NCBI RefSeq assembly: GCF_027925305.1
Contig: NZ_BSDR01000001.1
Span: forward strand, 3,924,501 to 3,988,500
From: Desulforhabdus amnigena
GTDB lineage: Bacteria > Desulfobacterota > Syntrophobacteria > Syntrophobacterales > Syntrophobacteraceae
DNA: 64,000 bases
Direction of reading: 5' to 3'
In this document: one piece after another, positions 1 through 64,000 of the stretch
Numbering within the stretch: position 1 is the first letter of the stretch
Layout of the letters: each line of letters begins with the position of its first letter
Notes under the pieces: generated by a model
Database searches by the model: none
Seen by the model: only the letters and a program-made list of their open reading frames with translations
Told to the model about the DNA's origin: nothing
Made by a program: the position numbers and the translations under genes

Positions 1-95
1 GTTTGACGATGGTGATCGTGACTCATAATGTGGAGTTGGCTTCTATGATGCAAAGAACTTTTCGACTGGCGGATGGGCAACTGAGGGAAGAATGA
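1..95 (+). CDS. lolD: LolD-type ABC transporter ATPase, C-terminal end (partial)
   Basis: The window opens inside a gene. The frame beginning at base 3 encodes about 30 residues ending at a TGA at 93-95. It contains the ABC H-loop (V-T-H-N) followed by a stretch ending L-A-D-G-Q-L, as at the end of LolD/MacB-type ATPases. LolD powers release of outer-membrane lipoproteins from the inner membrane. Its position just before bamA matches the lolC-lolD-bamA order common in Desulfobacterota. Family assignment rests on this short tail plus context, so another ABC ATPase of the same subfamily cannot be excluded. Confidence 0.7.
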   Translation, partial: LTMVIVTHNVELASMMQRTFRLADGQLREE

Positions 96-241
96 GCGTT
101 GTCGAAAGCTGCGTTCTGTTTATGAATGATTCATTGCGTCCATTGATATGATAAGAAATTTTGCCTTTAATCTCCTGAAATCCAGAAGTGGTAGGAGCGA
201 TGGCCTTCGAGGGCCGGTCAGTCGGGGAATCGGGCTATAAC

Positions 242-250
242 GGGGGGGGG
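242..250 (+). promoter_or_regulatory. G9 homopolymer in the bamA ribosome-binding region
   Basis: Nine consecutive G residues lie 8 bases upstream of the bamA ATG, where the Shine-Dalgarno sequence should be, so the tract itself probably serves as the ribosome-binding site. The rest of the 96-258 gap holds a short GGCC...GGCC palindrome near 203-216 and no promoter I can identify with confidence. Confidence 0.5.
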
Positions 251-258
251 AAAACTTC

Positions 259-2898
259 ATGCGCAAGTTGTGGATGATTCTATGTCTTATTGGGATGAGT
301 TCCATCTCGTGGGCTCAGGACAGCACCCCAAGCGTTGCATTACTGCCTTTCACGATCCATAGCAAACAAGATACGGTCAAGACACAGAAAACGATCATTG
401 ATCTGCTGGTGCGTCAACTCAATGCGGAAGGCGTTAAGACCGTCGATCCTCAGGAAGTGGAAAAAATCGTTCGACCAGGTGAATCCGTGCAGATGGAAGA
501 CCAGGCGCGCTCCATCGGAAGGCGGCTCTCCGCAGGGTATGTCGTGACGGGCAGCCTGAACGAAATCGGCAACAACATCAGCCTGGATGCCAAACTGATC
601 GATGTTTCAGGCGCCAAGAAAACGGAACCGCTTTTTGCCGAAGAAAAGGGAATGGAAAACCTCGCCGCCGCTATCAACCAGATCATACAGCAGATGGCGG
701 TTCATCTTCTGGCCAAGGCGGTCATTGCAGATGTGAAGATCCAGGGCAACGAGCGCATCGAAGCTGAAGCCATCAAGTTGAATATCAAGAGCAAGAAGGG
801 GGAACTCCTCCGTTCGGAACAGGTGGCCGAAGATATCAAAGCCATATACAAGATGGGTTATTTCGAGAAGGTCGACGTGGAGGTGACCGACACATCGGCC
901 GGCAAAGTCCTGACCTTCGTATTGCAGGAAAATCCCACGGTCCAGGAAGTGCGCATCAAGGGCAACAAAAAGATCAAGGAAAAGGATATCCTCGCAGCTA
1001 TCGGCACCAGGCAGTACACGATCCTGCAAAAGAACGTGGTTGCCGAAGATGTACAGAAAATCTTGAAGCTTTACAGCCAGAAAGGCTATTACAACGCCGA
1101 CGTGAAGACGCAGATCGAGTTTCCCAAAGATCCCCGAAAAGCGACGGTGGTCTTCGACATCGATGAAAAGAATAAGGTTTACATCAAGAAGATTTCCTTT
1201 ACGGGGAACAAGAGTTTCTCGGGGCGCAAACTTCGTGGCATCATGCAGACCAAACAGAAGAGCGTGCTCTCCTGGGTCACCGATCGAGGCATTCTGCAGA
1301 AAGACATTATGGAAACGGATACGGATCGTTTGACCGTCTTCTATCATGATAAAGGGTTTATGGATGCCAAAGTGGGCACCCCTGAAATAACCCGCCGCGA
1401 TGATGGTTTTTATATCAATATTCCCATAGATGAAGGGGAACGGTATAAGGTTACGAGTGTCAAGGTTTCCGGTGACCTGATCAAGGATGAGGAAAAGATC
1501 AAAGAGGATCTGAAATCGAAATCCGGTGAATATTTCAGTCGTGAAAAACTGCGTGAAGATATTGACTTTCTCAGCAAGAGCTACATGAACGAAGGGTATG
1601 CCTACGTGCAGGTGGATCCCGAAGTGAAGCGCAACGCAGAAGACCAGACGGCAGACATCACCTACAATATAAAAAAAGGGGAACTGGTGCATATCGGGAG
1701 AATCTACATCACCGGCAACACCAAGACTCGAGACAAGGTGATTCGGCGTGAAATGAAGCTGGCGGAAGGGGATACCTTCAATTCGACTAAAATGGAAGAG
1801 AGCATGACGAACCTCAAGAAGCTCGACTATTTTGAAGATGTGGAAATCACTCCTTCTCGAGGGGAACAATCCGATATCATGAATCTCAATGTCAAGGTGA
1901 AGGAAAAGCTCACCGGAGCCATCAGTGTGGGTGGCGGTTTTTCTTCGGACGACGGGCTCTTTGCCAGTGGTGAAATCATGCAGCGCAACCTCTTCGGAAG
2001 AGGGCAGTCGCTGGGCTTCAAGGCCTATCTGGGCCAGGACGCTTCGCGTTATGTCGCCAGCTTCACGGAACCGTGGCTTTTCGACAGGCATATCATTGCC
2101 GGGATCGACGTTTATGACTGGCTCAGGGAATACAACGATTTTACAAAGGATGCCATCGGGTTTAGAATCCGGACGGGTTATCCCTTTGGAAACTACAGCC
2201 GGTTGAATACCTATTACACGTTTGAAGATGCCGATGTTACGGATGTAGCGGATACGGCTTCAGTGTACATCAAATCTCAGGAGGGACGCCGCATCAAAAG
2301 CAGCATTACCATGGGCGTCGAGCGGGATACGACCAATCATCCCTTCCTGCCCACCAAGGGTACCATCAATGCGGTCTCTATGGAATTCTCCTCCCAGTAC
2401 CTGGGCAGCGACAGCGATTTTATCAAGAGCGAAGTGCATTCGGGTTGGTATTTCCCGATTTACTGGAAGTTGGTGGGATTTGTGAGGGGGGAGTTTGGGT
2501 ATATCGACGAAACGGATCCGGATAATCCCGTCCCCATCTATGAACGGTTTTTCCTGGGCGGAATCAATTCACTGCGTGCGTTCGACTGGGGGGATGTCGG
2601 CCCCAAGGATGAGCAGGGGGAGGTCATTGGCGGCTTGACCTATGGCGTGGCCAACTTTGAAGTCCTTTTCCCACTGATTGAAAAGCTGGGTGTACGGGGT
2701 GTTGTCTTTTTTGATGCGGGCAACGCTTATAACGATATTGACGAATTTGATGTGTCGAATTTCAGGACCGATGCCGGTGCAGGCATTCGATGGAATTCTC
2801 CGTTTGGACCTCTTCGCATCGAGTGGGGCTACAATTTGGACCCCGAACCCGGCGAAGACAATTCGAAATGGCAGTTTTCAGCAGGTGCATTTTTCTAA
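259..2898 (+). CDS. bamA: Outer-membrane protein assembly factor BamA with extra N-terminal domain
   Basis: BamA folds and inserts beta-barrel proteins into the outer membrane. The protein (879 residues) has a signal peptide ending near A19-Q20, then an added domain of about 130 residues (about 24-150) resembling the TolB-N/FlgO/CsgG-like alpha-beta fold. Five POTRA repeats follow (about 152-545, recurrent I-x-G-N motifs) and then a C-terminal 16-strand barrel. The conserved loop-6 signature appears as G-G-I-N-S-L-R-A-F, where the usual VRGF is LRAF. The last residue is Phe, as expected for a beta-signal. E. coli BamA is about 810 residues, and the extra length is the N-terminal domain. It is followed 12 bases later by ompH. 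Confidence 0.95.
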   Translation: MRKLWMILCLIGMSSISWAQDSTPSVALLPFTIHSKQDTVKTQKTIIDLLVRQLNAEGVKTVDPQEVEKIVRPGESVQMEDQARSIGRRLSAGYVVTGSLNEIGNNISLDAKLIDVSGAKKTEPLFAEEKGMENLAAAINQIIQQMAVHLLAKAVIADVKIQGNERIEAEAIKLNIKSKKGELLRSEQVAEDIKAIYKMGYFEKVDVEVTDTSAGKVLTFVLQENPTVQEVRIKGNKKIKEKDILAAIGTRQYTILQKNVVAEDVQKILKLYSQKGYYNADVKTQIEFPKDPRKATVVFDIDEKNKVYIKKISFTGNKSFSGRKLRGIMQTKQKSVLSWVTDRGILQKDIMETDTDRLTVFYHDKGFMDAKVGTPEITRRDDGFYINIPIDEGERYKVTSVKVSGDLIKDEEKIKEDLKSKSGEYFSREKLREDIDFLSKSYMNEGYAYVQVDPEVKRNAEDQTADITYNIKKGELVHIGRIYITGNTKTRDKVIRREMKLAEGDTFNSTKMEESMTNLKKLDYFEDVEITPSRGEQSDIMNLNVKVKEKLTGAISVGGGFSSDDGLFASGEIMQRNLFGRGQSLGFKAYLGQDASRYVASFTEPWLFDRHIIAGIDVYDWLREYNDFTKDAIGFRIRTGYPFGNYSRLNTYYTFEDADVTDVADTASVYIKSQEGRRIKSSITMGVERDTTNHPFLPTKGTINAVSMEFSSQYLGSDSDFIKSEVHSGWYFPIYWKLVGFVRGEFGYIDETDPDNPVPIYERFFLGGINSLRAFDWGDVGPKDEQGEVIGGLTYGVANFEVLFPLIEKLGVRGVVFFDAGNAYNDIDEFDVSNFRTDAGAGIRWNSPFGPLRIEWGYNLDPEPGEDNSKWQFSAGAFF

Positions 2899-2910
2899 GG
2901 AGCGGAATGA

Positions 2911-3450
2911 ATGAAAAAGAGAATCTCAGGTTGGTGGATCTTATTGGTGCTTGGCATTTTTGTTGTTTCCTCTTCAACCGTTTGGGCTGCGTCGTCCCCC
3001 AAGATCGGATATTTTGAGTTGCCGACAGTCTTGCAGCAATCCCGCTGGGGAAAGCAGTCCAATGAAGAATTTAAGAGGGAGGGAGATTCCATCAAAGCGG
3101 ATGTCGACCGTAAGGTGCAGGCCTTTAAAACCGCCAAGGAAGAGTTCGACAAAAAGAAGGATGTATTGGACGAGAAGACCAAGGCAAAGAAAATCAAGGA
3201 GCTTCAGGCTCTTCAGCAGGAAGGCGAGAAGCTCCTGATGGAATCCAACGCGAAGATGAGCAAGCTTTCCAATGAACTGACAGGGCCTCTGGTCGACAAG
3301 GTGCTTGAAATCGTTCGGAGGATCGGAAAAGAAGAGAAGTACGATTACATTTTTGAACGTGAAAAAGCCGGAATCGTTTTTGCCGATGACAAGGAAAACT
3401 TGACGAGGCGCGTGATCGACGAGTTGGATAAAGTAGCTCCCCACAAATAG
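2911..3450 (+). CDS. skp: Periplasmic chaperone OmpH/Skp
   Basis: This is a 179-residue protein with a clear signal peptide (charged MKKR start, hydrophobic core, cleavage near V-W-A-A). A long charged helical region rich in Lys, Glu and Ala (about 45-125) is typical of the Skp/OmpH tentacles that hold unfolded outer-membrane proteins in the periplasm. The AGGAGCGG Shine-Dalgarno supports the ATG at 2911 over the out-of-frame ATG four bases earlier. The gene lies between bamA and lpxD, as in most Gram-negatives, and is followed by a strong terminator hairpin. Confidence 0.9.
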   Translation: MKKRISGWWILLVLGIFVVSSSTVWAASSPKIGYFELPTVLQQSRWGKQSNEEFKREGDSIKADVDRKVQAFKTAKEEFDKKKDVLDEKTKAKKIKELQALQQEGEKLLMESNAKMSKLSNELTGPLVDKVLEIVRRIGKEEKYDYIFEREKAGIVFADDKENLTRRVIDELDKVAPHK

Positions 3451-3484
3451 GCAACAAAAATAGATACCGGGCAGCGAGCTTCAG

Positions 3485-3523
3485 AACCGGAAGAGTTGAT
3501 AGACCTCAACTCTTCCGGTTTTT
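3485..3523 (+). terminator. Strong intrinsic terminator between ompH and lpxD
   Basis: A perfect 15-bp stem (AACCGGAAGAGTTGA at 3485-3499 with its complement at 3506-3520), a 6-base loop and a run of five T (3519-3523) form a textbook Rho-independent terminator. It ends only 32 bases before the lpxD ATG. A TTG at 3496 inside the hairpin would extend lpxD but is unlikely to be used. Confidence 0.85.
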
Positions 3524-3555
3524 GGTCGTTGGCTACTGGAACCGGAATTTTGTTC

Positions 3556-4626
3556 ATGACAGAGAGTGACAACAGAAATAATAAGAAGAAGTCATTTTCG
3601 TTGGGGGAGCTGGCCGGGCATTTGAGAGCTGCCGTCAAAGGAAACCCGGAAATCCGCATCGAAGGAGTGGGCTCCCTTGAGGATGCTTGTCCCGGCCAGC
3701 TGAGCTTCATTTCCGATAAAAAGTACCTATCCCTTTTATCCCAAACCAAAGCATCTGCTTTGATCGTGTCCCCAGCCCTTCAAGACATCGATTTTCCCCT
3801 TCTGGTATGCAAGCAGCCCTATCTTGCTCTGGCCAGGGTTGGGCAGCTTTTCGTGGAGCCGCCTTTTCTCCCCCCTGGAATTCATGATAGCGTCTGCCTC
3901 GGAGAAAACATTCAGTTGGGGGAGGATGTTCGCGTCGGTCCCCTAGTGCAAATCGGGAATCATTCTGAGATCGGCCGTGGTACCCGTATTTACGGGGGAG
4001 CCTATATCGGGGCCGGAGTCAGCCTGGGGCAGGATTGTCTCATTTACCCGGGTGTAACCATTTTGGATGGGTGTCGCATCGGAAACCGGGTCACCATACA
4101 CTCGGGGACAGTCATTGGAGCGGACGGATTTGGATTCGCGCAGGATGAAGAGGGGCATCACGTGAAAATTCCCCAGGTGGGGATCGTTCAGATCGATGAT
4201 GATGTGGAAATTGGTGCCAACTGCACCATCGACCGGGCCACTTTCGGGCGGACATGGGTGCAGCGGGGAACGAAAATAGACAATCTGGTCATGCTGGCAC
4301 ACAATGTCGTGGTGGGAGAGCATTCCATCATCGTGTCCCAGGTTGGAATCTCCGGAAGCACTCGCCTCGGAAAACATGTGATTTTGGCAGGCCAGGTGGG
4401 AGTCGTCGGGCACATAGAAATCGGCGATGGAGTTCGCATTGGAGCCAAGGCGGGAGTGAGCCGTTCGATCAAGGCCGGCCAGGATGTGGCGGGAATTCCT
4501 GCTCTGCCCCACAGGGAATGGCTTAGGGTCATGGGAAATTTGAGGCGCCTTCCACAATACAAGGATGAACTCATGGACCTCAAGAAGAAGATCGCTGAAC
4601 TCGAAGCATCTTTGCACAGGGAATGA
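3556..4626 (+). CDS. lpxD: UDP-3-O-acylglucosamine N-acyltransferase LpxD
   Basis: LpxD catalyses the third step of lipid A synthesis, N-acylation of UDP-3-O-acylglucosamine from acyl-ACP in the cytosol. The 356-residue product has the N-terminal uridine-binding region followed by a long left-handed beta-helix of I/V-G hexapeptide repeats (roughly residues 95-300). The catalytic His region is seen as [10 protein letters not shown]. The C-terminus is a charged helix. E. coli LpxD is 341 residues. The ATG at 3556 was chosen because it places the start after the terminator, with GGAA eight bases upstream. It heads a tightly packed operon through waaA. Confidence 0.95.
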
Positions 4627-4628
4627 TC

Positions 4629-5072
4629 ATGGATATTCTGGAAATTCTTAAAATTTTACCTCACCGCTATCCATTTTTGCTGGTGGACCGTGTGCTGGAA
4701 AGCACATCCGAAGAATTGGTGGCGCTCAAGAATGTAACGATCAACGAACCCTTTTTTCAGGGCCATTTTCCCGTTCAACCCATTATGCCCGGTGTTCTCA
4801 TCGTGGAAGCGCTGGCCCAGGCGGGGGGAATTCTCGCTTTTGAAAAACTGCCGGAACTGAAATCCAATGCGGTCTATTTCATGGGAATGGACAAGGTGCG
4901 GTTCCGCAAACCCGTGCGTCCCGGCGATCAGTTGATTTTGAAGCTGAAAATGCTCAAACAGCGTGGAGTCGTTTTCAAGATGCAGGGGGAAGCCTACGTC
5001 GACAATCAGCTTGTGGCGGAGGCGGAGCTCATGGCGACTATTGATCAGGGAAAGCCGGAAAAGAGTGAGTGA
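4629..5072 (+). CDS. fabZ: 3-hydroxyacyl-ACP dehydratase FabZ
   Basis: FabZ dehydrates 3-hydroxyacyl-ACP in fatty acid elongation and competes with the lipid A acyltransferases for the same substrate, which is why it sits in lpx operons. The product has the hallmark [13 protein letters not shown]-terminus, the catalytic His in G-H-F-P and the catalytic Glu in [10 protein letters not shown]. The start at 4629 is preferred over the ATG at 4623 because AGGGA at 4618-4622 is correctly spaced. The length (147 residues) matches the family. Confidence 0.95.
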
Positions 5073-5143
5073 AGCCGGCTGAAACAAGCGGGTGTTCATC
5101 CTCAAGCCACCATTCAATCGATTTACAAGGAGAGAAGTACGCT

Positions 5144-5929
5144 ATGGAAATTCATCCCACTGCCATCGTGTCCCCCAAGGCTCAGTTGGCGGAGGATGTG
5201 ACGATACAAGCCTTCAGCGTTATCGGGCCGAACGTCACGATCGGCTCTGGCACCGTGGTGGGCCCCCATGCGGTCATCGACGGATGGACGACAATCGGGG
5301 AACGGAACCAGGTTTATCCTTTTGTTTCCATCGGATGTGCTCCCCAGGATATCAGCTATAAAGGTGAAGAAACTCAGGTGATCATCGGGGATGGGAACAT
5401 CTTTCGCGAAAACGTGACCGTCCACCGTGGTACCTGCAATGGCAGGAGTTGTACGCGCATTGGGAATCAGAGCTATTTCATGGCGTATTCCCATGTGGCG
5501 CACGACTGTATCATTGGGGACAATGTGGTAATGGCCAATGCCGCGACTCTGGGAGGGCATGTGCAGGTGGATGATCATGCGACTCTGGGGGGGTTGGTGG
5601 CAATCCATCAGTTCGTGCGTATTGGAACCCATGCATTCATCGGGGGCAAGTCGGGCCTGCGCATGGATATGCCGCCCTATATGCTGGCATTTGGTGCCCC
5701 TGCAAAGCTCTACGGACCCAATCTCGTGGGGCTCCGCCGCAATCATTTTTCAAAAGACGCCATTCATGCTTTGAAAAAGAGTTACAAGATCCTTTTCCGG
5801 TCCGGCCTGAGCTTGAAAGATGCTGTGGAGAAGGTTCGCGAGGAGGTTGATTTTCTTCCGGAAGTCGAGACCCTTGTGCGGTTCATGGAAGAGCATTCCA
5901 AACGGGGGGTTACAAAATTCACGGTATGA
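5144..5929 (+). CDS. lpxA: UDP-N-acetylglucosamine acyltransferase LpxA
   Basis: LpxA performs the first committed step of lipid A synthesis, O-acylation of UDP-GlcNAc (or an amino analogue). The 261-residue length is nearly the same as E. coli LpxA (262). A hexapeptide-repeat beta-helix begins at H-P-T-A-I-V, with the catalytic histidine in A-Y-S-H-V-A-H-D. The ATG at 5144 has AAGGAG eight bases upstream. An in-frame GTG at 5069 would add 25 unrelated residues. The stop overlaps the next gene's ATG (ATGA). Confidence 0.95.
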   Translation: MEIHPTAIVSPKAQLAEDVTIQAFSVIGPNVTIGSGTVVGPHAVIDGWTTIGERNQVYPFVSIGCAPQDISYKGEETQVIIGDGNIFRENVTVHRGTCNGRSCTRIGNQSYFMAYSHVAHDCIIGDNVVMANAATLGGHVQVDDHATLGGLVAIHQFVRIGTHAFIGGKSGLRMDMPPYMLAFGAPAKLYGPNLVGLRRNHFSKDAIHALKKSYKILFRSGLSLKDAVEKVREEVDFLPEVETLVRFMEEHSKRGVTKFTV

Positions 5930-7878
5930 GCGGTAGAGAAACGGATACTCCGAATATAGCGTATAGCCGGGTGGGACTCATTGCAGGGAGCGGTCAATTT
6001 CCGCTCCTTTTTGCTCATGCAGCCAGCCAGGCCGGTGTTGAGGTCGTCGCTGTGGGATTTGAAGGTGAAACCGACCCCATGCTGGCAAAATACGTCACCG
6101 AGTTCCACCTGTTGAAGCTCGGGCAGCTCAACCGCCTGATCAAGGTTTTCAAGAAGACCAGCATTTCTCATGCCGCCATGGCCGGGGCCATCAACAAAAC
6201 GAAGCTTTATGCCCGCATACGCCCGGATTGGCGTGCAGTCAAGCTGTTGAACCGGGTCCTGAACAAAAAGGACGATTTCCTCCTGAGAGCCTTGGCCGAA
6301 GAACTGGAATCGGAGGGGATATACATCGAGTCTTCGACCCTGTTTCTGCCATCCCTTCTGGCTCCCGAAGGCATCTTGACCCGCCGCAAACCCAACCGCC
6401 GCGAACTGGCCGATATTTCCTTCGGGTGGCGCATGGCCAAAGCAGTGGGGCACCTGGATATCGGGCAGTGCATGGTGGTCAAGAACCAGGCGGTCCTGGC
6501 TGTTGAGGGCATCGACGGCACCGATGCGACCATCCTTCGTGGAGGACGCTTGTGCCGTGGCGGAGCGGTGGTCGTCAAGGTGAGCAAGCCGATTCAGGAT
6601 CTGCGATTTGACGTTCCGGCCGTGGGCCTGGACACTATCGAAACCATGAAACGTGTAGGGGCTCGCGTTCTGGTGGTCGAAGCAGGAAAAACGCTGGTTT
6701 TCGATCTTGATCGAATGATCGATGTCGCCGATGCGGCTGGAATCACTTTTCTGGTTCGAAGAGATGAAGAAGAGATTTCCGAGGATGCCGATTCCCGAAA
6801 TGTGGCGGTGGTGCACCCCCGGGACACGATTGGCAGGGGTGAGGTTCCCCCCCGGAAGGTTCAGAGCGCAGTGTTCATCCGGAAGCCCAAACCGGATGCT
6901 CTGCGGGTGGGGGTAATCGGCGTGGGATACTTGGGGCGGTTTCACGCGCAAAAATACGCGCGCCTTCCGGAGGCCGATCTCGTCGCTGTTGCAGATATCA
7001 ATGAAGCCCAGGCCAAAAAAGTGGCGGCAGAAGTGCAGACGGAAGGTGTAAGTGACTACCGCCGGCTTTTGGGTCGTGTCGATGCCGTGAGCATTGTGAC
7101 CCCCACCGTTCATCATTACGATGTGGCCAGGGAATTCCTGGCTGCCGGTGTCCATGTGCTGCTGGAAAAGCCCATGACCCATACCCTGGAAGAAGGGGAG
7201 CAGCTCATTCGATTGGCCCGGGAGAAGGGATGTATTCTGCAGGTGGGCCATCTGGAGCGTTTCAATTCCTCCTTTGTCGCCTTGTACCCGCGCCTCAGGA
7301 ACCCCATGTTCATCGAGGCCCACCGACTGGCTTTGTTCAACGAACGCGGCCTCGAGGTGGATGTTATCCTCGATCTCATGATTCATGATATCGACATCGC
7401 GCTCCATATCATCCAATCCCCCCTGGAACGCATTCACGCTGCGGGCGTATCGGTCCTGACCCCCCTGCCGGATATCGCCAGTGTCCGGCTGGAATTCGTC
7501 AACGGCGCCGTGGCCAATCTCACGGCGAGCCGGATGTCCCTCAAAAATATGCGAAAGCTCAGGGTTTTTCAGGAAGACTGCTATCTTTCGGCTGATTACG
7601 CCAACAAAAGAGCTTACGCCGTTTACAAGGAAGAGGAATCCGATGATGCGGGGTACCCGCAGATTTCCGTCGAAGAGCTGGAAATCGAAGCAAAAGACGC
7701 TCTCGAGGAAGAAATCAGCTCTTTTCTGAGGTCCGTGCGGACGGGGGAGAAGCCTTTCGTGGACGGCGTCCAGGGGCTGAGAGCCCTTGCCGTGGCATTG
7801 GATATATCTCATCAAATCGAAGAACAGATGCGTGGAAAATGGCATTCTCCCAAAAACCATCCATCAAAATCTTCCTGA
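5926..7878 (+). CDS. lpxI: Fused LpxI-type UDP-2,3-diacylglucosamine hydrolase / Gfo-Idh-MocA oxidoreductase
   Basis: One uninterrupted 650-residue ORF joins two proteins that are usually separate. Residues about 6-285 match LpxI (DUF1009), which hydrolyses UDP-2,3-diacylglucosamine to lipid X: the G-L-I-A-G-S-G-Q-F-P-L start and the V-E-G-I-D-G-T-D-A and V-G-L-D-T-I motifs are all present. Residues about 326-640 form a Gfo/Idh/MocA dehydrogenase with a Rossmann motif (V-I-G-V-G-Y-L-G near 330) and the family E-K-P motif at 414-416. In related genomes such an oxidoreductase sits beside lpxA-lpxB and may be GnnA-like, making 3-keto UDP-GlcNAc for amide-linked lipid A, but no gnnB aminotransferase is nearby. 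LpxI function is confident; the oxidoreductase substrate is inferred. Confidence 0.88.
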   Translation: MSGRETDTPNIAYSRVGLIAGSGQFPLLFAHAASQAGVEVVAVGFEGETDPMLAKYVTEFHLLKLGQLNRLIKVFKKTSISHAAMAGAINKTKLYARIRPDWRAVKLLNRVLNKKDDFLLRALAEELESEGIYIESSTLFLPSLLAPEGILTRRKPNRRELADISFGWRMAKAVGHLDIGQCMVVKNQAVLAVEGIDGTDATILRGGRLCRGGAVVVKVSKPIQDLRFDVPAVGLDTIETMKRVGARVLVVEAGKTLVFDLDRMIDVADAAGITFLVRRDEEEISEDADSRNVAVVHPRDTIGRGEVPPRKVQSAVFIRKPKPDALRVGVIGVGYLGRFHAQKYARLPEADLVAVADINEAQAKKVAAEVQTEGVSDYRRLLGRVDAVSIVTPTVHHYDVAREFLAAGVHVLLEKPMTHTLEEGEQLIRLAREKGCILQVGHLERFNSSFVALYPRLRNPMFIEAHRLALFNERGLEVDVILDLMIHDIDIALHIIQSPLERIHAAGVSVLTPLPDIASVRLEFVNGAVANLTASRMSLKNMRKLRVFQEDCYLSADYANKRAYAVYKEEESDDAGYPQISVEELEIEAKDALEEEISSFLRSVRTGEKPFVDGVQGLRALAVALDISHQIEEQMRGKWHSPKNHPSKSS

Positions 7879-9008
7879 GCGCTGGGGAGGCATCCGGAGA
7901 CCTGCACGCCGCCGGGCTTGTCCGTGCCATCAAGTCCATTGCACCGTCCTCGAAGATCACATGCCTGGGAGGCCCTCAACTGAAGCAGGCGGGGGCTTCC
8001 GTTCTGGTGGACAACCGAGACATGGCCGTGGTCGGCCTCTTTGAAGTTTTTCGACACGCCAAAGTCATCTGGTGTGCGTGGCGAAAGATCAAACGTCATC
8101 TCGTTCAGGAGCGACCCGATCTCCTGATTCTCATTGATTTTCCCGACTTCAATTTCCTGCTTGCCCGCCAGGCGCACCGGCTGGGGATCAAAGTCCTCTA
8201 CTATATACCCCCCCAGATCTGGGCATGGAGAAGGGGGAGGGTGCATACCCTGAAACGCCTTGTGGACGAGATGGTGGTGATCCTGCCTTTCGAGGAGGAA
8301 TTCTACCGGCGCTACGGGGTGCAGGCGCACTTTCTCGGCCATCCCCTTTTGGACGTTGTGGAAGCTGCGCGGGAGGAGAGAGAAGGCCGTTATCGAACCC
8401 GTTCAACCGGTCCTTTTGTGGGGCTTCTTCCAGGCAGCCGACATTCCGAAATCCGGTCGCTTCTCCCCGAAATGCTGAAAACGGCTTCCCTCCTGATTCG
8501 ACGCTTGCCCGAGATCTCTTTTCTTCTGCCCGTTGCTCCCACACTGGATAGCCGGGCATTTGAAAGGGAAGTACTGCGTTCGGGTTTGCCCGTCCGGCTG
8601 GTGGAAGGGGACACCTATGGCGTAATCCGCGGCTGCGACCTGGTCATAACGGCCTCCGGGACGGTGACACTCGAGACGGCCATCCTGGGCGTTCCCATGA
8701 TCATCGTCTACAAGGTATCCCACTTCAGTTATTATTTGGGACGACACCTGATCAAGGTCAAACATGTGGGACTTCCCAATCTGATTGCGGGGCGGGGCAT
8801 CGTTCCCGAGCTGCTTCAGCACGAAGCCACTGCCGAACGCATTGCAGCAGAAGCCTTGGAAATGCTTCTGGATCCGAAAAAACTGGATGCACAACGGCAG
8901 GAACTGGCAAAAATTCGAAGCCATTTGGGCGAACCGGGTGTGGGGGCGCGTGTAGCCGGCTTGGTGATGCTCATGAAAACTGAAAAGCTGAAAGACCAGC
9001 CATGCTAG
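7839..9008 (+). CDS. lpxB: Lipid A disaccharide synthase LpxB
   Basis: LpxB joins UDP-2,3-diacylglucosamine and lipid X into the lipid A disaccharide at the inner membrane. The 389-residue protein (E. coli 382) has the N-terminal signature I-F-L-S-A-G-E-A-S-G-D-L-H, the P-Q-I-W-A-W segment, L-L-P-G-S-R-H-S-E and the nucleotide-binding S-G-T-V-T-L-E-T region of GT19. Its start overlaps the preceding fusion gene by 40 bases, so the two are probably translationally coupled. Confidence 0.95.
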   Translation: MAFSQKPSIKIFLSAGEASGDLHAAGLVRAIKSIAPSSKITCLGGPQLKQAGASVLVDNRDMAVVGLFEVFRHAKVIWCAWRKIKRHLVQERPDLLILIDFPDFNFLLARQAHRLGIKVLYYIPPQIWAWRRGRVHTLKRLVDEMVVILPFEEEFYRRYGVQAHFLGHPLLDVVEAAREEREGRYRTRSTGPFVGLLPGSRHSEIRSLLPEMLKTASLLIRRLPEISFLLPVAPTLDSRAFEREVLRSGLPVRLVEGDTYGVIRGCDLVITASGTVTLETAILGVPMIIVYKVSHFSYYLGRHLIKVKHVGLPNLIAGRGIVPELLQHEATAERIAAEALEMLLDPKKLDAQRQELAKIRSHLGEPGVGARVAGLVMLMKTEKLKDQPC

Positions 9009-10327
9009 ATCACGCTTCCCATTCATCCCATCTTTCCCCATTGCAGAGAAGGCTCTGGTATCATCTATACAATATTTTCATCACGCTTCTCTGGCCCGTT
9101 TTATTTTTCTACTATTTTCTGAGGGTCCATACAGACGGCAAATACCGTGATAATTATCCGGCACGCCTGGGAATGCGTCCGCCGTTCCTTCCCCATGGGC
9201 CACGGCGAGTGTGGGTTCATGCCCTTTCAGTGGGAGAAACGCTTTCGGTCGTCCCCCTTGTGCATGCGATCAAAAGGGAAAGGCCGGATCTGGAGATCCT
9301 CTTTTCAGCCGCGACCGAAACGGGACTCAAAATGGGCCGGGCCCGCCTTGGCCCCACCGTGAATGCTTTCTTTACGCTTCCCCACGATTTCCCATGGAGC
9401 ATGCATTCCCTGGTGGACCACCTCAAGCCGGATCTTTTTGTGCTCGTGGAAACCGATATCTGGCCGAACCTGCTCCATGCTTTGAAACGTCGGGGTGTTC
9501 TCACCGTGCTTGTCAACGGCAGGATTTCTCAGAAGTCTTTCCGTCGATTGAAAAGCCTGGCGCCTTTTGTCCGCGTGCTTTTCAGATGTTTTGACTTCAT
9601 TTTCGCTCAATCTTTGGACGATAAATTTCGATACGAAGTCCTGGGAGTGGCTCCGGAACAGGTGCATGCCGCTGGAAACCTCAAATTTGATTCCGTTTTG
9701 AGAAACCATTCTGAAGAGGATCTCTCTTTTTTGAGAAGGAGTTCAGGAATAGATGGGCAGCGACTCACCTGGATTGCGGGGAGCACTCATGAAGGGGAGG
9801 AGGAAATCCTCCTGGAAATCCATGCCCGGTTGAGAGTGCGCTACCCTGATCTGCTGCTCGTTTTGGCGCCACGCCATATCGAAAGAATTCCCCATTTGCT
9901 TGTCCTTTGCCGCAAGCATGGATTGGAGGCATCCTTGCGTTCCCGGGGAGAATCGGCAAGAGAAAGGCAGGTTTATCTTCTTGATACACTGGGAGAACTG
10001 AGCATATTTTATGCCTTGGCGGACGTGGCTTTTATCGGAGGGAGTCTCGTTCCGTTCGGAGGCCATAATCCCCTTGAGGCGGTCGCCTGCGGAAAACCGA
10101 CCCTCTGGGGGGCGCACCTGTCCAATTTTCGGGAAATGGAAGCGAGCCTCGTGCGTGCGGGATGTGGACAGAAGGTCTTCTCGCTTAAAGAGTTGGAGAC
10201 TGCATTGGACGCATGGCTGATGGATAGGGGGGCACGGGATCGCGTGAAGGCCGCAGCCATGGATTTTTGTGCCGCACACACCGGTTCCAGCTCTTACATC
10301 GCCCGCTGGCTGGCGAAACGGATTTGA
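9002..10327 (+). CDS. waaA: 3-deoxy-D-manno-octulosonic acid transferase WaaA (KdtA)
   Basis: WaaA transfers Kdo from CMP-Kdo to the lipid A precursor on the cytoplasmic face of the inner membrane. The 441-residue GT30 protein has an N-terminal membrane helix (about 22-42). Further family features are V-H-A-L-S-V-G-E-T with the catalytic-base glutamate, E-T-D-I-W-P-N-L, and the C-terminal donor-site segment F-I-G-G-S-L-V-P-F-G-G-H-N-P-L-E. It overlaps lpxB by 7 bases and is the last gene of the lpx operon. E. coli WaaA is 425 residues. Confidence 0.95.
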   Translation: MLDHASHSSHLSPLQRRLWYHLYNIFITLLWPVLFFYYFLRVHTDGKYRDNYPARLGMRPPFLPHGPRRVWVHALSVGETLSVVPLVHAIKRERPDLEILFSAATETGLKMGRARLGPTVNAFFTLPHDFPWSMHSLVDHLKPDLFVLVETDIWPNLLHALKRRGVLTVLVNGRISQKSFRRLKSLAPFVRVLFRCFDFIFAQSLDDKFRYEVLGVAPEQVHAAGNLKFDSVLRNHSEEDLSFLRRSSGIDGQRLTWIAGSTHEGEEEILLEIHARLRVRYPDLLLVLAPRHIERIPHLLVLCRKHGLEASLRSRGESARERQVYLLDTLGELSIFYALADVAFIGGSLVPFGGHNPLEAVACGKPTLWGAHLSNFREMEASLVRAGCGQKVFSLKELETALDAWLMDRGARDRVKAAAMDFCAAHTGSSSYIARWLAKRI

Positions 10328-10380
10328 AGGCCGTTTCCCCCTGGACGGCATCCGGCGGTATGAACAAAAAAGGGAAACCG

Positions 10381-10944
10381 ATGAATAGTTACGCAGAATT
10401 TTTGGATCGGGATGATTGCATTTTGTTTCTCGTGGATATTCAGAAAGTGATGCTGAACCCCTGCGAAGGCAAAGACCGCCTTTTGAAGAATGTTCCAGCC
10501 CTCTTGAAGATCTCGGATCTCCTGAATATTCCGGTATTCTTTTCTGTACACAATGCGGACAAATTGGGTGGGGTTCTGCCTCAACTCCTGCAAAAGGTGA
10601 ACGAACCCAAGATCCTGAATAAATTGGCATTCAGTTGTTTTGAAAACGAAGCCATGGCCCGGGCCATTGCCGAAACGGGACGTAGAACACTGCTTCTGGC
10701 AGGCATCGAGGCCCATGTTTGTATTTTCCACACGGGAGCGAACGCTCTGCGTTTGGGGTACAAGGTGCATGTTGCTGCAGATGCCGTGGCTTCACGAAGC
10801 GATTTCGACCGGGAAATCGGATTGCGGCGTCTGGAAAAGGCAGGGGCAGTGATCAGCTCCACGGAAATGGTGATCTTTGAATTGCTTGGGCGTGCGGGAA
10901 CCGAGGAGTTTCGAGCGTCATTGCCCTTGCTGAAAACACTTTAG
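10381..10944 (+). CDS. Isochorismatase-family cysteine hydrolase
   Basis: This is a 187-residue cytosolic hydrolase of the isochorismatase-like fold. The expected Asp-Lys-Cys triad is visible: Asp in L-V-D-I-Q near the N-terminus, Lys in L-N-K-L-A-F-S-C and Cys in G-I-E-A-H-V-C. It is closest in style to YcaC-type hydrolases, whose substrates are mostly unknown, so none is proposed here. The ATG at 10381 has AGGG at 10373-10376. An ATG 21 bases upstream is possible. It follows waaA by 53 bases in the same direction. Confidence 0.85.
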   Translation: MNSYAEFLDRDDCILFLVDIQKVMLNPCEGKDRLLKNVPALLKISDLLNIPVFFSVHNADKLGGVLPQLLQKVNEPKILNKLAFSCFENEAMARAIAETGRRTLLLAGIEAHVCIFHTGANALRLGYKVHVAADAVASRSDFDREIGLRRLEKAGAVISSTEMVIFELLGRAGTEEFRASLPLLKTL

Positions 10945-10953
10945 GTCGTTTTG

Positions 10954-10978
10954 GGCACTCACCTTCTGTGTGAGTGCC
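10954..10978. terminator. Hairpin between convergent genes
   Basis: A perfect 9-bp stem (GGCACTCAC and GTGAGTGCC) with a 7-base loop lies in the gap between the convergent hydrolase and U32 genes. It has no T-run on either strand, so it is a weak or Rho-assisted terminator at best. A second small hairpin (GAGACC-GGGA-GGTCTC, 11022-11037) follows. Confidence 0.45.
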
Positions 10979-11057
10979 GGGGGCATGAAGACGGGGAGGT
11001 TGAGCAGAACGATCTCCAGCGGAGACCGGGAGGTCTCTACCGGAGACAGGGCATCCG

Positions 11058-12089
11058 TCAGGCATAAAGGCCTTTGATATTCCGGTGCAATTCTCGGGTC
11101 TTTTCCATGCGGACCCGGTCTCGGTCGAGACAGATTTCTTCCAGTTCCTGCTGCAGAGGGATCAGGTCGGGCTGATCATGTCTTGCCCCTCTCCCGTGGG
11201 CGTCGATCAAGGACCGGTAGATGAATACCATGCGGCTGATGAGACTCACAGCGTATTCCCTCCCCTGGACCTTCAGCGTATTGAGCCCGAGGTCCATATA
11301 GTCCCACAGCTCCTTGCCGTTGATGACAAATGCCACATTGGGGTGGCGGCGAATGCGGTCATTGATGGCTTCGATTTCTCCATCCTTTCGTCCCCGCTGC
11401 TTCAGCACTTTACGCCTTTGTTCGTCTGTGAGCAGACACAGCCGGAAACAGCTCCCGCTTCTGTCGGGCCAGCCTTCATATTCCACGATTTCATTGCCGT
11501 CTTCATCCGTATAAACGTGTTTGATATAGGAGTCGCTGATCAGTTCATGAAAAGCGCAATTGCCGACACCGCCCACACAGCGATTGCCGTGAACGAGGAC
11601 TTCCACAGCCACACCGAGAGCATCCGCCGCTTCCTTGAACGTCCTGAGCTTCTCCAATGTGTTGATTTCCGTGCTGGCCACGATCTGAGTCGCCCCATAG
11701 CCCATATATTCCTTCATCTGGGCTGGTGTTTGGATATTACATCCCACACTGGCGTGAATGAGCAGCTCAGGAAAATTCTTTTTCACCATCTGCATGACGG
11801 CAGGGGTCTTGACAATCACACCCTCTGCACCCCAGGATGCATATTTGGAGATTTTTCCAAGAAGAACCATCTGCTTTTCGGGAGGAATCTCGGCATTGAG
11901 GGCTATGCGTACTTTCCCCTCGTAGGGTTTGGCGATCTCAATGGCTTCCTTGATCTGAGAATCTTCCATTTCCCAGGCACATTTTCGGCGGCTGAAACCC
12001 TTAGAACCTACATAAACTGAATTGGCGCCCCGAGAGAAAACCGCTTCGACCATCTCTAAACTCCCACCCGGAGCCAAGAGCTCATTCAT
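11058..12089 (-). CDS. Peptidase U32-family protein (UbiU/YhbU-like)
   Basis: This 343-residue protein begins [13 protein letters not shown], the classic U32 N-terminus. It keeps paired cysteines in [12 protein letters not shown] and S-G-S-C-F-R-L-C, which in UbiU/UbiV/RlhA-type members bind a [4Fe-4S] cluster. Characterised relatives hydroxylate ubiquinone precursors or rRNA without oxygen, and others are annotated as collagenase-like peptidases. The substrate here is unknown. The start at 12089 has AGGAGG five bases upstream. The in-frame N-terminal extension to 12152 lacks family similarity. Confidence 0.82.
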
Positions 12090-12162
12090 GGGATCCTCCT
12101 CATTGATTTTACAAGTCATTCTGACATGAGCATATAAAAGTAATATGAACAAATTTTAGTTA

Positions 12163-12191
12163 AGTATAGAGAAAAATAAGCGAAAGAGCAA
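12163..12191 (-). promoter_or_regulatory. Predicted sigma-70 promoter of the U32 gene
   Basis: On the minus strand TTGCTC (12186-12191) and TATACT (12163-12168) are separated by 17 bases, giving a leader of about 65 bases before the U32 start codon. The remaining bases of the 12090-12461 gap hold nothing further that I can support. Confidence 0.55.
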
Positions 12192-12461
12192 TACTAATGC
12201 AAAGTCTGCTGCAAGGCAAGAGCCTGCGCGGCTTCAAAGCCGAAGGAAATGCAGCGCTTAGAATGGATCTCGATGTGCTGAAGGTTCCTGCAAGGTTATC
12301 GTTCATTGCAAAGAACGCCTGGAAAATACAAAAATATGGAGAGTTCAAAAATCGCCTCTCTTCTCCATGGGGCGGCATCTGCGCCATCTTGGGGATCTGC
12401 AATTGAAGATGAACTGCTGCCACACAAGAAGGCAGGAAGACTTCTGTAGACCCGAAAGCAT

Positions 12462-13337
12462 TTAAAACGTGGAGAGGCACTGACGGACGCTGTACCAGGG
12501 AAAACGGCTGCCCGGGCACTCGGTGTTCGCACCATCCACGTCTCTGTGTCCTTTGACATGGTATGCTGGAATTTTATAGTAATTGCAGAGTGTTTTTAAG
12601 AGATACACCAGGGAATCCATCTGGCTGGGGGTTGGGACGTCCTGGCTGAAGTTGCCCACAAGAGCGATACCGATCCCTTTTTCGTTCATTCCACCCGCTT
12701 TGCAGTGCGCCCCGTTTTGCTGTTTGATCCAGCGGGGTGCGACTTCTATCTGGCCATCCCCCTTTCCAAGTGTGCCGTTGTCGATCAAAAAATGATACCC
12801 GAGCCCGTTCCAGAAGCCACGGTCCTGATGGTTCCGGTTGATGAGCGAGGCTTTGCCGATGTCCGTTGCGGTGTGGTGTATGATGATATATTTCCACTTG
12901 TTGTTGGGATAAAGTGAAATCACATTCCTCAGCATCTTGGCATTGGGAATAGTCAGTTTCTGACCGATGTGGATGGATTCGCCCGGCCTGAGATGATTTG
13001 CGGAATAAATAGATTCGGCGGGGACATTGTACATTTTCGACAAGCGCCAGATCGTTTCAAGCGGCCCTACTTCATGGACCACTGTTCTTGGCGAATCGAG
13101 ATTGGTGAGGCATTTCTCGGCTACCCAGGCTCCTGAGGGGGGGCAGGTTGCGCTTTCGGGTAAAGGCGCAGAAGGTGTGACGGAGGGCTTGACCGGAGTG
13201 GCGGAAATGGAGGATGCCGTCGGGGGGGGAGCATAACAGGATTGCCTGCTGCACGCCTGCGTTGTGAAAACCATGCCCAGTATGATTAAAAATCCTGTAA
13301 TCCTTTGGAATGAATTGAGAAAAATCAAATTTTGCAT
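12462..13337 (-). CDS. LysM-domain N-acetylmuramoyl-L-alanine amidase lipoprotein
   Basis: This 291-residue predicted lipoprotein has a hydrophobic signal segment ending in the lipobox T-Q-A-C at about residue 28. A Pro/Ser/Thr-rich linker follows, then a LysM peptidoglycan-binding domain (about 87-130, ending G-Q-K-L-T-I-P) and an Amidase_2/PGRP domain (about 145-285). Zn ligands are visible as I-I-H-H-T-A, G-H-R-D-V-D and E-C-P-G. It would cleave the bond between MurNAc and the stem peptide. The start at 13337 gives a proper lipoprotein signal, although its Shine-Dalgarno is poor. The domain order LysM then amidase suggests a wall-remodelling enzyme anchored in the outer membrane. Confidence 0.85.
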   Translation of the reverse strand: MQNLIFLNSFQRITGFLIILGMVFTTQACSRQSCYAPPPTASSISATPVKPSVTPSAPLPESATCPPSGAWVAEKCLTNLDSPRTVVHEVGPLETIWRLSKMYNVPAESIYSANHLRPGESIHIGQKLTIPNAKMLRNVISLYPNNKWKYIIIHHTATDIGKASLINRNHQDRGFWNGLGYHFLIDNGTLGKGDGQIEVAPRWIKQQNGAHCKAGGMNEKGIGIALVGNFSQDVPTPSQMDSLVYLLKTLCNYYKIPAYHVKGHRDVDGANTECPGSRFPWYSVRQCLSTF

Positions 13338-13496
13338 AGGGATCACAATCGGGTGAGAGGGTAAAAAAGCAAGGATGATCGATTCAAATAATAATGATCT
13401 TTTGTTCTTTTGCAAGAATGAAATTGGAAAACGATTTTCCCCGGGTTCAGAAGTTGAGGGCTTGAGACCGGACGCAATATTTGATCCATTGGAACT

Positions 13497-13644
13497 CAGC
13501 GATTCTCATTTTGAAAAACCTACACCACCCTGTCCTCCTCGAGGGGGGAATTTTTAAGATAGAGTCTTCCCCCTTTTGAAAAGGGATTGAGGGGGATGTC
13601 GGAAATGCCAATATCATGAGAGACATCCAAAATGAGAATCGCTG
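13497..13644. repeat. 148-bp element with 17-bp terminal inverted repeats
   Basis: CAGCGATTCTCATTTTG at 13497-13513 is perfectly repeated in inverted orientation at 13628-13644. The interior holds a second palindrome (CCCCC...GGGGG, about 13569-13595) and no coding sequence. The form is that of a non-autonomous MITE-like element or a large RNA hairpin. It occupies most of the 13338-13787 gap, in which I see no gene. Confidence 0.6.
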
Positions 13645-13787
13645 GTTGGAACCGAGGAACCGTCGGTGTGTGCATCATCCGGGAGATGTATGCAGTATTT
13701 GATAGGAAGGGGGAAGAGGGGGGAACTCTCATTTTCCTCCTCCCGGTTTATTTTCATATCATCAAAACATTCTGAACCGGCGGTTCA

Positions 13788-14537
13788 TCATGCAACCTGT
13801 TTCTCTTTTCGCAGAATTTCTCCTCGGACACTGATAACGATTTCTTCCAGAGGAATTTCTTTTCCCGCTTCATCCATGGCTTTCTTGACGATGTTGGGGA
13901 GCGCCGAGCAACAGGGCACTTCCATGTCCACTACAGTAATGCTTTGTATGTTGGCTGCGCGAAAGATATCGGCAAATTTCTTCACATATTCCTGAGAGTC
14001 GTCAAATTTGGGACATCCGACCATTACCGCTTTCCCTTTAAGAAAATCGCGGTGGAAGTTGGGATATGCCAGAGGGGTACAACCCGCTGCCACCAAAAGA
14101 TCCGCCCTCTGCAGGAAAGGGGCGCTGGGAGGCACCAACCGGATCTGGACGGGCCAGTGCGAAAGGGCCGAGGAATCACCCGCCTGGACCACGGGGCGGT
14201 TGGCTTCCTCGCAGGATGCGGGAAACATCTGGACATTGCGGGATGGACAGCCCGATGCCATGCCGAATGTTCCTGCCTTTGCCTGTTTTTCTTTCTCCTC
14301 CAGATAATGTTCAACCGCTTCGGGATCGAATTCGTCTGCTTCACGTTCAATGATTTTGAGTGCACCCTGAGGGCATTCTCCCAGGCAGGCTCCCAGACCG
14401 TCGCAGTAGGAATCCTTGACTATCTTTGCTTTTCCGTCGATGACTTCAATGGCGCCCTCTGCACAGGAAAGGACACACTTTCCGCAGCCGTCGCACAATT
14501 CTTCGTCGATTTGGATTATTTTTCTTACCGTTTTCAT
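13788..14537 (-). CDS. 4Fe-4S ferredoxin-type protein linked to hcp
   Basis: This 249-residue protein has an N-terminal dicluster ferredoxin domain: C-D-G-C-G-K-C-V-L-S-C at about 15-25, then a second, looser motif C-D-G-L-G-A-C-L-G-E-C. A C-terminal region with further cysteines (G-C-P-K, P-C-C-S) follows. This two-part protein commonly travels with hybrid cluster protein genes in anaerobes and is presumably its electron donor. That role is inferred from context. The start has GGAG seven bases upstream. It is the third gene of the hcp-HD-ferredoxin run on the minus strand. Confidence 0.8.
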   Translation of the reverse strand: MKTVRKIIQIDEELCDGCGKCVLSCAEGAIEVIDGKAKIVKDSYCDGLGACLGECPQGALKIIEREADEFDPEAVEHYLEEKEKQAKAGTFGMASGCPSRNVQMFPASCEEANRPVVQAGDSSALSHWPVQIRLVPPSAPFLQRADLLVAAGCTPLAYPNFHRDFLKGKAVMVGCPKFDDSQEYVKKFADIFRAANIQSITVVDMEVPCCSALPNIVKKAMDEAGKEIPLEEIVISVRGEILRKEKQVA

Positions 14538-14643
14538 TTTCTTGCTCCAGTGACTTTTCTATATGTTGAAATTCCTCTTGGGATCGAGGAATGAATGTTC
14601 TCTGTTTTCAGCCGGCCCGAAAGGGTTAAGGCATCTTTCTCTC

Positions 14644-15372
14644 TCACCGGGATAACACTTCTTCCGCCAGTTTCCTGCCGGCCTTTGTGAGAAAACTCTT
14701 TTCAATCAATCGGGCCAATCTTTCCGGTTCGATGGGTTTTTCCTTGCGGTTTTCCTCCAGGTTGACAATGAGGTCCGCATCGTAGAGGCACTTGAAATTT
14801 ACTGTCTCTTTCTCCCTGGGATGGTGGTGATGGGCGACAATGTCGCACACCTCCCGGATCAGTTCTTCCCGCGCCCCCAATTGGGTGAGAATATCTCGGG
14901 CGATGGGGGGACCTTCTTCTTCCTGATACCTTGCGGCCGTGCTGTTGTACTTGCGTTCCGCTTCCTTGATGCCGATGTCGTGGAGATAGGCGGCGGTGAG
15001 CACCACCGCTGGATCTCCCTGCTCTTCCCTGACGATGCGTTCCGCGTATTGAGCCACTTTGCTGGCATGGCCGATGCGTTTGAAATCCTTTTTGAAATAG
15101 CGTTTCATCTCCAATGCCACACGATCTTTCAGGAGGTTCTCCCTCTGTGCCATGAGTTCCGGAGGAAGATTTCCAAGGCATTGGGCTGCAAATTTACAGT
15201 AGGAGGCACAGCCGAAGTCCATTTTGGGGTTGGCGAATTTGTGTCCGCAGTTCTTGCACTTACGGGTGGCTTCATCTTTGAAGAATTCAACGGGATGGCC
15301 ACACTGGGGGCATTCCGCCTCGAAAATGGCGCCCGGTTCCCAATAACGGCTATCTTGTCCAGGACATTTCAT
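14644..15372 (-). CDS. HD-domain protein with N-terminal zinc ribbon
   Basis: The 242-residue product starts with a zinc-ribbon-like pair of CxxC motifs (C-P-Q-C-G near 18 and C-K-N-C-G near 36). It continues with an HD metal-dependent phosphohydrolase domain: H in G-H-A-S-K-V, H-D in A-Y-L-H-D-I-G, a His-rich A-H-H-H-H-P and a distal Asp in Y-D-A-D-L. The substrate is unknown; HD proteins of this size cleave nucleotides or cyclic nucleotides. The start at 15372 has AGGAGG five bases upstream. It lies between hcp and the ferredoxin gene, so a role in the same stress response is plausible. Confidence 0.78.
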   Translation of the reverse strand: MKCPGQDSRYWEPGAIFEAECPQCGHPVEFFKDEATRKCKNCGHKFANPKMDFGCASYCKFAAQCLGNLPPELMAQRENLLKDRVALEMKRYFKKDFKRIGHASKVAQYAERIVREEQGDPAVVLTAAYLHDIGIKEAERKYNSTAARYQEEEGPPIARDILTQLGAREELIREVCDIVAHHHHPREKETVNFKCLYDADLIVNLEENRKEKPIEPERLARLIEKSFLTKAGRKLAEEVLSR

Positions 15373-15418
15373 TTTTTCCTCCTTACAGGCTCCCAGTCGT
15401 CGGCCTTCGTTCTCGAGA

Positions 15419-15451
15419 GGAGTGGGACCTTGCGGGCCCACTCCCTTTTTT
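15419..15451 (+). terminator. Hairpin with T-run between hcp and the HD gene
   Basis: GGAGTGGG and CCCACTCC form an 8-bp stem followed on the plus strand by CTTTTTT, an intrinsic terminator for antisense (plus) transcription. In the sense (minus) direction the same stem has no T-run, so it may only stabilise the hcp transcript end. Confidence 0.45.
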
Positions 15452-15455
15452 CTGT

Positions 15456-17084
15456 TTAACCCAGGATCGCCTTGAGGTCTTGATCCGGAGTAGAAATGGG
15501 TTTGATGTCAAAATTCTTCACGAGGATATCCAGCACGTTGGGGGTCGTGAATGCCGGGAGTGAAGGTCCGAGGCGGATATCCTTGATTCCCAGGTGGAGC
15601 AGCGTCAGCAGAATGGCGACGGCCTTTTGTTCGTACCAGGAAAGGATCATGGACAACGGCAGTTCATTCACTCCGACATTGAAGGCCTTGGAGAGGGCGA
15701 TGGCCACCTGTATGGCGGAGTAGGCGTCGTTGCACTGTCCGACATCCATGAGGCGGGGCAAGCCGGATATCGTGCCGAGGTCCTTGTCGAAGAAACGGAA
15801 TTTTCCACACGCCAGCGTCAAGACTACACAATCCTTGGGAACTTTTTCCACGAATTCGGTGTAGTAGTTTCGACCCGGTTTGGCCCCGTCGCAGCCTGCC
15901 ACCAGGAAGAAATGGCGAATGTCCTTGTTTTTCACCGCTTCGATCACCTTGTCGGCGACCCCCAGGATGGTGTTTCTGCCGAAGCCGACCATGACTTCCT
16001 TGCCCGGCACGTCTTCAGGGAAACCGGGAAGTTCGAGAGCTCGCTTGATCACCGCAGAAAAATCCTTGTTGGTCACATGCGGCACACCCGGCCATTCCAC
16101 CAACCCCGTGGTGAAGATATTGTCGATGTAAGAACCTTGAGGTTTCTGAATACAGTTGGTGGTCATAAGGATCGCACCGGGAAACTGGGCGAACTCTTTT
16201 TGTTGATTTTGCCAAGCCGTCCCGTAATGGCCATAAAAGTGCGGGTACTTCTTGAGTTCCGGGTACCCGTGGGTGGGAAGCATTTCACCATGTGTGTAGA
16301 TGTTGATCCCTTTGCCCTCGGTCTGTTTGAGAAGTTCCGCCATGTCTTTCAGATCGTGACCGGAAACGAGAATGGCTTTTCCCTTTTTGGGGCCGAGGGG
16401 GACCCTGGTCGGAACCGGATGGCCATAGGTACCTGTATTTCCGGCATCCAGGAGTTCCATGGTCCGCAGGTTCACTTCGCCGCATTTGAGAACCAGGCCG
16501 AGCCAGTCGTTCAATCCCAGTTCCTTATTGAGGGTTGCAGCCAATCCTTCGTGCAGGAAAGCATAAACCGAGTTGTCCTCCTGTCCAAGGATCTGGGCGT
16601 GGTCGGCGTAGGCTGCAATGCCCTTGATGCCAAAGAGCAACGTGTGCTGCAAAGAGAGGATATCGGGGTCGATGGTGGGATCGGATTTGAGTCCCACTTT
16701 CTCCGCTTGTGCCAGCAATCCTTCGAGATTGTCAGCTGGTTTGAAATTGGCTGCATCCTGGGAAAAATCCGTTTTGCCGCCGGCGGCCTTTACTTTCGCT
16801 TTAAGCGCGTCTCTGAGTTCAACCGCTTGTGTGACCAACTTGACCAGGCTTTCAGGATCGAAATTCACGTTGGTCAAGGTGGAAAAAAGCGCCTGGCAGG
16901 TGAAAACGTCCGCCTCGTGATCTTCCACTCCCACCTTGCGCCCTTCCACGGCGTAGAGAGACAAACCCTTGAGAGCATGAATCAGGAGGTCCTGCAATGC
17001 AGCCACATCGGGTTGTTTTCCGCATACGCCTATCCTGGTGCATCCTTCGCCTTTTGCCGCTTGTTCACATTGGTAACAAAACAT
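15456..17084 (-). CDS. hcp: Hydroxylamine reductase / hybrid cluster protein, class I
   Basis: Hcp reduces hydroxylamine and nitric oxide and protects anaerobes from nitrosative stress. The 542-residue protein begins M-F-C-Y-Q-C-E-Q with cysteines at 3, 6, 15 and 21. This C-x2-C-x8-C-x5-C spacing is that of class I [4Fe-4S] Hcp from strict anaerobes, not the enterobacterial [2Fe-2S] type. Hybrid-cluster ligands are visible downstream (E-V-N-L-R-T, A-G-C-D-G-A, V-L-T-L-A-C-G-K, G-Q-C-N-D-A). AAAGGAG precedes the start. It is first in a three-gene minus-strand run and divergent from the Crp/Fnr regulator. Confidence 0.96.
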   Translation of the reverse strand: MFCYQCEQAAKGEGCTRIGVCGKQPDVAALQDLLIHALKGLSLYAVEGRKVGVEDHEADVFTCQALFSTLTNVNFDPESLVKLVTQAVELRDALKAKVKAAGGKTDFSQDAANFKPADNLEGLLAQAEKVGLKSDPTIDPDILSLQHTLLFGIKGIAAYADHAQILGQEDNSVYAFLHEGLAATLNKELGLNDWLGLVLKCGEVNLRTMELLDAGNTGTYGHPVPTRVPLGPKKGKAILVSGHDLKDMAELLKQTEGKGINIYTHGEMLPTHGYPELKKYPHFYGHYGTAWQNQQKEFAQFPGAILMTTNCIQKPQGSYIDNIFTTGLVEWPGVPHVTNKDFSAVIKRALELPGFPEDVPGKEVMVGFGRNTILGVADKVIEAVKNKDIRHFFLVAGCDGAKPGRNYYTEFVEKVPKDCVVLTLACGKFRFFDKDLGTISGLPRLMDVGQCNDAYSAIQVAIALSKAFNVGVNELPLSMILSWYEQKAVAILLTLLHLGIKDIRLGPSLPAFTTPNVLDILVKNFDIKPISTPDQDLKAILG

Positions 17085-17166
17085 GGTGTTTCTCCTTTCT
17101 ATCCGTCATTTGTGAGGTTAAAAACTCATCTTCAACGTATTCATCACTTGCTTCATTTTTTGAAGT

Positions 17167-17208
17167 ATTGTACCGGTCTGTTTCCAAATGTTCCTTGATC
17201 TAAATCAA
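17167..17208 (-). promoter_or_regulatory. hcp promoter with FNR/HcpR-type operator at -41.5
   Basis: On the minus strand TACAAT (17167-17172) is a good -10 hexamer, predicting a start near 17160. The palindrome TTGATCTAAATCAA (17195-17208) matches the FNR consensus TTGAT-N4-ATCAA, and its centre falls at -41.5. This is the position of class II FNR/CRP activator sites, and no -35 hexamer is needed. The hcp leader would be about 75 bases. Confidence 0.75.
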
Positions 17209-17364
17209 GAAGTTTATTTTTATCGGGAAGAGTATGATGAGCGTTGCCGATGCTTCCGTTCATCCATTTGGGTTGAGCGTCCGCTCGATTACGAAAAGAA
17301 TCATACCCTTTTTGTAATTCCTTCCCCTTGACTATGAAAATAATCCGGAAGGCGCGGTTTCACA

Positions 17365-17378
17365 TTGACTTGAGTCAA
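17365..17378. promoter_or_regulatory. Second FNR/HcpR-type box upstream of the regulator gene
   Basis: TTGACTTGAGTCAA (TTGAC-N4-GTCAA) lies 40 bases before the regulator's ATG, too close for class II activation of that gene. A site downstream of or over the promoter is the usual arrangement for autorepression. The 17085-17418 gap contains no gene. Confidence 0.6.
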
Positions 17379-17418
17379 ATCGGCGAAAATTTTTTTCAGC
17401 GGAAAAGGAGACAAACTC

Positions 17419-18105
17419 ATGGAGTTGGTGGAACATGTAGCAAGAATCCCCCTTTTTGAAGGCCTGCCGAGAGAACAGCTCCATGAACTGGTGAATATTT
17501 GCGTGGATCAGGAGTGCAGAAAAGGGAAGACGCTCTTTTCCGAAGGAGCCGGGGCCACCGGTTTCTACGTTATCGTTTCCGGAAAGGTCAAGGTCTATAA
17601 ACTTTCTTTGGAAGGCAAGGAACAGATCCTCCATATTTTCGGAAAAGGAGAATTCTTCGGGGAAGTTCCCGTATTTGCCGGAGGCCGGTATCCTGCCCAC
17701 GCTGAAACTCTCGAGCCGTCAAGGGTCCTGTTTTTCCCCCGGGATGCCTTCATGGATCTGATTCGAAAGGAACCGTCGCTTGCGACCAACATGCTGGCGA
17801 TACTGGCACAGCGCCTGAGGCAGTTTACTCATCTCATCGAAGATCTCTCCCTCAAAGAGGTGCCGGGAAGGCTGGCCGCATACCTGCTGTGTTTGAGTGA
17901 ACGCAATCGCGCGTCAGACACCTTCGATCTCGATATCACCAAGGGACAATTGGCGAGTCTCCTGGGAACAATCCCGGAGACCCTGTCGCGCATCCTGGCG
18001 AAAATGAGCCAGCAAGAATTCATTCAGGTGGATGGACGAAGGATCCAAATATTGGACAGGAGCGCATTGGAAAGCCTGGCTGCAGGAGAAAAACTCGTGA
18101 GTTGA
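17419..18105 (+). CDS. hcpR: Crp/Fnr-family transcriptional regulator, probable HcpR
   Basis: The 228-residue regulator has an N-terminal cyclic-nucleotide-binding-type beta-barrel (about 8-125), a long dimerisation helix and a C-terminal Crp-type winged helix (about 165-215, recognition helix around T-I-P-E-T-L-S-R-I). The N-terminal cysteine cluster that holds the FNR [4Fe-4S] centre is absent. HcpR of sulfate reducers lacks it too and senses nitric oxide through haem. Divergence from hcp and the two shared palindromes make HcpR the best assignment. The effector ligand is inferred from the family. AAAAGGAG precedes the ATG. Confidence 0.82.
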   Translation: MELVEHVARIPLFEGLPREQLHELVNICVDQECRKGKTLFSEGAGATGFYVIVSGKVKVYKLSLEGKEQILHIFGKGEFFGEVPVFAGGRYPAHAETLEPSRVLFFPRDAFMDLIRKEPSLATNMLAILAQRLRQFTHLIEDLSLKEVPGRLAAYLLCLSERNRASDTFDLDITKGQLASLLGTIPETLSRILAKMSQQEFIQVDGRRIQILDRSALESLAAGEKLVS

Positions 18106-18313
18106 GGGCGGGAACGCAGAAGATTGGGGCGAAACTTCGAGTGAGAAAGGGTCCGGTTGATCTTTTGGTGAAAAGATGGCTTTGCCGGTCAATGGCCGGC
18201 GGACCATGCGGTTTCTCGTCCCGATACAAAAGGGACTCCGATGATCTTGTTTGAATCCGCCGGGTCCGGGAGCGGCAGGGCGACTCGGTGGCCGTCCTGC
18301 CTGGGTTTGCCCT

Positions 18314-18895
18314 CTAACCTTTGGACTTCTTTATTTCCATTCCCACGCTGAAAGCGGCTGCCAGTTCTCCGCCCAGTCCGCGGTAGGTTTTCCTTCCTCC
18401 CGTGCAGAAGACGACGGGATCAATCTTCGAGACATCGGGTTGGCCGTCCGTGAGGCAGTTTTCCGAAACATGCACCTCTTCGATCTGGCCGATGATGAAA
18501 GCATGGCTGCCGAGATTGAGAATATGGACCACCTTGCATTCAAGGTTCACCGGGCATTGTTCGATGAGAGGCGCATTCCCCAACTTGCCGTAAAAAACAT
18601 TGAAGTTGCAATCGGCTGTTTTGTCTTCTTTTGTTCCCGAAACGATTCCGCAATAATCGGTTTCCTTCACCAGAGCCGCAGAAGGAACATTGACGGAGAA
18701 AGTACCGTTTTCCTTGATCCCTTTGTAAGTGTGCCGATGATGTTGGAGGGCCACACTCACCATGGGCGGATTGCTGTTCGCTATGCCGCTCCAGGCAGCC
18801 GTCATGAAGTTTGGTTTCCCGTCAATATTCGAACCGATCAGAAAAGCAGGCATGGGGTAGAGCAACGTTTGCGGTCCCAAGGTGACTTTTTTCAT
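18314..18895 (-). CDS. Flavin reductase-like FMN-binding protein (flavoredoxin type)
   Basis: This 193-residue protein has the flavin-reductase split-barrel features P-M-P-A-F-L-I-G, N-F-M-T-A-A-W-S-G, F-S-V-N-V-P-S and the C-terminal G-G-R-K-T-Y-R-G-L-G. Relatives include flavoredoxin of Desulfovibrio, an FMN electron carrier, and NADH:flavin oxidoreductases. Which applies cannot be told from sequence. GAGGAGG precedes the start. It converges on the hcpR-like gene. The 18106-18313 gap has only GC-rich imperfect hairpins. Confidence 0.85.
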   Translation of the reverse strand: MKKVTLGPQTLLYPMPAFLIGSNIDGKPNFMTAAWSGIANSNPPMVSVALQHHRHTYKGIKENGTFSVNVPSAALVKETDYCGIVSGTKEDKTADCNFNVFYGKLGNAPLIEQCPVNLECKVVHILNLGSHAFIIGQIEEVHVSENCLTDGQPDVSKIDPVVFCTGGRKTYRGLGGELAAAFSVGMEIKKSKG

Positions 18896-19103
18896 TCGTA
18901 AATCCTCCTCTTTTTCGAAAAAATGATCCCGGTATCGATACTAAACCCCGGCAAAGCCGATTGAGTTCTCTGGAGAACTATTGTTGGGTATTTCCAAGTT
19001 TCAATGCGTTCAACTTATTGTAAATCTGAGGATAAGTCAACCTGAGTTCCCCAGTCTTCAATGGTTGGGTTTTCCGCCTGGTAAAAAAATCAGCATTTCC
19101 TTC

Positions 19104-19132
19104 TTGACACAAGAAAATGAGAATGCTAAAAG
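19104..19132 (+). promoter_or_regulatory. Promoter of the tRNA-Lys/tRNA-Glu unit
   Basis: TTGACA (19104-19109, perfect) and TAAAAG (19127-19132) are separated by 17 bases, with the tRNA-Lys starting 29 bases after the -10. The same TAAAAG -10 recurs in the promoter at 42325. The upstream part of the gap (18896-19103) contains nothing else I can support. Confidence 0.7.
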
Positions 19133-19161
19133 CGAGCTTCTGTTTGGGTGATTATCACATT

Positions 19162-19237
19162 GGGCCGTTAACTCAGCAGGTAGAGTATCTGCCTTTTAAG
19201 CAGAGAGTCGCCGGTTCGAATCCAGCACGGCCCACCA
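19162..19237 (+). tRNA. tRNA-Lys (TTT)
   Basis: The 76-base cloverleaf has acceptor stem GGGCCGT/ACGGCCC and anticodon stem TCTGC/GCAGA with loop CTTTTAA, giving anticodon UUU. It has the T-loop GGTTCGAATCC and an encoded CCA end. Confidence 0.96.
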
Positions 19238-19290
19238 AACAAAAGACTTGACAAGTGAGGGGAGGTTCGATAAAAGCATCCTCACTTTAC

Positions 19291-19368
19291 GTCCCCATCG
19301 TCTAGCCCGGTCCAGGACACCGGCCTTTCACGCCGGCAACACCGGTTCAAATCCGGTTGGGGACGCCA
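19291..19368 (+). tRNA. tRNA-Glu (TTC), probable island attachment site
   Basis: The 78-base cloverleaf has acceptor stem GTCCCCA/TGGGGAC and anticodon stem CCGGC/GCCGG with loop CTTTCAC, giving anticodon UUC. It has the T-loop GGTTCAAATCC, G discriminator and encoded CCA. A decayed integrase points toward its 3' end 89 bases away, the standard arrangement for a tRNA attachment site. I could not find a second copy of the 3' end (attR) to the right. Confidence 0.96.
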
Positions 19369-19413
19369 AACGAAAACAACAGGTTGTTGCATGAAGTAGC
19401 CTTAAGAGATCTG

Positions 19414-19436
19414 GTGGATATCCCAAGTGGATATCC
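19414..19436. repeat. Tandem GTGGATATCC repeats beside tRNA-Glu
   Basis: Two perfect 10-base direct repeats (19414-19423 and 19427-19436) three bases apart lie between tRNA-Glu and the integrase remnant. Short direct repeats here could be integrase arm sites, but two copies are weak evidence. Confidence 0.35.
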
Positions 19437-19447
19437 TGAGCCCTGTG

Positions 19448-19476
19448 AGCCCTCTCTCATAGGGCTTTTTCTTTTT
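19448..19476 (+). terminator. Intrinsic terminator after tRNA-Glu
   Basis: AGCCCT (19448-19453) and AGGGCT (19461-19466) form a stem with a 7-base loop followed by TTTTTCTTTTT, ending the tRNA transcript. Confidence 0.7.
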
Positions 19477-19956
19477 GATGCAAGGGAATCTCCTTTGCTG
19501 GCCCACGGTTTCCAAGAACCTCCAAAGCCTCCTTCATCTGCTCCGTTCCAAATCCCGAGACTCGCCAAATACCGTTCCGTAGTCGTCGGTGCTGGTGCCT
19601 CAAGATCTTCTGGATCTTACTCACCGGTTCTCCCGATTTGTACAGGATTACGGCGGTTAAATGCCTGATCGCATGCCAACCGAAAGCCTTCACGCCGGCA
19701 CGTTTGCAGAGCTTTTTCATGACATGCTGACGGATCCTGTAGAGAGGTCCAGGTTGATTGTTCTTCGATAGAGTATTGTCAAGCATCGTAAAAAAACGTA
19801 CTCTGGCTGTTTGTACGGTCTTTTCTGCCGCCACTTGAGCAGCGGGGTGATGCAAACAATTGAAAAATATAAAGTCGAATTGAGGGGATTGGTTCTTCCG
19901 GTTTTTATGCCCTGTAAGAGCTGCATGGGATAGCCCGGAGTCAGCGGGAGCGCCAC
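19457..19956 (-). pseudogene. Decayed tyrosine recombinase (integrase), C-terminal remnant
   Basis: The minus strand encodes the end of a phage-type integrase broken across frames. The motif G-W-H-A-I-R-H-L-T-A (catalytic H-x-x-R) and K-I-Q-K-I-L-R-H lie in one frame (19457-19855). The catalytic Tyr segment T-T-T-E-R-Y-L-A-S-L-G lies in a shifted frame at about 19550-19590, after which the original frame resumes with G-F-G-T-E-Q-M. Upstream, P-L-L-K-W-R-Q-K-R-P-Y-K-Q-P-E-Y-V-F lies in yet another frame, lost at an A7 run near 19789. Nothing N-terminal is recognisable. The gene is inactive and marks the left edge of the island. Confidence 0.78.
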
Positions 19957-20155
19957 ACCCCGGGTTAGAAGATTATGAGCAAAACGTACCCTGGAAGGTT
20001 TATATAAAAGGATTCTCGACTTTCGACAGAAACCTGGCCATGATTTGATCTTCTTTTATGTAACCCTTTCAGTGTATCTTTTCTATATCTCCCTATCCCG
20101 AGATGTTTACCCCGAGATTGTTCTATGTGAGCCCTTTCAGGGCATAAAAACCGGA
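19897..20155. repeat. 18-bp perfect inverted repeat pair
   Basis: The sequence CAGGGCATAAAAACCGGA occurs on the plus strand at 20138-20155 and on the minus strand at 19897-19914. The 223-base interior has no intact gene. The repeats lie just upstream of the defence operon and may be remnants of a mobile element or an operator pair. I could not identify a convincing promoter for the operon in 19957-20332. Confidence 0.55.
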
Positions 20156-20332
20156 TCAAACACATGTCTGTGTAGCGGCTGATTTTCATCAGCCCAGCAT
20201 AGGGGTAACGAAGAGCTGGCACATAACGGCCTCACTCAATGTTTCCAGCTTAACGTCCTCACCCGGCATCTTCATCCTCGAAAGTGAGCTGGGCTAAATT
20301 ACATTGGGGATTTTGTCTTTACTGGATCAAGA

Positions 20333-23300
20333 ATGAAAGGATACATGACGGACTTCTTGAGGTATTCCACAACAGAGAAACTCCTAAGCGTTCTAAATGC
20401 TTCTTCATTTCCCCTCTCCACCAGAGACCTGGGAGCTCGACTGAGGTCTCACCGTTTTCGCATTCCAGACCACGAAATCGGAAGTATCCTTCGTGGCTTG
20501 CTGAACGAAGGTAAAGTGAAGTTCTTAGGAGGCCGCTGGGCAGCAAATCCTACTACTGAAGCAGTTCCGCCTTCAGCTCCTGCTGCTCTACCGCCGTTGA
20601 GCAAGGAGACACTTGACCTCTTGGACTGGAAATCCTATGGATCGGCAGGCGCTATCCCTTCGGCTACTATATCAGAAACCGAGCCTGATTCAGATACAGA
20701 CCACACTTATGTTTTTTCCGGACGATGGGACACTTTTCGCAGGTTGGTTGCCTATTATCGCCAATGCATTTGCCATGAAGAGGGTGCAGATGCTTCTGCA
20801 TTTCAAAATGAGCTGGGTAAACGTTTTCTCTACCTTCGTAGGCTCGGATGGTGGCATCCAAAACCTGGCATTCCATGGCAGACCATTATCCCGCTGGGAC
20901 CACATCTAGCGCCTCTACTCAACGCCTTGCCTGGGGGAAGTGAGGATCATGCTTTGGTGGTCGGCTATCCTGTTCAGGCGTATTACAAGGAAAGAGAGGG
21001 TGAACCGGGTGTTGCTGTCATTCGCCCCATTTTCTTTTTCACAGTGGAGACCACTGTCACGCAGGACGGCCTGATAGTCAGTTGCGATGAGCCCCGTCCT
21101 GAGGTGAACCTGGGATGGCTTGAATTTGCCTTTGCCCGCAATCTGGAACGACAGCGAAGCTTCCTTTCTGCGTGTGGCTTTCTCAATCGGGGTAGGCCCA
21201 TCGATGAACCGCCTGCTCTGGAACGAGTTGAGCGAATCCCTGGCCTTAAAAACTTGGTCGCTGCCCTGTCGGCGTTCATGACTGAAAAAGTTCGAGAACC
21301 ATTGCACATCGAAAGCGTGCCGGACTATCCGCTCACCGAGCCTTTTCCGTCAGGCATCTATAACCGAGCCGTGCTGATGCTGGCCAAGAGGACGAAGTTC
21401 ACAGCCACTCTGCTTAAAGAACTCGCAGCCATTGAACGTGCCCCGGATGATGTTCTGGACCGTACGGCGCTTCGTTATGTTTTCGCCACCGACCGTATTC
21501 AGGAGACGATTGAAGATCTCCTTCATGAGGCTATCGTTGCAGATACCAGCACCCTTAACGCCGAGCAGCGGCTGGCAACAGCCTCACTCCTCGTTAGAAA
21601 CGTGACCGTTGTTACCGGTCCTCCAGGCACCGGCAAGAGTCAAGTAGTCAGTAGCACTGTGGCCAATGCCCGACTACGGGATCAGACAGTTCTATTTGCA
21701 AGCAGAAATCATAAGGCCATTGATGCGGTGATCGGACGGCTTTCCGACTCCGAGGGGCGACCGCTCATAGTGCGTACCAACTCTAAAGATGATCCCAGCT
21801 TGAATTATACCTTTTCAGATGCCATTCGTGAGATGCTTGATGCACCACCTCGACCTGAGATCGGTGAGCGATTTAAGCGGATTAGAGAAGATTTGCTCGC
21901 ACTGCTCGACGAACGTGGTAGAAAAGTGGGTGTGGCTCGCCGGACGGCGGAGACTGCAATGACCCTGGGGGAATTGGAAGAGCGAAGAAGCTATATTGCC
22001 AAAAGCCTCCCTCAAGAAATGGCTCTATTTCTCGATACCGAACCTGAACAATTTCCCGCAAAAGCCATGCAGAAGGTAATGCGGGCTGTCCGGACTCTGC
22101 ATGCACGGTCACAGGAAGACACTCTTTCAGCCAAGTTCAGTCTTTTGCTTCATGGCTGCATGATCTTCCCCTGGTACAGGGTGGCCCGTCGTAAGCTGCG
22201 CGGTATCCCGAAGGTTTCACCACTGCCTGCTTTTCCCGGACCATCGGTCCTCAGGGGCCTGACTCCCGAGCTGTCTCTTTTGGAAAAAGCTTTGGAGTAC
22301 GTCCGCCTCAGGATCGAGTGCATTCCATTTGAAGCAAGACTGAGCGAATTGCCCCAGGCGGAGGCTACAACCGCTGAAGTCGGCAGCCTCTCGAAACGCA
22401 TTGAAGAAATTGCGCTTCGGGCAATACCTCTCGACTTGGACAGCCGATGTAACCTTGACGGTTCAATCAACCGTGAACAGTTGGATGGCTTGCGTGCCGC
22501 ATTGAATGCGATGCGCACAGGGCTTGACGAAGGGTTTATCCGCCAGGAGACTATAAGGGTTCTTGAAGAACGAGCAGTTCACATCCTCAAGGCGTTTCCT
22601 TGTTGGGCGGTGACAAGCCTCTCGGCCGGATCGCGTATTCCTTTGATAGCCGGGTTGTTTGATCTGGCCATTGTAGATGAAGCAAGCCAATCGGATATTC
22701 CATCCGCTATCCCCATTCTTTATCGAGCCCGAAGAGCAGGGGTTGTGGGTGACCCTTTCCAGCTAACTTATGCCTCCCGCCTGACCACGGCCAGGGACAC
22801 GATGCTTCGAAGGAAGGCGGGGCTCAAGCGAGTAGAAGATATGCGATTTGCCTACACCGAAAGCTCTCTCTATGACCTTTTTGCCGGTACAAACGGTGTG
22901 GAACCGGTATTCCTCAGTGAGACCTATCGCAGCACCGAGCAGATTGCCAACTACTCCAGTCGTACCTTTTACAACGGCAGACTGAGAGTGGCCACTGAAG
23001 AACAGCGCCTCACTCCACCCCGAGGTATGTCCACGGGAATCCACTGGACGGAGGTAAACGGTGAAATACGCAGCGGAGGTGGTAGTGGCTGTACCTGCCG
23101 TGAAGAGGTGAGCGAAGTTGTGCAGATCATGCGAACCCTGCTTCTGGAAAACAACTTCTTGGGAACTGCCGGAGTCGTAACCCCTTTTCGGCAGCAGGCA
23201 AACCGTTTGAGGGATGCTCTTTTTGAGGATGATCCCAGACTCTACGAGGCCCTCCTCCGGGCCAAAGTCCATGTGGATACCGCCCACGGTTTCCAGGGTG

Positions 23301-23860
23301 ATGAACGAGACATCATCATATTCAGTCTTTGTGCAGGACCCGAAATGCCGATAGGATCCAGATCCTTTCTGCGCGAAACCGGTAATCTTTTCAACGTGGC
23401 TGTGAGTCGTGCTCGAGCCGTGTTGCATATTGTGGGCAACCGGGAATGGGCAAGACAGTGTGGCATTCAGCATATTGAAGATCTGGCGTCACCGCGGGAA
23501 CGGTCACCTGGGATAGCCCAAAGCGGGCCCTGGCATCCCCATGAGTCACCTTGGGAAGAAAAACTCTATCGGGCGCTCGTTGAAGCGGGGCTTGAACCTC
23601 GGCCTCAGTTCCCGGTGTCCGGAAGGCGACTGGATCTTGCTCTAATCCGTCAGGGCGAAAGGCCGCTCAAGATCGACATTGAGGTGGATGGCGACTGCCA
23701 CCGAAATCCCGATGGAACCCGCAAGATGGATGACCTCTGGCGCGATCTCCAACTCCACGGTATGGGCTGGAAAGTAATGAGGTTCTGGACCTACAGGCTC
23801 CGAGAGGATATGCGGGGTTGCGTGGAACAAATCCAAAAGGCATGGAGCGAAAATGAGTGA
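20333..23860 (+). CDS. cnuH: CoCoNuT-like SF1 (UPF1/DNA2-type) helicase with C-terminal Vsr/DUF559-like nuclease
   Basis: The 1175-residue protein has three visible parts. Residues about 5-70 form a winged-helix-like domain. A large SF1B helicase core follows, with Walker A G-P-P-G-T-G-K-S at 429-436, motif II D-E-A-S at 782-785, G-D-P-F-Q-L near 806, motif V H-G-F-Q-G-D-E near 985 and motif VI N-V-A-V-S-R-A-R near 1021. Residues about 1060-1175 match the Vsr/DUF559 fold, with E-V-D-G-D-C-H near 1117 and a C-terminal G-W-K-V-M-R-F-W. UPF1-like helicases act on RNA or DNA. An ATG at 20345 is an alternative start. It overlaps the next gene by 8 bases and heads the operon. The name cnuH is used by analogy with CoCoNuT systems. 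Confidence 0.85.
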   Translation: MKGYMTDFLRYSTTEKLLSVLNASSFPLSTRDLGARLRSHRFRIPDHEIGSILRGLLNEGKVKFLGGRWAANPTTEAVPPSAPAALPPLSKETLDLLDWKSYGSAGAIPSATISETEPDSDTDHTYVFSGRWDTFRRLVAYYRQCICHEEGADASAFQNELGKRFLYLRRLGWWHPKPGIPWQTIIPLGPHLAPLLNALPGGSEDHALVVGYPVQAYYKEREGEPGVAVIRPIFFFTVETTVTQDGLIVSCDEPRPEVNLGWLEFAFARNLERQRSFLSACGFLNRGRPIDEPPALERVERIPGLKNLVAALSAFMTEKVREPLHIESVPDYPLTEPFPSGIYNRAVLMLAKRTKFTATLLKELAAIERAPDDVLDRTALRYVFATDRIQETIEDLLHEAIVADTSTLNAEQRLATASLLVRNVTVVTGPPGTGKSQVVSSTVANARLRDQTVLFASRNHKAIDAVIGRLSDSEGRPLIVRTNSKDDPSLNYTFSDAIREMLDAPPRPEIGERFKRIREDLLALLDERGRKVGVARRTAETAMTLGELEERRSYIAKSLPQEMALFLDTEPEQFPAKAMQKVMRAVRTLHARSQEDTLSAKFSLLLHGCMIFPWYRVARRKLRGIPKVSPLPAFPGPSVLRGLTPELSLLEKALEYVRLRIECIPFEARLSELPQAEATTAEVGSLSKRIEEIALRAIPLDLDSRCNLDGSINREQLDGLRAALNAMRTGLDEGFIRQETIRVLEERAVHILKAFPCWAVTSLSAGSRIPLIAGLFDLAIVDEASQSDIPSAIPILYRARRAGVVGDPFQLTYASRLTTARDTMLRRKAGLKRVEDMRFAYTESSLYDLFAGTNGVEPVFLSETYRSTEQIANYSSRTFYNGRLRVATEEQRLTPPRGMSTGIHWTEVNGEIRSGGGSGCTCREEVSEVVQIMRTLLLENNFLGTAGVVTPFRQQANRLRDALFEDDPRLYEALLRAKVHVDTAHGFQGDERDIIIFSLCAGPEMPIGSRSFLRETGNLFNVAVSRARAVLHIVGNREWARQCGIQHIEDLASPRERSPGIAQSGPWHPHESPWEEKLYRALVEAGLEPRPQFPVSGRRLDLALIRQGERPLKIDIEVDGDCHRNPDGTRKMDDLWRDLQLHGMGWKVMRFWTYRLREDMRGCVEQIQKAWSENE

Positions 23861-25190
23861 AACGATGTATGGACAGACGAACCAGGTTCAGCCTCAAGCG
23901 GCAGTTGGATCGGAGCAGAAGAGAACGAACATACTAACCTTTCCGTCCGTTGCTTTGATGGGCACTGCGGTTTTTGTGGTCGTCCTGATGATGGTCTTGT
24001 CAGGCTGGAAAATAGTGAATCTGGAGAAGGAACGTGCTCAGATCGATGCCGATCGAAGACTTTTGGAGCGGGACCGACTGGCCTATTCAAAAATACAGGA
24101 GGAGCTCCCTACTCTCGAAGACCGGCGCCAGAATCTGATGGTTGAAATCAGTGAACTGGAGGGAAAGGTCCAGAGCTCGCGGACCGTTTTTGAAAGCCTG
24201 ACCGCTCAAAGAGATGCCGCTCGCTCTGACTTGGACAAGGCCAAAGCTTCGAGCAGCGAAGCTCAGGAAGCAGCTAAAAATGCCCGAGATACCTACGCGA
24301 GCATTCAAACGGAAATCCAGATAAAGCGACCTGAGTTGCAGAGTCTTGAGCAGAAGGTCGGAGCGCTAAGGAAGGAAGAACAAACGCTCAGGACTCAGCG
24401 GGACCAACTGCAACAGGAAATATCAAAGCTCCAGGCCGACGTTGCGGGACTTGAACAGCAGAAACAGAATAAGAAGCAGATACTTGACCAGATGAGTCAA
24501 GACGCAGGCGCTCTCCAGTCGCTCTCCACACGCTTCGGGACTATTGCAGACGCTCTCGAAGCATCTCGCAAAGAAGCGAACAGCGCTGTCGATAGCTTGA
24601 AAACTCAAGGCAAATCCCTGAGTCAGGGCATCGAGAGTCTGCAGAAGGAAGCCCAAAACTTCTCCAAACAAGCCCAAGGCCTTTCAAGTGATTCGGGAAG
24701 CCTGACAAAGACTATTAAAGAGTTGCAGGGTACCGCAAGAAGCGCCCAGCAGACATCAGAGGAGCTTCAAAAAGCCAATGTGACCCTGACCGAGTCCGTA
24801 GGCCAGATCGAAAGAATAGCGGCTGGAGTGGATAAAGGGCTCCAGCGCCTATCTCAGGCAGTAGATAGTTCAACAAGCAGTCTTGAGAACAGCGTTTCTT
24901 CTCTCGGCAAGGGTGCAAACAATCTTGATAAATCGGTTGGAACATTAGATGGAAATATTGGATCTCTGCAGGACAAGCTTTCGAAGATCGATGGGGCTAT
25001 CTCGAAATTTTCTGAAAAATCGACCGAAGCGGGGCGAACTGTGGAAGACTTTTCGAGAACTCGCGCCGATCTTGCCAACGAAATAGCTGTGTTGAAAGAC
25101 CTCTTGTCCCGTCTGCAGACAACGGAGGATACTCTCAAGGGCCTCGATCAGCGTATCAAGCAGGAACAAAACGGTGGGAAAAACCAGTAG
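23853..25190 (+). CDS. Membrane-anchored coiled-coil protein of the CoCoNuT-like operon
   Basis: The protein has 445 residues: a short polar N-terminus, one transmembrane helix (about 31-52) and then almost continuous heptad-rich coiled coil to the end. The latter half (about 215-400) is rich in Ser, Gln and Asn, resembling methyl-accepting or laminin-like helices. No enzymatic motif is present. It overlaps the helicase stop by 8 bases and precedes the McrB-like gene, which carries a similar transmembrane/coiled-coil half, so the two may form a hetero-oligomeric membrane scaffold. That is an inference. It corresponds in position to the accessory coiled-coil protein of CoCoNuT operons. Confidence 0.75.
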   Translation: MSETMYGQTNQVQPQAAVGSEQKRTNILTFPSVALMGTAVFVVVLMMVLSGWKIVNLEKERAQIDADRRLLERDRLAYSKIQEELPTLEDRRQNLMVEISELEGKVQSSRTVFESLTAQRDAARSDLDKAKASSSEAQEAAKNARDTYASIQTEIQIKRPELQSLEQKVGALRKEEQTLRTQRDQLQQEISKLQADVAGLEQQKQNKKQILDQMSQDAGALQSLSTRFGTIADALEASRKEANSAVDSLKTQGKSLSQGIESLQKEAQNFSKQAQGLSSDSGSLTKTIKELQGTARSAQQTSEELQKANVTLTESVGQIERIAAGVDKGLQRLSQAVDSSTSSLENSVSSLGKGANNLDKSVGTLDGNIGSLQDKLSKIDGAISKFSEKSTEAGRTVEDFSRTRADLANEIAVLKDLLSRLQTTEDTLKGLDQRIKQEQNGGKNQ

Positions 25191-25238
25191 TATGACGAAT
25201 ATGGCACCTGTGAGGAGTGAGAAAGAGAGGAAAATGAT

Positions 25239-27500
25239 ATGGATGGCGTGAGCATACCTTACCTTCCCACGAGCCTATGGATCCTGGCTGGAGCGATGAC
25301 GATCCTGATTTTGTTGGTAGTTTTCGGGTTCTATGTCGCCTGGAAGATATGGGCGAGAGATTTGGCTGAAACGGGTTCAGACCTGGCATCGCTGAAGGCG
25401 AGGAAGCTGGCACTTGAAAAAGACGTAGAGGCTCTTCGAGAATGGATTCAAAGTCAGAAGACCGAACTTGAACGCCTCAAGACGGAACGAGAAGACCAGG
25501 AGCGCATCCGATCCGTCCTTGCCGACCTTGAGCAGCAGTGTGCAATAAAGAACCAGGAGAATCAGACATTGCGCAACGAAGTGGGCGAACTGGAAAACCA
25601 ACGCCATCATCTTGCTCAAAGCCTGGAAAAGATGCAGCGAGAGATTGGTGATCTGGATGCGAAGCGAGCCGAGGCAGAAAGCATAGAGTCTCGGTTGGCC
25701 GAATTAAAATCTCGCCTGGAAGATGCTCAACAGACCCTTCGGAACCTGGCTGAATTGGAAGTCAAGCTCAACAGCCTCGCCAATGAAAAATCTGCAATGG
25801 AAAGAACCATCGCCGATCTCGAAAGTGAATCGGCGTTAGCTCGTGCTGAGGCAAACCGCCTGAAAGAGGAAGTTGGACAGAGCCGTATCGAAGCCGATCA
25901 AATCGCGCGGGAACTTATGCTTGTCCGAAAGGAAAAAGCTGAACTGGGTGTGATTGTAGATACATTGCGTCAGGAGCAGCATGCGCTCGAGCATTCTACT
26001 GAACGCTTGGAACAAAAAATTGAAGACCTCAAGGCATCAGCGCGTAGTGCCCAGAAGGAGGTGGAAAAGCAAGCCCTGCAAGCTCGGCAAGCAACGGCTG
26101 AAGCGGAGCGAGTCAGCCGTGAACTTGCGAGCTTACATAAAGACCAGCAACACATCGAAACCGAGGTGGATGGATTGAATGCTCGGAAGGCCATTCTCGA
26201 ACAGGAAATCCTTCGTCTGGAAGGAAAGCTGGGTTCAGGGTCGGGAGATGGTGAAGATCCTCTTGGTGCATATGCAGATCTTCTCAGAAAGGAACCTCTA
26301 TGTCTCAAGAGGGAAGTATTCACGGGAATAAGAGATGACCAGGATGAGTCGACCTTTCTTCACCAGGTCAGGAATGCACTCAGAAATGAAGGGCTGGTAT
26401 TTCCTTCGCGTATCATTGATGCATTTCACACATCTCTAAAGTGCCATGATATCAATCCAATTACGGTATTGGCCGGAGTATCGGGGACCGGCAAGACCTT
26501 ATTACCGGTTCGCTACGCGGAGCTCATGGGGATGCACCGGTTAGTAATGGCTGTTCAGCCTCGGTGGGATTCGCCCCAGGATATGTTCGGTTTCTATAAC
26601 TACCTTGAGAAGGAGTATAAGGCAACCGAGCTCTCCCGTGCTCTGGTGCGTATGGATCCTTACAACTACCCGGCAGATCAATTCCCTATGCTTGACTGCA
26701 AATGGACATGGGATCGACTCTTGCTCGTGCTCATTGATGAGATGAATCTTGCCCGAACAGAATACTACTTCAGCGAGTTTTTATCACGGCTCGAGTTGCG
26801 GCGTGCGGTGAAGGACCCATCCTTATCCACCAAGCGGAGCGAGGCCGAAATTGAACTTGATGCAGGTCCAGGAGAGCAACGCTTCCGGCTGTGGGTGGCA
26901 CACAATGTCTTCTTCGTGGGCACTATGAACGAAGATGAGACGACTCAGACCCTGTCCGATAAGGTTCTCGATCGTGCTAATGTGCTTCGTTTCGGAAAGC
27001 CGGATGAAAATGCCAGGGTCGTCAGGCAGGGCAATGGAAATCATGGTGCAAGTGAAAAGTATCTTTCTTACAAACAATGGCGCGGATGGCTGCGAGAATT
27101 CAAGGGAAACGACGAATGGGCTGAACAGGTTTCCAACTGGACGACCCGGCTCAATGCTGCACTGAATCGAGTGGGCCGCCCCTTCGGCTTTCGGGTCCTA
27201 CAAGCAATCGGGCATTATGTGGCAAACTATCCTCGTGTAGAAGACGGTGAGAGGTTCAAACTTGCCTTCGCTGATCAGGTCGAACAGAAGATCATCCCCA
27301 AGATTCGGGGCATAGACTTGAGTACTGATAATGCCAATGAATGTCTGAGCGAGGTGGAGGCGATTATCGCTGAACTTGGCGACCGTGATCTCAGCGATAC
27401 CTTTTCATCGGCTCGAAATGAAAGCAGAATGGTTGGGATGTTTCAATGGCGGGGCGTCACTCGCAGAGAAGAGGAGGATGCCCCAAGATATGCCCATTGA
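25239..27500 (+). CDS. cnuB: Membrane/coiled-coil McrB-type AAA+ GTPase
   Basis: The 753-residue protein has a transmembrane helix at about 14-36, a coiled coil of some 290 residues (about 42-340) and then an AAA+ domain of the McrB group. Walker A is G-V-S-G-T-G-K-T at 413-420, and Walker B ends L-I-D-E-M-N at 498-503. The McrB signature segment is G-T-M-N-E-D (561-566). In E. coli McrB this reads M-N-T-A-D, an NxxD spacing; here the spacing is NxD. McrB uses GTP hydrolysis to drive translocation and activate its McrC nuclease. GAGAGG lies eight bases before the ATG. Its stop overlaps the next start. Confidence 0.85.
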   Translation: MDGVSIPYLPTSLWILAGAMTILILLVVFGFYVAWKIWARDLAETGSDLASLKARKLALEKDVEALREWIQSQKTELERLKTEREDQERIRSVLADLEQQCAIKNQENQTLRNEVGELENQRHHLAQSLEKMQREIGDLDAKRAEAESIESRLAELKSRLEDAQQTLRNLAELEVKLNSLANEKSAMERTIADLESESALARAEANRLKEEVGQSRIEADQIARELMLVRKEKAELGVIVDTLRQEQHALEHSTERLEQKIEDLKASARSAQKEVEKQALQARQATAEAERVSRELASLHKDQQHIETEVDGLNARKAILEQEILRLEGKLGSGSGDGEDPLGAYADLLRKEPLCLKREVFTGIRDDQDESTFLHQVRNALRNEGLVFPSRIIDAFHTSLKCHDINPITVLAGVSGTGKTLLPVRYAELMGMHRLVMAVQPRWDSPQDMFGFYNYLEKEYKATELSRALVRMDPYNYPADQFPMLDCKWTWDRLLLVLIDEMNLARTEYYFSEFLSRLELRRAVKDPSLSTKRSEAEIELDAGPGEQRFRLWVAHNVFFVGTMNEDETTQTLSDKVLDRANVLRFGKPDENARVVRQGNGNHGASEKYLSYKQWRGWLREFKGNDEWAEQVSNWTTRLNAALNRVGRPFGFRVLQAIGHYVANYPRVEDGERFKLAFADQVEQKIIPKIRGIDLSTDNANECLSEVEAIIAELGDRDLSDTFSSARNESRMVGMFQWRGVTRREEEDAPRYAH

Positions 27501-29190
27501 CGTCCAACTCCATCTGTGGCCATGGTCTAGGGGGATCAGGGAAGAGACACCTGACCTTTCCTGTCCCTTCAAGTTCTGGGGTAGCCCTGTGGTCTCTTTG
27601 TCGAGGAGAGCCACACTCTATCTTCCCCGGCGCCATGAGAGGTTCCTCCCCTTCGGCCCCCCATTCGATACACGTGCAGGTGAATACCTTCTTTACGAGA
27701 CTCCCCACGGAGTATTGGCTGCAGGAAACACAGAGACAACAGATTCCACAGCAGAGATTCGCGTGCATATTGGGACATTGCGGGAGTCAATACGCCTTAG
27801 ACCTCAAGGCGCTAAGCGCATTCCCTCGCAATACGGTGGGGATCAAGAGAACGAGGGGACACGCCTCGCCAGTATAGTGATCGATTGGTCACAGTTCTTC
27901 GATGACCTCTTAGACAAAGCAAAGAAGGCAGGTGGCGAAAATCGACTTTCTTGGGCAGAGGCGATCAAGAGTATATTCGATGTTGCTGAAGATGCTAAGC
28001 AGCCGCGCAAGGCGCTGATCGTAGATATTGCCGAGCGTATGCGTAGCCGCTTACCCAGTATCGTTGCTGCGGCCCGGAGAATTCTTTATCGTGAACGGCT
28101 TATGCTTCCTGCTGGTCGCATAGCTGAAACGGACACCGCCTGTCTACGATGGATGGTACGCCAACCGGGAGATACGATGGCTCTCAAAGCGGCAGCGAAT
28201 CGCCAGAGATTACTCGGGATAGCACGGCGCGAGTCCTTCGATACGCTTGAAAACAGGGTGCTCAAGGATTTCATAGTCCGGTGTGCCATGGAAGGTCGTC
28301 GCTATGATAGGACGGAAGTGGGTGATAACCCGGGGCTGAGACAATCTCAAAGAGCATGCACAGTGCGCCAGTACCAGAATCTTTGCGCTGAGCTCAGTCG
28401 AATGGCGCTTTTCGATGGCGTTGCTGCTCCACCCCCTGTACCACAACCCAATTACGTGCTTCAGAATGATCTCCGCTATCGAGCGATCTGGCACCATTAT
28501 GTGCGATTATTGAAACGAGAGGAAGAAGAGGATTGCCTGTGGGATTGGCAGGCACGAACTTGGGCGGATGTCTGTCGCTTCTTGGTATGTGCGGCACTGT
28601 TCTCTTTGTCGTGTGAGGTACAGCGCAAGCTTTTTGTTGAAGAACAGCTGGCATCGGCGGTGAACCTGGTTGCTGAACAACGCTTGGGATGCCGCATTCT
28701 GGCCGGATCCGAACCCGGACCTTTTCTCGTTGGTCTGCGGAGCAGGCCTCGGAGCCGAGCGTCTATTCTGGAGGTTGTACATCCGGAGCATGCCGGAGAG
28801 CACCCTGCCACCCGATTGCTCGGAAGGACAGGTGGGCACCTGTACTTCGTTCTGACTCCGCTCGATGGTGGACGACGACTGGTTCTCATCATTTGGGCGG
28901 TACACACGGCGGCAGCAAAGGATCACCCATCGTGGAAGGAAATCGGCCTCTCTGCCGGGAATGCCCTGCAAGCGCATTTCCGTATCCTCGATGAACTGGG
29001 AGACCCCCTGTTTCCGCTTCTTCGCGGATTTGTAGTTGCAAGCGACATGGATTCCATGGCAGCGGATCTGCATCCGGGTATGAACGGGGATCTTCATCTC
29101 GTTCAGGTAGCAATCGACCAACGGTACTGGAGTGAGGCTCTGAACGGTATCATGCTTGTGATCGAGGACATTCTGGAGAGCGTCTTATGA
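27490..29190 (+). CDS. cnuC: McrC-like partner protein (DUF2357-type), nuclease residues not evident
   Basis: This 566-residue protein is encoded directly after the McrB-like GTPase with an 11-base overlap. The start at 27490 is chosen because AGGAGG (27472-27477) lies 12 bases upstream. ATGs at 27478 and 27376 are in frame but badly spaced or deep inside the previous gene. The N-terminal beta-rich half, the central R-R-I-L-Y-R-E and E-N-R-V-L-K-D-F segments, and the order after McrB fit McrC/DUF2357 proteins. In the C-terminal region, where PD-(D/E)xK nucleases carry D...(D/E)xK, I find L-V-L-I-I-W-A-V-H-T, so catalysis may be lost. The McrC assignment is by architecture and context and is less certain than the GTPase. 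Confidence 0.65.
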   Translation: MPIDVQLHLWPWSRGIREETPDLSCPFKFWGSPVVSLSRRATLYLPRRHERFLPFGPPFDTRAGEYLLYETPHGVLAAGNTETTDSTAEIRVHIGTLRESIRLRPQGAKRIPSQYGGDQENEGTRLASIVIDWSQFFDDLLDKAKKAGGENRLSWAEAIKSIFDVAEDAKQPRKALIVDIAERMRSRLPSIVAAARRILYRERLMLPAGRIAETDTACLRWMVRQPGDTMALKAAANRQRLLGIARRESFDTLENRVLKDFIVRCAMEGRRYDRTEVGDNPGLRQSQRACTVRQYQNLCAELSRMALFDGVAAPPPVPQPNYVLQNDLRYRAIWHHYVRLLKREEEEDCLWDWQARTWADVCRFLVCAALFSLSCEVQRKLFVEEQLASAVNLVAEQRLGCRILAGSEPGPFLVGLRSRPRSRASILEVVHPEHAGEHPATRLLGRTGGHLYFVLTPLDGGRRLVLIIWAVHTAAAKDHPSWKEIGLSAGNALQAHFRILDELGDPLFPLLRGFVVASDMDSMAADLHPGMNGDLHLVQVAIDQRYWSEALNGIMLVIEDILESVL

Positions 29191-32081
29191 AAACTGTGGT
29201 AGGCGTTTCGGCTTTCGGCCTCCAGGACTGCCTAGCCCTGCCCGACGCGCGCTGCCGCGAACTGGGATTCTATCCCACAAGCGCCATACTGCCGATGAAT
29301 CCTTTTGGTCGGATTCTTACTGGTGAAGAGGCATACAGAGAAAGGACACACGCAGGTCTGGAGTGGCCAGCTGAAGCGCGGATCGTTCCCGGCGAGCCCA
29401 TTCGGCGATCTCCCATATGTGTTGTGTGGAAGGCTCTGGTTGAAGCGGGGGACCGCATGACCCGCTGGGATGCCGGTCGCGGCGTATCTTTTTCTCTGGC
29501 TCGTATTCTTGCTAGCCACATCAAGGTATTGATAGCAGGCAGTCTTCCCAGAGAGCAGCGATTAGAGCATGGAGGCGACGAAGCAAAGTTCCCGACATCA
29601 GTAATCGCAATCCCTAACCACCTGGACGAATTTGGCCAGGAGCTTTTACTGCGGGAGCTTGCCGCCCTGGAATGTTCGGAGGCCATGCTGGTGTGGCGTC
29701 CGGTAGCTGCCGCCCTGGCCTGGTTAGCTAAAGTCTATCCACCGAGGGCTGATCGATGGCACATGGGTCAAAACGACCATATCCATGTGATCTATTTGGG
29801 GCCTGACGCCCTCGAGTTCACTACATTTCGTCTGCGTGTAAGAGAGCACCAGAATCGATACTATGTCCTACCCCTGAGGGACAGGCCAGGGGGCTCACTG
29901 CCACTGGCCGGTATGGACTGGGCGGGAGGACTTATCGAACAGTATTTTGAAAAGATCGATGAAGGTGCCTTCTGGCAGGCTTTCATTCAATTTCCTGAGA
30001 TATGGCAAGCTTTAGCGGAGACACAGTGGAATCCAAGTGATCTTCCACGGCCATGGAATCGAAGCCACAGCTGGACGCTTTGGAATCCACCTCCCGATCT
30101 TTGTCGGCGTATCTATGAAATCAGGGGCGAATCGTGCGCTTTACTGCGTCGGATCCTTAGGAAATCTTACGATCTGAGTTCCTGCAGGCCGACGGCTGGC
30201 TCTATCGGAGAGATACTTTCCCAGGAAGTGCACGACATGGCTCAACGTTTCCCTGGAGGCCGGCTGCGCGGGATGATCGTCTGCGGCTCGCTTGCACCAC
30301 GCACCATTCCCGCCTGGCTCGGCTCTAATTTGGAATCACTGGTATCCCGTGGGCTGAACATCGAAGGAAATCACTTAGAGCCCGAGGTCGGCCGCCTTTG
30401 GCTCAGCTCGAGTTGCGATGATCCCATTTCGGAAGGTGCCTTGATTTACGGCCAAAAAAGACTTGCTGAGATTCCTTCCTATCTTGATACTATGCCGCAG
30501 ATCTCCATTCTTGCCCAGGAAGGAGGACGGTTCTCATGGGTTCCACTACTGAAGGCTCATGAGGTTTTGGGAGGAGAGGAGCACAGGGATAGAGTAATGC
30601 GGCGGTTCCAACTGGATTCCGGCAAGCGAAATCTCCACGTCTATCTCTACAAGGGGTCCGTAACTGAGGCGCCCAAGAATACCCAAGATCCTTACGATTC
30701 TCGATCGATTCCATTGGAGGGTGTGACTCCGTGCCGGGCACGACTGGTGCGAGAAGTTGTGCGACGACTCGGGAGCGTAGAAGCCGTGCATCGCCATGCA
30801 TTCTCTCACACTGAAACTCCGGAAGCCCGCTATGCACATCGCTTCGCTGAAGAACTTTTCTCAACCCACCCTGGAGGGCAAGCCGGCACTCAGGAACCTA
30901 CTCCTGCAGAGATGGCTCGGACTCCGCTTCGACGTGCTATTTTCGATTTCCCGTCCACTCCCAAGCAGGACACGGTATTGAACATCGAAGTGCGTATCCG
31001 TCCTGCCAGCGGTTTGGCAAAAATAGAAATCCTGCCCGAGGATACTTCTTTTCTCCAAGGCGATAGGGTTCTACTCAATTATTCCACCATGCGTTTTGTA
31101 TCGAAGCTTCCCAGTCGCATGCGCGGCTGGCCGCGTATTGAGGAGATCGTTGTCGATCCTGACGATGGTGTCCTTCGTGATGGGATAAGGATAGTTGAAG
31201 CTTTTGAAAAGGCGACACCAATAGCCCGTGACTATATATGCCTTGTGGACGAATTGCGCGACAAGGTGATCAAAGGAACTACTGTAAAAATGGTTGCGGG
31301 CCTTCGGCTGTATCTTGGGGCGGTAGATCAAAACGGTCGGGCCTGCAGCTCGCTGGGTAATGAGATCATTCATCGTATAGCTTCCAAATTCTTGAGCGAT
31401 TTTCAGCTTCTTCAGTTGGAGAGGCGCAGAAACCTGCTGAACAAACTATTCACGCGGGCGGCATGGCTGTACGCTGCTACTCCCCCTGGCATTGTGGCCT
31501 ATATCCGAAATATTCTACAGACAGAGTGCAACCACCGGGAATGGAAATGGGAGTGGGCAATTGAAGCAGCCAGCCGAGTGTTTGTCGACCTGGAGGACTT
31601 CCGCCTACTCTTTCAGTCGATCGCTCGTCGGGCCCGGACTGGTCCAAGTGACGACAGGAGTTTTCCCATCCAAGCAGCACGGTCCCTTTGCCGTGTCTTG
31701 ATGCTCAGAAAGGAAAGTGAAAAAGGGCTTGACCGCGAGATGGCTCGGCTCTTCGCTGATCGCGCTTTACAGAGAATATTGAAAGAAGAACAAAAGCACA
31801 ATTTCAGGATGCTTTATTTTCAAATGATCCGGCTGTTGCTTTATCTCCTTCGTTTCCGCATCAGCGATCCATCATGTTTCGACCCCAATAGTTCTTCAAG
31901 TATCTCTGTGTTTGAAGAAGCAAAGAAGAGCATGGCACGTGCCCAGGATTTCTTTCCCAGGTATCACTCTAAGGTAGCGCAGACACAGAGGATCATTGAA
32001 GGATTCGATCAATATTTGCACTACGAAGGAACGGAAGACATGCTTCCTGTTCTTAGAGACTTGGCGGAAAAGGATTCATAG
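29187..32081 (+). CDS. cnuE: Hsp70-like protein with degenerate nucleotide-binding motifs
   Basis: The 964-residue protein starts within the previous stop (ATGA). Its first 430 residues follow the Hsp70 actin-like fold: A-I-P-N-H-L-D-E-F (141-149), R-P-V-A-A-A-L-A-W (171-179), a phosphate-2-like strand H-V-I-Y-L-G-P-D-A (200-208), G-M-D-W-A-G-G (242-248) and [12 protein letters not shown] near 365. The usual N-terminal D-L-G-T-T is replaced by V-S-A-F-G, and the phosphate-2 Asp by Tyr, so ATP binding is doubtful. The rest is helical and unrecognised. SrfB-like Hsp70 relatives are an alternative. Hsp70 homologues predicted to bind RNA occur in CoCoNuT operons, which fits this neighbourhood. 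Confidence 0.7.
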
Positions 32082-32100
32082 AGGGAGACGATCCTTAAGA

Positions 32101-34527
32101 ATGAACATGCGATCCCATACTCAGATTTCTCCCTTGGCCGTACTCCGCACCTATTTCGGATACGACTCATTCCGTGGGCATCAGGAAGAGATCATACAGC
32201 ATCTCATGACTGGCGGGGACGCTTTGGTTTTGATGCCGACAGGCGGCGGTAAGTCTATCTGCTACCAGATACCTGCGGTGATTCGGAATGGAGTGGGAAT
32301 AGTCATATCTCCCCTGATTGCGCTTATGCAAGACCAGGTGGACGCCGTCCGCCAGCTTGGTATCCGGGCTGAATTCCTTAATTCAACCTTGAGTCCAAGG
32401 GAAGCCCGCACTGTCGAACTCAAAATGGTCTCTGGCGAGATCGATCTGATGTATGTGGCCCCCGAGCGACTCCTGACCACAGACTTTCAGCAGCTTCTAA
32501 AGAAAACGCAACTGGCGCTTTTCGCGATAGATGAAGCTCACTGCGTCTCCCAGTGGGGACACGATTTCCGCCCAGAATACCTTCAGCTTTCCATTCTCTC
32601 GGACCGCTTCCCGCACATTCCCCGCATTGCTCTCACCGCCACGGCAGACCTCGCGACACGCAGGGAAATCATCGAAAAGCTCAAGCTGGAGGATGCCAGG
32701 CAGTTCATCTCGAGCTTTGATAGGCCGAATATCTACTACCGAGTCGAATTGAAGGATAACGAAAAAGCCCAGCTCCTTGAATTCATTCAAACTGAACACC
32801 CGGGGGATTCCGGCATCGTTTATTGCCTCAGCCGAAAAAGAGTCGAGGCAACCGCAAAGTGGCTCTCGGAGAAGGGGCTAACTGCTCTCCCCTACCATGC
32901 AGGAATGGAGCAGGGCCTGCGTCTGATGCATCAGCGTCGATTCCTGCAGGAAGAGCGTGTGATCATGGTTGCCACCATTGCTTTCGGAATGGGCATAGAC
33001 AAGCCGGATGTGCGCTTTGTGGCTCACCTGGATCTGCCCAAGACCCTCGAGAGTTACTACCAGGAGACCGGTCGTGCCGGCCGTGACGGAGAGAGGGCCG
33101 ATGCCTGGATGGTCTACAGCCTTGCAGATGTGGTCGCCCTGAGGCAAATACTCGATGTCTCCGAGGGCAATGAGCAGTTCAAAAGGATTCAGCAACAAAA
33201 GATGCAAGCCATGCTCGGCTTCTGTGAGACTGCCAGATGCCGAAGGCAGGTCCTGCTCGGCTATTTTGGCGAGGATCTGTCCAAGTCCTGCGGCTTCTGT
33301 GACACCTGCAATGGGAAGATGGAAACCTGGGATGGGACTGTTGTCGCTCAGAAGGCACTTTCATGTATTTACCGCACCGGTCAACGGTTTGGGGCAGCTT
33401 ATCTCACGGATGTTCTTCTTGGAAAAGAAGACGAGCGGATTCTTCGCTACGGTCACGACAGAATCTCAACTTTTGGGGTTGGAAAGGAATTATCCGAGAG
33501 CGAGTGGAAATCTGTTTTCCGCCAACTTGTTGCCGCCGGTCTCCTCAGTGTCGATATCGAGGGAAAGGGGGGATTCAGCCTTGCACCATCCAGTCGGCCC
33601 GTCTTGAGAGGAGAGCAGAGGTTTGAGCTTCGGAAGGACCCGGTACCGGCAAAGAAGAGGAGGTCCTCGATACGGGAACTGGAGAGGGCAAGTGTTGCAT
33701 CGGATACCACTTCCGGAGGACTCTGGGAGAAGCTTCGCGTGTTGCGCCTCAAGATCGCCAGAGAGCAGTCAATTGCACCTTTCATGGTCTTTCACGACTC
33801 CACATTGAAGGAGATGGTCAGATATCTCCCCTGCACTCCTGAGGAGATGCGAAAGATTTCAGGTGTTGGTGAGAGGAAGCTCAAGTTCTATGGAGATCAG
33901 TTTCTTGCAGCCATCCGAAGCTACCTGGAAGGAAACCCTTTGCCGGAGGAAGAGGTTAGATTCGACTCTCCAGAGAGTGATGAGCGTAGTCGGGGTAAAT
34001 ATGAAGTGAGTTCTACCTCTACCCATTTGAGCACAAAGGAGCAGAAAGCCGAGGTGATTCGTCTCCTCAAAGAGGGGAAGCTGAATTCCGGTGAGATCGC
34101 CGAACGTGTCGGGGTGTCCCCGCCGACTGTGTGGGCGTACAAAGCCCATCTGACCATGGGAACTTACGGGGCCGATGGAGAAAGGGGGATCAACCGGGAT
34201 GCCGACCCTGTCCTCCCAGATACTACAGGAACTAATCGTTCGGATGATCCCCTTGGCTGCTTCCATGAGGATGAACTTTCTCTGGTCCGTTTGAAGGAGT
34301 TGATCATCAACAGACCGCTCAAGAGGCCGGACCACTCCATCACCGACAAAAGACTCCTTGAGCTCAGGAAGAAATACCGCAGGGCTTATGAGCCCTGGAG
34401 CGATGAGGAAGATGAGTGGCTTGTGAGTTCATACGGGAGAAAGCAGAACACTGCGGCTTTAGCTGAAGCACTTCAAAGACATCCAGGCGCCATAATGTCG
34501 CGGATTCGCAAACTTACAGGGAAGTGA
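32101..34527 (+). CDS. recQ: RecQ-family DNA helicase with C-terminal HTH and SANT-like domains
   Basis: The 808-residue protein is a 3'-5' SF2 helicase. It has Walker A T-G-G-G-K-S at 47-52, D-E-A-H at 144-147, the zinc-binding RQC cysteines (C-E-T-A-R-C-R-R and C-G-F-C-D-T-C near 375-402) and an HRDC domain (541-620). Beyond the usual RecQ length (about 600) lie a helix-turn-helix (about 646-690, [13 protein letters not shown]) and a C-terminal Myb/SANT-like segment (763-808, W-S-D-E-E-D-E-W-L). The start at 32101 follows the Hsp70-like stop by 19 bases; an earlier in-frame ATG lies inside that gene. It probably belongs to the same transcription unit. RecQ helicases occur in both housekeeping and defence settings. 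Confidence 0.88.
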
Positions 34528-34534
34528 TCTTCTG

Positions 34535-34665
34535 TTGCCGAACCGTTTCAGTCAATAGACAGCTTCTTGGTATTCGTTCAACAGCAAAGCTTAAGCATTT
34601 CCTTGTGAGTGATCCGACCATGCTTCTCGACAAACTGCGAGGTGATTTGCTCATGTTGGAGGGAG
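34535..34665 (-). pseudogene. Decayed winged-helix fragment
   Basis: On the minus strand a short frame reads F-Y-S-L-Q-H-E-Q-I-T-S-Q-F-V-E-K-H-G-R-I, continuing T-H-K-E-M-L-K-L-C to a stop. A shifted frame continues L-N-E-Y-Q-E-A-V-Y, a stop, then L-K-R-F-G. Joined, these resemble the C-terminal winged helix of ATP-binding or Fic-type regulators. It abuts the recQ stop and looks like debris at the island's right side. The larger 34528-35489 gap also holds two repeat copies and one small ORF. Confidence 0.4.
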
Positions 34666-34732
34666 TAAAACCTCTTTGGCGGACGTGTTCAGCTGGCAAA
34701 CATGCTCGAGAAACGGTCTGAATACCCTTGAT

Positions 34733-34804
34733 CGTCATTCCGGTGAAAAACGGAATCCAGGCATTCCCGATAGAGCTGAACCCTGGCTTCCGCCAGGGTG
34801 ACGG
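34733..34804. repeat. Dispersed palindromic repeat, copy 1
   Basis: CGTCATTCCGG...GGAATCCAGG...CCCTGG...GGGTGACGG is a degenerate member of the ATTCCGG/CCGGAAT palindromic family, also seen at 35368 and 47846. The adjoining 3' sequence (34810-34835) is similar to the flank shared by the other two copies. Confidence 0.5.
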
Positions 34805-34909
34805 TAGGAGCGAATTTTGAGATAATTTCTAAGCCCTTTTTTGTTGTTAAAGAAATTGTCTTCCTTGTTCACCGGCCCGGCGCGGGAGGAGAACCCCAAA
34901 ATCGGGGCA

Positions 34910-35071
34910 TCATGATAAACGGAAGGCCATGCAGAGGCATCCTTCAACGATGGCGGATACAAAAATAGCGGCCCTCAAAATATTTGGCTTTTCACTGATA
35001 TTTTCTTCCAAATAAAAGAAAAGACCCAAACCCATCACCAGTAACGACAAGCGAATCAGATTCATATCCAT
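34910..35071 (-). CDS. Small hypothetical membrane protein (53 aa)
   Basis: This is an ORF of 53 residues beginning M-D-M-N-L-I-R-L with two hydrophobic helices (about 5-20 and 32-50) separated by an acidic turn (E-E-N-I-S-E-K). GAGAGAAG lies upstream of the ATG. No family is recognised. It sits alone between the defence island and the MFS gene and could be spurious. Confidence 0.35.
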   Translation of the reverse strand: MDMNLIRLSLLVMGLGLFFYLEENISEKPNILRAAIFVSAIVEGCLCMAFRLS

Positions 35072-35367
35072 CTTTTTCTTCTCTCTTCGAGCTTTCAATC
35101 CAACTGTGCGAAGGATATCCAAAGGGTAGTCCGATAGAATTCAGCAGTTGTTCCGAGAAGCCTGAATAGCAACGTGATCATTGAAATCAGCATGAATGAG
35201 GCCAGGAGAAGTTTCCTGCAGCGTGTTTTTTTCTCCTTTTTTGCCGTTTTATTGTAGATACCTTTTTCGAATCATTTTCCCCGTGAATCCATAAAAGAGC
35301 GGTCTTTACATAACCCGAAACATGGGTTTAGTGAATGAGAAAGTGTAATGTTTTGACATTTTCATAC

Positions 35368-35443
35368 CGTCATACCGGCGTAAGCCGGTATCCAGAGAAT
35401 TTGCCGTGGGGCTGGATTCCGGCTAAAAGCATGCCGGAATGAC
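35368..35443. repeat. Dispersed palindromic repeat, copy 2
   Basis: CGTCATACCGGCGTAAGCCGGTATCC and GGATTCCGGC...GCCGGAATGAC form two nested palindromes in a 76-base unit. The sequence after it (35465-35485, AATGTTAAATAACTTCTG) resembles that after copy 3 at 47887, so the repeated unit is longer, about 110-120 bases. Confidence 0.65.
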
Positions 35444-35489
35444 ATAATCAATAAGGCTCGAGAATGTTAAATAACTTCTGATCAGGTGC

Positions 35490-36773
35490 TTACATCTTTT
35501 CCATCTGCTGTGCCAATCGTTGCCCCTCCTCTTCGTTTACAAAATAGAGAAGAGCGCCCCCGCACAAGAAAAGCAGGCTGATGGAAAGGATGGAATATCG
35601 CGTGTTTCCCATGATGATTCCAACCCACCCCATGAGAAACGGCCCGATGACGGCTGCAAACTTTCCCAGGAGGTTATAGAATCCGAAAAACTCCGCGGCC
35701 TGATTTTTGGGGATGATGCGCGTGTAAAAGGAACGGCTCAGAGACTGCACTCCCCCCTGTACCAGCCCGATGACGATGGCGAGCAGATAGAATTCCAGTT
35801 CCCGCCGCATGAAAAACCCCCAGACGGTCACCCCAAGGTAGACGCTCACGCCGATGTAGATGCCCTTTTTGGCTCCCAATCGCTGGCCGATTCTTCCGAA
35901 TGCAATGGAGGCGGGGAATCCGACAAACTGAGTGAGGAGCAGCGCCGTGATGAGGCTCTTGGGAGCAAAACCGAGGGACATTCCATAGTCGACGGCCATG
36001 CGCACGATAGTATCCACTCCGTCGATATAGAGCCAGTAACCGAGAAGAAATAGAAAAACGACTCGCAGATTGCGGATTTTCCGAAATGTAGAGGCCAACT
36101 GTTGGAACCCGGCGATTACCGCGTTTTTTTGAGTCGTTGCGGCATCGGTTTTGGGTTCGTCGACAAAAAAGAAAACCGGAATGGAGAATACGCCCCACCA
36201 GACGGCCACACAGACAAAGGAGATACGCACCGCTTCCCCTGCATCCACCAGGCCGAAGGTTTGTGGAGTGAGGGTCATGAGAACGTTCAGGGCAAAAAGC
36301 AAGCCACCGCCAAGGTAGCCCAGGGCAAATCCGAGGGCGGAAACGGAATCCATTTTTTCTTTGCCAGCCACATTTACAAGCAGGGAGTCATAAAAAATGT
36401 TGCCCCCGGAAAAACCTATGGTGGCCAAGATGTATAGAGCGAGCGCGACCTGCCAGTTCCCTCTGGCAACAAAATAGAGGGAGCCCGTCATGACAATTCC
36501 CATCATTGCAAAATAGAAGAGAAACTTTTTGCGGGTGCTGCCCCGGTCCGCAATGGCGCCAAGGATGGGCGCCATTGCCGCCACAACGATGCTTGCCAGT
36601 GAATTGCCGGCTCCAAGCTGGAAGGTGCTGACGGAGGCCGAAGTGCCGACACTCCAGTATTGTTTGAAAAAAATCGGGAAAAATCCCGCCATCACCGTGG
36701 TGGCAAAAGCGGAGTTTGCCCAGTCGTAGAGAGCCCAGGATATGATTTTTTTCTGCTCGGAAGATGCAGGCAT
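35490..36773 (-). CDS. MFS transporter, Atg22/UMF1-like
   Basis: The 427-residue inner-membrane protein has about 12 hydrophobic helices and the N-terminal I-I-S-W-A-L-Y-D-W-A-N-S-A-F-A-T-T-V. That motif is characteristic of the UMF1/Atg22-like major facilitator subfamily, which includes predicted amino-acid or drug effluxers. The loop A-D-R-G-S-T-R-K-K between helices 2 and 3 is the MFS motif A. Substrate unknown. The start at 36773 has AAGGAAA upstream. An ATG 33 bases earlier is also in frame. The following gap (36774-37087) has only a weak GGATAAGA/TCTTATC inverted repeat and no clear promoter or riboswitch. Confidence 0.85.
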   Translation of the reverse strand: MPASSEQKKIISWALYDWANSAFATTVMAGFFPIFFKQYWSVGTSASVSTFQLGAGNSLASIVVAAMAPILGAIADRGSTRKKFLFYFAMMGIVMTGSLYFVARGNWQVALALYILATIGFSGGNIFYDSLLVNVAGKEKMDSVSALGFALGYLGGGLLFALNVLMTLTPQTFGLVDAGEAVRISFVCVAVWWGVFSIPVFFFVDEPKTDAATTQKNAVIAGFQQLASTFRKIRNLRVVFLFLLGYWLYIDGVDTIVRMAVDYGMSLGFAPKSLITALLLTQFVGFPASIAFGRIGQRLGAKKGIYIGVSVYLGVTVWGFFMRRELEFYLLAIVIGLVQGGVQSLSRSFYTRIIPKNQAAEFFGFYNLLGKFAAVIGPFLMGWVGIIMGNTRYSILSISLLFLCGGALLYFVNEEEGQRLAQQMEKM

Positions 36774-37087
36774 GATTTCCTTTCTTCTTTGAAATTTTTC
36801 GCCCAAAGGCTTCAGCTAATCTATCATTTTTCACCAGGAGATGTAGATTCGAGAGTTGCGGTAAAAAGGCCGTTCCCCCTTCGGATTTGCGGCAAAACCT
36901 GGCCTGATTGACATCGATCTTTGGAAAGATTACATTTTTTCCCAAATATTCTTCATTACTTGAGTTATATAAAATCAGCTACGGGATAAGAATTGCATCC
37001 TTCGTTGTGACTGCCCCGGTCATTGGAGTTAACCTTTCCTTGACGAGTAAATCTTATCGGCTACTCGGATAAACGAAACGGAGAAAT

Positions 37088-38302
37088 ATGAGCATGATTG
37101 TCGTTGAGGCTCTTAAAGGCAAATCTGTCGCAGACCATACCGTTGAGGTCGTGGAGCGGAAGGGGAAAGGTCATCCTGACACCATCTGCGACTCGATCAT
37201 GGAAGCCATATCCATTGCTCTTTCCAGAGAGTACAGAAAGGAATTCGGCGACATTCTGCATCATAATATCGATAAAGGGCTCCTTGCCGCCGGAAAAGTG
37301 ACGAGGCGATTTGGCGGTGGGAGAGTGGTCCGGCCCATGGAGCTGTACATCGGAGACAGGGCGACCTCCAAAGTCGGTAAAAAGATTATCCCGGTGAAAG
37401 AAATAGCCGTGGATGCGGCAAAGCAATGGTTCCGGGATAACCTGCGTTTTGTGGACCCTGAAAAAAATGTAAAATACAAAGTGTTGCTCGAACAGGGGTC
37501 GGAGGAATTGATGGACATTTTTTCAAGGCCGGGAGAATTCAAGGGGGCCAACGACACTTCTGCCGCAGTGGGGTACTATCCGCTTTCGAGATTGGAATTG
37601 CTCGTTCTGAAACTGGAGCGGCATCTCAATTCAGAGACGTTCAAGGAGGAATTTCCTGAAACCGGGGAAGATGTGAAAGTCATGGGGTTGAGGAAAGGCA
37701 GGGATGTCCAACTCACTGTCGCCATGCCCCTTTTGTCTCGATATGTGCTTTCGGAGCGAGAATATTTTGAAAAAAAGGCCAGGGTACTTCGGGGCATGAC
37801 GTCTTTCCTGGACGATTTGAAAGGGTTGAACTTGAAAACCGACCAAGTTTATTACAATAACCTGGACCAGGAGGGCAGGGGGTTGGGAGGAGTGTACCTG
37901 AGCGAATTGGGTACTTCGGCGGAAGATGCTGATTCTGGGCAGGTTGGGCGAGGCAATAGGGTGAATGGTCTGATATCCCTGAACCGGCCTTTGGGTACCG
38001 AGGCGGCTGCCGGAAAGAATCCGGTGAGTCATGTCGGTAAAATCTACAATGTGTTCGCTCACAAAGTGGCGAGGGAAATCTACGAATCCATTGAGGGAAT
38101 AGAAGAGGTCTATGTATTGTTGTTGAGCAGGATAGGGATGCCTGTCAACGAGCCGGCTGTAGCCAACGCTCAGTTGTCCCTCAAGCCGGGAATAAAGATC
38201 CGAGATGTTGCGCCGCGGGTCCAGGAGGTCATTGAAAGGGAGTTGGAGGATATTCGGAAATTCTGCATGGATCTTGCGGAAGGCAGATATCCGGTTTGTT
38301 GA
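37088..38302 (+). CDS. mat: S-adenosylmethionine synthetase, archaeal type
   Basis: The enzyme makes S-adenosylmethionine from methionine and ATP. This 404-residue protein is of the archaeal MAT family (distinct from bacterial MetK), shown by E-R-K-G-K-G-H-P-D-T-I-C-D, R-F-G-G-G-R-V-V-R-P, G-A-N-D-T-S and the C-terminal S-R-I-G-M-P-V-N-E-P. A few bacterial groups, including Desulfobacterota, carry this version. GGAGA lies three bases before the ATG. It stands alone between the MFS gene and glgB and needs no partner. Confidence 0.93.
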   Translation: MSMIVVEALKGKSVADHTVEVVERKGKGHPDTICDSIMEAISIALSREYRKEFGDILHHNIDKGLLAAGKVTRRFGGGRVVRPMELYIGDRATSKVGKKIIPVKEIAVDAAKQWFRDNLRFVDPEKNVKYKVLLEQGSEELMDIFSRPGEFKGANDTSAAVGYYPLSRLELLVLKLERHLNSETFKEEFPETGEDVKVMGLRKGRDVQLTVAMPLLSRYVLSEREYFEKKARVLRGMTSFLDDLKGLNLKTDQVYYNNLDQEGRGLGGVYLSELGTSAEDADSGQVGRGNRVNGLISLNRPLGTEAAAGKNPVSHVGKIYNVFAHKVAREIYESIEGIEEVYVLLLSRIGMPVNEPAVANAQLSLKPGIKIRDVAPRVQEVIERELEDIRKFCMDLAEGRYPVC

Positions 38303-38552
38303 TGTTCCCTGTTTCTCTTTTCTTAAATTCCTGCCAAACTTTCCGGGACCTGCTATGATGTACGTCAATTTTGGGATGGGAACTTTTTTGATCGCACCTC
38401 TCGGAGGGGGATTCGATACGATGCAGAACGGCTTCTTTTTTTGTTTTCAGGGGCATTGCTTGTAAATCGAATGGAACCATTGGCTGTATATGCAGAAGGT
38501 CTCCCTGAAACGGAACAGGAACGAGACATGCGAACTAACGGAATGGAGAATC

Positions 38553-40484
38553 ATGATGGGTCAAACGAATGTCCTATACAAGGGAAGTCTTTTAACCGAG
38601 CACGATATCTATTTGTTTAAGGAAGGAAATCATTTCAAGCTCTTCGAAAAGATGGGCTCCCATGTAACGACGGTGGACGGAGTCCGTGGAACACACTTTG
38701 CCGTTTGGGCTCCCAATGCCAGGGCGGTTTCCGTTATGGGCGATTTCAATGGATGGAACAAGGAGTCTCACCCTTTGAAGGTGAGAGAAGACAGTTCCGG
38801 CATTTGGGAAGGTTTCATCAAGGGGCTGGGAAATGGCACCATCTATAAATATCATATCGTTTCTCGCGAAAACGGCTACCAGGTGGACAAGGGGGATCCG
38901 TTCGCCTTTCATTGGGAAACCCCTCCCAAGACTGCATCCATCGTCTGGGATATCAATTATGAGTGGGGAAACGGAGATTGGATGCAAAAGCGCCATACCG
39001 CCAATGCTCTGGATGCTCCCTATTCCATCTACGAGGTCCACCTGGGGTCTTGGAGGAGAGTTCCGGAGCAGGAGGACCGTTCTCTTTCGTACCGCGAAAT
39101 GGCCGATCATCTGGTGGGTTATGTGAAGGAAATGGGTTTTACCCACGTGGAATTCCTTCCCATCATGGAACATCCTTTCTATGGTTCCTGGGGCTATCAG
39201 ACGGTGGGTTATTTTGCGCCCACTTCCAGGTATGGAACACCGCAGGACTTGATGTATCTCATTGATCAATTGCATCAAAACAGCATAGGAGTCATTCTGG
39301 ACTGGGTGCCTTCCCATTTTCCCAGCGACGAGCATGGGCTGGCCTACTTTGACGGAACATACCTTTACGAACATGCGGATCCAAAGAAAGGGTTTCAGCC
39401 CGAATGGAAAAGCTACATTTTTAACCACGGGCGTTATGAGGTTCGGTCTTTTCTCATCAGTAGCGCTCTCTTTTGGCTCGATAAATACAGGGTTGACGGG
39501 CTGAGAGTCGATGCCGTCGCATCCATGCTCTACCTGGATTATGCCAGAAACGAGGGGGATTGGATTCCCAATATTTACGGTGGGAAAGAAAATCTGGATG
39601 CCATTTCTTTCATTAGAAGACTGAACGAAGTGGTTTATGAGCATCATCCGGATGTCCAGACGATCGCGGAAGAATCCACTGCATGGCCCATGGTTTCCCG
39701 GCCCGCTTATGTTGGGGGGCTCGGCTTCGGCATGAAATGGAACATGGGATGGATGCACGATACCCTGGACTATTTTTCCGCGAACCCCATCTTCAGAAAG
39801 TACCATCAGAACCAGCTGACCTTCAGCATATGGTACGCATTTTTCGAAAACTTTGTACTTCCCCTTTCTCATGACGAGGTCGTCTACGGCAAGGGATCCC
39901 TCCTGCAAAAAATGCCTGGAGACGACTGGCAAAGATTCGCAAATCTGAGGCTTCTTTTTGGGTATATGTATGGGCATCCTGGAAAGAAGCTCCTCTTTAT
40001 GGGGGGAGAGTTCGGCCAGTGGAATGAATGGTATCATGAGAAGAGTCTGGATTGGGACTTGCTGGAGCGGCCCCCTCATCAAGGAGTGAGGAAATGGGTC
40101 CAGGACATGAATCATCTTTATAGATCCGAGCCGGCGCTGCACGAGGTGGATTTCAGCAACGAAGGTTTTGAATGGATCGATTTCCATGATGCGGACTCCA
40201 GCGTGATCAGCTTTATTCGAAAAGGGAAGACTTCTGGTGACATCATTCTGGTGGTCGCAAACTTTACACCTGTGCCGAGGGTCGGTTACCGGGTGGGAGT
40301 CCCCCGGGGGGGAGTGTGGAAAGAAATGCTGAACAGCGATGCTGAAGTCTACGGTGGAAGCGGATTCGGCAATCTCGGTGGTGCCGAAGCGTCTCAGGTC
40401 CCTTGCCATGGAAGATATCAATCCGTTTCGCTCGTTCTTCCACCTCTCGGGGTCGTCTTCCTCAAAAGTGAAGGTGCAAGATAG
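38553..40484 (+). CDS. glgB: 1,4-alpha-glucan branching enzyme GlgB
   Basis: GlgB introduces alpha-1,6 branches into glycogen. The 643-residue GH13 protein has an N-terminal CBM48 domain ([20 protein letters not shown]) and the catalytic (beta/alpha)8 barrel. The nucleophile Asp is near 320 (L-R-V-D-A-V-A-S-M), the acid/base Glu near 373 (I-A-E-E-S-T), and the third carboxylate is in S-H-D-E-V. The start at 38553 or 38556 is favoured by GGAG at 38545; a longer in-frame start at 38490 lacks support. It pairs with malQ 125 bases downstream as a glycogen metabolism unit. Confidence 0.94.
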
Positions 40485-40609
40485 CGCCGACTTTACCTTT
40501 TTCGCATCCCATTTTGCGAGACGATGGCTCATTCGCACCGCCTTCGAGCTTTTTGGAGAGTGCGCTGTCGACTTTCGGAACCAATGGAATAAAAGTCAGA
40601 GGAGCCAAT

Positions 40610-42112
40610 ATGAAAACACGGAGAAGCGGAATACTGCTTCACATCACCTCCCTTCCCTCCCCTTATGGAATAGGGGATCTGGGGAAGGGGGCTTATCTCT
40701 TTGCCGACTTTCTCCATGAATCCGGGCAGAGCATCTGGCAGGTTCTTCCCCTCAATCCTTCTTCCATGATTTATGGGAATTCGCCATACAGCAGTTGTTC
40801 GGTGTTTGCGGGAAACCCGCTCCTGATAAGTCCCGAACTCCTGGTTGAGGAGGGATTGATTGCGCATGAGTATCTGGACAATCTTCCCGCTTTCCTCGAC
40901 AGGCAAGTCGAATATCAGCCTGCCGCAGAGCATAAATACCGGCTCCTGGGGCTCGCCTTTGAAAAATTCAAAAGCGATAATTTTTTGATGCGTTGTGAAT
41001 TCGACAAATTCTGCGTTGAAAATGAGCGCTGGTTGGAAGACTATGCTCTTTTCGTCTCCCTCAAGGAGGAGTTCGGAGGGGTGGCCTGGAGCGAATGGCC
41101 AAGAGAAGTTCGGGAGAGGGAAGAACGGTCTCTTGCGGAATGGCGGCAGAGGCTTGCAGACAAGATATTTCAGGAAAAGTTCTACCAGTATCTATTTTTC
41201 AAACAATGGTTCGCTTTGAAAAGATATTGCAATGAGAAGCGCATCCAGATCGTTGGGGATATGCCCATCTATACGAGCTATGACAGTGCGGATGTCTGGT
41301 TGCACCCAGGACTTTTCAAGCTTGATGAAGAAAAGAGGCCGCGTTTCGTAGCCGGGGTTCCTCCCGATTATTTCAGTTCCACGGGACAGCTTTGGGGGAA
41401 TCCGGTCTATGATTGGGACAGACTTCGGGATACTCGTTATGACTGGTGGGTGGATCGCATTCAGCATAATATCAAACTGTTTGATCTGATCCGCTTTGAT
41501 CATTTCAGGGGGTTCGTGGAATACTGGGAAATTCCGGCCAAGGAAAAGACCGCTGTCAATGGAAAATGGGTTCCCGTTCCCGTCAAGGACTTTTTCGACA
41601 GTCTTTTGAGGCGTTTTGCCCATCTGCCCATTATTGCGGAAGACCTCGGAATCATTACTCCGGACGTGAGGGAGGTCATGACCGGTTATGACCTGCACGG
41701 TATGAAAGTGCTTCAGTTTGCCTTCGGGGACGATGTGGCCGTCAATCCCTATGCGCCCCACAACCATACCCCGAATTGTTTCGTCTATACCGGAACTCAT
41801 GACAATAATACAACCCGAGGTTGGTTTCGAACGGAGGCCGGGGAAGACGAGAAGAACCGGCTTTTCAGCTACATTGGTCGAGTGGTCGATGAAGAGGAGA
41901 TTCATTGGGAAGTGTTGCGGTTGGCAATGAGGTCCGTTGCACTTACGGCCATCGCCCCCATGCAGGATGTTTTGGGTTTGGGAGAGGAAGCGAGGATGAA
42001 TCTGCCGTCTGTAACTTATGGAAATTGGGAGTGGAGGCTTGTTCGTGAGCAGATGACCCCTGCTCTGGCAGAAAAACTCGGGGAGATGAGCTCCCTTTAT
42101 GGCAGGATTTAG
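40610..42112 (+). CDS. malQ: 4-alpha-glucanotransferase MalQ
   Basis: MalQ (amylomaltase, GH77) transfers glucan chains between maltodextrins, shortening or lengthening them for glycogen turnover. The 500-residue product has the start R-R-S-G-I-L-L-H-I-T-S-L-P-S-P-Y-G-I-G-D, the nucleophile region L-I-R-F-D-H-F-R-G, I-I-A-E-D-L-G and Y-T-G-T-H-D-N-N-T. AGGAG five bases upstream sets the ATG at 40610. Upstream in-frame codons overlap the region after glgB and lack similarity. Confidence 0.95.
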   Translation: MKTRRSGILLHITSLPSPYGIGDLGKGAYLFADFLHESGQSIWQVLPLNPSSMIYGNSPYSSCSVFAGNPLLISPELLVEEGLIAHEYLDNLPAFLDRQVEYQPAAEHKYRLLGLAFEKFKSDNFLMRCEFDKFCVENERWLEDYALFVSLKEEFGGVAWSEWPREVREREERSLAEWRQRLADKIFQEKFYQYLFFKQWFALKRYCNEKRIQIVGDMPIYTSYDSADVWLHPGLFKLDEEKRPRFVAGVPPDYFSSTGQLWGNPVYDWDRLRDTRYDWWVDRIQHNIKLFDLIRFDHFRGFVEYWEIPAKEKTAVNGKWVPVPVKDFFDSLLRRFAHLPIIAEDLGIITPDVREVMTGYDLHGMKVLQFAFGDDVAVNPYAPHNHTPNCFVYTGTHDNNTTRGWFRTEAGEDEKNRLFSYIGRVVDEEEIHWEVLRLAMRSVALTAIAPMQDVLGLGEEARMNLPSVTYGNWEWRLVREQMTPALAEKLGEMSSLYGRI

Positions 42113-42324
42113 GGTCCGAGCCCGAAAAACTTCCCCTTGAAGAGGGAGAGAACTGGAAAGATACTCGGTGGGGCTTTGCTGGGGGAGGGGCCGAGTTTCG
42201 TGCGGTTTCGAGTGAATCAATAATGGGTTCAGTAAAGAATATTTATAATTTTCAATATATTATGCATTATGCTTTCCAGAAGAGGTCTTAAGGAAAGCAG
42301 GATTTTTTGTACTTTAAAAGCGGG

Positions 42325-42353
42325 TTGACCCTTTGTGAATTTCGGGATAAAAG
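42325..42353 (+). promoter_or_regulatory. Predicted sigma-70 promoter upstream of 42408
   Basis: TTGACC (42325-42330) and TAAAAG (42348-42353) are separated by 17 bases, with the start codon 54 bases after the -10. The gap before it (42113-42324) shows no gene; its 5' part is GC-rich and may contain the malQ transcript end. Confidence 0.6.
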
Positions 42354-42407
42354 CTTTCTTGCGGGAGAAACTCTCCTGGAGGATTATCGCCGAAGGGATT
42401 AAATCGA

Positions 42408-43757
42408 ATGATCATCAATAAGGATATCCTTGAAAAAACCTGCAAGGATATGATCGAGACTATTTTGTTTTGCCTGGAGGATGCTACCAAGGGGACGATT
42501 TATCTTATTTCCCCTATGCCGGAGTTGCGGGCGGTGCGTGTGACTTCAGGGGTTCGTGTGCAAGGATCCGACCAGATCAAATGGGGGCTGCCCGAGGCTT
42601 CCGATTATAATTATCCCGGAAAGACCTGGGAACAATATCGAGACAGCCCCGGACACGTGATGGAGGCGATGGGATGGTGTGTGGAGATGCAGAAGAGCTG
42701 GACCGCAGATGATCCCTACGAAGACCGCCGCAGTGTAAGAAAGCAGCTCAGTGGAGAAATAGAAGACTTCCATCACATGGAACCGGTTTTGGTTCGAAAG
42801 TCTTATTTGTACGGAGACCGGGTGGTAGGCTTGGAATATCCTTTGGACTATGAAGGAAAGCCCATTTGGACAGACTGTGAATATGTTGTGGTGGCAGTCA
42901 TCAAAATTCATTTCAAACCTTATCAAATCAAACGCGGAGATCGTTCCACCAAGATCATCAAGAAATTGTCACGGACTCTGGGCACGGAATTGCTTTCCCT
43001 GCACGTGCGCGAAACCCTTTCCGAAGCGCAGAAGGAGCTCGCCCGGCAGCGCTTGCAGAGCTGCAATGTATTGGCTCATGAGTTGAGAAACACTCTCATT
43101 AAGCTTGGTTTTATCTTTCCCGCCATCAATGCGGAAATCAGTTTCCTCCGGGAACAGTGGGAAGCACAGCTGAGAGAAGCTTTTCCCAATGTGGAGCATA
43201 AGAGTTCCATCCTATCCCGTCTCAACGAATTGATTCAGCTCCGACTGCAAAGCCTCAATGGAACGGGCAATATGGCTCAGGTGGGCAAAGACCTCATGGC
43301 TGAACAAGAGGAGCTGTCCAACCAGCCCCTGCTTCCTCAGTTGGCTAAAAAATGGCTGGACAACAAGATTCGCCCCAAATGGGAAAGACTTCTGTTGGAA
43401 AGCCATGCCTGGGACGAAGAAAAAGACGAAATCATAGGGCTTCTGGATCGTCTGGAAAAGGGGATTTGGGTGGGATTGGACGAGAGTTTGGCGATGAAGA
43501 TGACTCACCTTCCGGATGAGCTGAAGAAAGAATGGTCCAAACTCGCTTATGTCGATTTTACCCGCGATAAATTGCTCATTCTTAAAGATATCATAAAATT
43601 CCTGGATAATCCCCAGTTGGCCATCCCTCATAAGCAACAGACAAAGAAAATCCTGACCTCGCTCAAGGCCCTTGCTGAGATCATTCCCGAAGTGGAAGAG
43701 CGTGCCAATCGAATCATTTTTTCATTGAAAAATGGGAGCACCTCCCAGGATTGGTGA
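42408..43757 (+). CDS. Unrecognised 449-aa protein with histidine-kinase-like H-box
   Basis: I do not recognise the family as a whole. The N-terminal 180 residues look globular (alpha/beta, with many Trp and Tyr). Residues about 180-260 are helical and contain V-L-A-H-E-L-R-N-T-L with His at 224, a near-perfect HisKA phosphoacceptor box. The C-terminal 190 residues are helical with no HATPase motifs (no N-box, D-x-G or G-x-G). It could be a phosphorelay or dimerisation protein served by a separate kinase, or a helical protein that resembles HisKA by chance. It has its own promoter and no co-directional partner. Confidence 0.7.
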   Translation: MIINKDILEKTCKDMIETILFCLEDATKGTIYLISPMPELRAVRVTSGVRVQGSDQIKWGLPEASDYNYPGKTWEQYRDSPGHVMEAMGWCVEMQKSWTADDPYEDRRSVRKQLSGEIEDFHHMEPVLVRKSYLYGDRVVGLEYPLDYEGKPIWTDCEYVVVAVIKIHFKPYQIKRGDRSTKIIKKLSRTLGTELLSLHVRETLSEAQKELARQRLQSCNVLAHELRNTLIKLGFIFPAINAEISFLREQWEAQLREAFPNVEHKSSILSRLNELIQLRLQSLNGTGNMAQVGKDLMAEQEELSNQPLLPQLAKKWLDNKIRPKWERLLLESHAWDEEKDEIIGLLDRLEKGIWVGLDESLAMKMTHLPDELKKEWSKLAYVDFTRDKLLILKDIIKFLDNPQLAIPHKQQTKKILTSLKALAEIIPEVEERANRIIFSLKNGSTSQDW

Positions 43758-43799
43758 CATTCTTCACCGGCCCTGTTTGGTGTGGCATTGTTCTTACCC

Positions 43800-43866
43800 A
43801 CCACAAAGACACCAGAGAAAGACTTTTAAATGGAATCTCTGTGTGTTCTCCGCGTTTCTCTGTGGT
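43800..43866. repeat. CTCTGTG-type palindromic repeat
   Basis: ACCACAAAGACACCAGAGA on the left and TCTCTGTGTG...TTTCTCTGTGGT on the right form an imperfect inverted repeat around a TTTTAAA centre. The motif with runs of CTCTGTG is a dispersed intergenic repeat known from many bacterial genomes. It lies between convergent genes and may also act as a transcript end. Confidence 0.6.
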
Positions 43867-43883
43867 TTAGATGAAATCCTTCC

Positions 43884-45335
43884 TTATTTTCTTTCGTCGG
43901 CAGACCTTTCTTCAATCTGGTAATTGACTGTCACTTTGTCTGTCGACCCCGATGTCAGCTTGAGAGAAGGGGGAGTCAGTACAAGAGAGGTGGAAAGGGA
44001 ACCCGATTTGCTCAAGTTGTCCAACTTCACGGGAGCTGTGTAGAGCGTATTGACCTTTTCCAGGATCTTGCTGCCTCCAATGACTTTGACCACTTCGGGA
44101 ATGACCTTTGCTTTGATCAGGAGGAGGTTTTCAGGCAGGCGCCCCACCCAGTCCACTTGAATAGGCAATTCCTTGGTGATGGGGACGTCCAGGGTCACCT
44201 CAATGGTGGGCGGATAGACTTTGTTCAGGAAGACGCCCGGTGGAAGGACGATATTGTCCTGTGTGATGGGGAAGACATTGCGTCCTTCCGTAGCCTTACT
44301 GAGGTCCACACGCACCTGCACCTGCCCCGTCCGCAGGGACTTGATCAATGCACTGGAGCCGTAGAGTTGCAGCCGGGCTTCGTCCATGGATGTTTCGAGA
44401 ATTTCGAAATTGGGAGGACGATTGACGTACTCCACGGGAACGTTGAGGGCGATGATGGTGTCGTCGCTCCGCGTGAATCCGAACCAGATGCCGGTCATGA
44501 CAAGGAGGGAGAGTACCCCCGCCAGGGTGAGTTTCAGGCGTTCGCGTTTTTGTTGATCGACGGATACTCCATCCGAAAGGTTGAGATGCTTGCGCAGAAG
44601 TTGTGTCAATTCTTCCGGTTGAGCAATGGGCTTGATCCAGTTGTCCTTGGCGACGGTCACACGACCACGTTCTTCAGATACCACAACCACGAGAGCATCG
44701 GTACGCTCCGCCAAACCTGCAGCAGCTCGATGTCGCGTTCCATAAAAGGTGGGTAGGTCCTGGCGCTGGGAAAGGGGGAGGAGTACCCCCACTTCCGCGA
44801 CATGATTGCCGCGAATGATGACGGCTCCATCATGAACGGGGTTCTTGGGCCAGAAGATACTCACCAACATTTCCTGGGAAACGATGCCCTCCCAGGGAAT
44901 TCCCCCGTGGATCACTTCCGAAAGATCTTCCTTGCCGGGAAATACGATCAAAGCGCCGATGCGCTTTTTTCCCATTTGGTAGGCGCTTTCTGCAATGACT
45001 TCAACAGATGTGGCTTGTTCTCTGTTGGGAGATCCCCAAAGAAACGTTTTGAGATTCCTCACTTGAAGCGCAGTGCGGATTTCATTTCGAAAAACCACAA
45101 TGATGATAATGGCCGCAGCCGTAGTGATGCCCCTGATGGCCCAGCTGGTCAATATCAATCCGAGGGATGCGGCAACCTCCTGGAGGATCCAGAGGGAAGT
45201 GATGCCAACCAGAACGCGAAAGGCATTGGTTCCCTGAAAAAGGACATATACCCTGTACAAGATGTAGCTGTTGATGATGATGTCTACAAGGTCTTGCCAC
45301 CGGATGGTTGCGAGAAAGGCGAAAAATCGTGTCAT
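43884..45335 (-). CDS. cdaA: Fused diadenylate cyclase CdaA / CdaR (YbbR) regulator
   Basis: This 483-residue membrane protein makes c-di-AMP from two ATP. Residues about 10-85 contain three transmembrane helices. The DAC domain follows, with the catalytic motifs D-G-A at 169-171 and R-H-R at 201-203. A fourth membrane helix (about 270-290) then leads into YbbR-like repeats (about 295-475), the extracytoplasmic domain of CdaR. In Firmicutes CdaA and CdaR are separate adjacent genes; here they form one polypeptide. Translation of a DUF2914 gene ends 16 bases before this start, so the two form an operon. Confidence 0.9.
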   Translation of the reverse strand: MTRFFAFLATIRWQDLVDIIINSYILYRVYVLFQGTNAFRVLVGITSLWILQEVAASLGLILTSWAIRGITTAAAIIIIVVFRNEIRTALQVRNLKTFLWGSPNREQATSVEVIAESAYQMGKKRIGALIVFPGKEDLSEVIHGGIPWEGIVSQEMLVSIFWPKNPVHDGAVIIRGNHVAEVGVLLPLSQRQDLPTFYGTRHRAAAGLAERTDALVVVVSEERGRVTVAKDNWIKPIAQPEELTQLLRKHLNLSDGVSVDQQKRERLKLTLAGVLSLLVMTGIWFGFTRSDDTIIALNVPVEYVNRPPNFEILETSMDEARLQLYGSSALIKSLRTGQVQVRVDLSKATEGRNVFPITQDNIVLPPGVFLNKVYPPTIEVTLDVPITKELPIQVDWVGRLPENLLLIKAKVIPEVVKVIGGSKILEKVNTLYTAPVKLDNLSKSGSLSTSLVLTPPSLKLTSGSTDKVTVNYQIEERSADERK

Positions 45336-45351
45336 AGCGAGTCTGGCTGTA

Positions 45352-45810
45352 TCAGTCGGTTATGCTGAAACGAAATACATTGAACACATGGCCATTCTGA
45401 TCACTGACTTCCACGCGCCAGGGACCTTTATCTGTTTCTCTCAACTGTATCACACTGTAGGTGGTCCATCTAGGGGGGTAGAGCCTGAGCCGGGTTTGAG
45501 TGCTGAGTTCATCCCGGTGAAACCATCGATGATAAATCTGGGTGGGTTGCGGGACGGGATCAAACGAGGTGAAACAGCACACCTGACCTGCAGATACGGA
45601 AAATACCACCGCAGGCCTTATGGGGGTGAGATTTTCAACTTTTTCACACATTGTCGCCTGGCTCAGCACCAGTTTTTGAGACGGTTGAGGGGAAGGCGTT
45701 GCCTGATCCTGAGGACTCTGGACGTCTTGACCGGAAACGTGAGGTGAGAAAAGAAGGTTTATACAAGCCAGGAGTATGAAGAGTAAAAAAAACCTGGAAT
45801 GAACAGCCAT
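45352..45810 (-). CDS. Secreted DUF2914-domain protein
   Basis: This 152-residue protein has a signal peptide (hydrophobic 6-24, cleavage near V-S-G-Q), a Pro/Gln/Ser-rich linker and a DUF2914 domain. The domain is recognised from Y-H-R-W-F-H-R-D-E-L, R-W-T-T-Y-S-V and G-P-W-R-V-E-V-S-D-Q-N-G-H-V. The function of DUF2914 is unknown; it is often next to membrane proteins of envelope physiology. It is the first gene of an operon with the diadenylate cyclase. Confidence 0.75.
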   Translation of the reverse strand: MAVHSRFFLLFILLACINLLFSPHVSGQDVQSPQDQATPSPQPSQKLVLSQATMCEKVENLTPIRPAVVFSVSAGQVCCFTSFDPVPQPTQIYHRWFHRDELSTQTRLRLYPPRWTTYSVIQLRETDKGPWRVEVSDQNGHVFNVFRFSITD

Positions 45811-45939
45811 TAGAAATCATCCTCCGGTTAGAGTCGAAACGAGAAAGGGTACAAAAAGACAAAGATGATAGCGCCAAGAGGCTGGTTTTGGAGTGGTTTA
45901 TCCGAGGACCAACACTATCATTTGATCTTAATCTTAAAA

Positions 45940-45967
45940 AGAATATCATGCCACCTTGGTTCGTCAA
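45940..45967 (-). promoter_or_regulatory. Predicted promoter of the DUF2914-cdaA operon
   Basis: On the minus strand TTGACG (45962-45967) and TATTCT (45940-45945) are 16 bases apart, with a leader of about 120 bases. Between this and the alaC promoter (45968-46197) I see only short direct repeats of GGCTCATG (46010-46038). Confidence 0.5.
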
Positions 45968-46197
45968 GCGATTTTATCCAGTAAAGGAAAGATCTTCATA
46001 TGAAAAAAGGCTCATGGTTCATAGCTGATGGCTCATGATAACATCGCTTTTCAAGAGCGTTTCCCGTTTTCCCTATTGCCTTGCATCCCATTGTCCTTTT
46101 TCCATTTTTCATTACGACCGCTTCGGTCATGGAAATCGATCCATTATGTTCAGAAATCCCATCCGCTTTGGAATGTTCAAATCGGATAATGCCCTTA

Positions 46198-46226
46198 TTG
46201 ACTTACATCAGAAGATAGAGTATTCA
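46198..46226 (+). promoter_or_regulatory. Predicted promoter of the alaC leader
   Basis: TTGACT (46198-46203) and TATTCA (46221-46226) are 17 bases apart. The start would be near 46233, giving a 36-base lead to the leader peptide ATG. The -10 is weak (3 of 6). Confidence 0.5.
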
Positions 46227-46268
46227 ATTCAAATACGCAGGTATTCGGCTATTTAAGAGATTGGAGCG

Positions 46269-46349
46269 ATGAGAATGTCACTTTCGTTTATCGCAGCTGC
46301 GGCCGCCGCACGGGAGACAGCCTGGGCGAAGGTCGGAGATGTGACGTAA
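46269..46349 (+). CDS. Alanine-rich leader peptide of the alaC attenuator
   Basis: A 26-residue ORF reads M-R-M-S-L-S-F-I, then six consecutive alanines, then R-E-T-A-W-A-K-V-G-D-V-T. The six Ala codons (GCA GCT GCG GCC GCC GCA, 46293-46310) use all four synonyms, arguing against simple triplet slippage. GGAG at 46263-46266 is correctly spaced for the second ATG (46275), which would give 24 residues. It ends 25 bases before a terminator and lies upstream of alaC, the enzyme for alanine synthesis. Both facts fit a ribosome-stalling leader that measures charged tRNA-Ala. Confidence 0.75.
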   Translation: MRMSLSFIAAAAAARETAWAKVGDVT

Positions 46350-46386
46350 AAATAACGTTGGATTTCCTTTTAGACGCCATGGGCTG
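46318..46386 (+). promoter_or_regulatory. Predicted antiterminator pairing in the alaC leader
   Basis: CAGCCTGGGCG (46318-46328, just after the Ala codons) can pair with CGCCATGGGCTG (46375-46386). This gives nine Watson-Crick and two G-U pairs with one bulged A. The second strand is the left arm of the terminator, so the two structures are mutually exclusive, as attenuation requires. A weak 4-bp protector pairing (46304-46307 with 46325-46328) inside the Ala codons could block the antiterminator when the ribosome does not stall. Confidence 0.6.
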
Positions 46387-46412
46387 CTGAATCGGTTCAT
46401 GGCGTTTTTTTT
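46375..46412 (+). terminator. Attenuator terminator upstream of alaC
   Basis: CGCCATG (46375-46381) and CATGGCG (46398-46404) form a perfect 7-bp stem, extendable inward by five mixed pairs, followed by eight T (46405-46412). It lies between the leader peptide and alaC with no other gene in between. Confidence 0.85.
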
Positions 46413-46415
46413 AAT

Positions 46416-46445
46416 CCCTGAGCCGATTGGCCAGGGTTTTTTTTT
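46416..46445 (+). terminator. Second tandem terminator upstream of alaC
   Basis: CCCTG-A-GCC (46416-46424) pairs with GGC-CAGGG (46429-46436) around a GATT loop, followed by nine T (46437-46445). It is 35 bases before the alaC ATG. Two intrinsic terminators directly before a gene imply a regulated read-through. Confidence 0.75.
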
Positions 46446-46479
46446 GCCGGGACAGTCAATTTCATCACAGGAGAGTATC

Positions 46480-47733
46480 ATGTCGGAAGAGTCCATAATT
46501 CGTTTTGCTCAAAGAATGAATCAATTGCCGCCCTACCTCTTTGGAATGATAAATAAAATGAGGATGACCAAGCGCGCGGCGGGCCACGATGTCATTGACC
46601 TCGGCATGGGGAATCCTACTGATCCTACGCCGGAGGTGGTGACACGAAAGCTCTGTGAAGTGGTTCAGGACCCCAAAAGTCACCGCTATCCCGTGGCGGC
46701 CGGGCTGAAGAACCTCAAAAGAGAAATTGCCTTTTACTATGAACGCGAATATGGCGTGGGACTGGACAGTGAGTCGGAAGTGATCTGCACGATTGGTTCC
46801 AAGGAGGGAATTTCGCATCTCTGTCTGGCTCTGATAGGGCCTGGAGATACGGTGCTCGTTCCTGCACCGGCCTTCCCGGTTCATATTTATGCCGCCATCA
46901 TTGCCGGTGGCAATGTGATCCGTATTCCACTGGCTCCCGAAGAATTATTCCTCTCTCGGATTTCAACAATGTGCGAATCGCTCTACCCGACTCCCAAGGT
47001 TTTGATTTTGAATTATCCTCATAATCCGACTTCCATAGTCGCCAATGAAGACCTGTATCGTGAAGTCGTAAAACTTGCCCGAAAGTACAAATTCATGGTA
47101 ATCCACGATTTCGCTTATTCCAAGGTTACCTTCGACGGCTATGTGGCTCCCAGTTTTCTGGAGGTTCCAGGGGCAAGAGAGGTGGGTGTGGAGTTCGGTT
47201 CTTTCTCCAAGTCCTATAACATGGCGGGTTGGAGGATGGGCTATTGTGTTGGAAACCGGGAAATCATCGAGGGGCTGGCAAAGATCAAGGGCTACTACGA
47301 CTACGGGATTTTTTCCGCGATTCAGATTGCCGGTATCGTTGCCTTGAGAGACTGTGCAGCGGAGGTGGAGCATCAGGCTCAAATTTATCAGCAACGTCGA
47401 GATGTGCTCTGCCAGGGATTGGAGCGTTTGGGTTGGGCCGTAACGAAGCCCAAGGCCGGGATGTTTGTGTGGGCGAAGATTCCAGAGCCTTTTGCGAAAA
47501 TGGGTTCTATGGAATTTGCCCTCAAGTTGATGGATGAAGCCAACGTGGCAGTGGCTCCAGGAATCGGTTTCGGCGAAGAGGGAGAGGGATATCTGCGCCT
47601 GGCTCTGGTAGAAAATGAGCACCGCATTCGTCAGGCTCTGAGGCAAATGGGGAAAGCCTTCCGCAACTGGTCTTCGCAAAGCTCTGCCCCGGCGGGGACT
47701 GTGGAGAATCTGGCAACGGCTGCTGATGTCTGA
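46480..47733 (+). CDS. alaC: Glutamate-pyruvate (alanine) aminotransferase AlaC
   Basis: AlaC is a class I PLP aminotransferase making L-alanine from pyruvate and glutamate. The 417-residue protein follows E. coli AlaC (YfdZ) closely: R-F-x-x-R-M-N-Q-L-P-P-Y-L-F, D-L-G-M-G-N-P-T, I-G-S-K-E-G-I-S-H-L, P-S-F-L-E-V-P-G-A-R and the PLP lysine in F-S-K-S-Y-N-M-A-G-W-R (Lys near 244). AGGAGAG precedes the ATG at 46480. An in-frame start at 46399 lies inside the terminator. Related LL-diaminopimelate or other aminotransferases are less similar. The attenuator upstream points to control by alanine supply. Confidence 0.93.
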   Translation: MSEESIIRFAQRMNQLPPYLFGMINKMRMTKRAAGHDVIDLGMGNPTDPTPEVVTRKLCEVVQDPKSHRYPVAAGLKNLKREIAFYYEREYGVGLDSESEVICTIGSKEGISHLCLALIGPGDTVLVPAPAFPVHIYAAIIAGGNVIRIPLAPEELFLSRISTMCESLYPTPKVLILNYPHNPTSIVANEDLYREVVKLARKYKFMVIHDFAYSKVTFDGYVAPSFLEVPGAREVGVEFGSFSKSYNMAGWRMGYCVGNREIIEGLAKIKGYYDYGIFSAIQIAGIVALRDCAAEVEHQAQIYQQRRDVLCQGLERLGWAVTKPKAGMFVWAKIPEPFAKMGSMEFALKLMDEANVAVAPGIGFGEEGEGYLRLALVENEHRIRQALRQMGKAFRNWSSQSSAPAGTVENLATAADV

Positions 47734-47845
47734 GCGGGATTCAAAGCGACGCATGTTGTTATGAGGCGAGGATACGCATTAAACGCACTGGAAGTGCCAG
47801 TACCTGACCAGGAAGTTGCTTAACATTCCTGGTAGTTGCAAGCTA

Positions 47846-47879
47846 TGTCATTCCGGCATGTTTTTAGCTGGTATGACGG
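47846..47879. repeat. Dispersed palindromic repeat, copy 3
   Basis: TGTCATTCCGGCATG...TAGCTGGTATGACGG is a shortened copy of the family at 34733 and 35368. The flank AATGTTAAGAAATTTCTGTTC (47887 onward) resembles that after copy 2. An ACCAGGAA/TTCCTGGT hairpin (47807-47833), possibly the end of the alaC transcript, precedes it. Confidence 0.5.
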
Positions 47880-47916
47880 TTTGAAAATGTTAAGAAATTT
47901 CTGTTCAGATATAAGA

Positions 47917-47940
47917 AGCGCCGCCATAGAAGGCGGCGCT
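47917..47940. repeat. GC-rich palindrome before the Nudix gene
   Basis: AGCGCCGCC and GGCGGCGCT form a perfect 9-bp stem around ATAGAA with no T-run. This is a REP-like palindrome in the 47734-48020 gap. Confidence 0.55.
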
Positions 47941-48020
47941 ACCAGCCGGGGAGTGCTGAAATTCACTCACTCTTTTGGTCTGAATCCCATCTAAAATTGT
48001 AAGTCTATTGGAGCCTGCCG

Positions 48021-48482
48021 ATGAATCGACGTTATCCTGAATATCCCTTGGTGGGAGTGGGTGCTGTTATTTTTCGGGACGATCGCGTTCTCCTTGTGCA
48101 AAGGGGCAAAGAACCCTCTTTCGGAAAATGGACTGTGCCCGGTGGACTGGTGGAATTGGGAGAGAGCCTGGAGGATGCTGTCAGACGGGAGGTCTTGGAA
48201 GAGGTGGGGTTGGATGTGAATGTGGAAGATCTCGTCGTAGTGCTGGATCGAGTGATTCTGGATAATGAAGAAAAAATTGAATATCATTATGTATTGTTGG
48301 ACTTTCTGTGCGTCAGTTCTGAGGGAGAACCGGTGCCTGCAAGTGACGTAATGGATTGTGCTTTCGTCAGCTTGAATGCCTTGCCCGAATATAACCTCAC
48401 CGAGGGAACCGAACAGGTGGTTCGACGCGCTTTCTCCCAGGCGCACGGAGTTCGATTCCCCATCTATGACGCCAACCTATAA
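48021..48482 (+). CDS. Nudix hydrolase
   Basis: The 153-residue protein has a complete Nudix box, G-G-L-V-E-L-G-E-S followed by L-E-D-A-V-R-R-E-V-L-E-E-V-G-L (about 47-70), which binds Mg and cleaves nucleoside diphosphates linked to another group. Flanking R-G-K-E-P-S-F-G-K-W-T-V-P is typical of ADP-ribose or (d)NTP pyrophosphatases. The substrate cannot be assigned. It stands alone. Confidence 0.88.
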   Translation: MNRRYPEYPLVGVGAVIFRDDRVLLVQRGKEPSFGKWTVPGGLVELGESLEDAVRREVLEEVGLDVNVEDLVVVLDRVILDNEEKIEYHYVLLDFLCVSSEGEPVPASDVMDCAFVSLNALPEYNLTEGTEQVVRRAFSQAHGVRFPIYDANL

Positions 48483-48606
48483 TGTTTGCATGCTTCTGTC
48501 TTTTCTATCCTCATTTTTTTTCTGCAACCGTTTTCCATATCTTCCTTGACTTTAAATTTTCTCTGTGTTTTATGACTGACCAGTCCGTCAGGAGGTGCAG
48601 TAAAGA

Positions 48607-49536
48607 GTGAATCACGAGAATAAACAGCAGGCAGTACGATCCATGTTGAAGAAGCTCTCCCAGGTAAAAAGAGAGGAGGGGGGGCTGAAAAGTTTCGTGA
48701 TGCGCTCCATTCGTTTGGATGGGTCCGAAGAAGAGATATTGGAAGAAATGGCCCAATGGTTTCTTGCTGTCCGGGATTTATCCAAACAGGGCGCATTGCC
48801 GTCCCGCTTTTCTCTCTCCGAATTTATCCCTGTCTTTTGCCGCATTGCGGAAGACAAGAATATCGGTGCGGACCGCTTTTTCTCGGGGGTCCTCGAGAAA
48901 ATGGTTTTGGAATCGGAAGAAGTGTTGCGGGGTGCGCCCAAGCCTTCTACGAAAGACAAAATACTGGATGCTGCCCTGGATGTTTTTTCCGAAAAAGGGT
49001 TTCATCTCGCTACGGTGGATGAAATCGCAGAACGTGCAGGCGTGGGTAAAGGGACGCTTTATCGGTACTTTGCAAATAAGGAAACTTTATTCAATGAGTT
49101 GGTGCAGTTGCGTTTGGATGAACTCGAGAAGAGCGCCATGGCGATTTTGGATGGGGAGGATGATGTGCTCACCATGATCACCAAGTATCTGCGGGTTTAT
49201 TTCGAATTTTTCGATCAAAATCAGCGTCTTTACCGCCTCATTGTCCAGGAGGGACTGGATGTAGGAGACCAGGTCCAGGACCTCTATTTCAAGAAAGTCA
49301 TGCGTCGGATCCCTCTCCTGAAACGGAAGATATACGGAGCCCGTCAACAGGGGCTTCTCAAGGATGTTGATTTTCATACGGTTTTCTATGGTGTGATGGG
49401 GTTCATGCATGGAGTCATTCAGAAATGGTTGGCTCGCGACTGCTCTTATTCCCTTGTGGAAGAATTACCGGGTGTTGTGGAAGTTCTCTTTTATGGATTT
49501 GTGAATACTTCAAAGTTTGTTGAAAGTCAAAACTGA
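48607..49536 (+). CDS. TetR-family regulator with 115-residue N-terminal extension
   Basis: The 309-residue protein is longer than usual for TetR (about 200). Residues 1-112 form a helical, charged extension of unknown function. The TetR helix-turn-helix follows at about 117-162 (I-L-D-A-A-L-D-V-F-S-E-K-G-F, then G-V-G-K-G-T-L-Y-R-Y-F) and then a helical ligand-binding domain. The GTG start at 48607 has AGGAGG about 10 bases upstream. The extension is in frame without stops, and no other start fits as well. It lies 15 bases before acpP, so it probably regulates, or is co-transcribed with, a fatty acid function. Confidence 0.8.
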   Translation: MNHENKQQAVRSMLKKLSQVKREEGGLKSFVMRSIRLDGSEEEILEEMAQWFLAVRDLSKQGALPSRFSLSEFIPVFCRIAEDKNIGADRFFSGVLEKMVLESEEVLRGAPKPSTKDKILDAALDVFSEKGFHLATVDEIAERAGVGKGTLYRYFANKETLFNELVQLRLDELEKSAMAILDGEDDVLTMITKYLRVYFEFFDQNQRLYRLIVQEGLDVGDQVQDLYFKKVMRRIPLLKRKIYGARQQGLLKDVDFHTVFYGVMGFMHGVIQKWLARDCSYSLVEELPGVVEVLFYGFVNTSKFVESQN

Positions 49537-49551
49537 ACCAGGAGGAAAATC

Positions 49552-49785
49552 ATGGGCGACATGCAAAGCAAGGTAGCTGATATCATTGCGAATCAATTGG
49601 GTGTAGACAAGGAAATCATTACTCCGGAAGCCAATGTTGTGGACGATCTTGGAGCCGATTCCCTGGACGTAGTGGAACTGGTCATGGCTTTGGAAGAAGC
49701 GTTCGATCTGGAAATTCCAGATGAAGATGCCGAGAAAATCCGAACTGTTAAAGATATTTACGACTATCTTGAAAAAAATAAATAG
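49552..49785 (+). CDS. acpP: Acyl carrier protein
   Basis: The 77-residue acidic four-helix protein has the phosphopantetheine-attachment motif G-A-D-S-L-D with Ser 37. AGGAGG precedes the ATG. No fab genes adjoin it here, so it may be the housekeeping AcpP or a specialised carrier under the adjacent TetR. A GAAAGATGG/CCATCTTTC hairpin (49804-49842) follows and may end the transcript. Confidence 0.92.
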
Positions 49786-49923
49786 CATGGACACATAGCG
49801 TGGGAAAGATGGGGGTTGATCGGCTTGGAGCCTCCATCTTTCGGGTTTCATTAAAAAGCCTTGCCCTGCCTTTTGGGGCTCATTCCGAGCATAGAATATC
49901 CCTTCCAAGCTTCGGATCAGGAG

Positions 49924-50124
49924 CTACGTCTCTTCCGGTTCGGTTTTCCCGAATTCTTCCGTATCCAACCGGGGCAATTGTGCGTCCACCACGGTCCGCT
50001 TCAAAGTCCAAAAGACGCTCTTAAAATTTTCCTCAAAGTTTCCCGGAGAAACCCTTCCCAACTCAATGAATTTAATAATGATCTCTTTGGATATCCTGAG
50101 AATTTTTTCATCGTCCGGCTGCAT
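49924..50124 (-). CDS. Small conserved protein (66 aa)
   Basis: The ORF begins M-Q-P-D-D-E-K-I-L and contains I-S-K-E-I-I-I-K-F-I-E-L-G-R-V-S-P-G-N-F, then a helical F-K-S-V-F-W-T-L-K-R-T-V. This pattern recalls short helical proteins found in Desulfobacterota and is faintly like the N-terminus of MucR regulators. AGAGG lies about seven bases before the ATG. It converges with acpP. Function unknown. Confidence 0.55.
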   Translation of the reverse strand: MQPDDEKILRISKEIIIKFIELGRVSPGNFEENFKSVFWTLKRTVVDAQLPRLDTEEFGKTEPEET

Positions 50125-50152
50125 ATCAAATCCTCTCGAGGTTTAGTCATGA

Positions 50153-50212
50153 AAAAAGCCTCTGCTGGTCTTTGGGAAGGCCTTTACTTTAAACGTTCGC
50201 AGAGGCTTTTTG
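50153..50212. terminator. Bidirectional hairpin with A- and T-runs
   Basis: AAAAAAGCCTCTGC (50153-50166) pairs with GCAGAGGCTTTTT (50200-50212) around a 33-base loop, giving an intrinsic terminator readable on both strands. On the minus strand it falls 29 bases before the start codon of the small protein at 50124, where it could act as an attenuator. The rest of the gap to mraZ (50213-50432) holds nothing else I can support. Confidence 0.65.
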
Positions 50213-50432
50213 GGTGAAATGAAATACCCCTGAAGGCATCCCGGTACCCGGATTTCCTTTTAACATACATTCCATTTGGGCTGCAATGGAAATGGGATGA
50301 ATGTCTCCATGTTTATTTCCAAGAAGCCATTAAAATTCGTTGACTTAAATACATTTGCCATTCTTGCTGAGCAAAAGGGATGAAGACAAATAGCATTTAA
50401 AATGAACATCTGTTCCTTGTCATGATTTAAAT

Positions 50433-50496
50433 TTGACATTGTTTATAGGGGGGTGATAAATACATAGAAGTGGGAAAAAGTGGGAATACGAGGTGA
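50433..50496 (+). promoter_or_regulatory. mraZ promoter and MraZ-binding repeats
   Basis: TTGACA (50433-50438) is a perfect -35 with TAAATA (50457-50462) as a weak -10, 18 bases apart. Immediately after are GTGGGA at 50470-50475 and 50480-50485 and GAGGTG at 50490-50495, exactly 10 bases apart. This matches the tandem GTGG repeats bound by MraZ in other bacteria, so the cluster is probably autoregulated. Confidence 0.7.
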
Positions 50497-50499
50497 CGA

Positions 50500-50961
50500 T
50501 TGGGGATTTTGAGGAAACCTTACTTCAGAGGACGCTCCATCCACCGCCTGGATGCAAAAGGAAGACTTCGCATTCCTTCTAAGTATCGAGAAGTTCTGCA
50601 AAATCACTATACTGACGCTCTGGTAATCACTCTGTTGGAGGGGTGTTTGGTTGCCTATCCTCCCGAGGTCTGGGAAAAAATAGAGGATAAAACGGAAAGT
50701 CTTTCTGATGTCGATCCCAAGCACAGGGCTTTTATGCGGTTATTTATATCGGCCGCCGAGGAGTGTGAGTTCGACAATAAGGGCAGGATTTTGCTCTCCC
50801 CTTTCCAGAGAAGCAAGGCGGGGCTAAACTCAGAGGTGCTCCTGGTTGGAGTGTTGAAGGGTTTCGAAATCTGGGACACCGCAGCATGGGAAAGTCATGA
50901 TGAATGGAATAGAAGTCACTACAAGGAAATCATGGAAGGTATAGCCTCCGAAGGATTTTAA
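50500..50961 (+). CDS. mraZ: Transcriptional regulator MraZ
   Basis: The 153-residue protein has two MraZ repeats: F-R-G-R-S-I-H-R-L-D-A-K-G-R-L-R-I-P-S-K-Y near the N-terminus, and C-E-F-D-N-K-G-R-I-L-L-S-P about 75 residues later. Its AbrB-like swapped hairpins form a ring that binds the repeats just upstream. The start is a TTG at 50500 with GAGGTGA upstream; no ATG fits the conserved N-terminus. It opens the division and cell wall cluster. Confidence 0.92.
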   Translation: MGILRKPYFRGRSIHRLDAKGRLRIPSKYREVLQNHYTDALVITLLEGCLVAYPPEVWEKIEDKTESLSDVDPKHRAFMRLFISAAEECEFDNKGRILLSPFQRSKAGLNSEVLLVGVLKGFEIWDTAAWESHDEWNRSHYKEIMEGIASEGF

Positions 50962-50967
50962 TAGGTT

Positions 50968-51915
50968 ATGCATTTTGCCTCCTCACACGGGCATGTTCCT
51001 GTCATGCTCAAAGAAGTCATGGACGTTCTGAATTGTCGTGCCGGAGGCGTATATGTGGATGGAACTGTCGGCGGTGGTGGATATGCTCGAGCCATTCTCG
51101 AAGCCAGTGCGCCGGATGGAATTCTGCTGGCTTTGGATTGGGATTCCGATGCCATTGACCGGGTGCGCGGAAGGCTTGCCTCCTACGGGAACCGCTTGAT
51201 CCTGGAAAAAGCGAGCTTCGCAGACCTGCCCGACGTTCTGCGGAGACTGGGGTTTGGGCCTGTCGATGGAGTCGTGGTCGATCTCGGGGTCTCCAGCTTT
51301 CAACTGGATGATCCGGCAAGGGGGTTCAGTTTTCAGCAAAACGGTCCACTGGATATGCGCATGGATCGGAATTTGCCCAGGACTGCTGCAGACTTGGTGA
51401 ATGAGTTGTCCGAATCGGAATTGGCTGACCTGATTTTCCACTTTGGAGAAGAAAGATGGTCCCGGCGCATCGCCCGTGCCATAGTGATGCGTCGAAAAGA
51501 AAGTCGATTCGCTTCCACTGGGGAATTGGCTCAACTGGTGGCGGCGGTCGTTCCCAAATCAAAAGACACCGGGCGGATCCATCCGGCGACACGCACCTTT
51601 CAGGCTTTGCGATTGGCTGTGAACCGGGAACTGGAAACGCTGCGGCGTTTTCTTTCCAATGTGCTGGATGTGGTAAAACCGGGAGGCCGTGTTTGTGTGG
51701 TTTCTTTCCATTCTTTGGAAGATCGAATCGTCAAAGAATATTTTCGGGAATGGGCCAAATCCTGTAGGTGTCCCCTGAATGTGGTGCCCTGTCGATGTGA
51801 GGGGCGTCCTTTGGTGAAGATTTTGACAAGGAAGGTGCAGCGCCCCGGATTGGAGGAGATGGAAACGAATCCGAGAGCTCGAAGCGCCCGGCTCCGGGCT
51901 TTGGAAAAATGTTGA
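50968..51915 (+). CDS. rsmH: 16S rRNA m4C1402 methyltransferase RsmH (MraW)
   Basis: RsmH methylates N4 of C1402 in 16S rRNA using S-adenosylmethionine. The 315-residue product has H-V-P-V-M-L-K-E-V, the SAM-binding Y-V-D-G-T-V-G-G-G-G-Y and D-W-D-S-D-A-I, then D-L-G-V-S-S-F-Q-L-D, G-P-L-D-M-R-M-D and S-F-H-S-L-E-D-R-I-V-K. It follows mraZ by six bases in the standard dcw order. Confidence 0.96.
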   Translation: MHFASSHGHVPVMLKEVMDVLNCRAGGVYVDGTVGGGGYARAILEASAPDGILLALDWDSDAIDRVRGRLASYGNRLILEKASFADLPDVLRRLGFGPVDGVVVDLGVSSFQLDDPARGFSFQQNGPLDMRMDRNLPRTAADLVNELSESELADLIFHFGEERWSRRIARAIVMRRKESRFASTGELAQLVAAVVPKSKDTGRIHPATRTFQALRLAVNRELETLRRFLSNVLDVVKPGGRVCVVSFHSLEDRIVKEYFREWAKSCRCPLNVVPCRCEGRPLVKILTRKVQRPGLEEMETNPRARSARLRALEKC

Positions 51916-51951
51916 TCATGATTTTCGCCGCGATGCAGCAGGGTGGGAGGC

Positions 51952-52284
51952 ATGGGGAAGAAATTGAAATCCGTTATGGAGCTTGATTTTTCAGAAAAGA
52001 ATCCCTTGAGGGGGTCTTTCCGCAACTGGACCGTCCTGGCCGCTGCTCTGGGAGGGATGTTTATTGTCTGCGCCATCTTCTATGTGTGGCTCTATGATCA
52101 ACAGGTTCAGAATGGATACCATTTGGCAAAGCTCTATCAGGAACATGAGCAATTGCTTGCAACTCAACGAAAACTGCGTCTGGAATGGTGTCGATTCGAG
52201 GACCCTTACCAGTTGGAGGAAATGGGGCGCAATCAGTTTGGGTTGGCGCCACCCAAAACAGAACAGAAGATGATCATGCGCTGA
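51952..52284 (+). CDS. ftsL: Cell division protein FtsL
   Basis: The 110-residue bitopic protein has a basic cytoplasmic tail, a transmembrane helix (about 27-47) and a periplasmic leucine-zipper-like coil (about 50-85). Sequence conservation in FtsL is low, and the assignment rests on size, topology and position between rsmH and ftsI. The start may be the ATG at 51952 or the GTG at 51943. Confidence 0.8.
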   Translation: MGKKLKSVMELDFSEKNPLRGSFRNWTVLAAALGGMFIVCAIFYVWLYDQQVQNGYHLAKLYQEHEQLLATQRKLRLEWCRFEDPYQLEEMGRNQFGLAPPKTEQKMIMR

Positions 52285-52312
52285 ACTTTCAGAATTTCAC
52301 AAGGGGCTACTG

Positions 52313-54289
52313 GTGGAGAGGCGCAATTCCGGAAAATTTTTAAATGTACGCTATTGGTCGTGCTATGTCCTTTTCAATGTTTTGGTCCTTTCAGGATTTT
52401 GCCTCATTTTGGGTAAAGCTTTTCAACTGCAAGTGCTGGAACATTCCGTATGGGTAGAGAGAGGAAGGGCTCAAACTGAATCCAAACTGCACGTGCCGGC
52501 CTATCGCGGGTCTATTTATGATCGGCAGGGTCGGCTTTTGTCGTTTTCCGTGCCGCAACGATCCCTTTGTGCGGATCCGAAGATGGCTGAAAACTCGAGG
52601 CTGCTATCCGGTCAACTGGCAGCCGTCCTGGGAGAACCTCAAAATACCATCAAGAGAAAGTTTGAATCCAAACGCCGTTTTGTTTGGTTGAAACGCCATC
52701 TCACCGACCAGCAGGCTCTGGCGGTGGAGGATTTGAAGGGGCAGGGGATTCAACTCGTCGATGACTACAAGAGGTTTTACCCCTACCGCCAGCTGGCCGG
52801 GCAGGTTTTGGGATTTGTGGGGTTGGACGGAAAGGGGCTTGAGGGAATTGAAAAGCATTTCGATGGCGTGCTGCGCGAAAACCCATTGAAGGTGGAACAG
52901 GTTCGGGATGGAGTGCGAAAGTGCCTCTGGCTCGAAGATGCCCCGCCCCCTGAACCCTTGGAAAGCTACGGAGTGCGTCTCACGCTAGACGCTTTCCTCC
53001 AGTATGTCTGTGAATATGAATTGGAGAAGATCGTCGATCAATATCAGGCCAGGGCGGGGGAAGTGGTTGTCCTCGATGCTCAGACTTCCGAGGTCCTGGC
53101 CATGGCCAACTGGCCCTCTTTTGATCCCAACTTCGCATTCAAAAAAAATGCGGACGCATGGCGAAACCGCGTCGTCACGGATGCCTTCGAACCCGGTTCT
53201 ACATTCAAGGTTTTCCTGATGAGTGCAGCTTTGGAGGAAGGGATCGTCAGGGAAAGCGACCGCCTATTCTGTGAAAATGGAAAAGCTAAAATTGCCGGGC
53301 ATATGATCAATGATACGCACCCTTACGGGTGGCTCACCATGCCCGAGGTGATCAAATATTCCAGCAACATTGGAGCCAGCAAGCTGGCCCTTCAGTTGGG
53401 CAATGATCGCTATTACAAGTATATCAAGAAATTTGGGTTTGGATCGCTCACGGGAATCGAACTGCCCGGTGAAGTGAAGGGACTGGTCAGACCGGGAAAA
53501 AGATGGCGCCCCATTGACCTTGCGACGACCGGTTTTGGCCAGAGCATTGGTGTGACGGCTCTTCAACTCACTGCCGCCATAGCGAGCATTGCCAATGGCG
53601 GGGAATATATTCAGCCCACTATCATCAAGGGAATCGTGGATTCGCAGGGGCAGCCGGTGAAGTATTTGGAGCCCAGGCCCAGGCGCAGAGTGATTCAGAA
53701 AGCGACTGCCAGGAAGATCACCAACATGATGCGCAAGGTAACCGAAGAGGGGGGGACCGGTGTCAATGCGGTTCCGGAAGGGTATGATGTGGCCGGAAAG
53801 ACGGGAACAGCGCAGGTAATGGACCCGGAGACGCGCCGTTATGCGAGCCACAAGTACACTTCGCTTTTCACCGGTTTTGTCCCAGTAGAACGTCCTCGCC
53901 TGGTCATAACGGTAGTCATTCACGAACCTCATGGCGCTATTTACGGAGGAGTGGTGGCTGCGCCCGTTTTCAGGAACTTTGCAGCCAAGGCTTTGCCGCA
54001 TCTGGGGGTGCTGCCTTCGTCTAAAGGGGCAGCCCCAGTGCCTGGAGTACGTTCCGTAAAAGTGAACAGCGACCAGTCTCCCAAAGCTCCGGCATCGGTT
54101 CAAAAAACAAAGGAATTCAAGGAAGTTACAAAAAGTCGGAATGTCTCCGTTCCCAGGGAAACGGTTCCCGGCAAAAATTCGAAAGAAGGATTGAATACCG
54201 GCGCTGCGAAATCCAAAATCAGCCGTCCCGTTCCGGAGAGTCTTTACACTCTTAAAGCCGAGAAGCGGGATGCCAAGGGAATCGACTGA
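52313..54289 (+). CDS. ftsI: Peptidoglycan transpeptidase FtsI (PBP3)
   Basis: FtsI is the septal class B penicillin-binding protein. The 658-residue protein has an N-terminal membrane helix (about 16-38), a PBP dimerisation domain and the transpeptidase domain. The transpeptidase has S-T-F-K with catalytic Ser 296, S-S-N at 350-352 and K-T-G at 496-498. A Lys/Ser/Pro-rich tail of about 95 residues follows without PASTA repeats. GTG start with AAGGGG upstream. The tail is longer than in E. coli FtsI (588 residues). Confidence 0.95.
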   Translation: MERRNSGKFLNVRYWSCYVLFNVLVLSGFCLILGKAFQLQVLEHSVWVERGRAQTESKLHVPAYRGSIYDRQGRLLSFSVPQRSLCADPKMAENSRLLSGQLAAVLGEPQNTIKRKFESKRRFVWLKRHLTDQQALAVEDLKGQGIQLVDDYKRFYPYRQLAGQVLGFVGLDGKGLEGIEKHFDGVLRENPLKVEQVRDGVRKCLWLEDAPPPEPLESYGVRLTLDAFLQYVCEYELEKIVDQYQARAGEVVVLDAQTSEVLAMANWPSFDPNFAFKKNADAWRNRVVTDAFEPGSTFKVFLMSAALEEGIVRESDRLFCENGKAKIAGHMINDTHPYGWLTMPEVIKYSSNIGASKLALQLGNDRYYKYIKKFGFGSLTGIELPGEVKGLVRPGKRWRPIDLATTGFGQSIGVTALQLTAAIASIANGGEYIQPTIIKGIVDSQGQPVKYLEPRPRRRVIQKATARKITNMMRKVTEEGGTGVNAVPEGYDVAGKTGTAQVMDPETRRYASHKYTSLFTGFVPVERPRLVITVVIHEPHGAIYGGVVAAPVFRNFAAKALPHLGVLPSSKGAAPVPGVRSVKVNSDQSPKAPASVQKTKEFKEVTKSRNVSVPRETVPGKNSKEGLNTGAAKSKISRPVPESLYTLKAEKRDAKGID

Positions 54290-54334
54290 GAATCGTGATG
54301 AATGGAGTTCAACAGGTTGGTGAGAAATAAAAGC

Positions 54335-55921
54335 ATGGCAAAAAATCTAGAAATATTGCTCCAGGGTTTGGATGTCTTAGAAATCCGTGGAGATCTGCAG
54401 ACGCAGGTGAATGGTCTCGCATATGACAGCCGCCAAATCGGCGATGGGGATTTATTCGTGGCAATCCGCGGAACACGGCAGGATGGAAATCAGTTTGTGG
54501 GTGACGCTGTCAGGCGGGGGGCTCGAGTAGTAGTGGTAGAGAGCCTGCCGGAAGATTCAGGCTGTGCTACCTTTGTCAAAGTTCCAGACTGCCGCAATGC
54601 GCTGGCGCGCATGGCTGCCAATTATTACGAACATCCGTCCCGCGATATTCAGCTCATCGGAGTGACGGGTACCAACGGAAAAACGACGACCACGCTTTTG
54701 ATCGAGAGCATCCTGCAAAAGGGGGGAGCGTCGGTAGGGGTTTTGGGAACGCTCGGTTATCGATGGGGGAGTAAGAGAAAGGATGCTCCCATGACCACAC
54801 CCGAGTCCTTGGACCTGCAGCGGTTTTTTTACGAAATGCGGCAGGATGGGGTCTCGCATGTCGTCATGGAGGTTTCGTCTCATGCTTTGGCGCTGGGGCG
54901 GGTTGACGGTTGCGTGTTTCGTGCCGGAGTTTTCACCAATCTCTCTCAGGACCACCTCGACTTTCATTCCACGATGGAAGATTATTTTGCAGCCAAGGCA
55001 ATTCTTTTCAGGGATCCTTCGCTTTCATGCGGTGAAAACTTCGTTGCCGTCATCAATGGCGACGACCCTTTTGGGGTGCGGTTCCTTGAAAATCCTCCAC
55101 AAAACGGTCTTTGGTCCTATTCCGCCCTTCATAAGGATGCCCGCGTATGGGTTAAGGATGTGACGCTTTCGCCTGCCGGCATCCATGCGGAACTTTCTAC
55201 GCCATTGGGAAATTTCAGAATCCGCTCTCATCTCATCGGTCGGTTGAATCTCTACAATCTACTTTGCGCTGCGACGACCGCTCTGGCTTTGGGGTATTCC
55301 AAAGAAGCGGTCGCGGATGGTTTGGAAGCTGTTTCACATGTCGACGGCCGCCTTCAAAGAGTGCCAGTTCCTCGCGAACGGGGTTATGAGGTGGTTGTGG
55401 ACTACGCTCATACCCCGGATGCCATGGAAAAGAGCCTGAATTGCCTGAGAGAGATGACGCGGGGACGTCTGTGGGTGGTTTTTGGCTGTGGCGGAGACAG
55501 GGATCGGACGAAACGCCCTTTGATGGGGGAAGTGGCAGCTCAAGTGGGCGATCTGGTGGTGATCACCAGTGACAATCCTCGAAGCGAAGTCCCGGAAAGC
55601 ATCATCGAACAGATCGAACCGGGTGTGCGTTCTGTGGGATTGCCTTGCCTGACGGGTCGCGACTTCGCAAGGGCTGAAAAGGGGTACATGATAGAGCCCG
55701 ACCGGAAAGCGGCCATTGAACTGGCTTTGTCCCGGGCGGAACCGGGGGATGTGATTTTTATAGGTGGAAAAGGCCACGAGACCTATCAGATCATCGGTGG
55801 CAAAGTGCATGCCTTCGATGATCGTTCGGTGGTGCACAATTATTTCAAAACCAGGGGGGAAGACCCTCCCGAGGATAGGAAAGCTCGAGAGAATGGACTG
55901 GACAGTCGCAAAACTCGTTGA
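54335..55921 (+). CDS. murE: UDP-MurNAc-tripeptide synthetase MurE
   Basis: MurE adds the third amino acid to the peptidoglycan precursor. The 528-residue protein has the ATP site G-V-T-G-T-N-G-K-T-T-T and the S-D-N-P-R motif that selects meso-diaminopimelate. The start at 54335 aligns with E. coli MurE (M-A-x-N-L-x-x-L-L); an in-frame ATG at 54302 is possible. It overlaps murF by 29 bases. Confidence 0.95.
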   Translation: MAKNLEILLQGLDVLEIRGDLQTQVNGLAYDSRQIGDGDLFVAIRGTRQDGNQFVGDAVRRGARVVVVESLPEDSGCATFVKVPDCRNALARMAANYYEHPSRDIQLIGVTGTNGKTTTTLLIESILQKGGASVGVLGTLGYRWGSKRKDAPMTTPESLDLQRFFYEMRQDGVSHVVMEVSSHALALGRVDGCVFRAGVFTNLSQDHLDFHSTMEDYFAAKAILFRDPSLSCGENFVAVINGDDPFGVRFLENPPQNGLWSYSALHKDARVWVKDVTLSPAGIHAELSTPLGNFRIRSHLIGRLNLYNLLCAATTALALGYSKEAVADGLEAVSHVDGRLQRVPVPRERGYEVVVDYAHTPDAMEKSLNCLREMTRGRLWVVFGCGGDRDRTKRPLMGEVAAQVGDLVVITSDNPRSEVPESIIEQIEPGVRSVGLPCLTGRDFARAEKGYMIEPDRKAAIELALSRAEPGDVIFIGGKGHETYQIIGGKVHAFDDRSVVHNYFKTRGEDPPEDRKARENGLDSRKTR

Positions 55922-57287
55922 AGCCACCGGTGGCCGTCTTCTGCAGGGAAATCCCGATCTGCCCGTGACCGGGATATCCACGGATACACGTCTCATGCAG
56001 CCGGGCAGTTGCTTCGTTGCTCTTCCGGGGGAGCGGTATGATGGACACCGCTTCATAATGGATGCCTTGGCCCGCAATGCGACAGCCTTCATCATTTCCA
56101 GCGCGAGGCCCGAAGGCTGTCTTCCCGCTCCGGACAAAGTTTCTGTCATCGAAGTGCAGGATACCCTTTATGCATTGGGAAAACTGGCGGGTTACTGGCG
56201 CAGGCAACACTTGATCCCGGTAGTGGGAATCACGGGAAGCAACGGCAAGACGAGCACCAAGGAAATGGTTGGCGCCATACTTTCGGTCAGACATCGTGTA
56301 TTGAAAAACGAAGGAAATTTCAACAATCTGATCGGCGTTCCCCTGACACTCCTTTCTCTCCAACCGCATCATGAAGTGGCTGTCGTGGAAATGGGAATCA
56401 ACGTTCCTGGGGAGATGGCAAGGCTGGTGGAAATGAGCGATCCTACAGTGGGTTTGATCACCAATATCTATCCGGCCCATTTGGAAGGACTCCACTCAAT
56501 GGAGCAGATCCTTCAGGAAAAAAGCAAATTATGGATGGCGTTGAAAGAAGGTGCTCTGGCCGTGGTAAACAGGGATGATGAACGTCTCGTACGAGTGGCC
56601 GGAACTCTAAAGGCTCGCACGATCACCTATTCTCTTCAAGATCCTTCCGCTCGGGTGAAACTGGCCGGGGAGGTGGAAATGCGGGAAGGATGGACAACTT
56701 TTCCCTTGTTGCTCGGAACGGAACGGATTTCTGTTCGCCTTCCGGTGCTGGGACTCCATCAGGTGCAAAATGCCATCGCGGCCGCAGCAGTGGCCTGGGG
56801 AATGGGAGAATCCCCTGAAACGGTCGCTCGGGGGTTGTCGAGTTATCAGCCGGTAAAGCAACGTATGCAGATGCATCATCTGAGGGATGGCCGGGTGGTG
56901 ATTGATGACAGTTACAATGCCAATCCCGGTTCAACTTTTGCAGCTGTTCAGGCGGCGTGTACGGCAAGCGCGGGCAAACCCTTGGTCGTGGTTTTAGGGG
57001 AGATGCGGGAACTCGGACCCGAAAGTGCCAGGTTGCATTGGGAATTGGGGCAAAAAATCGCAGCATTGGGTGTGGCCCGCTTGATCACTCTGGGTGAAAT
57101 GGGAAAAGAGATCGTTCGTGGTGCCGAGGAGGGAGGAATGCCTGCGGCTGCATGCCATCACGCTCAGGATCACGAAGAAATACTGGATTTTTTGAAGGCG
57201 AACCGAGTCGCGAACGAATGGGTCCTGGTCAAGGGCTCCCGCGCTATGGCTATGGAACGTGTTGTGGAAGGAATTTTAGCGGAATGA
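55893..57287 (+). CDS. murF: UDP-MurNAc-pentapeptide synthetase MurF
   Basis: MurF adds D-Ala-D-Ala to the UDP-MurNAc-tripeptide. The 464-residue Mur ligase has V-G-I-T-G-S-N-G-K-T-S-T-K-E, N-x-N-N-L-I-G-V-P and D-D-S-Y-N-A-N-P. The start was chosen at M-D-W-T-V-A-K-L, the family N-terminus. The next gene, murD, overlaps its stop by 4 bases, so mraY, which normally separates them, is missing. Confidence 0.95.
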   Translation: MDWTVAKLVEATGGRLLQGNPDLPVTGISTDTRLMQPGSCFVALPGERYDGHRFIMDALARNATAFIISSARPEGCLPAPDKVSVIEVQDTLYALGKLAGYWRRQHLIPVVGITGSNGKTSTKEMVGAILSVRHRVLKNEGNFNNLIGVPLTLLSLQPHHEVAVVEMGINVPGEMARLVEMSDPTVGLITNIYPAHLEGLHSMEQILQEKSKLWMALKEGALAVVNRDDERLVRVAGTLKARTITYSLQDPSARVKLAGEVEMREGWTTFPLLLGTERISVRLPVLGLHQVQNAIAAAAVAWGMGESPETVARGLSSYQPVKQRMQMHHLRDGRVVIDDSYNANPGSTFAAVQAACTASAGKPLVVVLGEMRELGPESARLHWELGQKIAALGVARLITLGEMGKEIVRGAEEGGMPAAACHHAQDHEEILDFLKANRVANEWVLVKGSRAMAMERVVEGILAE

Positions 57288-58660
57288 AGACCGAGGGAGA
57301 TTCAAAACCTCAAAAAGCCCTTGTGGTGGGAATGGGTATATCGGGACAATCGGTTTGCGAACTGCTTTTAAGGCAGGGGGGTCAAGTCATTGCCAATGAC
57401 CTCAGGGGGCGCGATCAGTTCAAGGGCGCCTTGGATGCCCTGGAAGAAAAAGGCTGCGTGCTGCGGTTGGGCAATCATGATTTGAAAGACTTTTTGGAAG
57501 CGGATCAGATCATTGTGAGTCCGGGTATTCCTCTGGATCTGGAACCGCTTTGCAAGGCGAGAGACAGGGGGATAGAAATCGTTGGGGAACTGGAGTGGGC
57601 CTGGCGCCAGACAAATCTTCCAGTGGTGGCTGTAACGGGAACCAATGGCAAGACGACGACTACTTCTTTGATAGGGGAAATGTTCAAGGCCGCGGGCAGG
57701 CGGGTGTTCGTGGGAGGAAATATTGGAACGCCCCTGAGCCGTTGGATCCTGGACGGTGAAGCTGCCGATCTTCTGGTACTCGAAGTCAGCAGCTTCCAGC
57801 TGGATACGGCATCCCGATTTGCCCCGGACGTGGGGGTCTTGTTGAACATCACCGAGGATCATCTGGATCGCTATGATAGCTTCGATGCCTATGCCGATTC
57901 CAAGGTTTCCCTTTTTGCCCGTCAGAATGATTCTCAGGTGGCTGTGGTCAATGGCGATGATGCCCTCTGCCGTGAAAAAGCATCGAAAATACCCGGCCGT
58001 CTTCTCTTCTGCAGCCGCAAAGATCCACAGGCGCACGCCAGGATCGAGGACCACCGGGTGCTGGTCCATGTCCCCTGGAAAGAGGCTTTTGAATTGAGCC
58101 TGCAAAACTGCCAGCTCCAGGGGATTCATAATGAGGAAAACATCCTTGCAGCCGTTTTGGCTGCTTCCGTTTTAGATGTGCCACCCCCCATCCTGCAAAG
58201 GGTGATAGACGGGTATCGTGGGCTGCCTCACCGTGTAGAATGGGTACGTTCCTGGAATGGCATAGATTTTTACGATGATTCCAAAGGCACCAATGTGGGG
58301 GCTGTTGTAAAAGCACTGGAGAATTTCGTAAGCCCGGTTCTCTTGCTTTTGGGCGGACGGGATAAACTGGGATCCTATGGCCCCTTGGCCGAGGCTCTCA
58401 AGGAGAAGGGGAAGAAGGCGTTTGCCTTTGGAGAAGCCGGGCCGCGCATCCAGAAAGCCTTGGAAAAATGGGTGCCGACGCAATCTTATCCGGATTTGGA
58501 GGCAGCCTTCAAAGATGCCATTGCCTCTGCGGAATCGGGCGATGTGGTGCTTTTATCGCCGGCGTGTTCCTCTTTTGATCAATATTCGAGCTATGCTCAG
58601 CGGGGAGATCACTTCAAACGCCTTGTTCGACAGCTACCTGACATGGCCCGTGTGTCATAA
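57284..58660 (+). CDS. murD: UDP-MurNAc-L-alanine:D-glutamate ligase MurD
   Basis: MurD adds D-Glu to UDP-MurNAc-L-Ala. The 458-residue protein has V-V-G-M-G-I-S-G-Q-S, A-V-T-G-T-N-G-K-T-T-T, L-N-I-T-E-D-H-L-D-R-Y and F-Y-D-D-S-K-G-T-N. The start ATGA overlaps the murF stop. The in-frame region upstream to 57152 is murF sequence. Confidence 0.96.
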   Translation: MKTEGDSKPQKALVVGMGISGQSVCELLLRQGGQVIANDLRGRDQFKGALDALEEKGCVLRLGNHDLKDFLEADQIIVSPGIPLDLEPLCKARDRGIEIVGELEWAWRQTNLPVVAVTGTNGKTTTTSLIGEMFKAAGRRVFVGGNIGTPLSRWILDGEAADLLVLEVSSFQLDTASRFAPDVGVLLNITEDHLDRYDSFDAYADSKVSLFARQNDSQVAVVNGDDALCREKASKIPGRLLFCSRKDPQAHARIEDHRVLVHVPWKEAFELSLQNCQLQGIHNEENILAAVLAASVLDVPPPILQRVIDGYRGLPHRVEWVRSWNGIDFYDDSKGTNVGAVVKALENFVSPVLLLLGGRDKLGSYGPLAEALKEKGKKAFAFGEAGPRIQKALEKWVPTQSYPDLEAAFKDAIASAESGDVVLLSPACSSFDQYSSYAQRGDHFKRLVRQLPDMARVS

Positions 58661-58737
58661 CGGTGACATGAAAAACGGTCGGAGGGGGGCGGATCATTGG
58701 ATGCGAAGGAGGGACCATTGACCGAGATCGTTGAGCC

Positions 58738-59922
58738 ATGAATCAGGCAGTCAGATCCATTGGAGAGGCGCCTTCGTTTAAAAACGAACCCAGGATGAAA
58801 GATACGAAGGGCGCCTCATGGAATGTGCTTTCCCTCGAAAATCAGTTGTGGATCGAGGTGTCACTGCTCATCATGTTCGGGTTGATCATGATATACAGCG
58901 CCAGTTCGATTTTGGCCCTCAAAAAATTTTCGGATCCGTCTCATTATTTAAAACGGCAATTTTTTTGCATAGCTCTTGGGATAGTTGTCATGATTTTGGC
59001 AAGCCGTATCCCTTACAAGCGCTATAAAGATCATATAGGCTGGATGGTCCTGGGGACAATCGCTGCATTGTTTCTTGTGCTGATGCCGGGAATCGGTGCG
59101 GAAATCAACAACGCAAGGCGTTGGTTTCAATTGAAATTTTTTCTATTGCAGCCTGCAGAATATGCCAAAGTGGTCTGGGTCCTCTACCTGAGTGTTTCTC
59201 TGGTGAAAAAGCAGGAGAAAATCAGGCAGTTTAAGATTGGTTTCTTGCCTCACATCGTATTGTGCGGTATTTTTAGCGGATTACTTCTCAAAGAGCCCGA
59301 TTTTGGAACGACCTTTATTATTGGGGGTCTGACTGTCATAATGTTGGCGGCTGGAGGAGTCCTCTGCCGTCATTTATTTATTCTGGCGCCTATTGCGGCC
59401 CTGGGAATCTACAAATTCGTTTATCATGTTCCCTACCGTTGGGAGCGTGTAACAGCCTTCATGAATCCGTGGACGGATCCACTCGATTCCGGGTACCAGC
59501 TCATTCAAGCCTGGATAGCCGTAGGATCTGGGGGATTGCTTGGAAAAGGGCTTGGAGCCGGGCAGCAAAAGATGTTTTACCTTCCTGAATCCTATACGGA
59601 TTTTATTTTGGCGGTGATTGGCGAGGAGCTGGGTTTTTTGGGGATTTTGGCCGTCTGCGTACTCTTCTTTTTTCTTTTCCGGACGGGCCTCGTGATCTCT
59701 CGGCGGGCACCGGATCTTATGGGGACCCTCATGGCTTTGGGGCTGACGATGCTGTTTTCTCTGCAGGCCCTGCTCAACATGGCGGTCGTTTTGGGGTTGG
59801 TTCCCACCAAAGGGTTGCCTCTCCCTTTTATCTCCTATGGAGGAAGTGCTTTCACAGCGAATTGTGCGGCCATTGGAATTCTCATGAATATTGCCCGGAG
59901 TATCGAAAGGCGAATGGATTAG
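58738..59922 (+). CDS. ftsW: Septal peptidoglycan polymerase FtsW
   Basis: FtsW is the SEDS-family glycosyltransferase that works with FtsI at the septum. The 394-residue protein has about ten membrane helices, Y-S-A-S-S, Q-P-A-E-Y-A-K, K-E-P-D-F-G-T and the C-terminal L-P-L-P-F-I-S-Y-G-G-S. The N-terminal 37 residues are polar; a start at 58795 is possible. It is followed by one base and then murC, leaving no room for murG. Confidence 0.94.
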   Translation: MNQAVRSIGEAPSFKNEPRMKDTKGASWNVLSLENQLWIEVSLLIMFGLIMIYSASSILALKKFSDPSHYLKRQFFCIALGIVVMILASRIPYKRYKDHIGWMVLGTIAALFLVLMPGIGAEINNARRWFQLKFFLLQPAEYAKVVWVLYLSVSLVKKQEKIRQFKIGFLPHIVLCGIFSGLLLKEPDFGTTFIIGGLTVIMLAAGGVLCRHLFILAPIAALGIYKFVYHVPYRWERVTAFMNPWTDPLDSGYQLIQAWIAVGSGGLLGKGLGAGQQKMFYLPESYTDFILAVIGEELGFLGILAVCVLFFFLFRTGLVISRRAPDLMGTLMALGLTMLFSLQALLNMAVVLGLVPTKGLPLPFISYGGSAFTANCAAIGILMNIARSIERRMD

Positions 59923-59923
59923 G

Positions 59924-61306
59924 ATGTTCAAACGTTATCAGCACATTCATTTTATAGGTATCGGCGGAATCGGTATGAGTGGCATCGCCGAGCTCCTGCT
60001 GAACCTGGGGTATCGGGTGAGTGGGTCCGACGTGAAAGATTCGGATATCACGCGGCGGCTGGCGGGACTGGGTGCGGAGGTATGGATCGGCCATCAGGCG
60101 GCGCATGTACGCGGAGCCGACGTTGTGGTTCTCTCTTCGGCCATTTCTGAGGATAACCCGGAAGTTCAGGCGGCGCGGGCTCTACCCAAGGTGCCCGTGA
60201 TTCGCCGCGCCGAGATGCTGGCGGAACTCATGCGCCTGAAATATTCGGTTCTGGTGGCTGGCGCTCATGGCAAGACCACCACCACTTCCATGGTTTCGAC
60301 GGTTCTGGCGCGTGGAGGCGTGGATCCCACGGTCGTGATCGGCGGAAGGCTGAATGCATGGGGAACGAACGCGAAATTGGGGCATGGAGACTTCCTGGTG
60401 GCTGAAGCGGATGAAAGTGACGGGACCTTTTTGATGCTTTCCCCCACCATAGCGGTAGTGACAAATATTGATCTGGAACATCTGGACTACTACCGAGATA
60501 TTGAACACATTCAGCAGACTTTTTTGAAATTCATCAATAAGATCCCCTTTTACGGGCAGGCGGTGCTGTGCCTGGAAGACGAAAACATTCAGTCGATTCT
60601 TCCTCAGATCGAAAAACGCTTTGTGACATACGGCTTTTCCTCACAGGCCGATTTCCAGGCCCGCGATGTCAAGACCAACGGACTCTCGACAACGTATCGT
60701 GCCTTTTACCAGGGAGAGGAGCTTGGAGAGATAGAGATTCCTATTCCCGGGCGGCACAATGTGTTGAATTCTCTTGCGGCCGTGGCTGTGGCGCGGGAGC
60801 TCGAATTGGAGTGGCCCCATGTCCAGGCGGGGCTGCGGGATATGACGGGGGTGCAGCGCCGCTTTCAGATCAAAGGTGAGGCGAAGGGGGTCCTGGTGTT
60901 GGACGATTATGGGCATCATCCCACGGAAATTCGGGCTGTTCTGGAGACTCTTGCAAATTGCTTTCCGGACCGGCGGCGCATCATTGCCTTTCAGCCGCAC
61001 CGGTATTCCCGTACTCATGCCCTGATGGACCAGTTTTCGCGATGCTTCTATCATTCGGATGTTCTCCTCCTTTCAGAGATCTATGCGGCCAGTGAAAAGC
61101 CCATTGCCGGGGTCACCGGCTCCTTGCTCATGGAACAGATTGCAGCCCATGGCCATAACGACCTCCATTTTTGCGCCAATATGGACGAAATGCTGGAGCG
61201 ACTCTGTTCCATTGTAAAGCCCAATGACGTGGTAATGACCCTGGGAGCGGGCAACATTTGGCAGGTGGGCGAAGCACTTCTCAAGAGACTGGAAAGCGGC
61301 GCGTAA
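59924..61306 (+). CDS. murC: UDP-MurNAc:L-alanine ligase MurC
   Basis: MurC adds L-Ala to UDP-MurNAc. The 460-residue protein begins with H-F-I-G-I-G-G-I-G-M-S-G-I-A-E and has V-A-G-A-H-G-K-T-T-T-T, A-E-A-D-E-S-D-G-T and D-D-Y-G-H-H-P-T-E-I. The ATG at 59924 is one base after the ftsW stop. The following 116-base gap to ftsQ is where murB and ddl often lie; it contains no gene. Confidence 0.96.
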   Translation: MFKRYQHIHFIGIGGIGMSGIAELLLNLGYRVSGSDVKDSDITRRLAGLGAEVWIGHQAAHVRGADVVVLSSAISEDNPEVQAARALPKVPVIRRAEMLAELMRLKYSVLVAGAHGKTTTTSMVSTVLARGGVDPTVVIGGRLNAWGTNAKLGHGDFLVAEADESDGTFLMLSPTIAVVTNIDLEHLDYYRDIEHIQQTFLKFINKIPFYGQAVLCLEDENIQSILPQIEKRFVTYGFSSQADFQARDVKTNGLSTTYRAFYQGEELGEIEIPIPGRHNVLNSLAAVAVARELELEWPHVQAGLRDMTGVQRRFQIKGEAKGVLVLDDYGHHPTEIRAVLETLANCFPDRRRIIAFQPHRYSRTHALMDQFSRCFYHSDVLLLSEIYAASEKPIAGVTGSLLMEQIAAHGHNDLHFCANMDEMLERLCSIVKPNDVVMTLGAGNIWQVGEALLKRLESGA

Positions 61307-61422
61307 TGAATGGTTGCAAGAAGCGATGACTTGGCTGGCCCGGGGGAGGCCGGAGAACGGCTGGGACGAGAGACAAAGGGAGCGAATAAGGGGCAGGGCC
61401 CCTCTTGCTTGATTTGGATGCC

Positions 61423-62250
61423 ATGAGGAAAAGAGAGAATCGATATCGTCCCGACAGGGTCAAGCGCCGCAAGGTGCTCAGGATGCTGCTCAAAAGCATT
61501 CTGGGTTTTGCCTTTTTGATATCCTTCGTGGTCTGCATGAGCGCGGCCCTTGCCCACGCATATTATGCTTTGCTGGAAGCGCCCTGGCTTAGAGTGGAAG
61601 ATCTGCAGATTACAGGGCTGAAACATGCGGAGCGCAAGCATATTCTGGATGCGCTCAGAGTTCCCAGATATGCCAATCTGCTGACCCTCAAAACAGCGGA
61701 GCTTTCCCGGCGGCTTGAGTCCATTCCGTGGCTGGAGTCCTCCGTGGTGAGAATCGAACCGCCTGGACGTATCGTGGTTGAAGTCCAGGAGCGAGAACCC
61801 CTGGCAATCATTCAGGCGGATGATCTGTTGTTGGTGGATAGAAAAGGAATACTCTTTTCGAGAACGGCGAGAGAAAAACATCCGGATCTTCTTTTTGTGA
61901 CGGGATTCCAGGCGATGGAATTGCAAGTGGGAACCACGCTTCCCGATGAACCTCTGGAAGAATTGAAAGAAATGTGTACCGCCCTGGCAAAATTCAAAGA
62001 CTGGCTGCCGACGAGTCTCATCTCTGAATGCCGCTGGCTTGGGGAGGCGGGATTCACTTTGTATACCCCTCAGAGAACCATCGCGATCCAGATGGGATCA
62101 GAAGGCTTTGAAGAAAAGCTGGTTCGTTTGAAAGGCATTTTTGCCATGCTGCGGGAGAATCAGTGGCTGGATTCTGTGACACGCATCGATCTCGATTATC
62201 CAAACCGGGCATATGTTGAGAGGCATTTTCCACCGCAGAAGGATACTTGA
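61423..62250 (+). CDS. ftsQ: Cell division protein FtsQ
   Basis: FtsQ (275 residues) has a basic cytoplasmic tail (R-K-R-E-N-R-Y-R-P-D-R), one membrane helix (about 25-48), a POTRA domain (V-E-D-L-Q-I-T-G-L, about 57-125) and the FtsQ beta domain (V-E-V-Q-E-R-E-P-L-A onward). It scaffolds the periplasmic divisome. A TTG at 61405 is an alternative start with no better ribosome-binding site. Confidence 0.88.
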   Translation: MRKRENRYRPDRVKRRKVLRMLLKSILGFAFLISFVVCMSAALAHAYYALLEAPWLRVEDLQITGLKHAERKHILDALRVPRYANLLTLKTAELSRRLESIPWLESSVVRIEPPGRIVVEVQEREPLAIIQADDLLLVDRKGILFSRTAREKHPDLLFVTGFQAMELQVGTTLPDEPLEELKEMCTALAKFKDWLPTSLISECRWLGEAGFTLYTPQRTIAIQMGSEGFEEKLVRLKGIFAMLRENQWLDSVTRIDLDYPNRAYVERHFPPQKDT

Positions 62251-62391
62251 TTTTCTCTAACAAGTGGTATCGTTGAATGTAGTAGAATGGCTTGCGGTCC
62301 GGCATGGCGCAGCGTCGTCAGCTCCGGGAGCCATCAACCATAGGATTTGTGCGCCATCTCTCAAGAGTTGAAGGGGGGGGGAGAGGAAGCA

Positions 62392-63618
62392 ATGGGTAGA
62401 AGAGAGGAATTGATAGTCGGCCTTGACCTTGGGACGACCAAGATTTGTGCCGTTGTCGGGGAGGTCACCTCCGAAGGGATCGATATCGTTGGCGTAGGGA
62501 CCTATCCTTCCATTGGATTGAGGGGAGGAGTGGTCGTCAACATCGATCAGACGGTACAATCCATCAGGAAAGCAGTGGAAGAAGCCGAACTCATGGCCGG
62601 CTGCGAGATTTCTTCCGTCTATGCCGGGGTGGCGGGGACTCATGTTCAAAGCCTCAACAGCCACGGTGTGATCGCGGTCAAGAGCCGCGAGGTGACTCAG
62701 GCCGATATCGACCGGGTTTTGGATGCCGCCAAGACCATTGCTCTCCCCTATGATCGTCAAATACTCCATGTTTTGCCTCAACAGTTCCTGGTGGATGACC
62801 AGGAGGGCATTCAGAACCCTACGGGAATGGCGGGGGTGCGTCTCGAGGCCAAGGTTCACATCATCACAGGGGCGGTCAGTGCAGTTCAAAATATTATCAA
62901 ATGCTGTGAGCGGGCTGGTTTGCAGGTGCAGGACGTAGTGTTGGAGTCGTTGGCTTCCAGTGAATCGGTCCTTGATACCGACGAGAAACATCTGGGGGTC
63001 GCTCTCGTGGATATTGGCGGAGGCACCAGTGACGTAGCTGTCTTTCTGGACCATGCCATCCGGTACTCATGTGTAGTTGGGCTGGGGGGGAGCCATATCA
63101 CATCGGATATTTCCGTTGGATTGCGGACCTCGATGGAAGAGGCGGAAAAGATCAAAAAGAAATATGGCTGTGCCCTGGTAGATCGGATCAACCAGCAGGA
63201 GATGATAGAAGTCGGTTCCGTAGGAGGTCAGAAACCCCGTCAATTGGCACAATCCATTCTTACGCAAATCATCGAAGCCAGGGTTGAGGAGATTATCAAA
63301 ATCATTGAGTGGGAGTTGGTTCGGTCTGGATTCATGGAATCGCTTCATGCCGGTATGGTGCTGACGGGTGGCGTATCGCTTTTACCGGGTATTCGGGAAG
63401 TGGCGGAAAGGATCTTCGATATGCCGGTTCGAATTGGTGTCCCCTTTCATTTCGGAGGGTTGGGCGATGTGGTCAAAAATCCCATGTATGCCACAGCTAC
63501 GGGCTTGCTGGCTTATGGCAGAAAGCATGGAAAAAGTCGTGGACCCATTGATGAAGATTCCAACCTGGTGAGCAAAGTCCTGACAATGATGAAGCGTTGG
63601 TTCAGAGAATTCTGGTGA
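62392..63618 (+). CDS. ftsA: Cell division protein FtsA
   Basis: FtsA is an actin-like ATPase that tethers FtsZ to the membrane. The 408-residue protein has V-G-L-D-L-G-T-T-K-I-C-A-V-V, L-V-D-I-G-G-G-T-S-D-V and L-T-G-G-V-S-L-L-P-G. It ends in an amphipathic helix (S-K-V-L-T-M-M-K-R-W-F-R-E-F-W) for membrane binding. The ATG at 62392 has GAGAGGAAG upstream. An in-frame ATG at 62347 would place a G9 tract (62373-62381) inside the coding region. Confidence 0.96.
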   Translation: MGRREELIVGLDLGTTKICAVVGEVTSEGIDIVGVGTYPSIGLRGGVVVNIDQTVQSIRKAVEEAELMAGCEISSVYAGVAGTHVQSLNSHGVIAVKSREVTQADIDRVLDAAKTIALPYDRQILHVLPQQFLVDDQEGIQNPTGMAGVRLEAKVHIITGAVSAVQNIIKCCERAGLQVQDVVLESLASSESVLDTDEKHLGVALVDIGGGTSDVAVFLDHAIRYSCVVGLGGSHITSDISVGLRTSMEEAEKIKKKYGCALVDRINQQEMIEVGSVGGQKPRQLAQSILTQIIEARVEEIIKIIEWELVRSGFMESLHAGMVLTGGVSLLPGIREVAERIFDMPVRIGVPFHFGGLGDVVKNPMYATATGLLAYGRKHGKSRGPIDEDSNLVSKVLTMMKRWFREFW

Positions 63619-63758
63619 GAGAAGGCCCGTGTGGGATGAGGATGCATGAGGGGGAACGGAGTCTTTCGAAAGTCATTTCGAGTCTATGGCATATATGAGC
63701 GCAATCTTGAATGTAATTTTTTGACATGAAACGTTCAAGCACTGGGAAGGGCACGGAC

Positions 63759-64000
63759 ATGGAAAAAAAATCTGAAAATGTAATCATAACGAACAACAGT
63801 AGAGCGAAAATCAAGGTTTTGGGGATCGGGGGCGGAGGTGGAAACGCTATCAACAACATGATCAACGGTGGTTTGGATGGTGTCGAGTTCATTGCCGCAA
63901 ACACGGACTTTCAGGTATTGGATCAGAATCTGGCTCCCACCAAGATTCAGCTGGGAGTGAATCTGACGAAGGGGTTGGGAGCGGGTGGGAATCCCGAGAT
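63759..64000 (+). CDS. ftsZ: Cell division GTPase FtsZ, N-terminal part (partial)
   Basis: The gene runs off the window after about 80 residues. The part seen has [18 protein letters not shown] and [11 protein letters not shown], the FtsZ N-terminal GTP-binding start. The GTPase signature G-G-G-T-G-T-G lies beyond the end. AAGG is eight bases before the ATG. The 140-base gap after ftsA could hold a separate promoter, but I see no convincing one. Confidence 0.95.

Follow-up and report, generated by a model that had tools for sequence, protein, structure and literature searches.

Five co-directional genes stand beside a pair of tRNA genes in a 64,000-nucleotide stretch of the Desulforhabdus amnigena genome (referred to here as the window), raising the question of what system they encode and where in the cell it would act. 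A preliminary description had read the set as a CoCoNuT, a McrBC-related defence system. This reading was right, and the domain content, the NxD motif and clade of the GTPase and the order of the genes narrow it further: the five genes make up a complete Type III-B CoCoNuT, a kind already known, corresponding gene for gene to the CnuH-A-B-C-D arrangement published by Bell et al. (eLife 2024, PMC11090510).

Table 1. Features of the cnu locus and its flanks, in window coordinates.
Feature	Position	Strand	Description
tRNA-Lys	19162-19237		
tRNA-Glu(TTC)	19291..19368	+	Integration hotspot, left edge of inserted block
Tyrosine recombinase remnant	19457..19855	-	C-terminal part of integrase; Pfam Phage_integrase E 2.7e-7, profile 111-158 only
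cnuH	20333..23860	+	1175 aa; UPF1-like SF1 helicase with fused C-terminal Vsr/DUF559 (PD-(D/E)xK-like) nuclease
cnuA	23853..25190	+	445 aa; N-terminal transmembrane segment ~25-52, then long coiled coil without cysteine
cnuB	25239..27500	+	753 aa; N-terminal transmembrane segment ~3-35, coiled coil, McrB-type GTPase
cnuC	27478..29190	+	570 aa; McrC homologue; alternative ATG start 27490
cnuD	29187..32081	+	964 aa; divergent Hsp70 (NBD and SBD) followed by C-terminal helical repeats
recQ	32101..34527	+	RecQ helicase carrying an additional HTH at its C-terminus; downstream of operon

The five overlapping or closely set genes first described are present at the place and on the strand given for them, and the junctions agree. 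The cnuH and cnuA genes overlap by 8 bases, cnuA and cnuB are separated by 48 bases, cnuB and cnuC overlap by 11 or 23 bases depending on the choice of cnuC start, and cnuC and cnuD overlap by 4 bases. All five ORFs (window 20333-32081) are intact with conserved catalytic motifs. The tRNA-linked integrase remnant said to precede the operon and the recQ said to follow it were also found, as the tRNAs, a Phage_integrase fragment and a RecQ gene, and between these flanks the operon holds no further gene, TerY-P triad included. The cnu locus is an insertion at tRNA-Glu that is absent from a genome of the same genus, where the same tRNA pair flanks a shorter site. The recQ gene, which had no match in that genome (G296), was apparently inserted together with the operon and lies outside the conserved CoCoNuT set. 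The window contains no repeat of the tRNA-Glu 3' end, with up to three mismatches allowed, that could mark a right attachment site.

The domain assignments proposed for the individual proteins were each borne out. For CnuH, Pfam matches to AAA_12 (8e-26), AAA_11 (3e-17), REase_MTES_1575 (2.5e-12) and DUF559 (1.5e-6) agree with the proposed SF1 helicase and Vsr/DUF559-like nuclease. Of 53 homologues, about 91% or more retain the Walker A motif GPPGTGKS (429-436), DEAS (782-785) and the nuclease residues E1075, D1101, E1117, D1119, H1123, D1134 and R1137. Computation finds in the Vsr-like domain fused to the CnuH helicase the only intact nuclease of the system. The McrC-like partner, CnuC, matches DUF2357 in Pfam (E 5.6e-7), and its AF2 model (pLDDT 88.9) has as its best Foldseek match the E. 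coli McrC chain 6hz4_M (E 7.5e-7, with the McrC match spanning 127-567); a further comparison gave a VIA Z of 9.1 to 6ut6_G over 271 residues (rmsd 10.6). Residues ~3-114 of the model match Ig-like folds, forming an N-domain, and the strands of the nuclease-fold C-domain carry VWxxH in place of D...(D/E)xK (alignment A3). By computation, the modelled CnuC has an McrC fold from which the catalytic residues have been lost. The Hsp70-like assignment of CnuD holds even though the protein has no Pfam match, since DnaK is matched both by profile (nucleotide-binding domain, E 9e-4) and by fold (Foldseek match to DnaK 7kzu, E 1.3e-10), using an AF2 model of pLDDT 89.0 with a predicted helical region at 722-961. 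A plasmid search with CnuD alone found nothing at E 1e-5; rapid divergence of CnuD is the presumed reason.

The GTPase domain of CnuB matches AAA_5 in Pfam and possesses a Walker A motif GVSGTGKT and the NxD motif NEDE (within GTMNEDET); residues ~40-330 give multiple coiled-coil and SMC profile matches. The NxD motif is present in all GTPases compared. In the GTPase phylogeny the window protein falls inside a supported 64-row group (96/93) of Type III-B-type loci, with Type III-A and III-C outside it and some deep forks weakly supported. The McrB-type identity proposed at the outset is therefore upheld, and a MoxR-like or other AAA+ identity is ruled out because CnuB has the NxD motif and sits in the Type III-B clade. 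A search of solved-structure sequences with the GTPase domain gave no match at E 0.01. Scanning Viral_contigs with the single CnuB GTPase query returned nothing, and scanning with the GTPase alignment picked out a single Type III-B locus, L117, carried by a viral contig.

The five-gene set is not a chance association, because the H-A-B-C-D order recurs identically in 42 of 77 Type III-B-like loci from several phyla; co-occurrence, whose lack would have counted against the initial reading alongside a MoxR grouping, is thus plain. Among these loci 172 of 256 gene junctions overlap. Close homologues (identity at least 53%) occur in 7 of the 395 genomes of the phylum sample, counting the window's own, and genes adjoining homologues include HsdR, DrmD-like and Shedu. 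Rhizobium leguminosarum (L033) provides an alphaproteobacterial homologue of the operon.

To the question of where the system acts, the N-termini of CnuA and CnuB offer a clue. Pfam gives coiled-coil profile matches only for CnuA, whose KD19 hydrophobicity is 2.44 at 33. Anchoring at the membrane through both coiled-coil proteins, suggested earlier for this locus, is supported by a comparison of about 75 relatives of the window operon and proves general to Type III-B: an N-terminal hydrophobic segment is found in 62/63 CnuA and 68/70 CnuB homologues, against 1/74 CnuC, 2/65 CnuD and 2/62 CnuH. Six of nine Type III-C CnuB proteins have an N-terminal hydrophobic stretch. The conserved anchors suggest that Type III-B CoCoNuTs may act at the cell membrane. 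Transmembrane segments for Type III-B are not described in the main text of the defining paper (PMC11090510), and their conservation appears to be new.

The charges flanking these segments differ between the two proteins. CnuA is more positive before the segment than after it in 48 of 61 sequences, with the reverse in 9, and CnuB is less positive before than after in 48 of 68. The bias survives clustering at 60% identity (17 versus 4 for CnuA, 1 versus 24 for CnuB). In the window's own proteins the difference is small for CnuA (+1 versus -1) and nil for CnuB (-1 versus -1), so the case for topology rests on the family rather than on these two proteins. Of three control families used for the method, FtsB and AtpF were noisy and MotB failed; MotB gave the wrong sign, owing to a charged residue in its transmembrane helix and some wrong ORF picks, and lends the method no support. 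The coil is free of cysteine in CnuA at 52 of 60 loci compared with 27 of 60 for CnuB (p 1.5e-4). Opposite topologies are therefore predicted, with the coil and GTPase of CnuB in the cytoplasm and the coil of CnuA in the periplasm, the latter orientation being moderately supported. If so, CnuA and CnuB may not simply be cytoplasmic coils anchored side by side.

Alternatively, CnuA could lie N-out/C-in like CnuB, making both coils cytoplasmic and the pair a coil-pairing scaffold whose anchors merely concentrate the complex at the membrane. Pairing of the CnuA coiled coil with other Cnu proteins is suggested in the text of Bell et al. (PMC11090510), the tails of CnuA are sometimes weakly charged, and the nine reversed sequences would fit. 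However, the prevailing CnuA bias is opposite to that of CnuB and the CnuA coil is depleted of cysteine relative to the CnuB coil, and this arrangement is judged rather unlikely.

The opposed topology can be placed in a working model in which the locus is probably anti-phage, combining a membrane-tethered GTPase ring, a periplasmic CnuA coil and a recruited CnuH that cuts nucleic acid. CnuB would form an McrB-like ring whose N-terminal helices tether it to the inner membrane, and on which CnuC would dock to stimulate GTP hydrolysis, its dead nuclease domain serving nucleic acid binding only. Recognition may fall to CnuD, acting as a weak Hsp70-type ATPase on RNA or a phage polypeptide. CnuA would be held by a signal anchor, with a coil that most likely projects into the periplasm and senses or organises the entry site. 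Upon activation CnuH would be recruited, unwind the captured nucleic acid and cut it with its Vsr domain. Tethering would put the system at the site of phage nucleic acid entry. More tentatively, Type III-B could be a trans-envelope immune device, in which a periplasmic CnuA sensor faces the CnuB ring across the membrane and a signal of phage entry switches on the helicase-nuclease at the inner face. The literature searched yielded no experiments on any Type III-B system or on CoCoNuT Types I-III. The prediction for CoCoNuTs is that they are complex immune systems directed against RNA or DNA. A conserved anchor pair of opposite predicted topology across many phyla is a concrete, testable clue to the site of Type III-B action.

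A role outside defence, as an envelope or cell-division factor in which an McrB-family protein was co-opted at the membrane or resembles CoCoPALM with its FtsB-like domain, would account for the anchors on the CnuB GTPase and has a precedent in the co-opted, phage-restriction-derived PcdA of Staphylococcus aureus (PMC10602043). It is nonetheless improbable, given that nearly all members keep the helicase and nuclease motifs, and given a patchy distribution, island insertion, restriction genes adjoining homologues and no DivIC/FtsB match in CnuB. The least credible reading is that this copy of the defence system has decayed or lost its activity, as the fragmentary state of the adjoining integrase might suggest; all five genes are intact and their catalytic motifs conserved.

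A Type III-B locus is also what comparison with known systems indicates, and the anti-phage role is a prediction in Bell et al. as well. With the Type III-B systems in the main text of Bell et al. (PMC11090510) the window locus shares CnuH with a fused Vsr domain, a separate coiled-coil CnuA without other recognised domains, a coiled-coil CnuB with an NxD GTPase, CnuC with DUF2357, an Ig-like N-domain and an inactivated PD-(D/E)xK nuclease, a separate Hsp70-like CnuD with a putative HEAT-like helical region, and the lack of TerY-P. In Type III-B, CnuH is further characterised by an N-terminal wHTH and OB-fold. The published systems come mainly from Alphaproteobacteria, whereas the host here belongs to the Desulfobacterota (deltaproteobacterial). 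Type III-C, as on the Synechocystis plasmid pSYSX (L031), likewise has an operon that combines a nuclease with CnuB, CnuC and CnuD, but shows a PLD nuclease instead of Vsr, another gene order and a separate GTPase clade. E. coli McrBC shares an McrB-type GTPase and an McrC partner whose fold CnuC matches, but has NxxD and a DNA-recognition domain where the window locus has NxD, a coiled coil and a transmembrane segment; here the McrC nuclease is inactive and a helicase-nuclease and Hsp70 are added. Canonical McrBC (Type IV restriction) is ruled out by the NxD motif and the missing McrC catalytic residues. CoCoPALM, as named in PMC11090510, also combines an NxD GTPase with a transmembrane segment and coiled coil, but has an FtsB-like domain and signal-peptidase/pilus genes in place of the helicase and Hsp70 found here; it is ruled out because CnuB has no DivIC/FtsB profile match and the operon no signal-peptidase/pilus gene. 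Finally, Type III-A (L034-L036, L115) shares the CnuH helicase and an NxD GTPase with coiled coil, but has CnuE as a separate protein, CnuC fused to CnuD and TerY-P present, and branches in the tree apart from the group formed by III-B and III-C. Its CnuB lacks a membrane segment (hydrophobic segment in 0/4), so that the CnuB anchor separates Type III-B from the Type III-A systems sampled.

The preliminary description had proposed a CoCoNuT-like, McrBC-related operon of five genes, and an ORF check of the window found all five, intact, in the order cnuH, cnuA, cnuB, cnuC, cnuD (H-A-B-C-D). The reading frames of cnuH and cnuA overlap by 8 bases, cnuA and cnuB are separated by 48 bases, and overlaps of 11 or 23 bases and of 4 bases occur at the cnuB/cnuC and cnuC/cnuD junctions. 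A tRNA-Lys/tRNA-Glu pair lies upstream.

Features of the window, in window coordinates
Feature	Position (strand)	Remarks
LpxI + Gfo/Idh/MocA oxidoreductase ORF	5926-7878	650 aa, within lipid A gene cluster
Tyrosine recombinase fragment		Upstream of operon; Phage_integrase, E 2.7e-7, profile positions 111-158 only
Five-gene operon	20333-32081 (+)	
recQ	32101-34527	Downstream of operon; extra C-terminal HTH region
DAC + YbbR protein	43884-45335 (-)	483 aa, both domains together

Diadenylate cyclase (DAC) and YbbR domains are usually encoded by adjacent separate genes, cdaA and cdaR.

CnuH combines an SF1 helicase (Pfam AAA_12, 8e-26; AAA_11, 3e-17) with a REase_MTES_1575/DUF559 domain at its C-terminus. 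In about 91% or more of 53 homologues the motifs of the helicase are kept, as are the Vsr-type residues E1075, D1101, E1117, D1119, H1123, D1134 and R1137. CnuA comprises a transmembrane (TM) segment and a coiled coil with no further domain, and in CnuB a TM segment is followed by a coiled coil and then an McrB-type domain with the Walker A sequence GVSGTGKT and the signature GTMNEDET (NxD). CnuC matches DUF2357 in Pfam, and its AlphaFold model (pLDDT 88.9) gave E. coli McrC as best match (6hz4_M, E 7.5e-7) and aligned with 6ut6_G over 271 residues (Z 9.1, rmsd 10.6). Residues 1 to ~115 of the model have Ig-like structural matches, and no D...(D/E)xK pattern was present in the nuclease strands across an alignment of 29 homologues. 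CnuD has no Pfam match and its profile matched DnaK weakly (E 9e-4); its model (pLDDT 89) matched DnaK and other Hsp70 proteins across NBD and SBD (E 1.3e-10), with a helical C-terminal region following the Hsp70-like part.

Membrane anchoring proved to be conserved among Type III-B loci. A hydrophobic N-terminal stretch (19-residue mean Kyte-Doolittle of 1.6 or more) was present in 62/63 CnuA and 68/70 CnuB proteins, and in 1/74 CnuC, 2/65 CnuD and 2/62 CnuH; the three CnuA or CnuB proteins without it trace to a mis-extended ORF (locus L084), a CnuB that is split (L057) and a borderline value (L058). For CnuB the count was 0/4 in III-A and 6/9 in III-C, the six being cyanobacterial (L031, L065, L096, L100, L104, L112), which may mean that III-C is membrane-associated as well. 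The main text of Bell et al. uses 'transmembrane' for CoCoPALM, EssC-like, ShdA and ancillary proteins only and does not mention such a feature for III-B (PMC11090510), nor do the relevant passages of their preprint or of the 2025 YprA paper. Conserved III-B membrane tethering is thus not described in the literature examined.

The two anchors differ in charge. Net charge is lower before the TM segment than after it in 48/68 CnuB proteins (reverse, 6/68), as would be expected for a cytoplasmic GTPase, and higher before than after in 48/61 CnuA proteins (reverse, 9/61), which from sequence predicts an N-in/C-out orientation with the coil in the periplasm. The contrast holds after clustering at 60% identity (CnuA 17 vs 4, CnuB 1 vs 24); the window's own bias is small (CnuA +1 vs -1, CnuB -1 vs -1). 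Controls with a periplasmic coil (FtsB-type, mean +0.86) and a cytoplasmic coil (ATP synthase b subunits, mean -1.79) fell in the correct direction, but MotB gave the wrong sign, owing to the charged residue within its TM helix and to ORFs that were in part wrongly chosen. The coil lacks cysteine at 52/60 loci for CnuA vs 27/60 for CnuB (p 1.5e-4, p-values being guides only since the loci share ancestry), in line with a periplasmic CnuA. On balance, a periplasmic CnuA coil appears the somewhat likelier arrangement.

CnuH is probably the effector, since it alone carries an intact nuclease, the Vsr domain joined to its helicase; CnuB-CnuC would form a switch driven by GTP, and CnuD would be the recognition subunit. 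An RNA target is favoured by Bell et al. by analogy with III-A (PMC11090510), and the Vsr-type fusion is equally compatible with a DNA target.

In the one other genome of the genus that was compared, the genes flanking this region are ~1.9 kb apart, again around this tRNA pair, against ~16.6 kb in the window, and neither CnuB nor RecQ was found in it. Of these two genomes, only that of the window therefore has the block at the tRNA site; the block starts after tRNA-Glu and runs through recQ, its right edge being approximate, and a search of the window for a second att copy, allowing up to 3 mismatches to the tRNA-Glu 3' end, found none. The RecQ with the C-terminal HTH apparently arrived together with the operon. 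Some related loci stand beside defence genes: HsdR adjoins L037 and L091, a DrmD-like gene L058 and Shedu L033.

A survey of 395 sampled genomes of the phylum, genome_contigs, plasmid records and viral contigs yielded 77 distinct III-B-like loci, with overlaps at 172/256 junctions (median -4 bases). The order is H-A-B-C-D in 42. In about ten further loci the helicase gene stands at the 3' end (A-B-C-D-H: L054, L055, L056, L061, L059, L073, L085, L097, L099, L101), a possible separate subtype, hosted mostly by Verrucomicrobiota, Lentisphaerota, Kiritimatiellota, Planctomycetota, a Clostridia bin and Anaerobiospirillum. Most of the loci left over after these two groups are interrupted by contig ends. 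A close relative, L040:2309-5144 (CnuB 62% identical), has A-B-C-D without the upstream helicase, in whose place stand a 617-aa ORF (no Pfam/PADLOC match) and an RNase_H_2 protein, possibly an effector swap. Fusions outside Type III-A, C-D or other, are suggested by very long CnuC/CnuD-type ORFs in L063 (1502 aa), L083 (977 aa) and L095 (1042 aa), and the CnuB ORFs of L045 (1346 aa) and L049 (1443 aa) are oversized. The CnuB of L044 (Candidatus Adiutrix), with NDDK instead of NEDE and an altered stretch past Walker B (DEMNLAQPE), is perhaps a degenerating copy. A full H-A-B-C-D operon also lies on a 62-kb IMG/VR contig (L117), and mobile or prophage-like elements may therefore carry III-B.

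The tree built from 102 GTPase domains, in which some deep forks are poorly supported, places the window protein with Desulfobacterota III-B proteins (starred sets of 13 and 14 rows), L037 being nearest at 82% identity; III-C forms a clade of its own and III-A lies outside. Bell et al. define Type III-B by a CnuH to which Vsr is fused, a coiled-coil CnuA as a protein of its own, a coiled-coil CnuB with NxD, a CnuC with an Ig-like domain and inactivated nuclease, and a separate Hsp70-like CnuD, with TerY-P absent, and describe it as primarily alphaproteobacterial (PMC11090510). The taxonomic range sampled here is far wider. The window operon agrees with Type III-B in all the defining features examined, and is an additional member of this known, so far only predicted, kind of CoCoNuT.

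Follow-up and report, generated by a model that had tools for sequence, protein, structure and literature searches.

What controls the aminotransferase gene that follows an alanine-rich reading frame and two hairpins in Desulforhabdus amnigena? We analyzed a 64,000-nucleotide stretch of this genome (hereafter the window, whose first letter is position 1); the source genome is a single contig of 4.54 Mb. The first-pass annotation, made from the letters of the window, had described the locus as an attenuator with alanine codons in front of alaC. Comparison with related leaders indicates that it is very probably a ribosome-mediated transcription attenuator that reads alanyl-tRNA, in which a pairing of strands 2 and 3 (2:3) would serve as the antiterminator and a pairing of strands 4 and 5 (4:5) would relay the switch to a second terminator.

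Layout of the Leader

The features of the leader are collected in Table 1. The promoter-like pair, the six consecutive alanine codons, the terminator with eight T and the second terminator were all read in the sequence where the first-pass annotation had placed them. The promoter-like pair has 8/12 consensus matches, which is under the cut-off of the promoter scanner, and is therefore absent from the scanner's list. Pairs scoring at least 9/12 are found upstream of 44/51 related leaders vs. 2/50 regions farther upstream. The leader ORF had been given as 26 codons. This frame exists (46269–46349, 26 aa), but the GGAG lies only 2 nt from its ATG at 46269. The spacing to the ATG at 46275 is 8 nt, which makes 24 codons the likelier length of the translated ORF. 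Translation is predicted to begin from this Shine-Dalgarno-like motif and start codon; a start codon could be located in 51/52 leaders.

Table 1. Features of the leader and the controlled gene, in window positions.
Feature	Position	Strand	Basis
Promoter-like pair, TTGACT (46198–46203), 17 nt spacer, TATTCA (46221–46226)	46198–46226	+	Sequence
Shine-Dalgarno-like GGAG, 8 nt 5′ of ATG 46275	46263–46266	+	Sequence; start chosen by Shine-Dalgarno pairing
Leader ORF, 24 codons from ATG 46275 (26 from ATG 46269), MSLSFIAAAAAARETAWAKVGDVT, stop TAA 46347–46349	46275–46349	+	
Strand 1, six successive Ala codons (GCA GCT GCG GCC GCC GCA), proposed stall site	46293–46310	+	Sequence
Strand 2 (CAGCCTGGGCG), antiterminator 5′ arm, within the leader ORF just past the Ala codons	46318–46328	+	
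Strand 3 (ACGCCATGGGCTG), partner of strand 2 (antiterminator) or strand 4 (terminator 1)	46374–46386	+	
Strand 4 (CGGTTCATGGCGT), partner of strand 3 (terminator 1) or, once freed, of strand 5	46393–46405	+	
Terminator 1 (T1) hairpin	46374–46405	+	Intrinsic-terminator call and sequence
T1 U-tract, eight T	46405–46412	+	Sequence; terminator call
Strand 5 (CCCTGAGCCG), 5′ arm of terminator 2	46416–46425	+	
Strand 6 (GGCCAGGG), 3′ arm of terminator 2	46429–46436	+	
Terminator 2 (T2) hairpin	46416–46436	+	
T2 U-tract, nine T	46437–46445	+	Sequence
Controlled gene, AlaC-like class I/II aminotransferase (second, divergent paralogue), ATG 46480	46480–47733	+	

Folding of the RNA in the stalled state pairs 46318–46328 with 46375–46386. 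The antiterminator noticed earlier is thus found, with 10 bp instead of the 11 bp given for it. Within strand 5, 46419–46425 is complementary to 46393–46399 of strand 4, one G-U pair included. The stretch from 46258 to 46445 has a folding energy of −74.1 kcal/mol vs. a shuffle mean of −56.8 (z = −4.0), and 0/200 shuffles equal it.

The gene nearest upstream of the leader is on the opposite strand. The minus-strand neighbours of the leader are a CdaA-like diadenylate cyclase gene and a DUF2914 protein gene (window 43884–45335 and 45352–45810). A GC-rich inverted repeat at 47917–47940, between the aminotransferase and Nudix genes, is terminator-like on the minus strand.

The Controlled Gene

The gene had been called alaC, which holds for the family and not for the canonical gene. 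Its product has the Pfam domain Aminotran_1_2, and its best NCBIfam match is the alanine transaminase AlaC (NF006033) at 517.9 bits, below the curated cut-off of 647; the next is the LL-diaminopimelate aminotransferase model at 491 bits. The best AlaC match in the genome is another gene (L002), with 643.3 bits on the stretch scored, which is also just below 647. Since the genome holds this closer paralogue, we assign the window gene to a second, divergent AlaC-like subfamily and, given the higher score of L002, reject it as the canonical alaC. A further gene of the genome, L003, is DapL-like, with 647 bits to PRK09276, over its cut-off of 507. A 440-aa ORF, homoserine-dehydrogenase-like by eye, comes right after L002. 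Alanine is the putative product of the window enzyme, judging from its family resemblance and the regulatory codons, and the amino acid that the leader appears to read fits the enzyme class.

Distribution of the Leader

The leader recurs, with matching sequence changes, in many sulfate-reducing relatives of D. amnigena. In Desulforhabdus sp. TSK (L009) and in a second genome of the same genus (G010), the gene is 92% identical and the leader peptide is the same. A first comparison took in the closest 18 of 80 loci. An ORF with an alanine run was present at 12 of the first 13, L014 being the exception, and no such leader was seen at the more distant L022–L026. A covariance model of the leader (R1) built from 13 leaders was then used to search 98 loci, i.e., the gene and its orthologues. 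A full-length, same-sense leader was found at 52 of them, including the 13 that match by construction, and none at 46. Homologous leaders, as looked for on the strength of the first-pass annotation, are thus widespread but not universal, and in family f102 the leader is nearly always absent.

Strong matches to the model (E < 1e−12) occur in 12/39 genomes of the order. A protein search recovered the orthologue in 11 of these 12; in G021, the remaining one, a partial orthologue follows the match, which is close to a contig end. In a phylum sample of 395 genomes, nine have an orthologue at E ≤ 1e−160, and all nine have a full-length model match. Two further order-wide searches found an orthologue in 53/257 and 31/194 genomes.

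Independently of the model, a terminator finder was applied to 97 distinct regions upstream of the gene or an orthologue (orthologue G454 starts at a contig end and has no such region). There were 48 regions with a terminator and an alanine run, 15 with a terminator only, none with an alanine run only and 34 with neither; a terminator is therefore found in 48/48 of the regions with an alanine run. A run of at least four alanine codons in a short upstream ORF was found in 48 of these 97 regions vs. 0/20 upstream regions of paralogues. A coincidental alanine run is ruled out by the orthologues and by these paralogue regions. L216 is scored here as having no alanine run because its leader is about 480 nt from the gene, beyond the scanned stretch.

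Some leaders appear to be decaying or displaced: L205 has no start codon, L220 and L234 have reduced alanine codons, and at L216 a repeat-rich stretch lies between leader and gene. L192 also has a cobalamin riboswitch (3508–3695) on the same strand, downstream of its aminotransferase gene.

Conservation of the Alanine Codons

A run of four to six alanine codons is present in 49/52 leaders. The run is six codons long in 14 leaders, five in 25, four in 10 and shorter in two, and one leader has no start codon. The three leaders with fewer than four are L205, in which the start codon is missing, L220, which reads ATAT, and L234, which reads AASA. We aligned 38 of the 52 leaders, the other 14 being near-copies or poorly aligned or odd-looking. 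In all 38, columns 8, 9, 11, 12, 14, 15, 17, and 18, which hold the G and C of four GCN codons in a row, are invariant, while the third codon positions (columns 10, 13, and 16) show three or four different bases. The residues past the alanine run are not conserved between clusters.

Pairings and Covariation

In the 38-leader alignment, 91.7% of the cells of the antiterminator and the 4:5 helix are paired, and both sides have changed in 10/13 pairs. There are 62 cells with both-side changes vs. a shuffle mean of 16.6, a value reached by 0/500 shuffles. When the two helices are slid by 1–3 columns, only 13–47% of the cells are paired. Six of the pairs belong to the upper antiterminator helix (95.6% of cells paired, both-side changes in four pairs) and seven to the 4:5 helix (88.3%, six pairs); these counts exclude the lower half of 2:3, whose position differs by about three columns between clades. 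The two terminators have 90.3% of cells paired and both-side changes in 9/21 pairs. Their 66 both-side-change cells compare with a shuffle mean of 20.0 (0/500 shuffles reach 66), while the number of pairs with both-side changes is reached by 21/500 shuffles. Further pair types showed no excess over shuffles in the antiterminator plus 4:5 or the T1 plus T2 counts (302/500 and 307/500). Examples of compensatory change from C-G to U-A are seen at columns 30/102 (15 leaders) and 116/147 (16 leaders).

A swap test compared native strands with strands exchanged between clusters, using 21 representatives of clusters at 75% identity, 20000 permutations and non-overlapping strands for 1:2. The native value was reached by 58 permutations for 1:2, by six for 2:3 and by none for 3:4, 4:5, and 5:6. 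The pairings outside this chain, 2:4, 3:5, 2:5, 4:6, and 2:6, were at chance among the 21 representatives. One other, 3:6, also passes (165/20000), which probably reflects the likeness of strand 6 to strand 4. Three poorly aligned representatives (L234, L232, and L172) were retained, and the result is the same when they are dropped or replaced. All of the pairings that the switch uses thus covary, and its parts and their spacing are conserved. Comparison of homologous leaders had been set beforehand as a check on the attenuator reading, which is borne out by the retained Ala-rich ORF and the compensatory changes in pairing.

U-tracts (at least six T in eight) follow both hairpins in 25/52 leaders. 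In 11, which include the Desulfoluna group, a U-tract follows T1 alone, in 16 it follows T2 alone, and none of the leaders is without one. This series, in which one U-tract or the other is always kept, fits a relay in which either hairpin may terminate. Since 4:5 covaries too, we read the leader as a six-strand relay of his-like topology, with two terminators that would be disarmed in turn. The second terminator of the first-pass annotation is present and is probably more than a spare, its 5′ arm pairing with the T1 strand that the antiterminated state sets free.

Geometry, Folding, and a Proposed Mechanism

In most leaders, strand 2 starts 17–24 nt past the first alanine codon, the stop codon lies at 45–63 nt and T1 starts 16–30 nt past the stop codon. 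In the window, strand 2 starts 25 nt past the start of strand 1. With a codon in its A site, a ribosome extends some 13 nt past that codon. Stalled at the first alanine codon, it would therefore leave strand 2 free.

Folding was simulated for 49 leaders (L205, L220, and L234 were excluded). With a stalled ribosome and the RNA made through strand 3, 2:3 forms in 45/49. When strand 3 is sequestered and the RNA extends through strand 5, 4:5 forms in 49/49. With the ribosome at the stop codon, T1 forms in 48/49 and T2 in 47/49, and with no ribosome T1 forms in 38/49, as expected if an untranslated leader terminates. At equilibrium, whole leaders with a stalled ribosome keep T1 in 33/49 and have 2:3 in just 13/49; with strand 3 sequestered and strands 4–6 present, T2 prevails in 31/49 and 4:5 in 18/49. 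In the window leader, 4:5 prevails over T2, yet T1 prevails at equilibrium. Equilibrium folding alone was rejected as proof of a switch, since T1 persists in 33/49 stalled leaders and the switch is seen only when the order of synthesis is taken into account. Because most whole leaders favor the terminators at equilibrium, the switch has to be kinetic, i.e., co-transcriptional, and because T2 beats 4:5 in 31/49, the disarming of T2 may be incomplete.

In the cell, stalling, termination and read-through would take the following order. RNA polymerase would transcribe the leader, with its 24-codon ORF and six alanine codons. When alanyl-tRNA is scarce, the ribosome would stall on the alanine codons, covering strand 1 and leaving strand 2 exposed. 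Once strand 3 is made, strand 2 would pair with it as the antiterminator, which would deny strand 4 its partner in T1. The freed strand 4 would capture strand 5 and so hinder T2, and the polymerase would read into the aminotransferase gene, whose product would make alanine. When alanyl-tRNA is ample, the ribosome would proceed to the stop codon, reaching toward strand 2, which would be masked or paired with strand 1. With strand 2 unavailable, hairpins 3:4 and 5:6 would form and transcription would end.

Alternative Explanations

One alternative concerns the relay only and leaves the attenuator itself unaffected. The leader may be real and alanine-responsive while a single hairpin matters in the window, T2 being a fail-safe and 4:5 a by-product of a duplicated palindrome. 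The arms of T1 and T2 are alike, 3:6 passes the swap test, and the terminators beat 4:5 at equilibrium in 31/49 leaders, all of which would agree with this alternative. However, 4:5 covaries, with both-side changes in 6/7 pairs, and it provides the connection from strand 2 to T2 that is required in the 16/52 leaders lacking a clear T1 U-tract. We regard this alternative as possible but rather unlikely. It is far less likely that the alanine codons are a side effect of a GC-rich strand 1 that pairs with strand 2, in a leader that senses general translation or the stalling of a nascent peptide. The 1:2 pairing does covary, more weakly than the others (58/20000), and other uORF attenuators, such as that of whiB7, respond to ribosome-stalling antibiotics according to the available portions of PMC11550727 and PMC10727445. 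The first two codon positions are nevertheless fixed and the third free over four codons in 38/38 leaders, the residues after the run vary between clusters, unlike those of a stalling peptide, and alanine fits the enzyme class.

The hairpins might also be ordinary terminators or insulators that do not switch, as tandem terminators are common as fail-safes. We find this very hard to credit: the gene next upstream runs in the opposite direction, most relatives have a promoter-like pair ahead of the leader, and the antiterminator covaries. A leader that binds a protein or a metabolite, as a riboswitch or a T-box, with an accidental ORF, would agree with the unusually stable fold (z −4.0). Conservation resides in the codons and the competing helices, with no conserved non-helical core, and Rfam, its T-box and riboswitch families included, gave no leader match at gathering score in the window or at 17 other leader-bearing loci, the lone hit being the downstream cobalamin riboswitch of L192. 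We give this explanation almost no weight. A T-box, a riboswitch or a known leader family was rejected as a candidate, as Rfam gave only unrelated matches below threshold. An attenuator that reads alanyl-tRNA, with a relay to T2, is the reading we keep.

Related Leaders and Implications

Similar arrangements were seen at other loci. In D. amnigena itself, at about 2044600–2044776 of G000:C1 (L178, about 1390–1530), a short frame with an apparent TTG start, Leu-rich by eye, precedes a 2-isopropylmalate-synthase-like gene. This locus has a GCCATGG...CCATGGC hairpin with a T-rich tail and is likely a leuA attenuator that shares the terminator motif. At L125 and L127 (about 1400–1570), the Trp-codon leaders MTSKQAIIRSWIWWRRVSVV and MLSLPRFIIAWIWWLKSKTV stand in front of tandem CCATGG hairpins, and a tryptophan-synthase-beta-like gene comes next. 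From their sequences, these leaders look like the relay design of the alanine leader with Trp codons instead. At L128, a similar model hit, the ORF scan found no Trp-codon leader ORF. L131 (about 1380–1575) has a YYYYW leader and tandem CCATGG hairpins before a DAHP-synthase-like and then an aroB-like gene, and is a candidate Tyr/Trp attenuator. At L126 (about 1460–1600), the leader MMAGQARIHSIGWWWAGSSSRVCPS, with three Trp, and a CCATGG terminator precede a gene for a putative exported or outer-membrane protein, an unexpected target for a Trp leader.

In the relay, a reading to which we give about even chances, one stalled ribosome would disarm two terminators, and the U-tract would have moved between hairpins across lineages. 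The switch would be alanine-specific here, but other Desulfobacterota have the same tandem CCATGG hairpins behind Trp and Tyr/Trp leaders, so the design may be general to the phylum. If the alanine attenuator is real, alanine joins the amino acids sensed by classical attenuation, and the control of alanine synthesis in these bacteria is explained. A role would also be assigned to the divergent aminotransferase, for which the sequence does not reveal the substrate. The leader series, with a U-tract after the first hairpin, the second or both, would make the evolution of an attenuator from one to two terminators directly testable.

Comparison with Known Attenuators

The first-pass annotation knew of no described alanine attenuator, and our search of open-licence papers agrees, having found no Ala-codon attenuator of an aminotransferase. 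The work of Vitreschak et al. from 2004 is said to be the classical comparative study of proteobacterial attenuators. The amino acids under attenuator control that are named in the accessible parts of PMC1262725 and PMC2965389 are others than alanine.

The nearest precedent is the whiB7 uORF of mycobacteria, through its link to alanine starvation, and the title of a 2024 paper by Poulton et al. reportedly makes this connection. The uORF attenuator of whiB7 is treated in PMC13236596, PMC11550727, PMC10727445, and PMC13393426, and two of these (PMC13236596 and PMC10727445) link it to alanine starvation in mycobacteria, as far as their available text goes. The whiB7/wblC attenuator of actinomycetes shares with the alanine leader the stalling of a ribosome on a uORF that leads to an antiterminator. 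It differs in that its target, according to the same partial texts, is a transcription factor that activates the alanine biosynthesis gene aspC, in its broad response to stalling antibiotics and in its unrelated organism. The ilvB1 attenuator of Mycobacterium tuberculosis shares regulatory codons in a uORF and a mutually exclusive terminator and antiterminator. In the part of PMC13236596 that is accessible, codon changes abolished its response, its codons are those of branched-chain amino acids (LVVI) and one terminator is described.

The proteobacterial trp, leu, thr, ilv, and pheA leaders have the same promoter, short ORF with cognate codons behind a Shine-Dalgarno motif, and competing antiterminator and terminator before a biosynthetic gene. 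Here, by contrast, the codons are for alanine, and a second terminator is coupled through 4:5. In topology, the leader is like the his operon leader of enteric bacteria, which has strands A–F. There, A:B, C:D, and E:F form in the terminated state and B:C and D:E in the antiterminated state, with the regulatory codons in A and E:F as the only terminating hairpin. The alanine leader likewise alternates between 1:2, 3:4, and 5:6 and 2:3 and 4:5, all five of which pass the swap test, and has its run of regulatory codons in strand 1. It differs from the his leader in that U-tracts follow both 3:4 and 5:6 in 25/52 leaders and one alone in 27, and in that alanine codons replace those for histidine. 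The proposed mechanism is that of a classical attenuator, and what is new is the putative specificity for alanine, the coupling of a second terminator via 4:5 and a terminator whose place drifts.
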